From assembly GCF_026151205.1 (NCBI RefSeq), contig NC_087084.1, forward strand, positions 6,441,538-6,505,537: 64,000 nucleotides of DNA, in the 5' to 3' direction. Source of the stretch: Bolinopsis microptera (lineage: Eukaryota; Ctenophora; Tentaculata; Lobata; Bolinopsidae). A program made the position numbers and the translations under genes. This document shows positions 1 to 64,000 of this stretch, piece after piece (positions within the stretch are counted from its first letter, which is position 1; each line of letters begins with the position of its first letter). A model generated the notes under the pieces. The model made no database searches and was not told the DNA's origin. It saw only the letters and a program-made list of their open reading frames with translations.

Positions 1-430
1 ATCGTTTTAATCATACCTTATCGATACTAAACGACATAATATGATTATTAATGTAGATACAGAGTCCCACAGATTAATATAAGCCTGGACGTGCACCATT
101 ATTAAATTTAAAGCCAACCTTGACGTATTGGATAATTGAACTGGTTTCAAGCACAGGTCGCTCTCAAAGTCACGATAAGCAGTGACATTTGGACTTTGGT
201 ACTTGAAACCTCTTCAAGCCTCCACTTACCATTGATATTGTTTAATTGTGCCGTAGAAATATATAATTGTTTTATTGGATAATTGTTTTATTAAATAAAT
301 TGTGTTATTAACAGGAATTAAGAGGAATTCTCAGAATCCCCTATCTAATATCCACGTACAAGAAACTCTCTATTTTCTCAAATGTTCATTAAATTCTGAG
401 TTCACTGACATCATTTCTCTCCTCTGTCAG
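1..430. other. Upstream intron or flank of the PTP gene
   Basis: AT-rich sequence with no exon I can support. It ends in a good acceptor (pyrimidine-rich, CTCTGTCAG) that opens the first visible phosphatase exon at 431, so it is most likely intron. The gene start lies further left, outside the window or in an exon I could not recognise. Confidence 0.5.
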
Positions 431-2678
431 GTATCTGAACGTGCTGCCAAACCCGCACTCTAGAGTTCTCCTTCCCGAGATGGGTTGTGATCCAACATCC
501 ACCTACGTCAATGCTAACTATATCAGGTGACATAAGACATCTTTTGCCAAGGAAGGGAAGACGGGGGGCAATTCTGATTCTTTCGAATTCGTTTTTCTCC
601 TTCCTCCTCTTTAGTCTTCGCTAACATGGTGCCGCGTTAAATTTCTACAGAACTTAACTGGTTCCTAAGATTTAGGGAGACATTCCCAAAGTTCTGGTTG
701 TGTTGAATAATTTAAACATTACCAACTACTCACCAGCCAATTTTAGTGAATTTTTCCACCCCTATAGCACCAATTAATAAAAGTTGTGCTGCATTTTTAT
801 GAAAGAGTTGTTATGAAACCGGAAACGTGCATGATAAATATGATCTCACAAGAAAGTGAGCTTAATGTAACTTGACATCTATTTCAGGGGTTATAAGCTG
901 ATTCCAAAGGAGTATGTCGCCACTCAAGGACCTCTACCCTCAACTTCATACGACTTTTGGAGACTGCTTTGGGAAGAGGTATAACTTCCTTGGATTTATT
1001 TCTCTGCAGAATATTCACCCAATCCTACTTCAAATTAATTCTTCGTTATAACGATACGCTTGGTGTCAGTTCTATCCTGTAATACCAGATATTTTAATCA
1101 GTGTTACTATGACATGTCCCTAACTATTCACGTGATTTCAGAGATGCCGCATTATTGTCATGACAACGGGGTTGATAGAAAACAGTCGGATGAAGTGTTG
1201 TTTGTATTGGCCCGCTACTGAAATCGGTAATTACATAATTAATTATGTGCATAATTCTGTTCATTTATTGAGAAGTTAAGGGTTAGTTAATCGATTACTT
1301 GATTAATTATTATAATATAAATTTTACCCATCAGGGCACACAATGAGATCTGGTGATATCGAGATAACCCAGTTAGGAATCTACCCGAGTAAATTCTATA
1401 CAATCTCCATCCTGAGAGTCAAAAAGGTGAGTGAGGAGGAGAGAGCAGTTGGAAAAGAGGAGGGAAATGATGAGGAGGCTGCGGAGGAGAAACCTAAAGA
1501 CGAGGAAAGAATACTTTATCACTTGTGGTAAATATCCTATTATTTAAAACATTTTTGTTTCACACTATGTGCTTTAAATATGCTTTTTCGTCCATTTTCC
1601 TAGCATGAAGTAGGTAAATCCACATTTATATGCCAAATATAAACCCTCTTCTTGCCATTATTCAGGTATCACTCGTGGCCAGATTTCGGGGTCCCTGAAG
1701 ACACAGGACCTTTCCTGGACTATGTGGAATGTGTGCGAGCTTTTAAAGATGTTTTGGAGAACGCGCCAGTTTTGGTGCACTGTTCAGCCGGCATCGGGAG
1801 AACCGGAACCTTCGTCTCTGTTAATTTAGGTGCGGCATCTTTTATCTTTATTATTCAAGTAAGCGTCATGTTTAGCTTGTTAATCCGGATGTGGCATGTT
1901 TTTAACTCAAATAATTTTCATGGATACAAATCTAACTCCCCTTATCCCAGGAATCGAGCAGTTCTTAGACAACGGCAAAGTGGACCCTCTAGGCTACATA
2001 TGCCAGCTCCGCCAGGACCGAGGTGGCATGATCCAGACCCTCGACCAGTACTCCTTCGTATACCGAGCACTGCATGCTTACCAGCTCCGAATAGCAGCAC
2101 GTGATCTCGAGAGCAAGGATAAAACTCTCATACGGTTTGGTCCCCACGAGCTGTTAGAGGACAATGTGTTGTTACCGGAGGGTATAAACTTACCGATAGT
2201 TGAGGACATGGAGGGTAGCCGGGTAGATCCTGATTTCATGAAGTGCTTAACTCAGACAATAAGATCAGTATCTAGGTACAGTGACAGTACCACTAGTATT
2301 AACAATATGAACGTTAAGGCGTCCTCAGAATCCCTCAACAGAGATCCGCCCACCCCGGGTTCCCCTCAAAATACCGCTTCTAGACCGTTGCTTGACAACG
2401 ATCCCAAACAGAAGCGCCGTTCCAAGGTAAAGTCCCTCTTTTTTCCGTTGACCCCACGGGATAAATCAAAAGGGGGCAGTACTACTAGCAGCACGCAAGA
2501 CTTGCGGAGTGCTGAATCGCCCCAGAGGTCACTTTCTCTAAACAATGTTAAGTTTTCTAAGAGCAAGGAAAACGTTTCCCTTTCGCCGAGAGTTTCTATT
2601 TCTAGTTCCCATAAAAGAGCTTCGATAGCATCCAGCAAATCTACCGGTACCGAATGTTCGATCAAAATAGAAAACTGA
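431..2678 (+). CDS. Non-receptor-type protein tyrosine phosphatase, 5'-partial
   Basis: Six exons join in frame: 431-526, 888-978, 1142-1226, 1335-1527, 1666-1829 and 1951-2678, about 451 residues after the missing 5' end. They encode most of a classical PTP domain, which removes phosphate from phosphotyrosine in cytoplasmic signalling. Visible are the NYIRGYKLIP substrate region, the WPD loop (SWPDFGVP), the P-loop [12 protein letters not shown] with catalytic Cys and Arg, and a Q-loop ([10 protein letters not shown]). The N-terminal pTyr-loop exon is absent. Two oddities: a Glu/Lys-rich insert of about 30 residues between beta-strands and WPD loop at 1428-1510, and a C-terminal tail of about 190 residues rich in Ser and basic residues with no transmembrane segment. 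The subfamily cannot be fixed by eye. Confidence 0.9.
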
Positions 2679-5196
2679 TGGTCAGAAAAAATGACGTCAT
2701 ACATTCATTATGACGTCATTGTGCTGTCAAACTATCTTCAAATCGGGTGTGTGCTCAGCTGATTAAATATGAATGTTATCTCCGGAGATTCCTGACTTGC
2801 TCGCTCTCATCTGAAATATGCGAAATATTTCAAATATGTGATGATATTAATATGTGAGCTGAATTTAACTGTGTGTTATACTGTCATGTTCTTGGAGGAA
2901 GGGCGAAAAATTGTTCCTGTGTGTCAAACAGACCCCTAATCTATACATCAACGAGATTTCTAAAAACCCTCAGTAAATTTACACTTTATTTTCGCCTGGA
3001 TTCACCCAGGCCACGTTCACCGAGTTTATTACTTTATTGATGTCAACCTGACCGGTATGTTTTTCATGCATTATCTGATCTACTCCTGGAAACCCAGGAA
3101 TTTTCAGTGCACTCAAAAGTTTTCAAATTGATTGTTTATATATGATACGTGTCTTACTTTTCTTTTAATAAGTTTTTTAAAAAATGATGACGAAGCTATA
3201 AATTCGTGGATTGAAAGGAATGTGTTTGCGGGGCATTTTGACTCTGGTACAGCAATTAATTTGTACCTTTTTTTTTGGTTCCGTAATTGTTGACAATTTT
3301 CCTATTTTTTCAAAGTTATGATTATAAATCTATCGGAAGTTATCATGAATCTATATCTGAAGATGATAATTGTATTTTAAAGTCATGTTTTCAAAGTTTG
3401 TGCTCCTGGATTATGTGGGTAGGGTTTGAAGTAGAACTCTGTTGATACAGTTTAACGGTCAGATCTCCCTGTTCAGAAAATAAAATGAAATTTACAATGC
3501 TCTTAACCATTTGATCTTGAATATTTTGCATTCTTCAGTTGGCGAGTTGATAATATCATTTCACACACTTACTCTAGACATCTAAATATTAGTTCTTCAG
3601 ACGCACAATTTCTTAAAAATATAGGCAGCTGTAAGAGGAAGATCTGACTGTGGATAAGTTAGTTTGGTGGGATTAATTTCCTGCTTCACACTTTTGTAGT
3701 GCCATTGACTGTCTAACTGAATTATTTGTTTCAAAGTTATTGATTGTTCTGTTTGATATTGAGCGTCATGACTGTCCTAGACCTTCAACTCCGCAACCTC
3801 ATTTATCGTTGAATTCCGCAAGGTTTAAATTGAAAGGATCGGGTGGTTTCACCCTTTCTGGTAGTTCAATTTGGTGAAGATTGCGACTTAAAATATCCTA
3901 TTTCATGGAACTTGTTGACTTCTTAAAATCGTATATTTTATTAATTATTGCATTGTGTAAATATTCACATTGATAAAATCAAATTTAACTTTGATTTAGT
4001 TGTTTCATTTTCTATAGAAAGTGATCATTGGACGTTAGAAAAAAAAGATAACTTGGATGAACTCTTCTCAAAACGTGATTCTAGTTCTACGGAAAAAGAA
4101 AATTACCAGGCCTAGTATTGCTAGTGTTCATCTCGGTTTCAGTGGATCCTTCGCAGTATCAAAAATAAGGAGAGTACAGATTTAAAATTTGAAGTCTGAT
4201 CAAGCATGTGACACTGCATCAACCAGGTAACTTTTAGGAACTTACCATTTGCATCATTGTTTTAACAGCTCCCACTCACACTGTCGTCATTAAAAACAGA
4301 CGCGTCACCAAGTTAACACATTGCTAATCATAAGAGCTGTGTTAATCATGCATTAGTCATTGCAATTATTATAATCAGGCATCAGCCACATCGTAATGTG
4401 ACGTCTAGCGTCCCATTGACCACTGCCACGTGACCTTTAGATTATCAACACAGCTAGAATTGCTTATGTCCCACATTTTGCTCCTTTATAAAGCTTTAAC
4501 ATGCTCTGTTTTTGTGCACGACAAAAGTGCAGCATCCGAAAGAAAGCTTGTTGCTAAAATACTACATCAAGTTTTAGAAAAAGTTTGTTCATGTTCTCGA
4601 GTACAACACTTTGTTTTCTGCACCACCGTCCTATCGAAATAAACCGTACTGAATAACCGGAACTTTAGGTAACCTCCGCTCCTTGTTTAAAATCTCTATA
4701 AGTTTTAACGGATGTTTTTGAATTTAGCATGTTAACATGGTTAAGTGTACACCAGCTGTAACTAAATATTTCGGTCTGATTCATTTGATGTTTATCTAGC
4801 TAGGCTAGGGTGTTGCTTCAATGCTTGATATCGATCAGTTGTGACCGTTGTGTACTTGTTACAGGACACATTGATAAGCGACTGTTGACCAACTCTTGTC
4901 TGCACTTTTTAGATAGTTTATTTTCTAATATTGTAAATTAGTATCCCTAGTTTGTTGCTTTATTTCAGCTTCTTACAGCTACAAGGTTCAGTGACCTTTC
5001 CTGACCAATTTGGCTTTGGGTACGGCAATTACTTTCATGAGCTGTTGCAGGCATAAAGCATACAACTGAACACATGTTTCTTTTGATGATAAGAATCTCC
5101 GATCAACTGGCCGATGCGAGTTAATTTTCTTATCAATCAACAAATAAGATTTTAAAATAATTTCACTAAACCAAATGTCTACAGTGTACTGGCACA
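2679..5196. other. 3' flank of PTP gene and intergenic sequence
   Basis: No convincing exon. Directly after the PTP stop are two perfect TGACGTCA (CRE/ATF) palindromes at 2692-2699 and 2711-2718. The rest is AT-rich. The short open frames at 4430-4642 and 4988-5197 show no recognisable domain, so I do not call them genes. Confidence 0.5.
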
Positions 5197-8100
5197 ATGT
5201 TGGGGACTATAACAGGAGAAAAGGATGAAGTAGATCCGATCACTATGATGCTGTATCACATTCACACACAACTGAACTTCAGGGAAGTCACCACGCTCTC
5301 AGCTATAGCAAACGTTCCACCACATCTCAGGTAATTGTTTCTACACTTAAATGTTAACAAAATATTGTCAAATGATTGCTATCTCCAGCTTATCTGTTGC
5401 TCCTACCAAAGGTCAAACAGCTACCAAAAAATGTTAGCTATTTGAACTTTGGAACAACAGATAAACAAGAGATAGCAATTATTTGACATTATTTTATCAT
5501 TACAATGATTAATGAACCTCTCTCATTTAAATGACCAACATATGAATACTGGCATGTGAAACGTTGTAATTGTAATCTGACTTAAATCCTCAGATATAAC
5601 ATTGAGGACGGATTAGATCTATTCTCGTATCTAACAGATGAGGACAAGATTCACAGTGATTACCTGGACATGCTATTCACCAGCATCAGACGACCTGATC
5701 TCGTTGATCACGTGCAAAGGTGAGCTTCATTTCCTCACATTATTTTAGATTGCATCCAAGTTAACTTTTAGTGAGGAAATCTATTAATATTATGTGCTAA
5801 TGTGGGGTTGGAGATTTTGCGGTGGGCGGTATGGCACTAAACGATCCGATTTGGAACCCAAATAAACTACAAGTCCAGATAATTTGAAAGATTTGATTTT
5901 AGAGGATTGTATTGCATATTGGTGGTCATTTCAATATCACGTATTGTATGATTGGGGATGAAATATTGGCTCATGATACTGATGCATTATGCATACTAGA
6001 AATTGTTATAAAAAAAGCTTTTATTACAAATGTCTAGAAAGAAAAGTATGAATATTTCTATAGACATGCATCTATTATTATTAGACATCAATAAATTGTT
6101 TCATAATTAAAATGCTTTTAGATACATCATCTCTTGTAGTTGTGACGGATATCGGAAAATATCTTTAAAAATGCTTCTTTACGTATGAATATACACGTTG
6201 ATATCAATTCCTATCAAATTTATAAAGCTACAAATTACTGCGACTGTATTTATCGGGTTCCAATTCTATACGAGTATATCTAATCATAATATTGATTCTT
6301 ACCCTTACCTCTACCTCTTAAAAGATTCTACAAAAGTGAGTGGAAGCAGTCAGCCTACGCGCATACTATGGAAACATTCCGTAAGACAGGAGAAATACTC
6401 CTGGTACCAAGGAACCAGTACAAAACTGTGGGTATCACTGAAGAGCATGATTACGATCTTTACCTTCACTACACTGATGCCGACAGGAAGTTTGCGGAGT
6501 ACCTTATCCAGGTGAGATTGTTGGACAGATCTTGATGTAAATATCACGAAATTCAAACATCCCTGGTAGCCTTGATTGCTAGACCTTTTTGTAGATTTGT
6601 GATGTTTTAAATCAACATGTTGTATGGTGGGCTGACAATCTAACTAAAACTTCTCGTCAATTAGTTGTAAGACAGATAATAGGGTTGCTCCAGTTTGAAA
6701 GATTTAAACCATAAATTCACTAAATACAGCTACTAAAAGAAGAGGGAGTAACGATTCTATCTGGGGACTTCAAGGAGATCTGGACGGAAGAACCGCTGAG
6801 ATGCAGATACTGTGTACCGATACTTAGCAAGTCGTACATCCAGCAGGATCTGACGGCAGAGCTCAACATTTTACTGGTTTGTGTGGTCTTCAAATTACTC
6901 AGTGGTATTACTATTGATTGGTAAATACTTGGACAGTAATTTAACTTATTATGGACGTCATCCATCCACACAGCTGTTTCGAAAACCACGAAAGTTGATA
7001 ATTGGGGGGGGGTGTAACCCAAAAAAACCCAATCCCAGTATGACCTTTTTCAGGGTAGGAGTTGGGTTTTTTTGGGTTTTTTACAAATTTTTCATTTGAA
7101 GGAAATAAAATCATGTAGGCACCTAGCAAAACAATTATCAGTACAACATCACTGTTGTTGTTTATCACTACAACATCACAATAGATATAATCGCTTAAAT
7201 ATCACCTAAAAGCAGTATTTTATTCACTGATGTGCTCAGAAGAAGTTGGCCATCCAGATATGATATCAGTCATATGTAATGCTCACTTCGATGGCCATGG
7301 CAAATTGAGTTAGTAGGGACGCAACTCACTGATGACCCCAACCCTGACCGCAACCGGTACGAGAGGAATAAAGCCTTTCTTCTCACCTTCACGATCTCTG
7401 TTTCCGTTTTCCTGATCATCCGCTTAACGAGAAACCATGCTCTATCTCCAACTGAAAGAATCTTGCAGTTACCATCAGCTGCGTGATCACATGTGATATT
7501 AAGTGATATCTTCGCTTGTTTATGGCCCTGGAGTCGCTAAAATCTTGACTGGGATGGCATTCGATCTCGCCCTCCATTGAGGCAAACCTCAACAGCCGTA
7601 TCATGATGCAGAGCATCACCATACACAGTTACTATTTTCGCCCATTCCTCTGATGAGTCAATATCCTCCACTTCCTCTTCTTCATCATCTGTTTCCGCTT
7701 CGTCACTCTCTGCTCCGTCAGAAGATGGTTGGAAAGACTCTCCTTCAAAGTTACAGTGTTCTTATCGCATCATCAAAATTTTTACAAGTAGGCAGGTGGT
7801 CTTTCAATGGTTGTGTGAAGCTTAGGTGGCCCAAGGCGTCACCGCTGGATAGAAGCTGGGTGGAAGCCCTGGTCTGATGTGAGGCTCCCAGAACTTTGAA
7901 AAGGGGTATCCTGCTGGTGCCCTCTTCCAGACACTCATCGGACAGCATGATGAAAGCCACTACCTCCACGTGGTGAAGACTGGATACTGGACAGGGGGTC
8001 CAGGCTAAAGGCAGGACGGTCGACGGGAGACATTGAGCCCCGGAAGTTCAATAATTTGATCTATTGACTCCTTAACTCTTGGTCTACAAGAGGCTTTGAG

Positions 8101-11100
8101 ACTCGTAAATCTTTACTGTGGATTGCACAGTAGCTAAAGAGGTGTTGGCTGTTACCCTGTTTAACCTAGTCTACTATGACCCAGCTAGACTGGACCACAC
8201 TCTGGTAGTCAGGATACGGCTCCCTATGCCCGGGGTACCGGGTAACGAGGTAGTCAGGGGAAGGGTTAGTCCCCGCTAAAGTGTAGCTCTGTTCTCACTC
8301 TAACCTCCTTATGCTTTGGGATAAAATCGGAAAGTCCCACACTGGAGCAGGTGACGATTGGGTAAGGATTACAACTGATGCTGTTTGGTAGAAAAAGGAA
8401 GTGTCACATTTGTCTTGTATAGCATATGTTCGTGCAATTACATGCTCAAGATACCCAAGATATTATGGTGAGAGTTAAAGATGGCTTTTGTTCAAGCGGA
8501 TTGCCTTAACCTTTTACTCTTTTAGTGGCGCAAGAGTTAAGAACACAATCCACTGCCAATGTGCAGGGGACTGCACAGGATTGTGAGCCAACTGAAAAGT
8601 CAAGATGAATCTTATCAACAGCTTAAGGGTTAAAGCCCCTTATTTTTCTAGTGGAAGTGGTTGCCGGGGTAATTACGCTGCTATTACAGAAGCTGATAAC
8701 TCGGTCTCCACAACACGACAACCTACTTCTACAGAAAGTCAAACAAGAAAACATCAAAAAAATATGAACATCAATTGTATTGTATCATGTAAAAGGACTG
8801 CTAAGGTTAGCACATTTAACATAAGAACAGCCAGAGAACAGCACAAACGCATCGAACTTGCAGAACTATTTTCTCGAATCAAACTGCACATCCTTGGCCT
8901 GCAAGAACATCATGTAGTGCATTCTGAGCCTACCAGGATAGAAAAGATGAACAAAGGGATTCATCTAGTGACCTCATCTGCGTGGAGAAACGCAGCTGGC
9001 GCTTCTAATGGGAGAGTAGGAATCATCTTGACGAGGACAGCATATGAGGCTATTTAAGTCTTATAAAATCTTACAGCGCAAGGATCCTTGCACCATGTCT
9101 TTCAATGGAAAGCGCAGGCTCACTGTCATCACATGCTACAGTCCTACAGAAGCCTCATCTGATGAGGAGGCAGAAAATCTCTTTTGTCTAAAACCAAGCA
9201 TCTTACTGTTAATTTAGTAGAAGAGGAGCCACACACAATAACTTCTAAGGACGGACATGCCTTAGAGGAAGTTGAGGATTTTTTCTACCCAGGAGCCTGG
9301 ATAAGTACAACAGAGCACGACTTTAGGGTACGCAAGGCCAAGGCATGGGCTGCCTACAACAAAATGAAGGCTATATGGAGGTCCAATTTGCGCCGAGATT
9401 TAAAGATCCGTCTGTTTCAAGGCTACAGTTGAATCAATCTTCCTGTATGGAACGGAAACGTGGACAATGACAGAATCTTTGAAAAGAATAGACGGATGTT
9501 ACAGTAAAATGCTTTGGATGGCCCTAAACGTGGACTGGAGAGAACATCGCACCAACAAATAGGTCTTTAAATCACTCCCAAGAGTTAGTTCGAAGATACA
9601 GGCCAGAAGAATGAGGTCGGCTGGGCAGAGATCCAGCGATATGATGACCTGGCAGTACACCAACTTCTCCTTCGGGAACCTAGCCATGGGACCAGAGGGA
9701 GGGGCAGACCACCGCTCACTTTCGTCGATAACCTAATAAGTGACACCGTACTCAAGAACACTGGGGAGATTAAGGAGCTTATGGCGGACAGAAAGCTTTG
9801 GAGACACATCATTGAGACTCGGACTCTGAAGCCGCCTTAAGTCAAGTAATTTAAGTCATGTGCTTTGACTTGCCCTTGACCTTCGTCATAGCCTCCTTCC
9901 ATGACATGGACAGGAGAACACATTTGCCACATTTGGCACATTTCCACTTTGTGCATTCATATGGATTATATCTCGATGATCGAGACATCCTGTTTGCTAT
10001 CGTGATAACATACTATCAATATAAACACACTCATATACTATGTAAACTATCTATTAAGTTAAGACATGAGAACAACACGTAGGTAAGACTCAGTGGGAAA
10101 TAATTCACATTCAATACAATTAATGAAATGGCTAGAATTTTGTTTAAATTTTGTTTAAAAAACCCAAAAAAAACCCAATCCCAGTATTACCTTTTCTTGG
10201 GTAGGAGTTGGGTTTTTTTGGGTTACACCCCCCCCCCCCCCCCCCCCCCCCCCATAATTGTACAATATTCCAATAATAATATCATTTTGAAAACAGAAGT
10301 AGATCTGGATGAATAACAAACTATTTATAGAATGACCGGGATCCCTCCAAAACTACAATTAATTCTCCACCGTCCCACACCAGGATCAAGAAATAAACCC
10401 CGGAGCCTCTCTGAAGAACATCATACCCATCCTAAACGGAGTTACTCCCAAATACCTATCAGACACCTGCCCTGGGCTGGAGAGTGTGGCTCAGTTCAGT
10501 TTCATCGGGGGAGTCGGCGAATACATCAAGCAGATCACTAGTATCATACATAACCGTGAGTGTGGATCTTAATGTTGCTCAAAATTTGGTTACAATTTTT
10601 TCAAGGATCAGGTTGTATCAAAATTGAATACGTAAATTGTAAAATGGTTCAGGTATTCTATGAAATGAATCGCGATGTAACTCAATGGGTTATCATACGT
10701 AAATGTAGTAGATTTTATCAGCTTATCTTTCTACTTTATTGATGCTCGATTATTGACCGCATATTCATGCGGACTTCAGACCCTAAGGGCTCATGTCCTT
10801 ATAAGGACTCATGACGTCAGTATTACTATTACAGGATTAAAGACGTCAGTAAGTAGATGGTATAAATGTGCAGCGACGCTACAGTGCACTTCCAAACATC
10901 AGTCAGGTATGTGTTCTTATGTATGTTAACACGATTTGTTTTTGGAGACAAGACATGTTCAACTGATAGACACAAATTGACTCAATAACTCACTTCCCCA
11001 GTTCAATTTTCTCTGATACAAAATTTCGCTTCAAACGGAATATAGTGCTGTGAGCTGTGACTACTGACCAGAATTCTCAAACAGCATGCTAACTTAGTAA

Positions 11101-13096
11101 TAACCACCATCTCAAGAACTAGCCACAATTATTAGATAGCTATTTCAAACGCTGCCGAGTGATGATTTACATTTTAGAGTATAGATACTGGACGTGCAAA
11201 AGATAGATCATAATCAAACAATTACTATGAATCGTTTGACGTTGGCGTGACATTCACGTAAAAACATAGATTTCCCTGGCATCATTCCCTTGAAGCTTGA
11301 AGGGTTGCCACACTCTAAAGTCTAAATGCAGGCAAAGCATCTTCATTCTTCATGCTAAAAATAAAGTTATTACTGCCATGATCCCGAATTTCGACTTTTT
11401 TTAACACTATCTACTGTGTGCAGGGAAGAGCCAGACGTTTGAGGTGAGCATGTCAGATCAGGACAGTTTTATAGTCTGTAGGAGTGAGAACAGTGTCCTC
11501 TTCAGAGGAGACAAAGGTTAGTTGGGGGGCCGGGGGGGGGGGGGGTAGTGGTATTATAGCAAATATTATTACTGATGTCTCTGATGCCAATTTTACTATA
11601 TCTTGGAGCTTTTTTTTTAAAAAGCCAATATGCTTGTTCTTAAAAAACATAAAATAATTATCTAATTAATTATTTAACTATCTAACTGATCGTCTCGGAC
11701 TCGACCAGGTATCAAGGGGCTGAGAGAGGGGTCAGAGAACGGGCACTGTGTAATATCAACAGATTACTCTGACGAATGTGGCCTGTGTGTCAGTGTGAAG
11801 AGTATGGGTCATCCTCTTACTTTCGTATCTGTTATTGCTCCCATCTATATGCCCAGAGGTTAGTTTTAATAGAATTTCAGGAAATTGTAAATATGTTAGC
11901 TGAAGTTATAGCCGAATTTCGCAAATGATGAAAGTAATGCAAATGTTAAAAATGTTAAACCCACTCCATCGCTAGGTACTTCAACTCTGTTGCTAGGAAA
12001 AGAGTGGATCAGTATTGCTTCCAGAAGGAATGCCTCTCAGTGCATGGCTAAAATAAGAATCAGGTATGGCACACTTCAGTTCTCTATCTTCAGTCTTCAC
12101 GTGAGTCGTGATATCAGATAGGTACAAGGTCCTGGGCCATGGCAACGTACAAAAACGCCATTAAACCTTAGAACTACCGAGTACCAATAAATGTTTACAG
12201 AATCAAGTTTAAACAAATGGATAAAAAGTTACTCAAAAAGTACATCCTTGCAAGACTAGAATCCTTGGAGTTGGCCCTTGCAAGATTATTTAGAGACACC
12301 CTGTATCCCACTCTTGTTACAAACTCTATCTATACATCTATGTATCCCCCCACAGCTACGCTCCTGAAGAAGACGAAGGGCTGGTGATGAAGGTACTTAG
12401 TCCGAGTGTAAAGGAAGAAGTGCTCTTCAACTCTAGCGTCACTATCGGCTCCGGGGAGGGGTCCAACTTTAAGATACAGGTAAACTCTTTGCCAATTTGG
12501 GTAATCAAATGAATTCTGAACCGTTGGTATATACCGAACGAAAAGGGCCATGAAACTGCCGTGTCTTCGCAAAAGCTAATTGAGGACTGCGATGAGTGCG
12601 ATTGCATCTTTTAACAAATAATCTACAACTAAACACACATTTTAACTATTTCAGGTGCCGGGTATAGAGATCTTGAAACAGCACCTAAAATTAACTAAAA
12701 CCGCTGAAGGCTGGCTCCTGAAACCAATGTCACCGTCATGCCACGTGTATCTCCAGCTCCCCAAAGAGGAGGATTCAGAGCCAGTTTGTGTGCCTTCAGG
12801 TGGAGAGATTCTAGTGGGTAAGTGCTATTTCTCGGCAGAACGATCATTGGAGTACTGCAGGTGTTAATTGTAACTAGCCGTACTATCAACTTTATAACAT
12901 CACAAAGAACATGTTACATGTAACGTCCTATCAAGCATTTTTCCATCTGTTATACTTATAGTGTTGTATTTATAGTTCAAACTTTACAGGAACCCTGAGT
13001 ACGATAAGAGCTGTGATAAACGAGGAGGAGATACCGGAGGACGAGGGAATAGGACTATCAGACACGTGCTCTCGAATATCTGCCAAAAACACGTGA
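5197..13096 (+). CDS. DED-TIR-FHA-like multidomain adaptor, 11 exons, 496 aa
   Basis: Exons 5197-5330, 5594-5719, 6325-6511, 6730-6876, 10384-10555, 11424-11516, 11709-11858, 11976-12063, 12356-12479, 12655-12817 and 12990-13096 all have GT/AG ends and compatible phases. Residues about 13-88 look like a death-effector domain of FADD type: GLDLFSYL in the middle and an RRPDL (RxDL) motif in the last helix. Residues about 129-255 look like a TIR domain: box 1 YDLYLHYTDADRKF, a CRYCVPILSKSY strand, and Glu193 near the catalytic-Glu position of NADase TIRs. Residues about 370-475 resemble an FHA phosphothreonine-binding domain (VTIGSGEGSNFKI, then QHLKL, then GGEILVG). Residues 256-366 are beta-rich and unassigned. 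A role as an innate-immune or cell-death adaptor is inference. An untranslated exon may precede the ATG. Confidence 0.82.
7005..7095. repeat. Hairpin-like repeat with G tract (left copy)
   Basis: A G run followed by TGTAACCCAAAAAAACCC and, about 40 bp on, GTTGGGTTTTTTTGGGTT, so the segment is itself a near-palindrome. A second copy in opposite orientation, with its own C run, lies at 10148-10253. Both sit in intron 4 of the DED-TIR gene. It looks like a foldback or MITE element. Confidence 0.6.
7096..8604. other. Intronic sequence upstream of LINE remnant
   Basis: No domain-bearing frame found. The part from about 7960 on has the higher GC and AGGGG-rich look of a LINE 5' region and runs straight into the endonuclease remnant, so it may be the element's untranslated leader. 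This is inference only. Confidence 0.35.
8605..9840 (+). mobile_element. Dead non-LTR retrotransposon (LINE), internally deleted
   Basis: 8605-9057 encodes the start of an apurinic-type endonuclease (STFNIRTAREQHKRIELAEL and ILGLQEHH), continued after a frameshift to about 9180 (RLTVITCYSPTEA). The text then jumps to the end of a reverse transcriptase: residues typical of the thumb/C-terminal region (FLYGTETWTMTESL, then GRGRPPLTFVDNLISDT, then DRKLWRHIIETRTL) to the stop at about 9840. The catalytic RT core is missing at the joint near 9183. Frameshifts show it is dead. It lies in intron 4 of the DED-TIR gene and helps make that intron 3.5 kb long. Confidence 0.8.
10148..10253. repeat. Hairpin-like repeat with C tract (right copy)
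   Basis: Inverted partner of 7005-7095: AACCC/GGGTT hairpin arms followed by a C run of about 25 bases. The two copies bracket the LINE remnant. Either they are two independent insertions of one foldback family or they are ends of a composite unit. Confidence 0.6.
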
Positions 13097-13684
13097 CTCA
13101 GTGCAAAAAACACTTGACTACGTGACTGTATCTCAGTGTTCCCGCTTATATGTAATTGTATTTTAGTAATACGAGTGATTGATTATTTGACTCATTATTG
13201 TGCTAATACAGTGACGAGAATTTTATACTCCATTACCGTCTACCATTTTGCGACTTTCACATTGTCAAATCACAAGTTGTTGGGGGGGGGTCCAACTACA
13301 AGTTGTTCAACCCGAATTGTTGCGGAATAATCTTAGTCAATGTTACCGTAAACGTAATTTTGGATTTTCAAAAATTCATAAGCTCTTGTTAAAATAAAAC
13401 ATAGTTCTAAAAACTTTCAGTCATGAACCGACGTCATTGTACAGGGTACTGAAAATATCGACATAAATTAATTGGCTGACCCAAACCGATCAAAATATAT
13501 TAAAATCAAAGGATCAAGTAATTCAAATGAACTTTGTAACCCAAACTTTGTAGCCCTAACTTTATCAATTTGATGCAAATTGCATATCCATGAATCATGT
13601 ATTAATTCTCTATTCAGTATTCTGATTAAGATTTCAGATAAACTTTATTAAAAGCTCCTACAATTAGAACTGTCCCGCTATGAA
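13097..13684. other. Convergent 3' intergenic gap
   Basis: Lies between the 3' end of the DED-TIR gene (+) and the 3' end of the SLC4 fragment (-). It holds a short G9 run near 13281 and no recognisable gene. Confidence 0.5.
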
Positions 13685-14860
13685 TTACTCGTGGTCCGAC
13701 TCATCTAGCTCACTTCCGGATTCCTCTGGGTCTAACTGAAAATATTTCCTTGTGCTTCAAATAGTACAAGAGTGGCAAAATTTCACTCCGGAATTACCAA
13801 ACAATAAGTGAAAGTGAGATAAGGTGGTGCACTGCAAGTTATGTGATTGTGTTCATAAGTGCAGAATATAACTTGTTAGTCAAGAATTTAATCTTAATGA
13901 CATTTACCTCCTCGATTTCCTCTTCTGAGAAGATAGATTTCATTGCGTAGCGTCTTATCAGGGCTAAACCGATAACACATATGGGGAACACTGCAGCAGA
14001 TATAACATATTATATATATAACATATTAACATATTATATATATTAAAAACACTGTTGCAATGCAAGAAAGATTTTTTATTCAACAATTTGAACAGCTCAG
14101 TTCATTTCGAAGTGACAACATTATCACAGCTATATGGCCGGTATTACTTAATTAAAAAATTACTGTACAATCAACAAAAAACTTATTTTCTCAAGTTGTA
14201 TACTCACAAAAAGAACCCGGCGACAGCTTAATCCCGAACATAAGTGCAGAGAGAATTAATTGTAGAACTGTGAACGTGTGGATCTTAGCAGTCCTCACCT
14301 GAAAATAGATTTTACACGTGACATGATTTCTGTTAATTTCCTTGAAACTTGTTCAAAATATTCAACTTCATTAAACAAATCAATTTCAATGATTTGCTCA
14401 CGGATCCATAATAATATGGATAATAATATTACATCCCACCGGTAGGTAACCGAGTTAGAACAATCGATATAGTAAAAAACTAACTTTTGAGGTACAAGAT
14501 CAAACCTTGCTAGTGAAGCTGTAGTCGGGGAAATATTTGGCACTCATGAATAGCATCTTGAACCTTTTCACAAACTGCAGCCCTAAAGGACGATTCTTTC
14601 ATTAATAATAATACGATTTGAAAATTATCGATTGAAAAATTTCAAAGTTAAGTTTATTCGGCAGCATTTTACCTATTATTTCTTGTAAGGATATTCATAT
14701 TTTCTCAAACAATCCGGATTTTTGGCCCTGCAGTTTACTACATGTTAATGTTGAATGTGTATCTAACCTGATAAGGAGAGGAAGCCTAGGAAGAGGAAGA
14801 CACCCAACAAAACTGCTACTGGAATACTCTGAATCACACTGGGAAACAGGATGAATAATC
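13685..14860 (-). CDS. SLC4-family bicarbonate/anion transporter, last five exons only
   Basis: Minus-strand exons 14860-14768, 14582-14506, 14298-14208, 13990-13908 and 13735-13685 join in frame (395 nt). They encode the conserved SLC4 C-terminal membrane region: QSIPVAVLLGVFLFLGFLSL, then LQFVKRFKMLFMSAKYFPDY, KIHTFTVLQLILSAL, a last membrane segment FPICVIGLALIRRY, and an acidic tail ending ELDESDHE. SLC4 proteins move bicarbonate, with or without sodium or in exchange for chloride, across the plasma membrane. Nothing upstream (right of 14860) matches the preceding SLC4 core before the duplicated zinc-finger block begins near 15345. The gene may be cut by rearrangement or have a very long intron. 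The splice sites look intact. Confidence 0.82.
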
Positions 14861-15344
14861 CTGAAATGTACAACTACAAATATTTGAAAATAGTTACGTA
14901 TACGAGAAGTTTCGTCGGAATTTTATTATTCTAGGACAATTAATTAAATAGGATTTGTCATTGAATAAATGGGGAAAATCGAGCCCCGGGGCACAAGGTG
15001 TCTGACTCTGTCTTTGTAAAGTCCCGGCGCGACGCACCACTGGGCCGATCAACTGCGAAGGATTGACATCGTCAACACTCTACACTCTACAGTCTACACT
15101 TCGACTTAAATAAATGGTTTCCGTTAACCGTCTATTATATATAAATAAGGGAGCGGGTTTTCATGATCACGTGACACGCGCAAAAACAATTAGTGGCCAT
15201 ATAGTTAAACATGGTCATGAACTACATGCAATCCATCTGTTTAACTTAATATAAAGTGTAGATCCTGCTCGCTTCGCTTATCGGGACCACACAGACAAAC
15301 ACCTCGTGCCGCTTGGGGCACTGCAGTGCTGTCAATATATTAAA
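14861..15344. other. Non-coding junction sequence
   Basis: No SLC4 exon is found here. The GC-richer stretches at 14990-15060 and 15260-15330 look like repeat debris. The duplicated block begins at the right edge. Confidence 0.4.
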
Positions 15345-15828
15345 ATTTACATTTAATCTTGAACTTCGTACTCTTTTAGTTTTACATTTATAAGTATTGG
15401 TTTTAAAAGCTCACGACAACGAATAGAACGTTAAATTATTTGACAACCCACCCACTTAAATGATTCAAGCAAGAAAATTATCACAATCGATTAGATAATC
15501 AAGTATATTTATGCGATTCTTGTGCTTCTTTTATGACTTTAACTTTGAAATAAAGAACTTACTCGTATAATCTGGTATTAATTGTTCAACCTACTCTCGA
15601 ATATATAGATTTTCCGACAGTTGCATGCACAGTCTATTCTAGTAACGTTACAAATTCACTCGCTTTCGTATCAGTTGTGTTCTTATCAACACACTGGACT
15701 GTATGCGGCTTTAAATTGAAGTATGAACACAGTGTACAATGTATGAGTATCATCATTATCAGCGAATTTAACGATATAATATTAATAGTTTCAGTCTGCT
15801 TAAACTCCCTATGAGTATGGGCTGTACG

Positions 15829-15906
15829 GTAAACCGGGATTAACGGTAAGGTAAATTGCGGTTTTACTGATTCTACAGTAAACCCCGATTTACCTTACCG
15901 TAAACC
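15829..15906. repeat. Hairpin in duplicated block (also 36356-36436)
   Basis: GGTAAGGTAAATTGCGGTTT and, inverted, TAAACCCCGATTTACCTTACCG can pair across a short loop. The same hairpin is in copy 2. No gene is nearby. It is probably a small foldback element. Confidence 0.5.
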
Positions 15907-16052
15907 CTTGTGTGTATTTAATTTGTCTTTTAAATATCCAAATGAAGGTTAGGTCTTACATGTAATAGTTGCTCGAAAACTTGATAAAACCCGAATATTA
16001 ACTATGAAAATAAGAAACTAATTTCACTTTACAAAACCTTTTACAAAACCTT

Positions 16053-18093
16053 TTACATCAGCTTTTGGCTTTGATCATTAAATTTGATTTGAGTTAAAAA
16101 CTTCGTCCAGTTCCTGCAGCTATAAGATTGACTTATGAAAACCAATAAAAGAACATTCAGAAGATCGATATGTATTTTTACTGTCATTTGGTTTAAGGCT
16201 TGCACTGTTGGAACATTTACTTTTAGAGCATTTATATGGTTTTTCACCAGTATGAGTCCGCCGATGGCAAAACTAAATTTGATCTGTCGCTTGCAGTGTA
16301 GGAACATTCAGAGCATTTATATGGGTTTTCACGGCTGACGGACAACTAGGAACCTTTCAATTTTACCTAGTTAACTAATTAACATGCAAGCTTGGGAAAT
16401 CCAATCAGCTCCGACAACTAGGAACCAATCATGACATATCCCCGACAACTAGGAACCTCTGGAGATACTTTAAACATTCAGGTGTCCACCGATTTCACAG
16501 CTGTGCTGTATATATTTCTGCACTCATTAATTAAGACAAAGATTTTTTCAAGATAATGATAGTTCAAACCCAACATAATAATTACATACAGAATACATTA
16601 CTCAAAATCAATCAAAAGTATTTGGCAATCTCAAACAGATAGTCAACCTTGCTAGAGCAATCCGAGTATTTGGAACAGATCTGAAACAACTGGTCATTGG
16701 AAGTTTTCCTTCTAATCCTTTTCTTAGAAGGGGTTTTTCCAACACCCAGTCGATCGATATGGTAATCAGTGATCACCTGCTGCTCCCTAATAGCACGGAA
16801 GTACTCTTGCACGGTCGGCTTGGGTCGATTCACCCTGGATTTAAATCCACGATGAAAACCCTCGACCATGTTCGGGGAAACTCCGGATCCTCCAACGTCT
16901 AACACTTCTTAATATACTTCATAATACACAGCTACTTACTAAACTGTCATGTGAACCCTACCCAGGTTCTTGGTTGTCCGGCTGTTAGGATGGTTATAAT
17001 ATGGATCACATCACAAATGATACGTCACTGATTGGGCCATGTGATGTGATACCTGTGGGAGGCCGAAATGAGAGGTTCCTCGTTGTCGGTCACCGGTTTT
17101 CACCAGTATGAGTCCGTCGATGTGAAACTAAAACTGATTTTTGGCTTGAACTGTAGGAACATTCAGAGCATTTGTAAGGCTTTTGATTTTCACTGGTATG
17201 AGTTGCTGATGACGAGCTAAATTTTGTTTTTGGCTTGAACTGTAGGAACATTCGGAGCATTTATACGGTTTTTCGCCAGTATGAGTCCGCCGATGTAAAA
17301 CTAATGCTATCTTTTGGCTTGAACTGTAGGAACATTCGGAGCATTTATACGGTTTTTCGCCAGTATGAGTCCGCCGATGTAAAACTAATGCTATCTTTTG
17401 GTTTGCACTGTAGGAACATTCAGAGCATTTGTAAGGTTTTTCACCAGTGTGAATCAGCTGATGACGAACTAAATTGGGTTTTACGCTTGCACTGTAGGAA
17501 CATTCAGAGCATTTGTAAGGTTTTTCACCAGTGTGAATCAGCTGATGGCGAACTAAATTCGGTTGTACGCTTGTACTGTATGAACATTCAGAGCATTTAT
17601 ATGGCTTTTCACCAGTATGAGTCCGTCGATGTAAAACTAAAGCTCTCTTTTGGCTTGCACTGTAGGAACATTCAGAGCATTTGTAAGGCTTTTCACCAGT
17701 GTGAATCAGCTTATGACGAACTAAATTGTGTTTTCGGCTTGCACTGTACGAACATTCAGAGCATTTGTAAGACTTCTCATCAGTATGAATCAGCTGTAAT
17801 TGACAAGGTAATGCTGATTCTTGGATGGGACAATGCATCTGAGAAGTAGGATTCGAATACCTTTCTGTTTTAATAACAAGATTATCTTCCTCTTTCTTGA
17901 TCTCTGACTTTATCAATTCTGGTAAGTTGCAATCTTCCAGGCCCTCTTTCTTGATCTCTGTCTTTATCAATTCTGGTAAGTTGCAATCTTCCAGGCCCTC
18001 TTTCTTGATCTCTGTCTTTATCAACTCTGGTAGGACACAATCTTCTTCCATTTTCATATCATCTTTAAACTCTGGTGCATTTCGCTGTTCCAT
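16053..18093 (-). pseudogene. C2H2 zinc-finger gene A, copy 1 (broken)
   Basis: Reading leftward from the ATG at 18091-18093, the frame stays open to 17128 (321 aa). An N-terminal acidic part has three repeats of ELIK(T/S)EIKKEGLEDCN-type sequence carrying ψKxE sites, followed by C2H2 fingers of the form YKCSECSYS...H-x3-H with TGEKP linkers. Six fingers are complete. The seventh is lost because one T is missing near 17203 relative to copy 2, which shifts the frame. Further left a MULE insertion (16333-17094) separates the remaining finger remnants (16053-16307). The product would have been a nuclear sequence-specific DNA-binding protein. An extra base in an A-run near 16270, shared with copy 2, shows that decay began before the duplication. 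Confidence 0.82.
16333..17094 (-). mobile_element. Non-autonomous MULE-like DNA transposon, 762 bp
   Basis: Absent from copy 2 of the block. It is flanked by a perfect 9-bp direct repeat GGTTTTCAC (16324-16332 and 17095-17103), as expected of Mutator-like elements. The ends are inverted repeats: GGCTGACGGACAACTAGGAA on the left, and GGTGACCGACAACGAGGAAC read from the right end on the other strand. Inside on the minus strand, 16612-16905 encodes a fragment typical of the MULE transposase C-terminus (NMVEGFHRGFKSRV). Two internal copies of the GACAACTAGGAACC motif follow the left end (16411, 16443). The transposase is far too short to work. Confidence 0.85.
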
Positions 18094-19131
18094 TTTTCGG
18101 AAAGTAAATTACCCTACGTGTAGAGATGTTAGCATTTGATGATCATCGCTAAACAATAATCTCTACTATAATTCAAAGAATTATTTCTGCTGTCTGTCTG
18201 TCTGTACGACCGCCCACGTGCAAATTAGATGAGAAATAGGAATTTAGGTAACAACCAAAAGGTTCCATAGCAACGGTGTTTTAATGCACACATGCACGTG
18301 CAAAGATTGTTTTAATGTCATTTTGATCGGTTTTGTGGTAATTACGTTGTGTTTAAAGTGTTTTATATTTAAATTGACTGTATCTTCGGTCGGGATGGAT
18401 CTTTTTTGATGCGATTAAAACCTTCTTTCAAAGAATACTACTAGCTTCGTCCCTGTTACCACGGGCTTTCTAGTATGAATATAAATTCGAGATATCCTCT
18501 CTTCGAATCGACATTTCAGATTAAAATTAATTGGAAAGATTTAACTGATATGGGCCTTGGAGGACTTCGACGCACCAGACGAACTATCATTGGCTATGTG
18601 AAAACAGTTGCTAACACGGATTGACGGATTGGGTAACAACAAACAATGGCCAAAAACTTGCTGACGTAATAGTAATACTGATATGTGGATGCTCCCTAAA
18701 ACTAGAACTCTCCAAACTAAAGCTCCACGGTAACGGTTTTGACTTTTGAGCTTTACTTCGCACCTGTTGCATGGTGTCAGGTGTGATATCAGTGACCAAA
18801 CATACCTATGTGCATTGTGTCGCCTTCCCACGTTTTTCCCCCATTCCCCAACTTAAAATACCTAAAATTCGGGAAAATGCAAAAGTATATGAACTCGCTC
18901 AGTCGAAATTTGCATCAGCCTGCAACAAAATTATCAAGCAATCACGATAGTCTGTAAGCAAAATTATAAAACATCACCGGTGAGGGTAAACAAAAAGCCA
19001 AACTAATTTAACGTGATTTCCAAGTACAACAGCCGTGACTTGACTAGTGAAGATTGAATTTAACTTCCTATAACTCCGGGAGGGGGGATCAAGTACCAAG
19101 TTCTCTACTCGACGTCGACTAAGAGTAAATG
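18094..19131. other. Spacer between zinc-finger genes A and B
   Basis: Includes the presumed promoter side of gene A. A (CTGT)n-like stretch lies near 18190. A 96-codon minus frame at 18541-18831 is present in both copies but shows no domain, so I do not call it a gene. Confidence 0.45.
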
Positions 19132-20448
19132 TCATTTTGGAATTTTGTCAAAAGATCCACCCACCCCCTTGGCGGCTTTTGTGGTATTAACTGTTGAGAA
19201 ATTTGTTGTTCCACTTATTGCTGGGGGAGACAAGTGAGATGTTGGTTGGTAACTGGAGAAGGAACCGGGAAGTAAGCTGGAACTGGAGAGTAGGGAGTCA
19301 GCTGACTCAGCTAAAGATGTTAGAGGCTTCACGAAAGGTATAGGTTTAACAAAAAGGGGTCCTTCAACACTATCGTTTTGTTTTTCATGAAAAGTGTGTG
19401 AGTTTTCTCCGGTATAGTTCCGCTTTGGAAAAGCCAAAGTTGACTTATGACAACCATCATAAGAACATTCAGAAGATCGATATGTATTTTTACTGTCATT
19501 TGGTTTTAGGTTTGCACTGTTGGAACATTTAGAGCATTTATATGGCTTTTCGCCAGTATGAGTCCGCCGATGGCAAACTAAATTTGATCTGTTGCTTGCA
19601 CTGTAGGAACATTCAGAGCATTTATATGGTTTTTCACCAGTATGAGTCCGTCGATGTGAAACTAAAACTGATTTTTGGCTTGAACTGTAGGAACATTCAG
19701 AGCAACTATATGGTTTTTCACCAGTATGAGTCCGTCGATGTGAAACTAAAGCTGATTTTTGGCTTGAGCTGTAGGAACATTCAGAGCATTTGTAAGGTTT
19801 TTCACCAGTGTGAATCAGCTGATGGCGAACTAAATTTGGTTTTACGCTTGCGCTGTAGGAACATTCAGAGCATTTATATGGCTTTTCACCAGTATGAGTC
19901 CGTCGATGTGAAACTAAAGCTGATTTTTGGCTTGAACTGTAGGAACATTCAGAGCAGCTGTACATTTTTTCGCCAGTATGAGTCCGACGATGTAAAACTA
20001 AAGCTCTCTTTCGGCTTGCACTGTAGGAACATTCAGAGCATTTATAAGTTTTTTCACCAGTATGAATCTGTTGATGTAGAACTAAAGCTGTTGTTTTGCT
20101 TGCACTGTACGAACATTCAGTCTTGTAAGTCTTTTCATCAGTATGAACCAACTGTTGACAAGGTAATGCTGATTCTTGGATGGGACAATGCATCTGAGAA
20201 GTAGGATTCGAATACCTTTCTGATTTAATAACAAGATTATCTTCCTCTTTCTTGATATCTGTCTTCATCAATTCTGGTACGATGTAATCTTCCAGGCCCT
20301 CTTTCTTGATATCTGTCTTTATCAATTCTGGTACGATGTAATCTTCCAGGCCCTCTTTCTTGATATCTGTCTTTATCAATTCTGGTAGGATGCAATCTTC
20401 TTCCATCTTCATATCATCTTTAAACTCTGGTACATTTTGCTGCTTCAT
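19132..20448 (-). CDS. C2H2 zinc-finger protein B, copy 1, 438 aa
   Basis: A single intact minus-strand frame that starts MKQQNVPEFKDDMKMEED. Residues about 20-70 hold three acidic repeats of the form PELIKTDIKKEGLEDYI with ψKxE (SUMO-consensus-like) IKKE sites. Then comes a run of C2H2 fingers (YKCSECSYS-x-HxxxH, TGEKP linkers): the first lacks its first Cys, six or seven are complete, and the last two are degenerate. The C-terminus is Ser/Thr/Pro-rich. It is likely a nuclear DNA-binding regulator whose target cannot be predicted. Copy 2 at 38860 differs by almost nothing (one visible K/T change near 20047). No intron is seen. Confidence 0.88.
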   Translation of the reverse strand: MKQQNVPEFKDDMKMEEDCILPELIKTDIKKEGLEDYIVPELIKTDIKKEGLEDYIVPELMKTDIKKEEDNLVIKSERYSNPTSQMHCPIQESALPCQQLVHTDEKTYKTECSYSASKTTALVLHQQIHTGEKTYKCSECSYSASRKRALVLHRRTHTGEKMYSCSECSYSSSQKSALVSHRRTHTGEKPYKCSECSYSASVKPNLVRHQLIHTGEKPYKCSECSYSSSQKSALVSHRRTHTGEKPYSCSECSYSSSQKSVLVSHRRTHTGEKPYKCSECSYSASNRSNLVCHRRTHTGEKPYKCSKCSNSANLKPNDSKNTYRSSECSYDGCHKSTLAFPKRNYTGENSHTFHEKQNDSVEGPLFVKPIPFVKPLTSLAESADSLLSSSSLLPGSFSSYQPTSHLSPPAISGTTNFSTVNTTKAAKGVGGSFDKIPK

Positions 20449-21665
20449 TTTACTGGAAAGTCAACAACCGTACGCGTACGTGTAAATATGTTGGTATTTG
20501 ATGATGGTCACTAGAAAATGATATGAATGTAAATTCGAGGTGTATTATCTCCGATACGATATTTCAGATAAGAATTAATTGGAAAAATGTTAGCTCTGTT
20601 CATGGAGCATCATACTTAAAGCTAGCTAATTAGAGAATAGAAAGACCCAATGAAAAAAACAAGCCTTGATCACAGAAAATAGGGAAATGGCGGAGAGGGT
20701 AGTCAAATTCGTTCAAAGTTTAAAATGTTATTTTGATATTTTGCCGATAATTAGTTGCAAATAAAAGATAATACATATATACATACATTTATTACTATTA
20801 TAATAAACTTCTAAACCTAATCTTGGAAACAATTAAACTACAGTCTTTAAACTAAAGCTCCACGATAATGTTATGTAGCTGAATATATCTGAATATATAT
20901 TTGAATATTGCATAACCATACAGTCCGTGATCTAGTTCGTGATGTTCGTGATGTAAATTTTACGGTGATCACTCTTTACAGAATTCTGTAGTATTCTGTA
21001 GTATTACAAGATCATGAATCTGGTCAAGATTTAGGAAAGGTCACGTTTAACATCACGAGCTAGATCACGGACAGTATAGTACAGACAGATCGTAGTACTG
21101 AAAAAATCGATCGACCGACACAAGAAGCTTTCGAAGGATTTTTGACGTTTTTGAGTCCCATTGGGTGCCCTTTATGGCTGACCAACTTTTCCAAACTTTT
21201 CCACGTGTCTTACGCCCACTTTTTGCCACTTTTACCACTTTTTACCACCTTTCTTGTTTGTCGAATATCCTTAGTTTTGATCATCGCAAAAGCTTGCAGA
21301 TTAATCGAGGGTGTTCATCTTATCAGGAGGAAAAACTGTTGTAAAGACACTTTTTACGTCAGACAATTAGTTAATTGGATAATTATCAATTAGCTAATTA
21401 GAAAAAATGTAAAATTTTGTAATTGGCTCAAAATGATCGAAATAGCTTAAAACACGGAGAAAAGTAGTTTTTACTTGTAGAAAAACTTTGAGTCCGGAAC
21501 CCCCTCAAACGTTCGGTCACAGGTTGTTGCTCTGCGAAGCAGAGCAACGATCTGGAAGGGTTGACAACGTCAATCAGCACCCGAAAGCAACCCGAAGAGA
21601 TTTTTACAGCATGTGATAATTGATGCAATTAATCGAAACTATTAGTTTTGCTATAAGAATTCATA
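20449..21665. other. Upstream region of zinc-finger gene B, copy 1
   Basis: No gene supported. There are ATATA stretches near 20780-20910 and an imperfect inverted repeat built from GTGATCTAGTTCGTGATG and ATCACGAGCTAGATCACG (20926-21070). Near 21482-21545 is a short relative of the dispersed GGGGTCCCGGAC-type repeat seen again at 25208. Confidence 0.5.
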
Positions 21666-21875
21666 TTTTAAGATTTTTACTGTTAACGACTGCTTTTCTT
21701 ACTTACTGTATAAAAAATGGATTTAAAAATCATTTTCTGAAATAAAAAAAAAGTCTTAAAAAATGGAAAAAAATCGGATTTTTGATGGTTTTGAGTGCCT
21801 TCTAGCGTTCATATTAATGTCCGTTCATAATTATGTCCGTTCATTTAATGTCCGTCCAAATAAGGTCCGATAAGG
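21666..21875 (+). mobile_element. 3' fragment of pogo-like transposon at block boundary
   Basis: Matches the right end of the element at 32142-32995, down to the terminal TAATGTCCGTCCAAATAAGG and GGTCCGATAAGG. TA follows (21876-21877), then the first base of the transferase unit (TATCATCAACTT). It marks the exact edge between zinc-finger block and transferase unit. The same fragment is at the same edge in copy 2 (ends 41606). Confidence 0.8.
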
Positions 21876-21912
21876 TATATCATCAACTTCCTACACTTAA
21901 CTTGGGTCTTAT

Positions 21913-24485
21913 GGAAGAGATGTCCCAGAATGGCGAAAGCAGTATTCAAATTGCTGGATTCTCTATGGGAAAGCCAGAGAGTCCCGCTGCAATGGCGAGT
22001 AGGTGAAGCCATTCTGATAGCAAAAACTGAGGATTTAGATGACCCTAGTAAGTTCAGAAACATCACTAAAACAAACACTAGTGGGAAGTTGCAGATGGGA
22101 TTACTAGCGGACAGAATGCTAGAGTATATGGTCAGCAATAGCTACATAGACACGTCTATCCAGAAAGGATTCCTGCGTAAGACACCAGGTTGCCTCGAGC
22201 ATACTCAGGCTCTGATGGAAGAGTTAAAGGATGCCAAATCTAATAGACGACAGATCTTTGCAGTTTGGGTGGACCTAATGAACGCCTACGGCCGGGTTCC
22301 CCACAACTTGATAATATATGCTCTAAGACATTATAAGTTCCCAAACTGGCTCATAGAATATATGTTTAAGTACTATGATGAGCTGATTGTGAGAGTGGTG
22401 ACAAAGGACTGGAAAACAAACTGGTTCTTTTATATGTTAGGTCTTTTTCAGGGCGACCCTCTATTGGTTGTACTGTTCTTAATAGTTTTCAACCTACTAT
22501 TGGATCTCCTGAAAAATCAAAGCGACTTGGTTTACAAGCCGTCTTTTAGTTCTAGCAGCACGTCAAGTCGTGCTTTTGCTGACGACCTAACTCTGATGTC
22601 TCCCAGGCTGGAAAAGATGAAGAAGCTAATAGATGTGATGGAAAGATTTCTTACTTGGTCAAGGAAAATGAAAGCCAAGCCGAGTAAATGCGTATCCCTG
22701 GGGATGAAGGTTATAGATGGAAGGTATGTGTCCTATGACCCTGAAATTTTCATAGATGGAGCTCAAATCCAGTTTATTGGAAATACACCGATGAAGTTTC
22801 TTGGCCATTGGATATATGTGGATCTGGGCCTCAAAGATACCAAGAAGCTGATAGAAGACAAACTGATTACACTGTTTCAGGCAGTGGACGGATCAGGCCT
22901 TAATGGAGTGATGAAATGCTGGATTTACAACAACCTCCTAACCAGCAAGCTCTCCTGGGACCTGATGATCTACAATCTCCCGGTTAGTTTTGTCAAAGAT
23001 CTTGAAGCAATATGTACGAAGTATCTGAAGAAATGGCTAGGTGTAACAAAGACAATTACTGTCAGTGTGCTTTACAGAAATAAGGATTGCTTTGGATTGA
23101 ATCTTAAAAGACTATCGGACTTATACAAGTTCCTTCAGGTGTCCAAAGGTTACTCTCTAAAGAACAGCAAGGATCCTAAAGTTAAGGAGGTCTACGAGCA
23201 CAGGGCCAAGAAACAAGAAGGGAGCAGTCGGTGGGGTTACACTAAGGAGCTGAGTGCTAGAGAAAGAGATCTCTACTTCAGAGAGTTAGTAGGGGTAACA
23301 GTGCAAGGCAGGATGGGCTTGGGATCCAAGCGGAGTGTAGCCAGTGAAAAGGAAAAACTGAAAGAACTGGTATCCCACATCTCAGAGCAGGATATCCTGT
23401 TGACACTGGTAGACAAGGGAGTTCAAGGACAATTCTTAACATGGGAAAACATCATGCAGCTAGACCTAGGTTGGAACAACCTTATTTACAACTACAAGAT
23501 GAGCCCTGCTCTTCTTAAGTTCCACCTCAATGCAACCCATGACGTTGCAAATACTCCAGCAAACATGAGCCTGTGGAACTATGCTGACACAGGACACTGT
23601 CCACTTTGCGGATGGAGACACTGCAACATTAAGCACATTTTGGTAGCTTGCAACTTCTCGCTGAACAACAAACGATAGAATTGGAGGCATGACAACGTGC
23701 TGCGGGTCATTGCGAAATCCCTACTGGATCAAATCGAGAAGTTCAACAACACAGATTTTAAACTTGAAGTTCAGGACTGGACAGGCTTTAAGTCATCTAG
23801 CAGCTGTTACCAAAAACCGAAGACGAAGATGAAAAGAGAGAGCCCTTTTGAGAAAGACCAAGATTGGCAGATTATCTGGGACGAAGATGACCTCCCAGCA
23901 CAGTTCCCCCAGCACATCTACGGAACTGCAGAACGTCCCGATATTGTAGTCTGGTCTGATAAAGGAAAGGTGGTCATATTAGTAGAGTTGACAGTTGGTG
24001 ACGAGAGTAACTTTAGTGACCAAGTAGAACGTAAACAAGCACGTTACAACAGAGAGCTTATTCCTGGGCTGCATGGCAGTGGGTGGAAAGCTCAGCTTTT
24101 TACGGTAGAGGTTGGGTGTAGAGGCTTCTGGCATCATACCTTACCAGCCCTACTAAACTACTTTGGTGTTACAAAGAGAGTAAAGAAAGCAGTGTTCCAA
24201 GAGGCGGCTTTGGTTGCTCTCAGATGTTCCTATGCAATCTGGTTAGCAAGAGAAAACAAGAAGTGGAGTCCCTGCTACAACATCGCAAAAAGACCCACTG
24301 TTCTACCATCAACTGAGTGAGCTGAGTGTTGGGCCCTTAAAACATTGTTTAAAGCCACACCTGGAATCTCAAGTACCAGGATCAGTGATGGAAGCTAAGC
24401 AGATACATAGATGGAGTTGCTATCGAAAGATATAGAACTCAGGTATCCAACATCGTACCTTGATTATATTGTAGTATTTTCTCAC
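21913..24485 (+). mobile_element. 5'-truncated LINE with RT and C-terminal PD-(D/E)XK-type nuclease
   Basis: Units B and C lack this sequence: both read CTTATAATTAAATGGACAAA where unit A is split. The coding frame runs 21930-23678 and, after a single in-frame TAG at 23676, on to 24320 without frameshift. It contains the RT palm (FADDLTLM at about 22570), a C-x2-C-H-x4-H-C knuckle (CPLCGWRHCNIKHILVAC), then a restriction-like endonuclease signature RPDIVVWSDKGKVVILVELT with a later K-x-x-RY. This order (RT, CCHC, nuclease) fits the early-branching LINE clades that use a restriction-like endonuclease. The N-terminal part is missing. Several host bases (AATTAAA) appear lost at the target. Confidence 0.85.
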
Positions 24486-24615
24486 AATGGACAAAAATAT
24501 GCAAAGGCTAGACCCCCTTCAAACGCTTCAGCTTTTAAACAAATCTTACCAATTTGGCTATATTTGGATTTGGTAGTAATTTAACAAAAAAATAGCTATA
24601 ATAGCTATAGCCTTA

Positions 24616-24690
24616 GGGGCTAGGTGGCCTAGTGGTTAGAGCATCCGCCTTCTGCGCAGAAGGTCCAGTTTTCGAACCCCAGTTAAATGA
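24616..24690 (+). repeat. tRNA-derived SINE head (unit A)
   Basis: GGTGGCCTAGTGGTTAGAGC is a good A-box and GGTCCAGTTTTCGAACCCC resembles a B-box, spaced as in a tRNA. The cloverleaf is not complete and the same segment recurs in units B (28636-28710) and C (41780-41852), so it is a SINE rather than a working tRNA gene. Confidence 0.6.
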
Positions 24691-25207
24691 GGAAGGGTAC
24701 CTGTTAAAAGTGCAAGAAACTTCCTAGGATACCCCTTCAGTGCATACTGTACATAGTACTATTAACTATTATTGTATAACTTTGTTTAGTTACAGAATAC
24801 AGACGCGATCGCTGTTGTATATCTTTTACGGTTTTTGCGGAAAGTCGCGTTAAAGTTGATGCCGTGGTGTCAGTAAAATGGCACGGAAAACTATCGTCTC
24901 GCTTTATATAATATATATAGTAAGATGTATTTTTAAAACCATTGTTACTTTGGTACATAGTTTATACTTCATAACATGTGAAGCCATTGAACCTGGACAA
25001 TGGCACATACACGACACACAGTGCTCCATCAGAAGCCCCATTTCAAGGATAATTCTATCACTCCGTGCTTTATTTATATTCTATGTGATTAGTCCCAGAG
25101 CTGGAGTCTGAGGTGTAACCCCAGGAAGCCACTCCTGTGCACTGATTAGGAGAGAATAAAACCTAAACGTAAATCAGATTCCAGTCTAATAATTGTACCC
25201 AAGTTAA

Positions 25208-25620
25208 AGGGGGGGGGGGGGGGGGGGGGGTGGATTTTTTTTGCGAAACTTGGTTTCGAGATAGCAGTTGACCAACAAACTAGAACCGCGCCGGTGACCG
25301 AACTTTTGAGGGGGTCCCGGACCCCAACCGCCAAACGGTGCCCGCGGGGCAGCCACGCCCATATTTGGTCCAAATTAGGCCTAATTTAGCCAAATACCCT
25401 GAACATGCGTAAAACCCAGATTTAAGGTGCTCTACTTGTAGCTAGTAGTCCCCTGAACTCGTATATGAAATGTCATCAAGATTGGACAAAAAATAACGGA
25501 GTTATCAGCTAAAAACTATATGCCCATATTTGGGCATACGCACCTAATTTGATCGATTTTGGCCCATAAATTAGTCAAATATCGTTATTTTTGATATTGG
25601 TATTTTTAACCCATTATAAT
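25208..25620 (+). repeat. Dispersed G-tract repeat, unit A copy
   Basis: A run of about 24 G, then a conserved segment of about 390 bp (GGTTTCGAGATAGCAGTTGA, GGGGGTCCCGGACCCC, GGTGCCCGCGGGGCAGCC, CATATTTGGGCATACGCACC). Other copies lie at 28987 and 42370, plus two diverged ones in opposite orientation at 47258-47440 and 47700-48020. The family is not identified. Confidence 0.75.
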
Positions 25621-26067
25621 GATCATTGAAGCGCTTCAATAACCACAGCAAGGATCAAAGAAAGCAGTTTAATGGTAAATGCAGAAATTGACTGATGGAC
25701 GATGGAATTCTGTGCCCACTACTAACGGACCGACATCATAGTACATCACTAAATTGATATATCACTTAAACTTTAATTTAGCGATCACATCTCATCTGCT
25801 GTTTGATCTTTAACCATCAGAGAATATCCAGAAAATTGTTGACCGTGATTAATGGTAGAGTTATTCTCATGATATCAGTAGGGACTCACTGTCGATGACA
25901 TGCTTGTTCTCCAATTCCATGTGGTATTATTTATTAATTATTATGTGTACATTATTTATTATACCGTCCCCACCGGAGGTGGTGCACTTATTTGAACAAT
26001 AAAATTACATAGCATTAACCATTACGAAATTGTGTTTTCAGTGATTGTGATATTTGACGTTGCTAAT

Positions 26068-27915
26068 ATGGAACGTGGATGCCATAATCTTAGTTCAAAA
26101 CTTGGATACATACTTATCGTAACCTATTTGTCTTTTCTCGTATTTTTATTTTGCCAAAGTCTTATCCAACGTGACAAAGGAGCACACGTGTCCTTATCAA
26201 CTGATGTGGACTCTGTGCAAGCAGTGTCGGAACTACAATCCCATCAGTTGCGTTCATTGGGAGGAAGTGAAGGATCTAACAGTAGCGCAGGTGTCATAGA
26301 GAATGCCTTGAAGGAAGTTTCAAACAATTCGGCAGCGGCTGTTATTAGGAAGCAACATGAGTTTAAAGCGATTACTATAACTACCACTACCACTTCCCAA
26401 ACCGATAATATAGCTAATACTACTGCCACTACTTCTAAAACTGTCTCACCGAGCGACAAAGTAAAGCAATCAGCAAGCTTTTCTCACAAATTGAAATATC
26501 GTCTCCAATTTCCCGACAAAGGCTTGTGTGTTGGCATTTCCAAATTAAAGAGACTTACACTGTCTTTTTGTAAACCGGTTAAACAACAAGCTTTCTACCA
26601 CATCAACAGATTTCTGAGATCTGTAGAATTTTCACTTTGTGTCGGTTTGGCGGGATTCAACAACTCTACCTCTGGTGACAGTCTGACACTGCTAGATTGT
26701 ACACAAGCAATCAGTTTGAACTTAGAAAAAGCCTTTTTCTAAGTTTTTTTTAGAGATAATGTGTACACACAGACGACCGCGTAATATGCGGGATCTATAT
26801 ATCAAAAAGGTAGACTCATCTACAGGGATGATCAAGCAGATGGTCGTGGAGTACTCTGCATTGCTCCCGAAGGAGGTGGAGGCATATGGTTGGGAAAGAA
26901 AATAGTTCTGACTAAAAAATGTAAAAAATATGCATCGCAGATTGATCTCCTTGAGGAAAGTGCATTTCTACGTGACAGAGCAGCGCTTTTAATGCCGTCT
27001 GGAGATAAGTCTTGTGATTCGCCATCCAATAACCGACCACCAATGGCTAAGCTCTTACCTGAGATACAAGTTGAAAGATGCAAAATATTATCTGAATGTG
27101 TAACTGTGGTGGTGAAGACAGCACGGAGACCTCTCCTGGTTCTCAGACTTGCAGAATCAATAAAAACAGTACTCAATCAGGATCTTCCGATGATAGTGAT
27201 CGATGATGGCCCCAACCCGCATCCCTCGGATATCGTGGCCAAAATTTCCCGATTCCCAAATATAAATTACGTTATAAATGAAAGTAGGGATCTTGGAATT
27301 AGTGAAGGCAGAATGATAGGAGTTAACATGGTAACGACAAAATACTTTGTAAACATGGACGACGACAATGTGGTCACAGAATCGTGGGACGCCGCTAAAA
27401 TCGTAGAACTACTCGATACAACTGACTTATCTTTAGTGGGTGGGAGAACCGACTCGATGGACTGGCCTGGGTTTATGGAATTTGGTTGTGACCAATCAAA
27501 ACCAACTCTTAACCATTATTCGAGATCCTGCAGGATTGCTAACCAGAGCTTGCCTTTCTTTCCAGATTGTTTGCGATGCGATCTGACCAGTAACAGTTTC
27601 ATGGCAAAGACAAAAGATATTCTTGAAGTTGGTGGTTGGAGCAAGGAGCTAAAAGTACACGAACATCAGGATATTTTCTTGAGATTGAAAGCTGCTAGCA
27701 AGAAAGTTGTCTGGTGTCCTAAATTCCATGTTTTAAATTTGCACATTAACAATGATGATACAACTGTTATCGACAATGCTTACGAAAAGCTGAGATACGG
27801 TAGAGAGTGGCAGATGAAGAAGGTATTTGAGAATCATTGGAATGTTAAATACTACAAATTATTTACGGGAAGCATGGAGGAATGGCCTAACACATGGGAA
27901 AACGACAAATATTAA
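26068..27915 (+). pseudogene. B4GALNT-like glycosyltransferase, copy A (interrupted)
   Basis: Same gene as the intact copy at 29820-31592. The first ATG in frame is 26068, just after a likely acceptor (TTTTCAG). Compared with copy B a 78-bp net insertion lies at about 26732-26809, flanked by AAAAAG on both sides. It puts a stop codon (at 26740) after LNLEKAFF. The catalytic half then stays open from 26890 to 27915. Unless the insertion is spliced out, the product loses its catalytic domain. Substitutions elsewhere are few, so the break is recent. Confidence 0.85.
26732..26803. mobile_element. Small insertion in transferase copy A
   Basis: Bounded by AAAAAG direct repeats. The core AGATAATGTGTACACACAGA and CGACCGCGTAATATGCGGGA recurs in the opposite orientation at 43925-43975, where transferase copy C is cut off. 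It is probably a short mobile or foldback element. Confidence 0.6.
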
Positions 27916-28986
27916 CGAGAGGTCAAAATTGAAAATACTTGCAAGTTTAGAGCTTACTTACAGTTATTTTGAATGGATACTATTAAGATCATGTAACATA
28001 AAGTGACTCTGCAGGGTTTTGATCTTTAGAACCGTTATCCCCATGTTATAAGTAATATCCTTAAAAGGTTGGAAACATCTGGTATTCATGAATACAAAAT
28101 TTAAATTGATAAAATGAGTTTTGGGTTCAAGCACAATATTGACGTTCCGTTTTCTATCACGATATCTTAATTTAGTTTGCTGTGTTTTACCTTGAAAATA
28201 TCAAATCAACCAAGAAAATCTTTACAATTAAAACGGCTGCGTAAAAACTTTAAAGTGCCACCGAAACTAAATGCCGAGTTTTAACTGCCTTAAAGTTAAC
28301 CTCTGTTGGAATTCTGAGCGTCAGTTTTAGTCATGACAAAATTCTTGTCGGCATTTCCATATAACCTCAGCTGTAATCTAAAGCTGTTGCCCTACTATTG
28401 CAACAGATAATATTCAACCATGTTTCAAGCAAAATTATACTCCTTTGGCTTTACAGAGAAGTATATCATCAACTTCCTACACTTAACTTGGGTCTTATAA
28501 TTAAATGGACAAAAATATGCAAAGGCTAGACCCCCTTCAAACGCTTCAGCTTTTAAACAAATCTTACCAATTTGGCTATATTTGGATTTGGTAGTAATTT
28601 AACAAAAAAATAGCTATAATAGCTATAGCCTTAGGGGTTAGGTGGCCTAGTGGTAAGTGGTTAGAGCATCTGCTTTCTGCGCAGAAGGTCCAGTGTTCAA
28701 ACCCCAGTTAAATGAGGAAGGGTATACCTGATAAAAGTGCAAGAAACTTCCTAGGATACCCCTTCAGTGCATACTGTACATAGTACTATTAACTATTATT
28801 GTATAACTTTGTTTAGTTACAGAATACAGACGCGATCGCAGTTGTATATCTTTTACGGTTTTTGCGGAAAGTCGCGTTAAAGTTGATGCCGTGGCGTCAG
28901 TAAAATGGCACGGAAAACTATCGTCTCGCTTTATATAATATATATAGTAAGATGTATTTTTAAAACCATTGTTACTTTGGTACATA

Positions 28987-29345
28987 GGGGGGGGGGGGGT
29001 GGATTATTTTGCGAAACTTGGTTTCGAGATAGCAGTTGACCAACAAACTAGAACCGCGCCGGTGACCGAACTTTTGAGGGGGTCCCGGACCCCAACCGCC
29101 AAACGGTGCCCGCGGGGCAGCCACGCCCATATTTGGTCCAAATTAGGCCTAATTTAGCCAAATACCCTGAACATGCGTAAAACCCAGATTTAAGGTGCTC
29201 TACTTGTAGCTCGTATATGAAATGTTATCAAGATTGGACAAAAAATAACGGAGTTATCATCTAAAAACTATATGCCCATATTTGGGCATACGCACCTAAT
29301 TTGATCGATTTTGGCCCATAAATTAGTCAAATATCGTTATTTTTG
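28987..29345 (+). repeat. Dispersed G-tract repeat, unit B copy
   Basis: Same family as 25208. A roughly 220-bp stretch present in unit A between TTGGTACATAG and the G tract is missing here, so the G tract follows TACATA directly. Confidence 0.7.
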
Positions 29346-29819
29346 ATATTGGTATTTTTAACCCATTATAATGATCATTGAAGCGCTTCAATAACCACAG
29401 CAAGGATCAAAGAAAGCAGTTTAATGGTAAATGCAGAAATTGACTGATGGACGATGGAATTCTGTGCCCACTACTAACGGACCGACATCATAGTACATCA
29501 CTAAATTGATATATCACTTAAACTTTAATTTAGCGATCACATCTCATCTGCTGTTTGATCTTTAACCATCAGAGAATATCCTGAAAATTGTTGACCGTGA
29601 TTAATGGTAGAGTTATTCTCATGATATCAGTAGGGACTCACTGTCGATGACATGCTTGTTCTCCAATTCCATGTGGTATTATTTATTAATTATTGTGTGT
29701 ATATTATTTATTATACCGTCCCCACCGGAGGTGGTGCACTTATTTGAACAATAAAATTACATAGCATTAACCATTACGAAATTGTGTTTTCAGTGATTGT
29801 GATATTTGACGTTGCTAAT

Positions 29820-31592
29820 ATGGAACGTGGATGCCATAATCTTAGTTCAAAACTTGGATACATACTTATCGTAACCTATTTGTCTTTTCTCGTATTTTTA
29901 TTTTGCCAAAGTCTTATCCAACGTGACAAAGGAGCACACGTGTCCTTATCAACTGATGTGGACTCTGTTCAAGCAGTGTCGGAACTACAATCCAATCAGT
30001 TGCGTTCATTGGGAGGAAGTGAAGGATCTAACAGTAGCGCAGGTGTCATAGAGAATGCCTTGAAGGAAGTTTCAAACAATTCGGCAGCGGCTGTTATTAG
30101 GAAGCAACATGAGTTTAAAGCGATTACTATAACTACTACTACCACTTCCCAAACCGATACTACTATAGCTAATACTACTGCCACTACTTCTAAAACTGTC
30201 TCACCGAGCGACAAAGTAAAGCAATCAGCAAGCTTTTCTCACAAATTGAAATATCGTCTCCAATTTCCCGACAAAGGCTTGTGTGTTGGCATTTCCAAAT
30301 TAAAGAGACTTACACTGTCTTTTTGTAATCCGGTTAAACAACAAGCTTTCTACCACATCAACGGATTTCTGAGATCTGTAGAATTTTCACTTTGTGTCGG
30401 TTTGGCGGGATTCAACAACTCTACCTCTGGTGACAGTCTGACACTCCTAGATTGTACACAAGCAATCAGTTTGAACTTAGAAAAAGGTAGACTCATCTAC
30501 AGGGATGATCAAGCAGATGGTCGTGGAGTACTCTGCATTGCTCCCGAAGGAGGTGGAGGCATATGGTTGGGAAAGAAAATAGTTCTGACTAAAAAATGTA
30601 AAAAAGATGCATCGCAGATTGATCTCCTTGAGGAAAGTGCATTTCTACGTGACAGAGCAGCGCTTTTAATGCCGTCTGGAGATAAGTCTTGTGATTCGCC
30701 ATCCAATAACCGACCACCAATGGCTAAGCTCTTACCTGAGATACAAGTTGAAAGATGCAAAATATTATCTGAATGTGTAACTGTGGTGGTGAAGACAGCA
30801 CGGAGACCTCTCCTGGTTCTCAGACTTGCAGAATCAATAAAAACAGTACTCAATCAGGATCTTCCGATGATAGTGATCGATGATGGCCCCAACCCGCATC
30901 CCTCGGATATCGTGGCCAAAATTTCCCGATTCCCAAATATAAATTACGTTATAAATGAAAGTAGGGATCTTGGAATTAGTGAAGGCAGAATGATAGGAGT
31001 TAACATGGTAACGACAAAATACTTTGTAAACATGGACGACGACAATGTGGTCACAGAATCGTGGGACGCCGCTAAAATCGTAGAACTACTCGATACAACT
31101 GACTTATCTTTAGTGGGTGGGAGAACCGACTCGATGGACTGGCCTGGGTTTATGGAATTTGGTTGTGACCAATCAAAACCAACTCTTAACCATTATTCGA
31201 GATCCTGCAGGATTGCTAACCAGAGCTTGCCTTTCTTTCCAGATTGTTTGCGATGCGATCTGACCAGTAACAGTTTCATGGCAAAGACAAAAGATATTCT
31301 TGAAGTTGGTGGTTGGAGCAAGGAGCTAAAAGTACACGAACATCAGGATATTTTCTTGAGATTGAAAGCTGCTAGCAAGAAAGTTGTCTGGTGTCCTAAA
31401 TTCCATGTTTTAAATTTGTACATTAACAATGATGATACAACTGTTATCGACGATGCTTACGAAAAGCTGAGATACGGTAGAGAGTGGCAGATGAAGAAGG
31501 TATTTGAGAATCATTGGAATGTTAAATACTACAAATTATTTACGGGAAGCATGGAGAAATGGCCTAACACAAGGGAAAACGACAAATATTAA
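29820..31592 (+). CDS. Beta-1,4-N-acetylgalactosaminyltransferase-like protein, copy B (intact)
   Basis: 590 aa from the first in-frame ATG, which follows a likely splice acceptor at 29790, so a non-coding exon may precede it. It is a type II Golgi protein: a short cytoplasmic N-terminus, one membrane segment LGYILIVTYLSFLVFLFC (about residues 12-29), a Ser/Thr-rich stem, then a GT-A fold region from about residue 320. That region looks like GT12 (B4GALNT1/2): VTVVVKTARRPLLVLRLAES, IVIDDG, a metal-binding MDDDN at about residues 405-409, DLSLVGGRTD, and HEHQDIFLRL for the catalytic acidic/H region. Such enzymes add GalNAc beta-1,4 to glycolipid or glycoprotein acceptors. The acceptor is unknown. 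It is the only whole copy of three in the window. Confidence 0.82.
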   Translation: MERGCHNLSSKLGYILIVTYLSFLVFLFCQSLIQRDKGAHVSLSTDVDSVQAVSELQSNQLRSLGGSEGSNSSAGVIENALKEVSNNSAAAVIRKQHEFKAITITTTTTSQTDTTIANTTATTSKTVSPSDKVKQSASFSHKLKYRLQFPDKGLCVGISKLKRLTLSFCNPVKQQAFYHINGFLRSVEFSLCVGLAGFNNSTSGDSLTLLDCTQAISLNLEKGRLIYRDDQADGRGVLCIAPEGGGGIWLGKKIVLTKKCKKDASQIDLLEESAFLRDRAALLMPSGDKSCDSPSNNRPPMAKLLPEIQVERCKILSECVTVVVKTARRPLLVLRLAESIKTVLNQDLPMIVIDDGPNPHPSDIVAKISRFPNINYVINESRDLGISEGRMIGVNMVTTKYFVNMDDDNVVTESWDAAKIVELLDTTDLSLVGGRTDSMDWPGFMEFGCDQSKPTLNHYSRSCRIANQSLPFFPDCLRCDLTSNSFMAKTKDILEVGGWSKELKVHEHQDIFLRLKAASKKVVWCPKFHVLNLYINNDDTTVIDDAYEKLRYGREWQMKKVFENHWNVKYYKLFTGSMEKWPNTRENDKY

Positions 31593-32141
31593 CGAGAGGT
31601 CAAAATTGAAAATACTTGCAAGTTTAGAGCTTACTTACAGTTATTTTGAATGGATACTATTAAGATCATGTAACATAAAGTGACTCTGCAGGGTTTTGAT
31701 CTTTAGAACCGTTATCCCCATGTTATAAGTAATATCCTTAAAAGGTTGGAAACATCTGGTATTCATGAATACAAAATTTAAATTGATAAAATGAGTTTTG
31801 GGTTCAAGCACAATATTGACGTTCCGTTTTCTATCACGATATCTTAATTTAGTTTGCTGTGTTTTACCTTGAAAATATCAAATCAACCAAGAAAATCTTT
31901 ACAATTAAAACGGCTGCGTAAAAACTTTAAAGTGCCACCGAAACTAAATGCTGAGTTTTAACTGCCTTAAAGTTAACCTCTGTTGGAATTCTGAGCGTCA
32001 GTTTTAGTCATGACAAAATTCTTGTCGGCATTTCCATATAACCTCAGCTGTTATCTAAAAACTGTTGCTCTACTATTGCAACAGATAATATTCAACCATG
32101 TTTCAAGCAAAATTATACTCCTTTGGCTTTACAGAGAAGTA
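31593..32141. other. 3' flank of transferase B
   Basis: Nearly identical to 27916-28463 after copy A. No gene. It ends exactly at the pogo-like insertion target TA. Confidence 0.6.
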
Positions 32142-32995
32142 CCTTATCGGACATTATTTGGACGGACATTACTTGAACGCTGGAGGCCCTAGCGTTCATC
32201 TTAATGTCCGTTCAAATAAAGTCCGTTCAATTAATGTCCGTCCAAGTTAAAGTCCGTTGAAATTTTTTCAAAAATTTTTCCATTTCGAACTTTTTGTCCA
32301 GAATATGACAACTTTGAGAACTTTATTGTGCCGTAAGTTAACGACGGAAAGGTTCTCCTTGGTCTGCCGGAGGCACAGAAAACTTTACTAGTATATGATG
32401 TTTTCAAGGGTCACTTGGCGGAAAAAAGTCAACGAAATTATGGCACTCAACAACATAGTTCATGAGCTAGTCCCCGCCAACATGACAAACTTGTTCCAGC
32501 CTCTAGATATTACGGTAAATCGTGTTGCCAAGGACATTGTCCGACGTTGTTATAGTTCATATTACTGAGGGGAGGTTATGAAACAGTGCTAGGAAAGCTC
32601 CACGTGATGTTAAGGTTAACCTAAAGTTGTCTAAGATAAAACCACTTCACGCCGAATGGCTTGTAAAAGTTAACAATGAAATGCAGGACCGGGGTAGTTT
32701 GATAAAAAAGGTTTCCACAAAGCTAGAAATCACTGATGCTTGTTTAAGCATGGACTATTTCATGCACGAAAACCCATTTAATGAGGATGATATGTGATAT
32801 TAGACACTGATCATGTACACATATTTTAACATTTTTACTGCTTAATGACTGCTTTTCTTACTTACTGTATAAAAAATGGATTAAAAAATCATTTCGGATT
32901 TTTGATGGTTTTGAATGCCTTCGAGCGTTCATATTAATGTCCGTTCACAATTATGTCCGTTCATGTAATGTCCGTCCAAATAAGGTCCGATAAGG
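32142..32995 (+). mobile_element. Pogo/Tc1-like DNA transposon, 854 bp, defective
   Basis: Flanked by TA on both sides (32140-32141, 32996-32997). Inverted ends: CCTTATCGGACATTATTTGG on the left, and CCTTATCGGACCTTATTTGG read from the right on the other strand. It encodes pieces of a DDE transposase of pogo/Tigger type: VPANMTNLFQPLDITVNRVA near 32471 and a C-terminal piece ending NPFNEDDM at about 32798. The frame is interrupted and the catalytic N-terminal part is missing. GTCCG motifs repeat inside both ends. Confidence 0.85.
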
Positions 32996-32997
32996 TA

Positions 32998-34000
32998 TGA
33001 CGTATGTATCCACCTGGGAGGACTTTGCCGATTCGACGCGCCTCACAAACTTTACTGGGCCGCGCTCAGCCTATCATTCCGCCGAATCTCTATTCATATG
33101 ATTTGTATATCATATTAGATATTTATACAATAAAATATTAAAACCTTCTTAACGTATATGTTATTAACTTCCTTGTTAACTTCCTTGTTTTACTTGTCCT
33201 TGTCTCTTCCAATCAGATATTTATCCAACTATCAGTATTAAATTTCAATCATGAGTTATTGAGACTAATATTAAAAAACAGCGAACTACTCCGTTATGTG
33301 ATATGTTATTAAATGTAACAAACAATCATGTTCGGGAGATGGTTAAAAACCTATCAGTTCACATTGACATAGGAATTTTTTTATAAATGCTATCTCGTGA
33401 AAGGTTTACGATAACGAAAGACAATGATAACCCTGGTCATTAGTAAGACCCTCAATCATATAACCATTATAATTCATACATCAACATGCCTATTATATAT
33501 CTTAAAAGTTCTTCCTAGCTGTGACAATCTTCTAAAGATAAATTGGAAAAACGTGATCGGGTCATGGTCCATCTCGTGCAAAATTTCCTAATGACCAGGG
33601 TGTAATACATTTATTCAACAACTCCACTCGTGAGACTTGTCTGGATGCTTTTTCTAGAAAAACCTAAATTTGATGTTAAATTGAGCTACTATACTCAATT
33701 ATTAGGACAAGCAGACTGTGATTGATTGACTAAATTATGTTTAGTCCCCCATATTATTACATTTACAACATGTTTATATCACTATCAGTTGAATAATATC
33801 TGCCGTGACTATGGCTATTCATTTTGATTTAGTCAGGAATTCTTGATAAGGTGTATTTTTATCTTTTGCTTTTAATTTATCCCAATCTAGATCAGTAATT
33901 GATATGTATTTTGTGGTCGATACGTTGTGTTTAATTTAAATTAGTGCCACCTAGGTTTCCGTTTATTCAATTTGCGATTGTATTACTTTCTACTTAGGTG
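32998..34000. other. Unique sequence upstream of GPCR
   Basis: AT-rich and not shared with the duplicated blocks. No gene recognised. Confidence 0.45.
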
Positions 34001-34250
34001 TTAGGGGTAGTTCTCAATTCACATATTATGTGATCACTGAAGGGGGGGGGGGGGGGGGGGTTTCTAGGTGGTAAGGAGTCGTTCACATATTACGTAATCA
34101 TTTTTTGGAACATTTTTCCCCCCCCCCCCCCCTTCCCCCCTCCGTAATCAGTTTTACACATAGCTATTGTGTCAAAATTACACTAGCGTAATCATTCGGA
34201 AACCCCCCCCCCCCCTCAGCTGATTACGTAATATGTGACCGACCCCTAAC
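34001..34250. repeat. MITE-like element with G and C tracts
   Basis: Left end TTAGGGGTAGTTCTC and CACATATTATGTGATC, right end GATTACGTAATATGTGACCG and ACCCCTAAC, in inverted orientation. Inside are a run of about 18 G and two C runs (about 34123 and 34203), each next to a TTACGTAATCA-type motif. It ends about 125 bp before the GPCR start codon. Confidence 0.65.
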
Positions 34251-34375
34251 GCTTGTATAACTTTACGGTAGCTATGTCAATGTGTAAAACAGAAAACTGA
34301 TTACGAATTGGCCACAAAGAGATAACGTAAAACTTCTGTTTAATAATTTTAATATTCCTGGAAACCCGTAGCACA

Positions 34376-35486
34376 ATGACGACCCTGGAATATGATTACA
34401 GTAACGGAACTCTGCACTCCATTAAAAGTGATGTGATGAGATACACGTGGTCTGTGTATTTCTTAGTGATTCTCTGTTCATCTCTTGTCGGGGACACATT
34501 CATTCTGATTATGTCCGTCAAGTACAGGGCCATCCGACTTGACAAGGTCCTCCTAGCTATCATCCAACACATTGCTGTATGTGACTTAATGATCTGTGTG
34601 GTATCCATACTTCCGAAGGTTACCTCCCTCATTGCTGATAGATGGTTGCTAGGCAACGTCCTGTGTACAGCGTGTTTTCTCGGTAGGTATTACTTGTATG
34701 GAGTCATCCTGTCTCTTGTTTGCGCTATGCCTTCGGTCCTGCTGCTTCTCCTCAAATACCCCCTCCAGTCGTCGACAGTTACGTTGAAGACCGTACATCA
34801 GATTTGTGGAGCGTTTTGGTTGATAGCTTCGATCGGCCTAGTGACGACCCTGATCCTTGATTATGAATGGGAAATTTGCTTTTCATACAAAGGTTATGGT
34901 TGCGACTTTGTTTTGAGTAGAAATATTTGGCGTCGGATTAGGACGTTGACAACAGCCATATTTATCTCTATTCTAAACTGTATTGTTGTTACAACCACAA
35001 TTCAAATGATAATCATGGCTAAAGAGATCGTTAGCAAGCGTGGAGAAAGTCTGAAGTGGAAAAGGGTCTTGACAAAAATTCTTAAAGCAGTAATTTATTG
35101 CATCTCCTTCCTTCCATTTGCTGTTTACCAAATCATAGAATTACACATTTCCGAAGAAGAATTCAACCACCACTTATACAGACTAGCCGACTCTTTGCTG
35201 TTCCTTCAGATTGTGAGCAATTTGCATGTGCTTACTTTGAAGAGCATTAGAAAGTTTTTCCGGACAAAGATGTACAACAGACATCGCAACAACCTTCGAA
35301 CTGGGTGAGGCTGTAATGTTAACTGAAGTTTGAGTTATATAAGTAATTTGTGTTTAATTCATAAACGACTGGAAGAAGAATTAATAATTCTAATATATTT
35401 CTTCATTTCTTCTCAGGAATAAGAAGACTCAGGCAAATAAAAGGGACATCATGGCTGATACTATCACGACGACAATTTCAACTTAG
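34376..35486 (+). CDS. Divergent rhodopsin-like GPCR, orphan
   Basis: Exon 1 is 34376-35304 and a short last exon at 35417-35486 follows a TTCTCAG acceptor; together they give 332 aa. Seven hydrophobic segments are visible (about residues 25-48, 60-82, 95-120, 140-160, 190-212, 235-253 and 262-285). TM2 keeps the IAVCD aspartate, and Cys pairs near TM3 and in ECL2 (CFSYKGYGCDF) could form the usual disulfide. The DRY motif after TM3 is replaced (AMPSVLLLLLKYPL), and NPxxY of TM7 is absent (SNLHVLTLKSIRKF). An N-glycosylation site NGT is near the N-terminus. Ligand and coupling are unknown. Reading through at 35304 would end the protein two codons later. Confidence 0.78.
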
Positions 35487-35879
35487 GTTTAATAGATGTA
35501 GATTCTGGTGGGGAAGTGAGGCATATTGTTTTGACGCGTGACAGCAATTAACCAATCAGCATCCACTATTGACCGATGAAATTCAAACCCCAGAATCACT
35601 GTCAATATGCCTCCACACAAGAATCCACACCTATCAGAAATAAATTAATAATTATGTAAACTGAAACTTAGACCACATTTTAGTTTGAATTTGTGTTTTT
35701 AAATGAACCAATAGTATATACCAATTACTTGGACTGCAGGAATTCTACTGCTTTTTTGTTAGCTTCACTAATATTTATATACAGATTTGATATTTTGACC
35801 TTATATTTCATTTCACAATTTCACAATTTAGTATTTACAGTATCACTACAAACAGATTGTTGTATCAAATAATGAATAA
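35487..35879. other. 3' flank of GPCR
   Basis: AT-rich, with a pair of inverted segments (ATTCTGGTGGGGAAGTGAGG near 35500 against the CTCCACACAAGAATCC region near 35610). No gene. The duplicated block starts at its right edge. Confidence 0.4.
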
Positions 35880-36580
35880 ATTTACATTTAATCTTGAACT
35901 TCGTACTCTTTTAGTTTTACATTTATAAGTATTGGTTTTAAAAGCTCACGACAACGAATAGAACGTTAAATTATTTGACAACTTAAATGATTCAAGCAAG
36001 AAAATTATCACAATCGATTAGATAATCAAGTATATTTATGCGATTCTTGTGCTTCTTTTATGACTTTAACTTTGAAATAAAGAACTTAATCGTATAATCT
36101 GGTATTAATTGTTCAACCTACTCTCGAATATATAGATTTTCCGACAGTTGCATGCACAGTCTATTCTAGTAACGTTACAAATTCACTCGCTTTCGTATCA
36201 GTTGTGTTCTTATCAACACACTGAACTGTATGCGGCTTTAAATTGAAGTATGAACACAGTGTACAATGTATGAGTATCATCATTATCAGCGAATTTAACG
36301 ATATAATATTAATAGTTTCAGTCTGCTTAAACTCCCTATGAGTATGGGCTGTACGGTAAACCGGGATTAACGGTAAGGTAAATTGCGGTTTTACTGATTC
36401 CTACAGTAAACCCCGATTTACCTTACCGTAAACCCTTGTGTGTATTTAATTTGTCTTTTAAATATCCAAATGAAGGTTAGGTCTTACATGTAATAGTTGC
36501 TCGAAAACTTGATAAAACCCGAATATTAACTATGAAAATAAGAAACTAATTTCACTTTACAAAACATTTTATAAAACCTT

Positions 36581-37821
36581 TTACATCAGCTTTTGGCTTT
36601 GATCATTAAATTTGATTTGAGTTAAAAACTTCGTCCAGTTCCTGCAGCTATAAGATTGACTTATGAAAACCAATAAAAGAACATTCAGAAGATCGATATG
36701 TATTTTTACTGTCATTTGGTTTAAGGCTTGCACTGTTGGAACATTTACTTTTAGAGCATTTATATGGTTTTTCACCAGTATGAGTCCGCCGATGGCAAAA
36801 CTAAATTTGATCTGTCGCTTGCAGTGTAGGAACATTCGGAGCATTTATATGGGTTTTCACCAGTATGAGTCCGTCGATGTGAAACTAAAACTGATTTTTG
36901 GCTTGAACTGTAGGAACATTCAGAGCATTTGTAAGGCTTTTGATTTTCACTGGTATGAGTTTGCTGATGACGAGCTAAATTTTGTTTTTGGCTTGAACTG
37001 TAGGAACATTCGGAGCATTTATACGGTTTTTCGCCAGTATGAGTCCGCCGATGTAAAACTAATGCTATCTTTTGGTTTGCACTGTAGGAACATTCAGAGC
37101 ATTTGTAAGGTTTTTCACCAGTGTGAATCAGCTGATGACGAACTAAATTGGGTTTTACGCTTGCACTGTAGGAACATTCAGAGCATTTGTAAGGTTTTTC
37201 ACCAGTGTGAATCAGCTGATGGCGAACTAAATTCGGTTGTACGCTTGTACTGTATGAACATTCAGAGCATTTATATGGCTTTTCACCAGTATGAGTCCGT
37301 CGATGTAAAACTAAAGCTCTCTTTTGGCTTGCACTGTAGGAACATTCAGAGCATTTGTAAGGCTTTTCACCAGTGTGAATCAGCTTATGACGAACTAAAT
37401 TGTGTTTTCGGCTTGCACTGTACGAACATTCAGAGCATTTGTAAGTCTTTTCATCAGTATGAATCAGCTGTAATTGACAAGGTAATGCTGATTCTTGGAT
37501 GGGACAATGCATCTGAGAAGTAGGATTCGAATACCTTTCTGTTTTAATAACAAGATTATCTTCCTCTTTCTTGATCTCTGACTTTATCAATTCTGGTAAG
37601 TTGCAATCTTCCAGGCCCTCTTTCTTGATCTCTGACTTTATCAATTCTGGTAAGTTGCAATCTTCCAGGCCCTCTTTCTTGATCTCTGTCTTTATCAATT
37701 CTGGTAAGTTGCAATCTTCCAGGCCCTCTTTCTTGATCTCTGTCTTTATCAACTCTGGTAGGACACAATCTTCTTCCATTTTCATATCATCTTTAAACTC
37801 TGGTGCATTTCGCTGTTCCAT
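36581..37821 (-). pseudogene. C2H2 zinc-finger gene A, copy 2 (3'-frameshifted)
   Basis: The minus frame 37821-36772 gives 349 aa: four acidic ELIK-EIKKEGLEDCN-type repeats (one more than copy 1), then seven C2H2 fingers. In the next finger an extra A near 36797 shifts the frame, so the chain ends ...SNLVLPSADSYW. The lost continuation (another finger and a degenerate one) can be read in another frame at 36581-36844. Gene B has the normal base count at the same spot. The 349-residue product could still bind DNA, so this may be a shortened working gene. Confidence 0.72.
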
Positions 37822-38859
37822 TTTTCGGAAAGTAAATTACCCTACGTGTAGAGATGTTAGCATTTGATGATCATCGCTAAACAATAATCTCTACTATAAT
37901 TCAAAGAATTATTTCTGCTGTCTGTCTGTCTGTACGACCGCCCACGTGCAAATTAGATGAGAAATAGGAATTTAGGTAACAACCAAAAGGTTCCATAGCA
38001 ACGGTGTTTTAATGCACACATGCACGTGCAAAGATTGTTTTAATGTCATTTTGATCGGTTTTGTGGTAATTACGTTGTGTTTAAAGTGTTTTATATTTAA
38101 ATTGACTGTATCTTCGGTCGGGATGGATCTTTTTTGATGCGATTAAAACCTTCTTTCAAAGAATACTACTAGCTTCGTCCCTGTTACCACGGGCTTTCTA
38201 GTATGAATATAAATTCGAGATATCCTCTCTTCGAATCGACATTTCAGATTAAAATTAATTGGAAAGATTTAACTGATATGGGCCTTGGAGGACTTCGACG
38301 CACCAGACGAACTATCATTGGCTATGTGAAAACAGTTGCTAACACGGATTGACGGATTGGGTAACAACAAACAATGGCCAAAAACTTGCTGACGTAATAG
38401 TAATACTGATATGTGGATGCTCCCTAAAACTAGAACTCTCCAAACTAAAGCTCCACGGTAACGGTTTTGACTTTTGAGCTTTACTTCGCACCTGTTGCAT
38501 GGTGTCAGGTGTGATATCAGTGACCAAACATACCTATGTGCATTGTGTCGCCTTCCCACGTTTTTCCCCCATTCCCCAACTTAAAATACCTAAAATTCGG
38601 GAAAATGCAAAAGTATATGAACTCGCTCAGTCGAAATTTGCATCAGCCTGCAACAAAATTATCAAGCAATCACGATAGTCTGTAAGCAAAATTATAAAAC
38701 ATCACCGGTGAGGGTAAACAAAAAGCCAAACTAATTTAACGTGATTTCCAAGTACAACAGCCGTGACTTGACTAGTGAAGATTGAATTTAACTTCCTATA
38801 ACTCCGGGAGGGGGGATCAAGTACCAAGTTCTCTACTCGACGTCGACTAAGAGTAAATG
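37822..38859. other. Spacer between zinc-finger genes, copy 2
   Basis: Near-identical to 18094-19131. No gene supported. Confidence 0.45.
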
Positions 38860-40176
38860 TCATTTTGGAATTTTGTCAAAAGATCCACCCACCCCCTTGG
38901 CGGCTTTTGTGGTATTAACTGTTGAGAAATTTGTTGTTCCACTTATTGCTGGGGGAGACAAGTGAGATGTTGGTTGGTAACTGGAGAAGGAACCGGGAAG
39001 TAAGCTGGAACTGGAGAGTAGGGAGTCAGCTGACTCAGCTAAAGATGTTAGAGGCTTCACGAAAGGTATAGGTTTAACAAAAAGGGGTCCTTCAACACTA
39101 TCGTTTTGTTTTTCATGAAAAGTGTGTGAGTTTTCTCCGGTATAGTTCCGCTTTGGAAAAGCCAAAGTTGACTTATGACAACCATCATAAGAACATTCAG
39201 AAGATCGATATGTATTTTTACTGTCATTTGGTTTTAGGTTTGCACTGTTGGAACATTTAGAGCATTTATATGGCTTTTCGCCAGTATGAGTCCGCCGATG
39301 GCAAACTAAATTTGATCTGTTGCTTGCACTGTAGGAACATTCAGAGCATTTATATGGTTTTTCACCAGTATGAGTCCGTCGATGTGAAACTAAAACTGAT
39401 TTTTGGCTTGAACTGTAGGAACATTCAGAGCAACTATATGGTTTTTCACCAGTATGAGTCCGTCGATGTGAAACTAAAGCTGATTTTTGGCTTGAGCTGT
39501 AGGAACATTCAGAGCATTTGTAAGGTTTTTCACCAGTGTGAATCAGCTGATGGCGAACTAAATTTGGTTTTACGCTTGCGCTGTAGGAACATTCAGAGCA
39601 TTTATATGGCTTTTCACCAGTATGAGTCCGTCGATGTGAAACTAAAGCTGATTTTTGGCTTGAACTGTAGGAACATTCAGAGCAGCTGTACATTTTTTCG
39701 CCAGTATGAGTCCGACGATGTAAAACTAAAGCTCTCTTTCGGCTTGCACTGTAGGAACATTCAGAGCATTTATACGTTTTTTCACCAGTATGAATCTGTT
39801 GATGTAGAACTAAAGCTGTTGTTTTGCTTGCACTGTACGAACATTCAGTCTTGTAAGTCTTTTCATCAGTATGAACCAACTGTTGACAAGGTAATGCTGA
39901 TTCTTGGATGGGACAATGCATCTGAGAAGTAGGATTCGAATACCTTTCTGATTTAATAACAAGATTATCTTCCTCTTTCTTGATATCTGTCTTCATCAAT
40001 TCTGGTACGATGTAATCTTCCAGGCCCTCTTTCTTGATATCTGTCTTTATCAATTCTGGTACGATGTAATCTTCCAGGCCCTCTTTCTTGATATCTGTCT
40101 TTATCAATTCTGGTAGGATGCAATCTTCTTCCATCTTCATATCATCTTTAAACTCTGGTACATTTTGCTGCTTCAT
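38860..40176 (-). CDS. C2H2 zinc-finger protein B, copy 2, 438 aa
   Basis: Intact frame, virtually the same protein as 19132-20448: three acidic repeats with IKKE sites, C2H2 fingers with TGEKP linkers, and a Ser-rich tail. The only residue change I noticed is Lys to Thr in a linker (near 39775). Because both B copies are open, either may be expressed. Confidence 0.88.
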   Translation of the reverse strand: MKQQNVPEFKDDMKMEEDCILPELIKTDIKKEGLEDYIVPELIKTDIKKEGLEDYIVPELMKTDIKKEEDNLVIKSERYSNPTSQMHCPIQESALPCQQLVHTDEKTYKTECSYSASKTTALVLHQQIHTGEKTYKCSECSYSASRKRALVLHRRTHTGEKMYSCSECSYSSSQKSALVSHRRTHTGEKPYKCSECSYSASVKPNLVRHQLIHTGEKPYKCSECSYSSSQKSALVSHRRTHTGEKPYSCSECSYSSSQKSVLVSHRRTHTGEKPYKCSECSYSASNRSNLVCHRRTHTGEKPYKCSKCSNSANLKPNDSKNTYRSSECSYDGCHKSTLAFPKRNYTGENSHTFHEKQNDSVEGPLFVKPIPFVKPLTSLAESADSLLSSSSLLPGSFSSYQPTSHLSPPAISGTTNFSTVNTTKAAKGVGGSFDKIPK

Positions 40177-41395
40177 TTTACTGGAAAGTCAACAACCGTA
40201 CGCGTACGTGTAAATATGTTGGTATTTGATGATGGTCACTAGAAAATGATATGAATGTAAATTCGAGGTGTATTATCTCCGATACGATATTTCAGATAAG
40301 AATTAATTGGAAAAATGTTAGCTCTGTTCATGGAGCATCATACTTAAAGCTAGCTAATTAGAGAATAGAAAGACCCAATGAAAAAAACAAGCCTTGATCA
40401 CAGAAAATAGGGAAATGGCGGAGAGGGTAGTCAAATTCGTTCAAAGTTTAAAATGTTATTTTGATATTTTGCCGATAATTAGTTGCAAATAAAAGATAAT
40501 ACATATATACATACATTTATTACTATTATAATAAACTTCTAAACCTAATCTTGGAAACAATTAAACTACAGTCTTTAAACTAAAGCTCCACGATAATGTT
40601 ATGTAGCTGAATATATCTGAATATATATTTGAATATTGCATAACCATACAGTCCGTGATCTAGTTCGTGATGTTCGTGATGTAAATTTTACGGTGATCAC
40701 TCTTTACAGAATTCTGTAGTATTCTGTAGTATTACAAGATCATGAATCTGGTCAAGATTTAGGAAAGGTCACGTTTAACATCACGAGCTAGATCACGGAC
40801 AGTATAGTACAGACAGATCGTAGTACTGAAAAAATCGATCGACCGACACAAGAAGCTTTCGAAGGATTTTTGACGTTTTTGAGTCCCATTGGGTGCCCTT
40901 TATGGCTGACCAACTTTTCCAAACTTTTCCACGTGTCTTACGCCCACTTTTTGCCACTTTTACCACTTTTTACCACCTTTCTTGTTTGTCGAATATCCTT
41001 AGTTTTGATCATCGCAAAAGCTTGCAGATTAATCGAGGGTGTTCATCTTATCAGGAGGAAAAACTGTTGTAAAGACACTTTTTACGTCAGACAATTAGTT
41101 AATTGGATAATTATCAATTAGCTAATTAGAAAAAATGTAAAATTTTGTAATTGGCTCAAAATGATCGAAATAGCTTAAAACACGGAGAAAAGTAGTTTTT
41201 ACTTGTAGAAAAACTTTGAGTCCGGAACCCCCTCAAACGTTCGGTCACAGGTTGTTGCTCTGCGAAGCAGAGCAACGATCTGGAAGGGTTGACAACGTCA
41301 ATCAAGTATCCACCCGAAAGCAACCCGAAGAGATTTTTACAGCATGTGATAATTGATGCAATTAATCGAAACTATTAGTTTTGCTATAAGAATTC
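40177..41395. other. Upstream region of zinc-finger gene B, copy 2
   Basis: Copy of 20449-21665. A short insertion (AGTATC) near 41304 distinguishes it. No gene. Confidence 0.45.
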
Positions 41396-41606
41396 ATATT
41401 TTAAGATTTTTACTGTTAACGACTGCTTTTCTTACTTACTGTATAAAAAATGGATTTAAAAATCATTTTCTGAAATAAAAAAAGTCTTAAAAAATGGAAA
41501 AAAATCGGATTTTTGATGGTTTTGAGTGCCTTCTAGCGTTCATATTAATGTCCGTTCATAATTATGTCTGTTCATTTAATGTCCGTCCAAATAAGGTCCG
41601 ATAAGG
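41396..41606 (+). mobile_element. 3' fragment of pogo-like transposon, copy 2
   Basis: Same truncated element end as 21666-21875, again followed by TA and the first bases of a transferase unit. Confidence 0.78.
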
Positions 41607-41779
41607 TATATCATCAACTTCCTACACTTAACTTGGGTCTTATAATTAAATGGACAAAAATATGCAAAGGCTAGACCCCCTTCAAACGCTTCAGCTTTTA
41701 AACAAATCTTACCAATTTGGCTATATTTGGATTTGGTAGTAATTTAACAAAAAAATAGCTATAATAGCTATAGCCTTAG

Positions 41780-41852
41780 GGGCTAGGTGGCCTAGTGGTT
41801 AGAGCATCCGCCTTCTGCGCAGAAGGTCCAGTTTTCGAACCCCAGTTAAATG
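41780..41852 (+). repeat. tRNA-derived SINE head (unit C)
   Basis: Same A-box and B-box segment as at 24616. Not a functional tRNA. Confidence 0.55.
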
Positions 41853-42369
41853 AGGAAGGGTACCTGTTAAAAGTGCAAGAAACTTCCTAGGATACCCCTT
41901 CAGTGCATACTGTACATAGTACTATTAACTATTATTATATAACTTTGTTTAGTTACAGAATACAGACGCGATCGCTGTTGTATATCTTTTACGGTTTTTG
42001 CGGAAAGTCGCGTTAAAGTTGATGCCGTGGTGTCAGTAAAATGGCACGGAAAACTATCGTCTCGCTTTATATAATATATATAGTAAGATGTATTTTTAAA
42101 ACCATTGTTACTTTGGTACATAGTTTATACTTCATAACATGTGAAGCCATTGAACCTGGACAATGGCACATACACGACACACAGTGCTCCACCAGAAGCC
42201 CCATTTCAAGGATAATTCTATCACTCCGTGCTTTATTTATATTCTATGTGATTAGTCCCAGAGCTGGAGTCTGAGGTGTAACCCCAGGAAGCCACTCCTG
42301 TGCACTGATTAGGAGAGAATAAAACCTAAACGTAAATCAGATTCCAGTCTAATAATTGTACCCAAGTTA

Positions 42370-42780
42370 AGGGGGGGGGGGGGGGGGTGGATTTTTTTTG
42401 CGAAACTTGGTTTCGAGATAGCAGTTGACCAACAAACTAGAACCGCGCCGGTGACCGAACTTTTGAGGGGGTCCCGGACCCCAACCGCCAAACGGTGCCC
42501 GCGGGGCAGCCACGCCCATATTTGGTCCAAATTAGGCCTAATTTAGCCAAATACCCTGAACATGCGTAAAACCCAGATTTAAGGTGCTCTACTTGTAGCT
42601 AGTAGTCCCCTGAACTCGTATATGAAATGTCATCAAGATTGGACAAAAAATAACGGAGTTATCAGCTAAAAACTATATGCCCATATTTGGGCATACGCAC
42701 CTAATTTGATCGATTTTGGCCCATAAATTAGTCAAATATCGTTATTTTTGATATTGGTATTTTTAACCCATTATAATGAT
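42370..42780 (+). repeat. Dispersed G-tract repeat, unit C copy
   Basis: Third copy in the transferase units, with a run of about 17 G. A short insertion unique to unit C follows at about 42978-43020. Confidence 0.7.
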
Positions 42781-43265
42781 CATTGAAGCGCTTCAATAAC
42801 CACAGCAAGGATCAAAGAAAGCAGTTTAATGGTAAATGCAGAAATTGACTGATGGACGATGGAATTCTGTGCCCACTACTAACGGACCGACATCATAGTA
42901 CATCACTAAATTGATATATCACTTAAACTTTAATTTAGCGATCACATCTCATCTGCTGTTTGATCTTTAACCATCAGACTGTTGGAATACACCGAAGTAA
43001 AATAAGTGTCTAGATAAAAAAATATCCAGAAAATTGTTGACCGTGATTAATGGTAGAGTTATTCTCATGATATCAGTAGGGACTCACTGTCGATGACATG
43101 CTTGTTCTCCAATTCCATGTGGTATTATTTATTAATTATTATGTGTACATTATTTATTATACCGTCCCCACCGGAGGTGGTGCACTTATTTGAACAATAA
43201 AATTACATAGCATTAACCATTACGAAATTGTGTTTTCAGTGATTGTGATATTTGACGTTGTTAAT

Positions 43266-43930
43266 ATGGAACGTGGATGCCATAATCTTAGTTCAAAACT
43301 TGGATACATACTTATCGTAACCTATTTGTCTTTTCTCGTATTTTTATTTTGCCAAAGTCTTATCCAACGTGACAAAGGAGCACACGTGTCCTTATCAACT
43401 GATGTGGACTCTGTGCAAGCAGTGTCGGAACTACAATCCCATCAGTTGCGTTCATTGGGAGGAAGTGAAGGATCTAACAGTAGCGCAGGTGTCATAGAGA
43501 ATGCCTTGAAGGAAGTTTCAAACAATTCGGCAGCGGCTGTTATTCGGTTAAACAACAAGCTTTCTACCACATCAACGGATTTCTGAGATCTGTAGAATTT
43601 TCACTTTGAGTCGGTTTGGCGGGATTCAACAACTCTACCTCTGGTGACAGTCTGACACTGCTAGATTGTACACAAGCAATCAGTTTGAACTTAGAAAAAG
43701 GTAGACTCATCTACAGGGATGATCAAGCAGATGGTCGTGGAGTACTCTGCATTGCTCCCGAAGGAGGTGGAGGCATATGGTTGGGAAAGAAAATAGTTCT
43801 GACTAAAAAATGTAAAAAAGATGCATCGCAGATTGATCTCCTTGAGGAAAGTGCATTTCTACGTGACAGAGCAGCGCTTTTAATGCCGTCTGGAGATAAG
43901 TCTTGTGATTCGCCATCCAATATTATATAT
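43266..43930 (+). pseudogene. B4GALNT-like glycosyltransferase, copy C (truncated)
   Basis: Starts like copies A and B (membrane segment intact). It then has an internal deletion of about 230 bp at 43546, joining GCTGTTATT to CGGTTAAACAAC, which shifts the frame to a stop at 43584. The correct frame resumes at about 43616 but homology ends near 43921 (CCATCCAATA), before the catalytic domain. Beyond this is unrelated repeat sequence. It cannot be functional. Confidence 0.88.
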
Positions 43931-44132
43931 AGATCCCGCATATTACGCGGTCGTCTGTGTGTACACATTATCTCTAATATATATATATTAGAGGCCCTTC
44001 CCCGTTCCCGTCTCCCGAGTATTGTCACTCAAACACCCGGACGAATCTGTAATATAATATGTATAATTAGATGGCCCCCGAACAGTGTAGTGTGTACTCT
44101 ATCCAGCTACTCAGAGTGAGAGTTCGTCCCTC
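43922..44132. repeat. Repeat sequence truncating transferase C
   Basis: Begins with the inverted copy of the 26732-26803 insertion (ATAGATCCCGCATATTACGC), followed by ATATATA and GC-richer sequence without a gene. It leads straight into the E-box satellite, so all of it may belong to one mobile element. Confidence 0.5.
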
Positions 44133-44500
44133 GTGACCTACACGTAACTTACAAGTGACCTGCACGTGACTTACAAGTGACCTGCACGTGACTTACAAGT
44201 GACCTGCACGTGACTTACAAGTAACCTGCACGTGACTTACAAGTGACCTGCACGTGACTTACAAGTGACCTGCACGTGACTTACAAGTGACCTGCACGTG
44301 ACTTACAAGTGACCTGCACGTGACTTACAAGTGACCTGCACGTGACTTACAAGTGACCTGCACGTGACTTACAAGTGACCTGCACGTGACTTACAAGTGA
44401 CCTGCACGTGACTTACAAGTGACCTGCACGTGACTTACAAGTGACCTGCACGTGACTTACAAGTGACCTGCACGTGACTTACAAGTGACCTACGGCTACA
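44133..44500. repeat. 22-bp tandem array with a CACGTG in each unit
   Basis: About 16 units of GTGACCTGCACGTGACTTAC plus AA. Fifteen units carry a perfect CACGTG E-box and the first is diverged (CACGTA). Spacing is 22 bp, close to two helical turns. Most units are identical, so the array is young. Confidence 0.92.
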
Positions 44501-45462
44501 CGTGACGCTCATAATCCAATTCCGTCCAAACGGCCACGGTCCTAAAATCTACATCCTTACATTAGCTTCGCAAACTCCGTTCTCTCTTAATCCTTATTGT
44601 GCTGATCAGCAGTTTATTTCTCAGCAGACTCAGTTTGGACTGGGTGCCTATTTTAGTTTGGTTTCTTACTTAACTGATAGTGATACAGCCAGGCATTATA
44701 ATAGTGACAGTCCTAAGGTCCTTATTTCTGTGATATTCGTTAGTGACTGATTTTACCCTCCTCCTCTCACTTTCTCTAAATCTGAGACGAACTGTTAACT
44801 TTGTAAAGTCAGGTAGGAACGATAAGGATTAAGGATATATTTTGTGAGATTTAAAGAGATCATGAAGTGTAAATTTGCGAATTCTTCAAAAATTCTCGAA
44901 ACTTGGGTAGTGAGCTAGGCTTGGTAATTCTGCCACAATCCCAAAATAGCTCCGTCGTAATTGCTTCACAAGCTGAGATAATATGGGGTATATCAATTAC
45001 ATTTTTCCAAGTAGTGGCTAGGTGACGGGAGAGCATATACGACATGTGTAAAAACGCCTGATTTTAATTGTCCATAACAAGTTTTCTGTTGGTTTTTTTG
45101 TTGAACGGACAAGACTACCATCAGGTTTAAACCATTATACTTCACATATCTTCCTAAATTTAGTGTACAGCGATTAATCTAGTTCCTACAAGCAATTAAA
45201 GGCAGCTCACTTCATGGAACTTGAATGTAGCACGATCAGTGTTCAATTTGTTTACTTTCGTTCTGTACGGTCTTTGTCTTTTAAAGCTTGCGAATGTGTG
45301 CTTTCTTGAATAACGTGTAATGTGTAAACACGAACCTAACGAATGTATCCGTAGTCTGTACCCCGTAGATAAAAGTCTTATCTTCCAATTAAAGAATTAA
45401 TAACTAAGTCAGAGCTGTTACAAATTTTCGCGTTTGTTGTCGACTGCGGCACGTGTTTTCAG
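44501..45462. other. Sequence between satellite and P2X7-like exon
   Basis: A plus frame at 44502-44750 shows no domain. No other gene is supported. Confidence 0.4.
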
Positions 45463-45621
45463 AGTATAGTAGCTCAAGCTTTGCAATTGGATAGAAAGGT
45501 TCGATACGTACTTCCATCATGTGTTGTGTCGGCGATCCGGGAAAAGTTTCCAAACACAGATGGATCAAGGTATACGGGTTTTATCAGTATCGGAACTGAT
45601 GATGGACATATTTTGCCATGA
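45463..45621 (+). CDS. P2X7 cytoplasmic-domain-like terminal exon, orphan
   Basis: After a TGTTTTCAG acceptor the frame is open for 52 codons to TGA at 45619-45621. It reads VRYVLPSCVVSAIREKFP followed by a YTGF motif. This is the hallmark end (LPSCVVxxIRxxFP...YTGF) of the cysteine-rich domain found at the C-terminus of P2X7 receptors and in many cnidarian and fish repeat-associated proteins. I find no upstream exon with the earlier Cys/His residues, so it is either the last exon of a gene I cannot see or a fragment left by a mobile element. Confidence 0.55.
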   Translation, partial: SIVAQALQLDRKVRYVLPSCVVSAIREKFPNTDGSRYTGFISIGTDDGHILP

Positions 45622-46320
45622 AGTTAACAAGTAAATGTTTGTATCAAGAAAAAACTATTTATAATTTAAGGTTATTTTAAGTAATAGGTTCTTTCTAACC
45701 TGTATTGTTATTTAGCGTTTGGCAATTGAATGTTTTTCTTCCTACAACATTACACAGCAGTACGTAAACTTATAAGACAATTATTTGATGCTTGTGTATA
45801 TTATGCACATTATACAACCACAATTTTCGAAAGATAAAAGTCAAATCTATCAAGTGTCGTTAATTTGAAGATTTTATCAATTAAATTGGCGCCACAGCAC
45901 ATGAATAAAAATGTGCATTTTAACACTGTTTCTATTGCGGTGTCTGACAGTTAGCCACTATCCAACAAATTAGGGCGATCTTCCTGTATCGATTTCACGC
46001 GACATAATTAAGTTACGAATCTGGGAATTCCGAGCCCTATTGTTATATTAGTGTTTCTATGTGATAGTATATGTGAAATGTTTTGACGATTAAGTCGGGG
46101 ACACTTCATGATCCCTTTAAGAGGATTCAATATTTTACATCAGAGGTTTATAATACTATCTTAATAGCCCAAATAGCTGTAAAAATCAATATAGTCTCTG
46201 ATAAAAAGCTTCTGTGTACAAGTTGTGATAACATTAAATTCTGCTAGTTGGTAAAAATGTTTTCAGGAAAGTTTATAGTCATCAAATTTCAAAAAACTCG
46301 TTACAAACAGATATAACATC
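45622..46320. other. AT-rich intergenic sequence
   Basis: Nothing recognisable. Confidence 0.4.
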
Positions 46321-47257
46321 ATGATGGGGAAAGGAAAGCAGAGAAATAAACAGAAAAGAGATCAATCGGTTACAAATGGTGAAAAAACAATTAGCGGTCG
46401 GTACATACTTTACACTATAACATTATGCATGTCTTTTCGTAGTAAAACATTAACTAGGTAATTGTTGCTTTAAAATCTAGCAATTATTATAGAATTCATA
46501 CTAAATTGATACATTTAGCAGTTAGCTCCGGCCGGGTAGTCACTGTGCTAGACTCTCTTTGTTATTATAGGGACTTAAGGGGGCATACCCCAAAACAGTG
46601 GTTTGTGCCGTCCAGACCAAATGACCTCATAGGCAGTTCAGTGACCTTCTAGCGCACCGTTTCCACACAAAAAAAAATTATTTTGAGAATTCCCATTTTT
46701 ATAATCGACCATTTCCTGGTTAAGAGTGCAATTTTCGTAAAAAATTAATTTGTGGTTGAGACGCTATAAGTTAATCATTTCTTGCGGTATCGGGTTGAAA
46801 TTTTGCTCGCCGTTTATTCACATCTATGTCAAGGTGTGTGAAAAATCTTGATATCGTATTTAAAAAGGCTGGTGTGTTATGAATTTTCAAAGTCAAAAAG
46901 CTAAAATTGTCCTTTTCAGACTTATTTTAACAAAAAGTCAGTCAGGGAAGATCGGATTATTTGATGCTTGACATCAAATTGTTCTCTGAATTCTGGCGCA
47001 GTTTTTGATGCCCTCAAAAATGTTTTTACTCATTCACCTCCTGATCTATTGGACCTCAAAGCCAAACAACAAATTTAGGCACATTTTTCGTTTTTAATAT
47101 TTACTGATTTTTCTAAAATTTTGATAGGAATGTGCTAGTGACTTTTTGAAGGGTGCAAAATAACCGCAACTAGCATATTTATATATGAGTTATGAACAAC
47201 AAAACACCCTAAAATGCTTCCCTTTGAAGTTATGGGAGAAAATGTGATTTTTTATCT

Positions 47258-47440
47258 GCAAACGGTGCCCGCGGGGCAGCCACGCCCATATTTGGTCCAA
47301 ATTAGGCCCAATTTAGCCAAATACCCTGAACATGCCCAAAATCCAGATTTTAGGTGCTTTACTTGTAGCTAGTGGTTCCCTGAACTCGTATATAAATTTT
47401 CATCAAGATCGGACAAAAAATGAGTGAGTTATGAGCAAAA
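47258..47440 (+). repeat. Dispersed repeat, left arm of inverted pair
   Basis: Diverged copy of the 25208 family (GGTGCCCGCGGGGCAGCCAC, then CGTATATAAATTTTCATCAAG). It lies in the presumed first intron of the helicase-like gene, facing its partner at 47700-48020. Confidence 0.7.
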
Positions 47441-47699
47441 AATTCTAAATTTAGCAGTGCAAATTTTGGAATTGAAAAAATATTGAAACCCTATTGAGTT
47501 CTATTGTTTTGAGCGAAGTCAGTTTTGCAAATATCGCGAACTGAGATATGGGCAATTTTGTTCGTTTTTTGCGATTATTTGAAAATAGAATCCAAGATTA
47601 GGTAGATCCTGAGCTGATAATCATAGATAATGTGTAGTATAGGCTTACCTTCCATATAAAGTTGGTTTCATTCAAAAATATTGAAATTTGACCAATTAA

Positions 47700-48020
47700 T
47701 GGGCCAAAATCGATCAAATTTGGTGCGTATGCCCAAATATGGTCATATGGTTTTTTGCTCATAACTCAGTCATTTTTTGTCCGATCTTGATGAAAATTCA
47801 TATACGAGTTCAGGGAACCACTAGCTACAAGTAGAGCACCAAAAATCTGGATTTTGGGCATGTTCAGGGTATTTGGCTAAATTGGGCCTAATTTGGACCA
47901 AATATGGGCGTGGCTGCCCCGCGGGCACCATTTGGCGGTTGGGGTCCGGGACCCCCTCAAAAGTTCGGTCACTGGTCCTAGTTTGTTGGTCAACTACTAT
48001 CTCGAAACCAAGTTTCACAA
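47700..48020 (-). repeat. Dispersed repeat, right arm of inverted pair
   Basis: Same family in reverse orientation (GGCTGCCCCGCGGGCACC). It ends about 40 bp before the helicase exon. The two arms could fold into a long imperfect hairpin in the transcript. Confidence 0.7.
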
Positions 48021-48602
48021 AAAAATCAGGGTGAACAAAATCGTTGATAAATGGTCTTGTAGAGCAAGTTGGAATGGAGGCAGATCAATGCTCAATAATA
48101 TGCCTGTCCGCGTTTCCTAACACAAGTCGTGATCGACTTCAGAACATGGACGAACAGACCAAAAAACAGTTACTGTGTAAAGAAGACTTCCTAGATTTCT
48201 CAAGCTGGTGGAAACAATATGTGTTAGGTTCGATATGTAGCTTTGTTCAAACTGAAGCTTTTCTCACCAAACACCAGGAAATTAAGCAAGTATTGGTAGC
48301 AATGTACTGTACTGATATAAACCTATGTGAAGAACTGAAGTGTAGCTTAGGACAAGCTATATTTGAGATTGACGACGAGTTGAAGAAAGGAAACATAACA
48401 TTTCTCAGTAAAAACCGTCCCCTAAACCCCAATGTGATAAAAGCAACTGATATAGTATCTGCTAATGTAAATCAAAATGGCATTGTCAACATTTTCAGCA
48501 TGCTCGGAATAGAATACGTGACTGCGGAACAACACGATGCTTTCAACAGAGATCAGAACTTGTTGTTAATAAATGGACCAGCAGGTTCAGGGAAATCTAT
48601 CA

Positions 48603-51272
48603 TAGGCTATCCATTATCGGTATGAAATCTTTTATCTAGATAAACAGATAAAAATTTAGGTTTTATCTAGATAAAACCGATAAAACCGATAATTTTTCTG
48701 CTGAAGGCCAAAGCCAAAATGTTTTCCAAATTTCACAAAAACTGATTGTCGACTTTTATTACTGTCGACTTTTATTACTGTTTACTTTTATTACTGTTTA
48801 CTGTTTTGTTTTGTGAAATGTATTGTAGTAGTGTTTTAATATTTAAATCAAACGTAACTCAATAGTTAATAATAACAAACACAAATACTATTTTAAATAA
48901 TTGATTAATATCGATTTATACCAACAACCAAACATTAATTATTCTTTAATAACCTTTTATATATGTGTTAAACGATCCATGAAATATCTAAAATTCGATA
49001 ATGAACTTTATATTAATAGTGCTGCGTGCTGATAAATATTCTGGGAATCAATCCACCCAGTCGTGGCAATAACATATCTTTGTGCTTGGCCGGTTTTAGG
49101 TTTGAGTTTGTGCTCCAAAAGTGGTAAATCGGGTGCTAGTAAAGCTCTTGCAGGCAACTGGCTCCTTTTGCCAACTGCTTTTGGTTTAAGCGCTGACTCA
49201 CATTTGGAACTGGCACAGGTATAATTGTAATATCCTACGAAGTCAGCATGCTATATTATTTTGCAAAACTCGTTTAATATCTTGACAATATTTAAAGTTT
49301 ATGGTTTTAGGTTTAGGCGCGGCGCACCGCTTATAAGTTATAGCTCCTTCATCTCCTGTTTTCAGCGCTGTGCTGCTACACGCTGTATAGCATGTGGATC
49401 AAGCGCGGTGCTGTGCCTAAGCAGCAAAAGAGTTATTTATTTTAAAATTTATTTTTGTATCTCAAAAATTATGTAAAGTTTTTAATAGAACATTTGAATA
49501 TAATTTGAAACATTACAGAAATGACGTAGAATTTAAGCTATTTCCGTACAGCCTAAGTACAAAGTATGCTCGTTAGAAAAACTATGAACAATGAACATGC
49601 TAGCTTTCTTTATTTTTGTAAGTCGCGTCGGCTGACATCTTGGGTTGTACTGGATGTAACAAGTTTATTATCGGATGTCTACTTATATTTATTATGATAT
49701 CATTATTCATTGTAATGGCAATAAAATTTAAATTTTGTTTTACCAGTAATCTTGCTAAAGTACAATTTCCTTTCTTTTGAAAATATTAGAGCATCAGTTT
49801 TCTTCTCCGGGGAACAATAGTGTACCAGTTCTCTTCAAAACAGTAGACCAACGGTTTGTCTTCTCCTAAGAACAGTAGTGTACCAGTTCTCTTCAAAACA
49901 GTAGATCACCGGTTTCCTTCTCCTAAAAACAGTAGTGTACCAGTTCTCTTCAAAACAGTAGACCAAGGGTTTCCTTCTCCTGAGAACAGTAACGCACTAG
50001 TTCTCTTCAAAACAGTAGACCACCGGTTTCCTTCTCCTGAGAACAGTAACGCACTAGTTCTCTTCAAAACAGTAGACCACCGGTTTCCTTCTCCTGAAAA
50101 CAGTAGTGCAACAGTTCTCTTCAAAACAGTAGACCACTGGTATCCTTCTCCTGAGAACAGTAATGCACTAGTTCTCTTCAAAACATTAGACCACCGGTTT
50201 CCTTCTCCTGAGAACAGTAACGCACTAGTTCTCTTCAAAACAGTAGACCACCGGTTTCCTTCTCCTGAGAACAGTAGTGCACCAGTTCTTTTCAAAACAG
50301 TAGACCAAGGGTTTCCTTCTCCTGAGAACAGTAACGCACTAGTTCTCTTCAAAACAGTAGACCACCGGTTTCCTTCTCCTGAGAACAGTAACGCACTAGT
50401 TCTCTTCAAAACAGTAGATCACCGGTTTCCTTCTCCTGAGAACAGTAGTGCACCAGTTCTCTTCAAAACATTAGACCACCGGTTTCCTTCTCCTGAGAAC
50501 AGTAGTGCACCAGTTCTCTTCAAAACAGTAGACCACCGGTTTCCTTCTCCTGAGAACAGTAGTGCACCAGTTCTCTTCAAAACATTAGACCACCGGTTTC
50601 CTTCTCCTGAGAACAGTAGTGCACCAGTTCTCTTCAAAACAGTAGACCACCGGTATCCTTCTCTTGAGAACAGTAGTGCAACAAATACCAATTCTCCTCG
50701 AAACAGTAAAACATTTAAAGTGATTCAGTGAACCGTTTCCTTATCCTGTGGATAACTTGGAGCAACAGATTCCTTCTCCTGAAGACAATGTTTCACGCCT
50801 AGAACACTTACGGAATTTAATTGAGTGCCCTGCCGCCTGCCGGTATTTTTGACTCTTGTTAACAGTAACATGCTCGTTCCTGTCTCCAGAATGGTTCAAG
50901 TAAGGTAGAACGCCAGCACCCTAGCCTCAACTTCAAGATAACAATGTTAATAACTTTCTCTAGACTTTTACAGTTCTACAGTTCTACAGTTCCATAGGTA
51001 TACAAATGTAAATAAACCTCTTAAGCTCACATTTAAGTAAACTACCTCTTCTATCATACTATAAAACGTTTGGGACTGTTTCTTGGATTACTTGGGAAGG
51101 CAAAAAACACTAATATTTCTTTAAAATTTTACGGTATTGTGGCAGTTTTTTCGGTAATGTCTAGTGAATTTTTATACCGATAAAAATATGTTTTATCTAG
51201 ATAAACAGATAACCTTTTTTAACGAATTATCGGAGATAATTATCGGTAACGATTATCGGATCGGATAGCCTA
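48603..51272. mobile_element. Non-autonomous hAT-like transposon, 2670 bp
   Basis: Ends in perfect 10-bp inverted repeats TAGGCTATCC / GGATAGCCTA and is flanked by an 8-bp direct repeat ATCTATCA (48595-48602, 51273-51280), both typical of hAT elements. Subterminal regions share TTATCTAGATAAACAGATAA in inverted arrangement. No transposase is seen. Inside is a 57-bp minisatellite (49795-50690). Confidence 0.88.
49795..50690. repeat. 57-bp minisatellite, about 15 copies
   Basis: Unit of 57 bp containing CAGTTCTCTTCAAAACAGTA, GACCACCGGTTTCC and TTCTCCTGAGAACAGTA. Because 57 is a multiple of 3, the array is open in one plus frame (49856-50731, a 19-residue repeat) and in minus frames. I treat it as a satellite inside the hAT element and not a gene. 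Confidence 0.88.
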
Positions 51273-52683
51273 ATCTATCATCTTGTTGGCTAAGATCATA
51301 AAAGTGATCAAATCAAATGTGGATAACAGAGCTGTGTTGTACATTTTCTCAAATGATAACATCTCATGTGAACGTTATCAATATGCTTTACGTAAAGCTG
51401 AAATCAGTAACGAGGTGATAGTACCAAATGCTCACAATTACAGTGCAGAGTACACAGCACAGAAGGTATTAGACAGTATCTACAGGGTGGTAATACTTAC
51501 GATTGGTTACGCACTAACAAAAACAGCAGTACTGACTCAACTGATGGAAAGTAACCTACACGTATTTATTGACGACTGGCAGGGTGTGGCAGGTGCGTCG
51601 AGAAATAGACCAATTTATAGAAAGTTACAACGCACCATCAGAGTACTCTCTCAAACGAACTGTGTCTGGATTGCTTGTGATTTAACTCAGTCACGCTACT
51701 TATGTACTTCTTATGATATTAGCTATATGTTACTTAACTCATTCATAAACGATATGCCCCCTGAAAACATTGTAACTTTATCTCTGAACTTAAGAAATAC
51801 TTCTGACATTACTGACATTCTATCTAAGATCAGAGAGTACATAAAACTACAACAAAACGAAATAGATGATAATATCGACGTATTTATTCCAATGATAAAA
51901 CAAGGACACTTTATACACGGACCACAGATTGTAGTGCATGTTATTGAGAAGCCACTTGATCAGGATCACAGTAAGGTTACTGATATCTTGAATACAGAGC
52001 TAATTAAATTATGTAACACAGACGTGACCCGTTCGTTTGAAATAGGTATAGTATCTAATTGTTCTTTGCTGTTTAATGATACTGTAATTAAAAAGGTAAA
52101 TGAAGAACGATGTAGTGTATCTGATAGTAATGAAATAGAGAGTTGCAATATTTCTAATTGTTTGTCAGTAGAGTACCCAGCAGTTATTGTGTTATACGAT
52201 GTTCGTCGTGCCCGAGGTTTACAACCTATTTACCTGCAGATTTCTAGAGCAAGGGTCTATTGTGTTGTTATATTATATGATTCAGGATTATATGGTTCAG
52301 GATTAGAAAATGATTCCAAGTCAAGCTTTAAATTTGAACAATTAAATGATATGTTGGTTAAACTTGGAGATTCTGTTAGAGTTATAAGGTATAATTGATA
52401 ACACCATGTTGATCTGTGGCCAGAATATTTTCGTTGGTGATATAAATGAAATTTAAAAACAATTTTTACTTGTAAAAATTGGAAATACCAATATGAATTA
52501 TTGATCCATCAAATCACCTATATAACTTAGTTAACAGAAATCCTTGATTTTGGGCGTTCCCACGCGAGGATATCAGAAACTTAGAAATCAGTTCTCCAAC
52601 TCAGCTGAGATGTGTTCCTAGTGTTAGTGTTACCTGTACATCCCAGGGATAGCAACTATGGGTTACCTAGTGTTCACCAAGAA

Positions 52684-52786
52684 ATAGCTATAGACTCTAC
52701 TATAGCAGGGCATAGTTGAGTGTGCACATCGAAGTGCATACTCAACTATGCCCTGATACTAGAGTATAATAACTGTAGACTAGCTC
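52684..52786. repeat. Hairpin with 22-bp core stem and six-base loop
   Basis: CAGGGCATAGTTGAGTGTGC pairs with GCATACTCAACTATGCCCTG across an ATCGAA loop with one mismatch. Pairing extends outward imperfectly (ACTCTACTATAG against ATACTAGAGT). It could be a tiny foldback element or a precursor-like RNA hairpin. Confidence 0.6.
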
Positions 52787-53844
52787 AACTCCGCATGTTA
52801 TTGCGCGCGGAACATGTTAACGCAAATATGTTCCAGGATAGTCAGGTCAAAATTTTGATTGCGCGCGTTACCACAACGTGAATATTTTGCCATATTTTGT
52901 CACAAAGACCACGAGGCCCCAAAATGGGGCTAACGTCCTTCAGGAATAGTGTAACCCATCACCCATGCAGTTACACTCAGATACTCGGTGAAAAGCATAA
53001 CTTATGTTTTATTATTCTGCACTCACTTTATGTTTGATGTTAAAAGAAAAGGCAATGTATCACATTCTGATCTAATTTTGTATTCTTACGAATATGATAA
53101 CTTGATATGGCACGTATCTTCTGGGTAAAGACTAATCACTCCTTACTGTCTATCCTACCACAAATATAATTAACATAAAATTAGTCGTCACAGAGCAGAT
53201 ATAAATATATAGCGTGTAAGAGTGAAAATATAGAATATGATTATTCTGCATTCATCTTTTGCCCAAAACTGAAATACAAGCTACTAAAATCTACAGTTTA
53301 CATCTGATCTAATTTTGTATCCTGATCGTTCATTGATTTTACATTCATCAGCGCTTAACGTGAACTCTAGAAACTGCGAGCAGAAACACAATATTTCCTA
53401 TATTTAACAATACATTGTTGAAATACTGTTTCAAAATATTTGCACTCCTATCAGTTATGTTGCACTTCATAAAATGGGACATCCAGAGATCCAAGCGGAA
53501 TGTTCACAATAGTTCACAACTTGTCACAGAAAGTATCGTGTTTTGTCAGCTCATAATCACATCATGTTACAGTACTTGAAGGGTAAATGTCAGGCGACAG
53601 GCACTAGTTAGGAACACCGGGTCATTTCAACCGCTCCCACTAAATCGCTCGCCCAAATTTTAAGAAAATTCTTGTGGAAAGGCCCTGAAGGTATAGTGGC
53701 ATCCTTGTTGTTCGTTGTATTTTTGAACGCTGATTCCGAATCACCCCCATGACGTAGGGTAAAAATGCTTCCCTGGAAAGTTATAGGCAAAAAATCAATT
53801 TTGGTCACGTGACAGGCTAGTAAAACACGAATTTGATTGTTTAA

Positions 53845-53905
53845 GGCTCGGGTTAGGGTTAGAGTTGTGGTTAGGGTTATGAATAGCTTTAGGGTTATGG
53901 TTTTT
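53845..53905 (+). repeat. Degenerate interstitial telomere-like repeats
   Basis: GGGTTAGGGTTAGAG, GGTTAGGGTTATG and TTTAGGGTTATGG within 60 bp. Four or five TTAGGG words are recognisable. Confidence 0.5.
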
Positions 53906-54472
53906 GTTCAGCTGCAAAACCATAAAAGCAAAGTCACGTGATAATTTTTGGGCGAGCGAATTAGTAAGAGTCCATTTCAACAGCACATTTTTGATACTTT
54001 CTATTGGATAATTAGTGCTAAAGTCATACTTGAATGATCTGCAATCATCAAGATCATAAGAATCTTAGTCCAGCGTCCTGAACCGACCAATCGGTGCGTA
54101 TTCTGTAGTCACGTGGTCTTTAAAAACCGGTGTGTTGTAAACCACGTGACATCACGTGACCACTCGAGAACTTCAGCTCTATTTCATCACATTGCCCCTC
54201 CTCAGTAAAGTAAGCATCTAAATTGATAAAGACATCAGAATTAATCAAAGAGGAGAAAGTAATCATTGGCAGGTGTCTTTTTGGTCAGTAAATTCTGCTT
54301 AATAACAGAAAATATAGACTGTAATTGGAATATAGGATAAATGTTACGAAACTGCTAGTATTACATTTATTTAGTTCGTTGAATCAATGCAAGAGGCCAG
54401 TTGTTGACTATTGTTTCAACAGTGTTGAACCTTTGAGAGGTTGTTGTTTCGTGACCCTTATATTTGAACGGT

Positions 54473-55661
54473 ATGCTGAGTGCACTTCCTTTTGGTACGT
54501 ATTATAGATAACCATAATATTATCATTAATTATCATGTATGAAGACACTTCAACAGCTGTAATACTGTCCTCAAAATGGACTCTCTATCCAACTGAAATC
54601 ACGTCTTATTAAAGACTGAATTTGAAATTCTGTCTCAGTAACCCTGATCCTGGTGGTGTTCAGCTCCACGTCACAAGAGAAGTGTTTAGAGGAACAACAC
54701 CAAAAACATGGGCTAGAATGGGGGCCCGCTTTACAGGTCAGATTATAGTACAGCTGTAATTGGTTAATTAATTAATTAATTATACCAATATCGAAACATT
54801 TGACGGATTGTTAAAGTAGCTTTACAGGTCAGATTATAGTTCAGCTGTAATTGGTATAATTAATTACTTAATTATACCAATATCGAAACATTTGACGGAT
54901 TGGTAAAGTAGAGGGGGTTCTGAATGAGATTCTTGGTTTCTTTCGGAAAGAATTAATGAGTTAATAAAGTATCAAATGTAATCTTGAAGTATTCGTAATC
55001 TTAAAGCTTTAAACTTTTAAAGGTATTTGTAATCTCAAAAGTGTAAAAATATTTGTAATCTCTTAAAGGTATTTGCTCGACGTAAAGCTGAAAGTATGTT
55101 GGATGATAAGGTAAGACGTAACAGACGAAGTCTTGAGATATTATCAGAGAAAGACAGATTAGGGTTTTACGAAGGTACGTCTTATCTTAAAAGTTTAAAT
55201 CTGTTGATCGTTCGCGTTAGGAATGTCTAATCTTCCAATAATTTTATCAATAAATGCTTACATTTTAACTTGAACATAACGTGGTCAAACCCGATATTTT
55301 TAACTAATCGTATCCACAATCAATGTTTAGCCGTAAGATTTTTATCCTTTTAAGCTCCTTCCTCTCAACCTCCTGATTATTTCAGTTATTTCAACTATTT
55401 CACCCTCTATCATCTGAAAGGTATTGCCCAATTATTTCAACTATTTCAGGTGTGCCAGTATACCTAGAATCAGTAACGAGACCCAACCTGGGAGTACACC
55501 ACCACATGTGTTCCCTCTATATGGACCACGTAGAAGAGTACACCCTGGGAAACTACAAGGAGAGTTATGGAGTCAATAAGGTTGGGTGTGATATAGCTGA
55601 GAACAGACATACCATTGCTGCTGTTTGTGTTTATAAGAATCAGCCTAAGAGTACATCATAG
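54473..55661 (+). CDS. Secreted CAP-like protein 1, four exons, 145 aa
   Basis: Exons 54473-54494 (22 nt), 54639-54736, 55069-55174 and 55450-55661 join in frame. The first two encode a signal peptide (MLSALPFVTLILVVFSSTS). The mature part begins CLEEQHQKHGLEWGPALQ, like the first helix of CAP/SCP proteins (HNxxR...LxW...L). The last exon has VEEYTLGNY and NKVGCDIAEN...CVYKN, like CAP motifs W..E...Y and VGCG.A...V.C.Y. The HYTQ-type motif with its histidine is not seen, so the family call is tentative. It matches the gene at 62332 exon for exon. Expected location is outside the cell. Its function is unknown. Confidence 0.7.
54728..54908. repeat. 91-bp tandem duplication covering an exon end
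   Basis: GCTTTACAGGTCAGATTATA begins at 54728 and again at 54819. The unit starts in the last 9 nt of exon 2 of CAP-like gene 1 and includes its donor, so a second copy of the splice donor lies in the intron. Confidence 0.8.
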
Positions 55662-56539
55662 AGTTTCAGCTGTTTGTGTTTATAAGAATCAGCCTAAGGG
55701 TACATCATACCATTGCTGCTGTTTGTGTTTATAAGAATCAGCCTAAGAGCCGTACATTGATGTAGTGTTTCTTATCTAACATCTTATCAGTTTGATTGTG
55801 TGGTATTTTCCAACTCTTAACTTGTGTTTTTATGTGTAAAATCTTAAGATGGATTGCAGGCTGTACTTATAATAAACTGTAATGAGTAAATTTAAAGCTT
55901 CTTATTAGAAACCCTATTTAATGCCTGTAATTTACTATCAATTATAGAATTATGCTACCGGTAAAAACTTAAAAAGGAAACGTTGCAAACTCCATTGTTT
56001 GTGGAACTCGTGGAAGGTGAGAGCTGGTCTGACCACGTTTACCATTGAATTGGGGCAAGTCTAAGAGTCTTGAGTTAATGTACCAAAGAGGCAGAACATT
56101 GAGCCCTATCTGTTCGCTCACATGCTACAAGTAACACACAAGATAAGGGCACTGTGCTGTTTAAAGTCAAGAAGTTAACTGGAATAAAGCACGGTAATAA
56201 CTGTAGCTTAGTTCAAGATGGAAGATTTGCTCGCATGGAGGCCAGGACCGGGGCGTTATGAATGATTCATTAGAAGGAAATTATTGCATTTCAAGTGCTC
56301 TCACGAAGGACTGGCTCACATTAATCGGTCTTAGAGTACCTGTGGGTCCGAAAGGAGGTTTCCTTTGTTTTCACATGGAAGGCGTTATAAATGATTCATT
56401 AGAAGACGATTATCTGGTTTCAAGTGCTCTCACGAAGGTATAGCTCACATTAACCGTTTATAGAGTTCGTTTTGTTGCACTGGTTTACTTCAACAAGTAC
56501 GAGAATACTTTGAAGAACAGCCAGTTTTAGCACACCACG
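55662..56539. other. Spacer with tail duplications
   Basis: The coding tail of CAP-like gene 1 (TGTTTGTGTTTATAAGAATC) recurs twice at about 55670-55750. Farther on, two diverged copies of a unit of about 130 bp (CGTTATGAATGATTCATTAG; CAAGTGCTCTCACGAAGG) lie at 56252-56330 and 56381-56456. No gene. Confidence 0.6.
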
Positions 56540-59500
56540 ATGCTTAGATTGACTCCTATCGTCTTCGTTGTGATTTGGATAGTCACAGGCGGCTCCACTC
56601 AAGAAAGTACAGAAGGTAGGTCTAGTATTTAAAATGTCTATCAAAGTAAGGAAATTGATTTAGTCATGGTGCCTGGCCCAAAACAAGTTTCAGTGACTTT
56701 CTCTATCACTATGGTTTCAAATATTTCAAGGCAATCCACACTTTTTAAATACCAGCCTCAGAAAATTATTTTCTTCTCGGCGTATTCAGGGATAGAAGTT
56801 TTGCCTCTTGACCGACCGATTTCATTCTCGGTATCATTTTGCATACATTTGAGAACAGTAATTTCAAATGATTTCATTTCTTTCTGTTTGGAGGAAGGAG
56901 ACACTGGTACCGGTCCGATCAACTTAATTCTGGGTTTTGGTAAAAAATTAAATATCTCTATGAATGTGTCTACTGTTTAGAAAGTTAGAACAACAAAGTT
57001 GTCACATGCTGGCATCAAAGTTACTTACATTTTCAGGAAAATGGAGCGAGTACCCTAACAAATTTTTGCCCGAATATAGTACAGGAACTTCCAAGTATGA
57101 CAGTCTTGAGGATGCTAAGGATCACTGCCTCAAACGAAACGGTTTGTTCAAAATTAATTTTCATTCGTAAACTGATTATTTCAGAGTTGGGGTTAAACCT
57201 AAAAAATGCCAAAAAGATAAACAAATTCCCTGGTCACAGGAGGACTATAGTGCAAAGAAACTGCTGCGAACTGCGCGCGCCCATAGCAGCAGTTAGCAGC
57301 AGTTAGCAGCAGTGAGCAGCACTCACTGAGCAGCAGTTAGCAGCAGTTAGCAGCAGTTAGCAGCAGTTTTATGCGTGTCTTTACTGCGCGGTGCACGCCC
57401 CGCGCAACTGCTGAAAAACGCTGCTCACTGCTGTTAACTGCTGCTCACTGCTGCTATGAGCGCGCGCGCGACAGCAGCAGTTAGCAGCAGTGAGCAGCAG
57501 TTAGCAGCAGTGAGCAGCAGTTAGCAGCAGTGAGCAGAAGTTAGCAGCAGTTAGCAGCAGTTAGCAGAAGTTAGCAGCAGTTAGCAGCAGTTAGCAGCAG
57601 TTTCTTTGCACTATAGTCCTCCTGTGTATGGTAATAAACGATAAATTCGTTTAATTAAATTATAATTAATTTTCTAATCGTTGTTCTACCAGACTGCGGA
57701 GGTATCACATACGAACCAAACATTGGTAAGTACACTCTACGTCAAGGACCTGAACTTAATGACCACTCCCAACAAACCTCCTGGATTTTTACAACTAGTG
57801 GTGGGTATGAGTGCAGCCTGATATTTTTGTGAGCCCTAATTTTAAGATAGCAATGACTAGGGCCCCTTTAGGCGCCCAAAGATACTACATATACAAGATA
57901 GATACAAGGCTAGGTCACTCCCAGTGTTGGGATGGCCTGAGGTGCGTATCTCGTTTTCATTAACCCTAAGCTACTCTGTGCCAAGGCACTATACTAGTAA
58001 TATACTAGCTGTAGGGGGGGGGGTTAGTCTAACGAGCCAGGGAGTGTGTATCACCAGCCGAAGCTGTACCAAATCACAGCTTGGTAACTGGCCGACTTGC
58101 ATCCGACCGGATTCGAACCCGAGTCTTCTGCTTGGGAGGCGATCTTGTTACCACTACACCACCCGGCCGACTACATATGGCTCCGTAAAAACAGTGATTG
58201 TGCACCGGTATTATTGCCAGTTTAAATAAAGTAGAGCGTCTACATAATGTCTTCTGGTGGTGTCACAAAATGTTTCTTCAAGACCCAAATTCGTAACTCT
58301 TACCGATCAACTGCCCGAGAAATATGGATTCAAACTCCTAACTGGCTGTATTACTGATAAGTATTCCCTGAAGCAACGAATCCTCTAAAACCTCCTACGA
58401 GTGGGAAACCAAACAGGTTTACTTTATCATGCTATCATGGTTCCAAATAACGATCGTTGATTTCAGTCCGAAAGCCAGAGTTAGCAGAGATAACTGAAAG
58501 GAATGCAACCCAAGGTAAAACTTGGGTAAGCAGCAGTACTCCGTTACAATGCTGTGCAGCGGCGTACGCAGTTGACGGGGTCCTCTCAACAAGTGCAGCA
58601 GTTGACGCTGGTACCGGAGCAGCAGGCTGGTTCAAGCTGGAGTTTGGTGAAACTTACTTTATCCACAAGGTCCTGATCTACTACAGGTTTTATACCAACT
58701 GGTACAATCCCAGTCATCATTGTGTACAAAGTGAAGATGATTTTAGGGCCTGTGCAAACAATGATAACAACGTAGATGTGTCAGTGTACCAGGGAGAGAA
58801 ACAACAGAAGTATTGTGGAACACTCCAACTATCATCCGGACTGAAACAAGCAGACCAGATCTACACATTACTCTGTAACTATAGAGGGGACTCAGTGAAA
58901 CTAAGCAAGACTGCAGGAGTTATAGTATTGTATGAAGTAGCTGTTACTAGCAAAGGTAATGTTTCATGTTGTAAAATTTCGGAATTTATATTATAGTACC
59001 AGGCATCTTATGACATATATGGCATTTTCAAGGATCGACCGGAATCCCAACTTATAATAGTCCCGGTCCTGGCCTATTTTGCCGCATTTTATTTAATAGG
59101 ATTAACATTGTAAAGGTTGACCCCTTTACCTATTAAATTTCAATACAACTCGTCTTGATACGACTGTTTTGCTTCAGTTCGACCGTTAGAAATAGCAGAG
59201 ATAACTACAAGAACAGCAAGCAGCAGTACTCCTAAAGAATGCTGTGAAGCGGCGTACGCAGTTGACGGGGTCCTCTCAACAAGTGCAGCAGTTGACGCTG
59301 GTACCGGAGCAGCAAGCTGGTTCAAGCTGGAGTTTGGTGAAACCTACTTTATCCACAAGGTCCTGATCTACTATAGGTTTTACACCAACTGGTACCATCC
59401 CAGTAGTTGGTGTAGACGAAGTAAAGATAATTTTAGCGCCTGTGTGAATAGGGATAGCAACGTAGATGTGTCAGTGTACCAGGAAGAGGTAAATAAGAAG

Positions 59501-61623
59501 TCTTGTGGAACACTCCAACTATCATACGGACTGGAACAAGCAGACCAGATCTACACACTTCTCTGTAACACTGACGGGGACACTGTGAAACTAAGCAAGA
59601 CTGCTGGAGATATAGCATTGTTTGAAATAGCTGTTACTAGTACAGGTAAACATGTTCAATATTTCTTCGTATCACGTGACCTTAAATATCTAAATAATAG
59701 CTGCCTACACTGAACTCCACTATCCGACTAAGATCAATTCCTGATAATTAATCGATAATTTTACCATTACAACAGCTTAGAAGTATCTAATAATTTAATA
59801 AGTGTTTATCCAACTAGAGCGATGGGCTGAGGTAGGAGAGATCACTCCTTCTGCGGCAACTGGAGAAACTCAAGATTGCTGCCCAGCAGATCTTGCAATC
59901 GACAAGGATCTTTCCACGAGGGCTTCAACTGAAAAAGAAGAAGGAGCACGCTGGCTCAACCTGGAATTCGACAAAACCTACTTCATCTTCACCGTTGTCA
60001 TCTACTATAGGTCCAACAAGTGTTATTACATTCATTGTATTGTTTTATCTATTTTTAAAGTTGTTTAACCTTATAGCTGAACATTGAACAATGATCATTA
60101 CTGAAATTATGTATGTATATTGTTTGAATATATTTTAAAATTAAAAATTTTAAGGTTCAACACTTATTGGTACCATGAAGCCGCAAACTGTGCAAATAGC
60201 GAGGATGCCACGATCAAATGCATAGATGAAAACAACAACGTAGATGTGTCAGTATACCAGGGAGATGTAAAACAGGCATCTTGTGGAACACTCCAACTAA
60301 CATACGGACTGGAACAAGCAGACCAGATCTACACACTGCTCTGTAACACTAAAGGGGACAATGTGAGACTCAGTAAAGAAACTGGTGTACAATTGGTTGT
60401 GTTTGAGGTTGTTACTACTGGTACATCAGGTTAGGAAATGTACTGTTTTTAAAGCTCCTGCTAATAAAATATTTCGTATCATTTATATGTTTCAAGAACC
60501 CTCTCCAAGAAGAAATATACTGATTGTTTTTATCAAACTATATGTATGGACTGAGGGTGCTAAGCATATTCGATATAAATCTTTCCCAAACTCTCCTATG
60601 AAAAAAAAGAAGACACTTTGTAACTCTCAATCTGAACAACATTAAAAGCATTAACAACATGAACAACATGAACAACATGAACAACATGAACAACATGAAC
60701 AACATGAACAACATGAACAACATTAACAACATTAACAACATTAACAACATTAACAACATTAACAACATTAACAACATTAACAACATTAACAACATTAACA
60801 ACATTAACAACATTAACAACATTAACAACATTAACAACATTAACAACATTAACAACATTAACAACATTAACAACATTAACAACATCAACAACATCAACAA
60901 CATCAACAACATAATATTTATAACATCAATACAACAAGAATACTTTTCAGAATGCACAAGTTTTGATGGTTGGAACTTCACGGGATTGGCAGTTTCACCA
61001 TCACAATTACCAGTACCAACAGGAACCGTTCTAACAGTGAGCTGTGAGAAACCGAAGAGATTTGCTCTCATGTCCAGAGACAAAGCCCTGACTTGCGAGT
61101 ACGGTAAGTTGCGAGAATGTGAGAATAAGTTTTGTGTTTGATATCAGAATTTCTGTCAGTGGAATGTCACACAACAAATTCGTGCCATCCACACAATTAA
61201 CTGTATATAAATACATAATATGAATGTGATATTTTGGAGCATTCATTTCTACAATATGGTTACAACGCTACTATTTCAGGATCAATATTTTCCTACACAG
61301 AGATCCCAAAATGTGGACGTGTAGGTAAGGAACCAAATTTTTGTGTTTATCTAAGACAGTGAATGACTTGCGGGCGTCGGTTCAATGTCTTAGCATAAAC
61401 ACTCTTTATTAACAGGGATCTGTATTTTTAGTGATTGATTTTAGAGAATTTAACCAACCAGTAAACTATCTTTTTTCTTCTTTTTTATCATTGTTAATGA
61501 TCGATTCAAGATAATTGAACCAACCATTAACTTTTTCTTTTTCTCCCCTTTCTTTTCTCTTTTTCTTTTTTCTTTTGTCCCCCTTACTAACCAGTGCAGT
61601 GCATTATCCGCGATGATCCTTAA
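56540..61623 (+). CDS. Secreted PAN-like / triple discoidin-like / CCP protein, 10 exons, 646 aa
   Basis: Exons 56540-56615, 57037-57141, 57693-57800, 58467-58955, 59178-59645, 59818-60010, 60155-60429, 60951-61103, 61280-61324 and 61595-61623 join in frame. The order is: signal peptide (MLRLTPIVFVVIWIVTGGST); a PAN/apple-like module (DSLEDAKDHC, CGGITYEP, KYTLRQGPEL); three F5/8C or fucolectin-like modules (AAYAVDGVLST, WFKLEFGETYFIHKVLIYYR, NVDVSVYQ, CGTLQL, ADQIYTLLCN); one CCP/sushi-like module (ECTSFDGWNF to PKCGRV); and a short C-terminus without membrane anchor. It is likely a secreted glycan- or surface-binding protein. All module borders are phase 1. Module 3 alone is split by an extra intron, at IYYR. 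Modules 1 and 2 are very similar. Confidence 0.85.
57235..57626. repeat. Foldback element with (AGCAGCAGTT)n
   Basis: CACAGGAGGACTATAGTGCA at the left end is matched by its reverse complement at the right end. The interior consists of GTTAGCAGCA-type repeats in both orientations around a GC-rich centre. It lies in intron 2 of the lectin gene. Confidence 0.8.
58104..58172 (-). repeat. tRNA-derived SINE head (Gly-like)
   Basis: On the minus strand GGTGGTGTAGTGGTAAC (A-box), a CTCCCAA loop, and GGGTTCGAATCC (B-box) are correctly spaced. The anticodon stem pairs poorly, so I call it a SINE. It is in intron 3 of the lectin gene. Confidence 0.55.
60646..60912 (+). repeat. 9-bp tandem array (AACAACATG / AACAACATT)
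   Basis: About 29 units. The left part has ATG, the middle ATT and the last few ATC, as in expanding arrays with local variants. It is in the intron just before the CCP exon. Long open frames on both strands here are artefacts of the 9-bp period. Confidence 0.92.
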
Positions 61624-62331
61624 CAGACACAGGTTGAACAGACACTTTGAGTGACAATGGTAAGATATTATAATCTTATATTTTTAATTACGTAATTAAT
61701 AATAAATTTGACGAATTAAAATCTGTTACTGTAGTATTCAGTGTGAAATACAATGGAGTATGCTATAGGTTAAAAATACTAAAATAAAGAAACTCATTGA
61801 TGACAATTATAATATCATCATGAGCATATTATATACAGCTAGTGGTATTGTAATCATGCTCAGCTGAGAGAGTTGACTAATGTATTTATTTAACTGTCTG
61901 AGAGGGCTTCTTTGATTTATTTTATGTCCCCAACTTTATCCACATCAACCCTCTGCCCACCGGTTGAACGATTCTAAATTTTTAACCGGTGGGCATAGTG
62001 TTACCATGGGAAATCTCGTGATTAAAAATCGCTTGCTCTTTTTAGTTTGTAGGCACTGTGGAGTATGTATTTTATATTTCATTCAGCCTCAATAATTATG
62101 GTGATTTAGTAGATTCACTACAGGTGTACAATGGAAAATAAGGTAATAAAGTATTAGGGTCATTTAATCCTATTTCCCTGGTGAAGTTAATCACGCCACA
62201 ATAATTATTGTGAGTAATTAATCTCAGGAGGATTCGTCAGTAATTGAAAGAGGAATATTTTCAGTCTTTAAAAAGGCCTGCATTTTTAAATTGTCTGTGG
62301 TTGGGTACGTTGTTGCAAAAAAGTTCAGACG
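61624..62331. other. Spacer between lectin and CAP-like gene 2
   Basis: AT-rich. A CCCACCGGTTGAACG / TTAACCGGTGGGC inverted repeat lies at 61956-61994. No gene. Confidence 0.5.
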
Positions 62332-63662
62332 ATGTCGCAGCTCCTCGGTTTTGGTAAGTAAGTAGGGTTCGGAGGAGATCCCATGTCATTTTCTAAATCA
62401 TTGCTCAGACTTCAGGTTGCCCCAAGTAACTTTTTGCCTCAACTGTGGCTCAGAAATTTCAGTCTTGTGCCCCAACTTTTGAAGTAAATACGATCAAAAC
62501 ACCACATATCCCACAGGGTTGGTATGTGCTACATTATCCTGCTGTATCTTAGTGGTGGTGTGTCCTGACCAGGTCACGTGCTTAAAGGAAGGACATGCAG
62601 ATTTGGAATGGGGTGATCAGCTACAGGTTCGTACTTTAGACGAGCATTCAGTAACTATAGTTACTACTATAGTTACTACTATAGTTACTACTATAGTTAC
62701 TATAGTTACTACTATAGTTATTACTACAGTTACTATAGTTACTGCTATAGTTACTACTATAGACAGTTTTTGGGTTTTCCAAATAGTTTCTGATTATTCT
62801 GATTTGCGACAAATGATATTGCACTGTTAGGATAAACGACGTTTCAAAGTAACAACTTCTTATTCATGCTCAAATTATTTGTTATATAGTAGTGTTGAAA
62901 GTATTAAAACTACTATAGTTACTACTATAGTTACTACTATAGTTACTACTATAGTTATTACTATAGTTACTAATATAGTTATAACTAAAGTTAATACTAT
63001 AGCAACTAAAGTTACTACTATAGTTACTACAGTAACTAGGAACTAGGTATTATGTATAATCTTCACGAAGTCTTTTTTAACAATCGCCAGTACTACAATG
63101 CAGATTAATTGAGAGACTTTGATCACAGAGAAGATTCTAGTGTACAACCAACTAGCTAGTCAATTATGTGATAGATTAGTAATAATAAACAATGAACAAT
63201 TGACAGTCTCATTAAATAGGTCATTGCCGAAAAACGGGCAAAAAAAGTAGTGGCAGATCAACCATCTCAAGAAAAGCAGAGTTTAGGGGGACCCAGTTTA
63301 GAATCTGAAGGTACCTTCATTAGCTCACTTTTATCTTCCCCTGTTGTCATTTCAATAGTTTTGAAATGGCTTCTTTATTTTACGTTCACACCAAAATTAC
63401 AAACAAATCTTTAAATCCCCATGCAGTTATCATTATCATAACAGCAAGCTTATTTTCAGGGTTAAAGAGAAACGTCAGTCTTTTCTGCGTACTATCTAAA
63501 AAAGATAATCTGAACATGTACGAGCGCATGTGCAGAGTGTATTTTGATGAGGAAGAAGAGAAGGGCTCTGAGAGTGCACTGAAAGGAAGTTATACAAAGG
63601 TCGGGTGTGGAATAGCGGAGAGTGGTCAATATGTGGCTGTTGTCTGCTGCTATAAAAAATAA
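62332..63662 (+). CDS. Secreted CAP-like protein 2, four exons, 141 aa
   Basis: Exons 62332-62353 (22 nt), 62517-62626, 63220-63310 and 63460-63662 join in frame with the same phases as CAP-like gene 1 (1, 0, 1). A signal peptide spans exons 1 and 2 (MSQLLGFGLVCATLSCCIL). The mature part starts CLKEGHADLEWGDQLQ and ends with KVGCGIAESGQYVAVVCCYK, close to the CAP end motif. As in gene 1 the HYTQ-like segment is lacking. It is a secreted paralogue. The two copies flank the lectin gene in the same orientation. Confidence 0.7.
62640..62770. repeat. ACTATAGTTACT microsatellite-like array, first block
   Basis: Repeats of the self-complementary ACTATAGT word in intron 2 of CAP-like gene 2. A second block of the same type is at 62905-63045. 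Confidence 0.85.
62905..63045. repeat. ACTATAGTTACT microsatellite-like array, second block
   Basis: Same 12-bp word as at 62640, more diverged toward its right end, in the same intron. Confidence 0.85.
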
Positions 63663-64000
63663 GACTGTTTTAAAACATAATCTTTTCTGGACTCTTAGAA
63701 ATAAGACTGTTTTTGTGGACTCTTAAAAATAAGACTATTTTTCGTGCACTCTTTTGATGAAATGTTTTGCATTAAGTTACATTGATAGTTGGATAATATC
63801 CGGTTGAGAGATATTATCCAACCGGATATTATCCAACTATCAGTATTTCAATCATGAGACTAATAAACAGCGAACTACTCCATCATTTGATATTTGATAT
63901 TTGATATTAAGTTACATTGTTGATCATTTCCAAATACGATTTAGTTCTCATCTGAATCTTTGAAAGTTTTAGTGAGTCTCAAAAAGTGTTGGACGGAAAA
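63663..64000. other. 3' flank of CAP-like gene 2
   Basis: ATAAGACTGTTTT is repeated three times just after the stop. A palindrome GTTGGATAATATCCGGTTGA / GGATATTATCCAAC is at 63788-63838. No gene. Confidence 0.5.

Follow-up and report, generated by a model that had tools for sequence, protein, structure and literature searches.

Does a single gene of the ctenophore Bolinopsis microptera join a death-effector domain (DED) to a TIR domain and a further C-terminal part, and what would its product do in an animal group described in passages of PMC11797021 as being without canonical Toll-like receptors and perhaps without MyD88? The window, meaning the whole 64,000-nucleotide stretch of DNA analyzed here, contains a single frame of 496 residues that is assembled from 11 exons between positions 5197 and 13096 of the + strand and ends in a TGA stop. 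The presence of the DED and the TIR domain within one protein is well supported. The nature and membership of the C-terminal part are weighed separately below.

Gene model and introns

The features of the locus are as follows.

5197..5330, + strand: exon 1, ATG and start of the DED, aa 1-45 (gene model; the DED profile begins at aa 18)
5594..5719, + strand: exon 2, remainder of the DED with GLDLFSYL and RPDL, aa 45-87 (gene model and DED matches)
6325..6511, + strand: exon 3, linker, then beginning of the TIR domain, aa 87-149 (gene model and profile match)
6730..6876, + strand: exon 4, TIR core with RCRYCVPILSKSY and Glu193, aa 150-198 (gene model, profile and MyD88 alignment)
7004..10253, no strand assigned: transposable element in intron 4 (terminal inverted repeats, target duplication and interspersed copies)
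10384..10555, + strand: exon 5, second half of the TIR domain, aa 199-256 (gene model and MyD88 alignment)
11424..11516, + strand: exon 6, beginning of the C-terminal region, with in-frame Met265 (11450) as a possible start of a separate gene (gene model)
11709..11858, + strand: exon 7, C-terminal region without a Pfam match (gene model and profile search)
11976..12063, + strand: exon 8, C-terminal region without a Pfam match (gene model and profile search)
12356..12479, + strand: exon 9, beginning of the FHA-like region with VTIGSGEG, aa 366-407 (gene model and profile search)
12655..12817, + strand: exon 10, FHA-like region with EILKQH and GGEILVG, aa 408-462 (gene model and profile search)
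12990..13096, + strand: exon 11, C-terminal end and TGA stop (gene model; frame not favored by codon usage)

The first-pass annotation had proposed a phase-matched model of 11 exons encoding 496 residues, and this model is reproduced exactly: all ten introns are GT-AG, with phases 2, 2, 0, 0, 1, 1, 1, 2, 0 and 1, and every motif that it cited is present in the translation, the RxDL motif being R78-P79-D80-L81. By a codon-usage score trained on nine long ORFs from the same window, the model frame ranks first of six in 10 of the 11 exons. The exception is exon 11, in which the model frame reaches -2.5, a value that includes a penalty of 5 for the stop codon, versus 4.0 and 2.3 in two other frames.

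Intron 4, at 3.5 kb, had been named as a place where two genes might part. The MyD88 alignment of the TIR piece spans the junction of exons 4 and 5, and a split at this intron is rejected because the intron lies inside the TIR domain and owes its length to a transposon insertion. The element has 29-bp terminal inverted repeats (7004-7032 and 10208-10236), the right one followed by a longer C run, and is flanked by a 6-bp target duplication, ATAATT, at 6998-7003 and 10254-10259. Interspersed copies of the element are found, and it is young; with its 3.25 kb removed, intron 4 measures 251 bp.

Intron 5 is a different matter. At 868 bp, it is the longest intron without a transposon and falls where the TIR domain ends. 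A DED-TIR adaptor could terminate here, either by reading through exon 5 to HNRECGS and a stop or in an unseen terminal exon, and Met265 (11450, exon 6) would then open a second gene, for an FHA-like protein. The intron 5 donor is the weakest of the ten, equaled by 20% of the + strand GT sites in the window under a leave-one-out matrix of nine sites, although its positions +1 to +6 read GTGAGT and the phases match. The intron also holds a TATAAA (10861) and an AATAAA (11360), but these motifs occur at 0.56 and 0.83 per kb, respectively, on the + strand, so that finding each once in an intron of this length is about what is expected. The Met265 codon has an A at -3; no stand-alone copy of exons 6-11, however, is found elsewhere in the genome. 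On balance, two genes are a possible but considerably less probable arrangement than one.

The B. microptera genome was searched exon by exon, an approach that can miss split domains. All 11 exons were matched in the window, and this search returned no convincing second copy of the gene. One candidate paralogue, C1:6675379-6675726 (E 0.0105), was rejected as a chance match with four stops and, on inspection, no conserved motif.

DED and TIR domains

The N-terminal domain matches the Pfam DED profile PF01335 over aa 18-89 (E 2.7e-7), scoring 31.2 bits in the whole protein and 35.1 bits as a piece, slightly under the curated cut-off of 35.9. Among PDB chains, FADD is closest to this piece (E 1.1e-5), and together these matches support the FADD-like DED that had been called from motifs. 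The charge triad E/D-RxDL, described for DEDs in passages of PMC4558505, is present, with Glu30, Arg78 and Asp80 opposite FADD residues 19, 72 and 74 in the PDB alignments. The hydrophobic interaction patch of FADD (Phe25) does not appear evident from the alignments shown: FADD residue 25 is paired with Ala36 in two of the five and falls at a gap in the remaining three, with no aromatic neighbor. The death domain profile PF00531 has no match at E <= 10 in the whole protein, which carries a DED instead. A NAD_synthase match to the DED piece (E 0.15) was set aside as chance level.

The exon-by-exon search places a DED at a single site in the genome, the exon 2 window (5598-5720, E 0.0166), and thus yields no homotypic DED partner, within the limits of a method that may miss split domains. 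Peptidase C14 is matched at seven places in the genome at E <= 1, six of them over the cut-off. Pfam finds no DED, CARD or Death domain in the N-terminal pieces of two caspase-like genes, on C12 and C2; the C12 piece matches DUF1307 best (E 0.0012), under its cut-off. These genes may carry a divergent death fold. No DED-caspase was found among the N-terminal pieces of these two genes, and the link to caspases suggested at first is not borne out, given the single DED place and the C12 and C2 pieces.

The TIR domain is of the TIR_2 type, as matched by PF13676 over aa 134-217 (E 1.2e-4 in the whole protein and 1.9e-5 alone); its score alone, 25.6 bits, is again slightly under the curated cut-off of 28, and the first-pass TIR call stands in this form. 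A STAR_dimer match to the TIR piece (E 0.13) was set aside as chance level. TIR_2 is matched at 22 places in the genome, some sharing one gene, which counts in favor of an adaptor role.

An effector role would resemble that of SARM1, in which SAM domains oligomerize the TIR domain: here, the DED would oligomerize the TIR domain, which would then cleave NAD+ or produce a nucleotide signal. In PADLOC, which collects known and candidate anti-phage defense proteins, the TIR_2-type domain matches best the family PDC-S66, which carries no description (E 3.4e-8, 31.3 bits); this match also backs the TIR call itself. Glu193 occupies what we take to be the position of the catalytic Glu of TIR enzymes. 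Glu193 had been cited among the TIR motifs; it does not show NAD cleavage, because the PDB alignment pairs it with an Asp of the adaptor MyD88, so that an acidic residue at this position would not be diagnostic. The TIR piece has 11 PDB matches; MyD88 is the best of them, though at E 0.2, and no SARM1 chain is included. An effector is thus a secondary possibility, clearly behind an adaptor.

C-terminal region

A Pfam search at E <= 10 finds nothing in residues 257-374, and an NCBIfam search of the protein gave no match. Tandem FHA-like repeats (aa 257-366 and 367-496) were considered and rejected: 812 of 1000 shuffles reached the best local score of 23, and the shuffles averaged 26.5.

The C-terminal part had been read as an FHA domain that binds phosphothreonine, through which a kinase signal would drive TIR action and cell death. 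FHA (PF00498) is the sole Pfam match to aa 366-496 at E <= 10 and spans profile positions 1-65 of 67, and two of the five conserved FHA residues, Gly and His, are kept. The match has E 0.13 in the whole protein and 0.054 alone, with 14.4 bits versus a cut-off of 20.7 that is not reached; three of ten reversed or shuffled controls give chance matches to other Pfam families at similar values (E 0.06-0.13), and a PDB search with the piece found nothing at E <= 10. In FHA domains, the conserved Arg, Ser and Asn touch the phosphopeptide, according to passages of PMC4037201. These residues align here with Glu400 or Ser398 (depending on the aligner setting), Leu414 and Cys436, respectively, and the reading of phosphothreonine is unlikely because all three contacts are missing. 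The sequence thus appears to bear a weak FHA resemblance without a phosphate pocket, the fold call being marginal, and the kinase-driven scheme is very improbable.

Proposed function and comparison with known systems

The best reading, to which we assign a probability of roughly 0.55, is a soluble MyD88-like adaptor in which a DED replaces the death domain. The adaptor begins with a FADD-type DED and continues through a short linker into a TIR domain of the TIR_2 type; the C-terminal part most likely belongs to the same protein. The TIR domain would dock on, or co-assemble with, another of the animal's TIR proteins; this assembly would cluster the DEDs, and the DED array would nucleate a homotypic death-fold assembly, passing the signal on. 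The C-terminal part could serve as a phosphorylation-independent binding module or as an autoinhibitory one. Counting against an adaptor are the DED and TIR scores under the Pfam cut-offs, the FADD patch that is not evident, the DED partner that was not found and the weak donor at intron 5. A bolder scheme is improbable. In it, one protein would combine the only DED found by the exon-wise search with a bacterial-type TIR domain and a phosphate-blind FHA-fold sensor and would act as a self-contained death switch, either older than the separate TLR-MyD88 and FADD-caspase pathways or standing in for them. If the DED-TIR adaptor is real, cell-death and TIR modules would be united in one molecule of such an animal, which would offer a concrete gene for studying TIR signal relay without MyD88.

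MyD88 comprises an N-terminal death domain, a linker and a TIR domain. The ctenophore protein shares this order of N-terminal death fold, linker and TIR domain, and MyD88 is its top TIR match; it differs in having a DED rather than a death domain and in its extra C-terminal part. FADD is the nearest PDB relative of the ctenophore DED, whereas the ctenophore protein has a TIR domain and no death domain match. The C-terminal part invites comparison with TIFA, which, to our knowledge, has no DED or TIR domain. TIFA is described in PMC7083832 as an immune adaptor that bears an FHA domain; the FHA-like part in Bolinopsis differs in being without phosphate contacts.

The DED-TIR combination was not found in the text of the open-licence papers searched, and no relative was confirmed among 25 pattern stretches from bacterial and archaeal contigs and four from viral contigs. 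Invertebrate DEDs are fused to other immune domains, TRADD-N and NACHT, in PMC8195603 and PMC2575513, and the fusions in the passages available from these papers include none of DED-TIR type. Placozoan "MyD88-like" proteins, as presented in passages of PMC6321704, also join a death fold to a TIR domain in a non-bilaterian, but with a CARD where the Bolinopsis protein has a DED. In passages of PMC11797021, ctenophore TIR_2 proteins are not grouped with MyD88, and one from Mnemiopsis, which also carries a death domain, "might be considered as Myd88-like". Similar to the Bolinopsis protein, it is a ctenophore protein that combines a death fold with TIR_2; the domain named there is a death domain, not a DED. 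If that domain was loosely named, the Mnemiopsis protein could be the orthologue.

Gene structure and the surrounding window

The gene model comprises 11 exons, with a transposable element located in intron 4.

Exons of the gene model and the element in intron 4
5197-5330, + strand, exon 1
5594-5719, + strand, exon 2
6325-6511, + strand, exon 3
6730-6876, + strand, exon 4
7004-10253, transposable element with 29-bp terminal inverted repeats and ATAATT on either side
10384-10555, + strand, exon 5
11424-11516, + strand, exon 6
11709-11858, + strand, exon 7
11976-12063, + strand, exon 8
12356-12479, + strand, exon 9
12655-12817, + strand, exon 10
12990-13096, + strand, exon 11

Spliced together, the exons yield 496 codons and a stop, with GT-AG boundaries at all ten introns, in agreement with the single 496-residue frame of the first-pass annotation. 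By codon usage, the model frame is the best of the six in 10 of 11 exons; in exon 11, two alternative frames outscore it. When the genome, assembled as 232 contigs totalling 264,652,675 bases, was searched with the 496-residue protein, 12 places matched at E ≤ 10; 11 of them are the gene's own exons, in order, in the window. The twelfth, on contig C1 (E 0.0105), contains four stops and looks like chance. The available text of PMC11797021 describes the B. microptera genome as 265 Mb with 13 chromosomes (largest 26.2 Mb), 346 scaffolds, and 38.50% GC, a value to which the GC content of the window is close.

The 3.5-kb intron 4, at which a split between two genes had been feared, shortens to 251 bp upon removal of the element and one ATAATT duplicate. 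An alignment of the TIR piece with MyD88 (E 0.2) continues across the exon 4/5 junction, and thus the long intron interrupts one domain. The element interior (7300-9900) has at least 74 genomic matches (40 of 270 candidates scored), and at least 11 other copies, 97-99% identical, span at least positions 1-2594 of the 2601-position query; we infer a young insertion. LINE-like reading frames are visible by eye, and two element pieces gave no Pfam match at E ≤ 0.01.

The 868-bp intron 5 separates the TIR domain from the C-terminal part, and Met265 could be the start of a separate protein, making two genes. The donor of this intron is the weakest of the ten (leave-one-out matrix built on nine sites); its sequence, however, is GTGAGT. 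We place the probability that exons 1-11 form one gene at roughly three in four.

A portion of a protein-tyrosine phosphatase gene lies upstream on the same strand (1643-2675). Other features of the window are as follows.

Other features of the window
17889-21912 and 37617-41643, two copies of a 4-kb stretch containing C2H2 zinc-finger genes, 99.8% identity, 19.7 kb apart
21864-23675, reverse transcriptase frame, LINE-like by eye, weak zinc-binding match at C-terminal end
25218-28463, 28987-32141, and 43021-43544, near-identical blocks
49772-50680, tandem repeat (57-bp unit, 15.9 copies); both strands have long open frames
58451-60431, a group of two or three stretches that resemble one another

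The C2H2 duplication, surrounded by more duplicated blocks, is either a recent tandem duplication or an assembly artefact. The sole block copy tested (29748-31589) contains a glycosyl transferase family 2 domain, and a copy near 43194-44116 is disrupted by eye. In the group at 58451-60431, the sole stretch analysed, 58451-58993, has a weak match to a galactose-binding family (E 0.0047, under the family cut-off).

DED and TIR domains

Both the FADD-like DED and the TIR domain of the first-pass annotation are recovered by profile searches. The Pfam DED covers residues 18-89 (E 2.7e-7), and the best PDB matches of the N-terminal piece are FADD entries (E 1.1e-5), with GLDLFS identical. Glu30, Arg78, and Asp80 align with FADD residues 19, 72, and 74. 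FADD F25, part of the FADD interaction patch according to the available text of PMC4558505, is opposite Ala36 in two of five printed alignments and a gap in three.

TIR_2 covers residues 134-217 (E 1.2e-4 for the whole protein, 1.9e-5 for the piece alone). The domain also matches one family of the PADLOC defence library (E 3.4e-8) and an uncharacterized PHROG (E 1.5e-6). At E ≤ 0.001, TIR_2 matches the genome at 22 places, some sharing one frame; the window's own TIR is absent from these, presumably owing to its division among three exons. Five PF01582 (TIR) places were found at E ≤ 1 (best E 1.3e-4, four above the cut-off), all overlapping TIR_2 places, whereas the available text of PMC11797021 reports no PF01582 match for ctenophores. 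Two TIR_2 places with equal scores, L005 and L006 (G000:C5:6941956 and 6875273), lie 67 kb apart and are perhaps a recent duplication.

The C-terminal part

Residues 257-374 have no Pfam match at E ≤ 10. Residues 366-496 align with nearly the full length of the FHA profile (E 0.054, under the cut-off) and have no PDB match at E ≤ 10; among ten controls (one reversed, nine shuffled), three gave chance Pfam matches to other families (E 0.062, 0.077, and 0.13). An alignment with three FHA sequences and an FHA consensus shows that, of the conserved residues, Gly and His are retained, and Arg, Ser, and Asn are substituted. In FHA domains, the latter three bind the phosphopeptide, and Gly and His stabilize the structure (PMC4037201, available text). 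Judged from these residues, the C-terminal part, if an FHA fold, is probably blind to phosphate. Of the FHA phosphopeptide binder proposed earlier, a sub-threshold resemblance persists and the binding residues do not.

Proposed function and comparison with known proteins

The DED profile finds a single place genome-wide, exon 2 of this gene (E 0.0166, one first-look candidate), a count that is a lower bound because the exon-by-exon search can miss a DED split over exons. The peptidase C14 profile matches seven genome places. In Pfam, the N-terminal pieces of the caspase-like genes on contigs C12 and C2 match none of the DED, CARD, and Death families, and neither these searches nor the exon-wise DED search identified a homotypic DED partner. 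Locus L017:5888-6358 holds the N-terminal exons of a caspase-like gene, with a prodomain that matches no Pfam death-fold family.

From its architecture, the DED-TIR protein is most likely a MyD88-like adaptor, in which TIR contacts would bring adaptor molecules together and the DEDs would assemble once the molecules are gathered. The main alternative is an enzymatic TIR under the control of DED assembly.

MyD88 itself combines a death fold with a TIR domain, and such proteins are an already known kind: available texts describe a placozoan CARD-TIR protein (PMC6321704), a sponge TIR-DEATH protein (PMC12909245), and a Mnemiopsis TIR_2 protein with a "death domain" (PMC11797021), the last possibly an orthologue. 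The combination seen here, with a DED at the death-fold position next to a TIR, an additional C-terminal part, and a ctenophore host, was not found in the open-licence papers searched.
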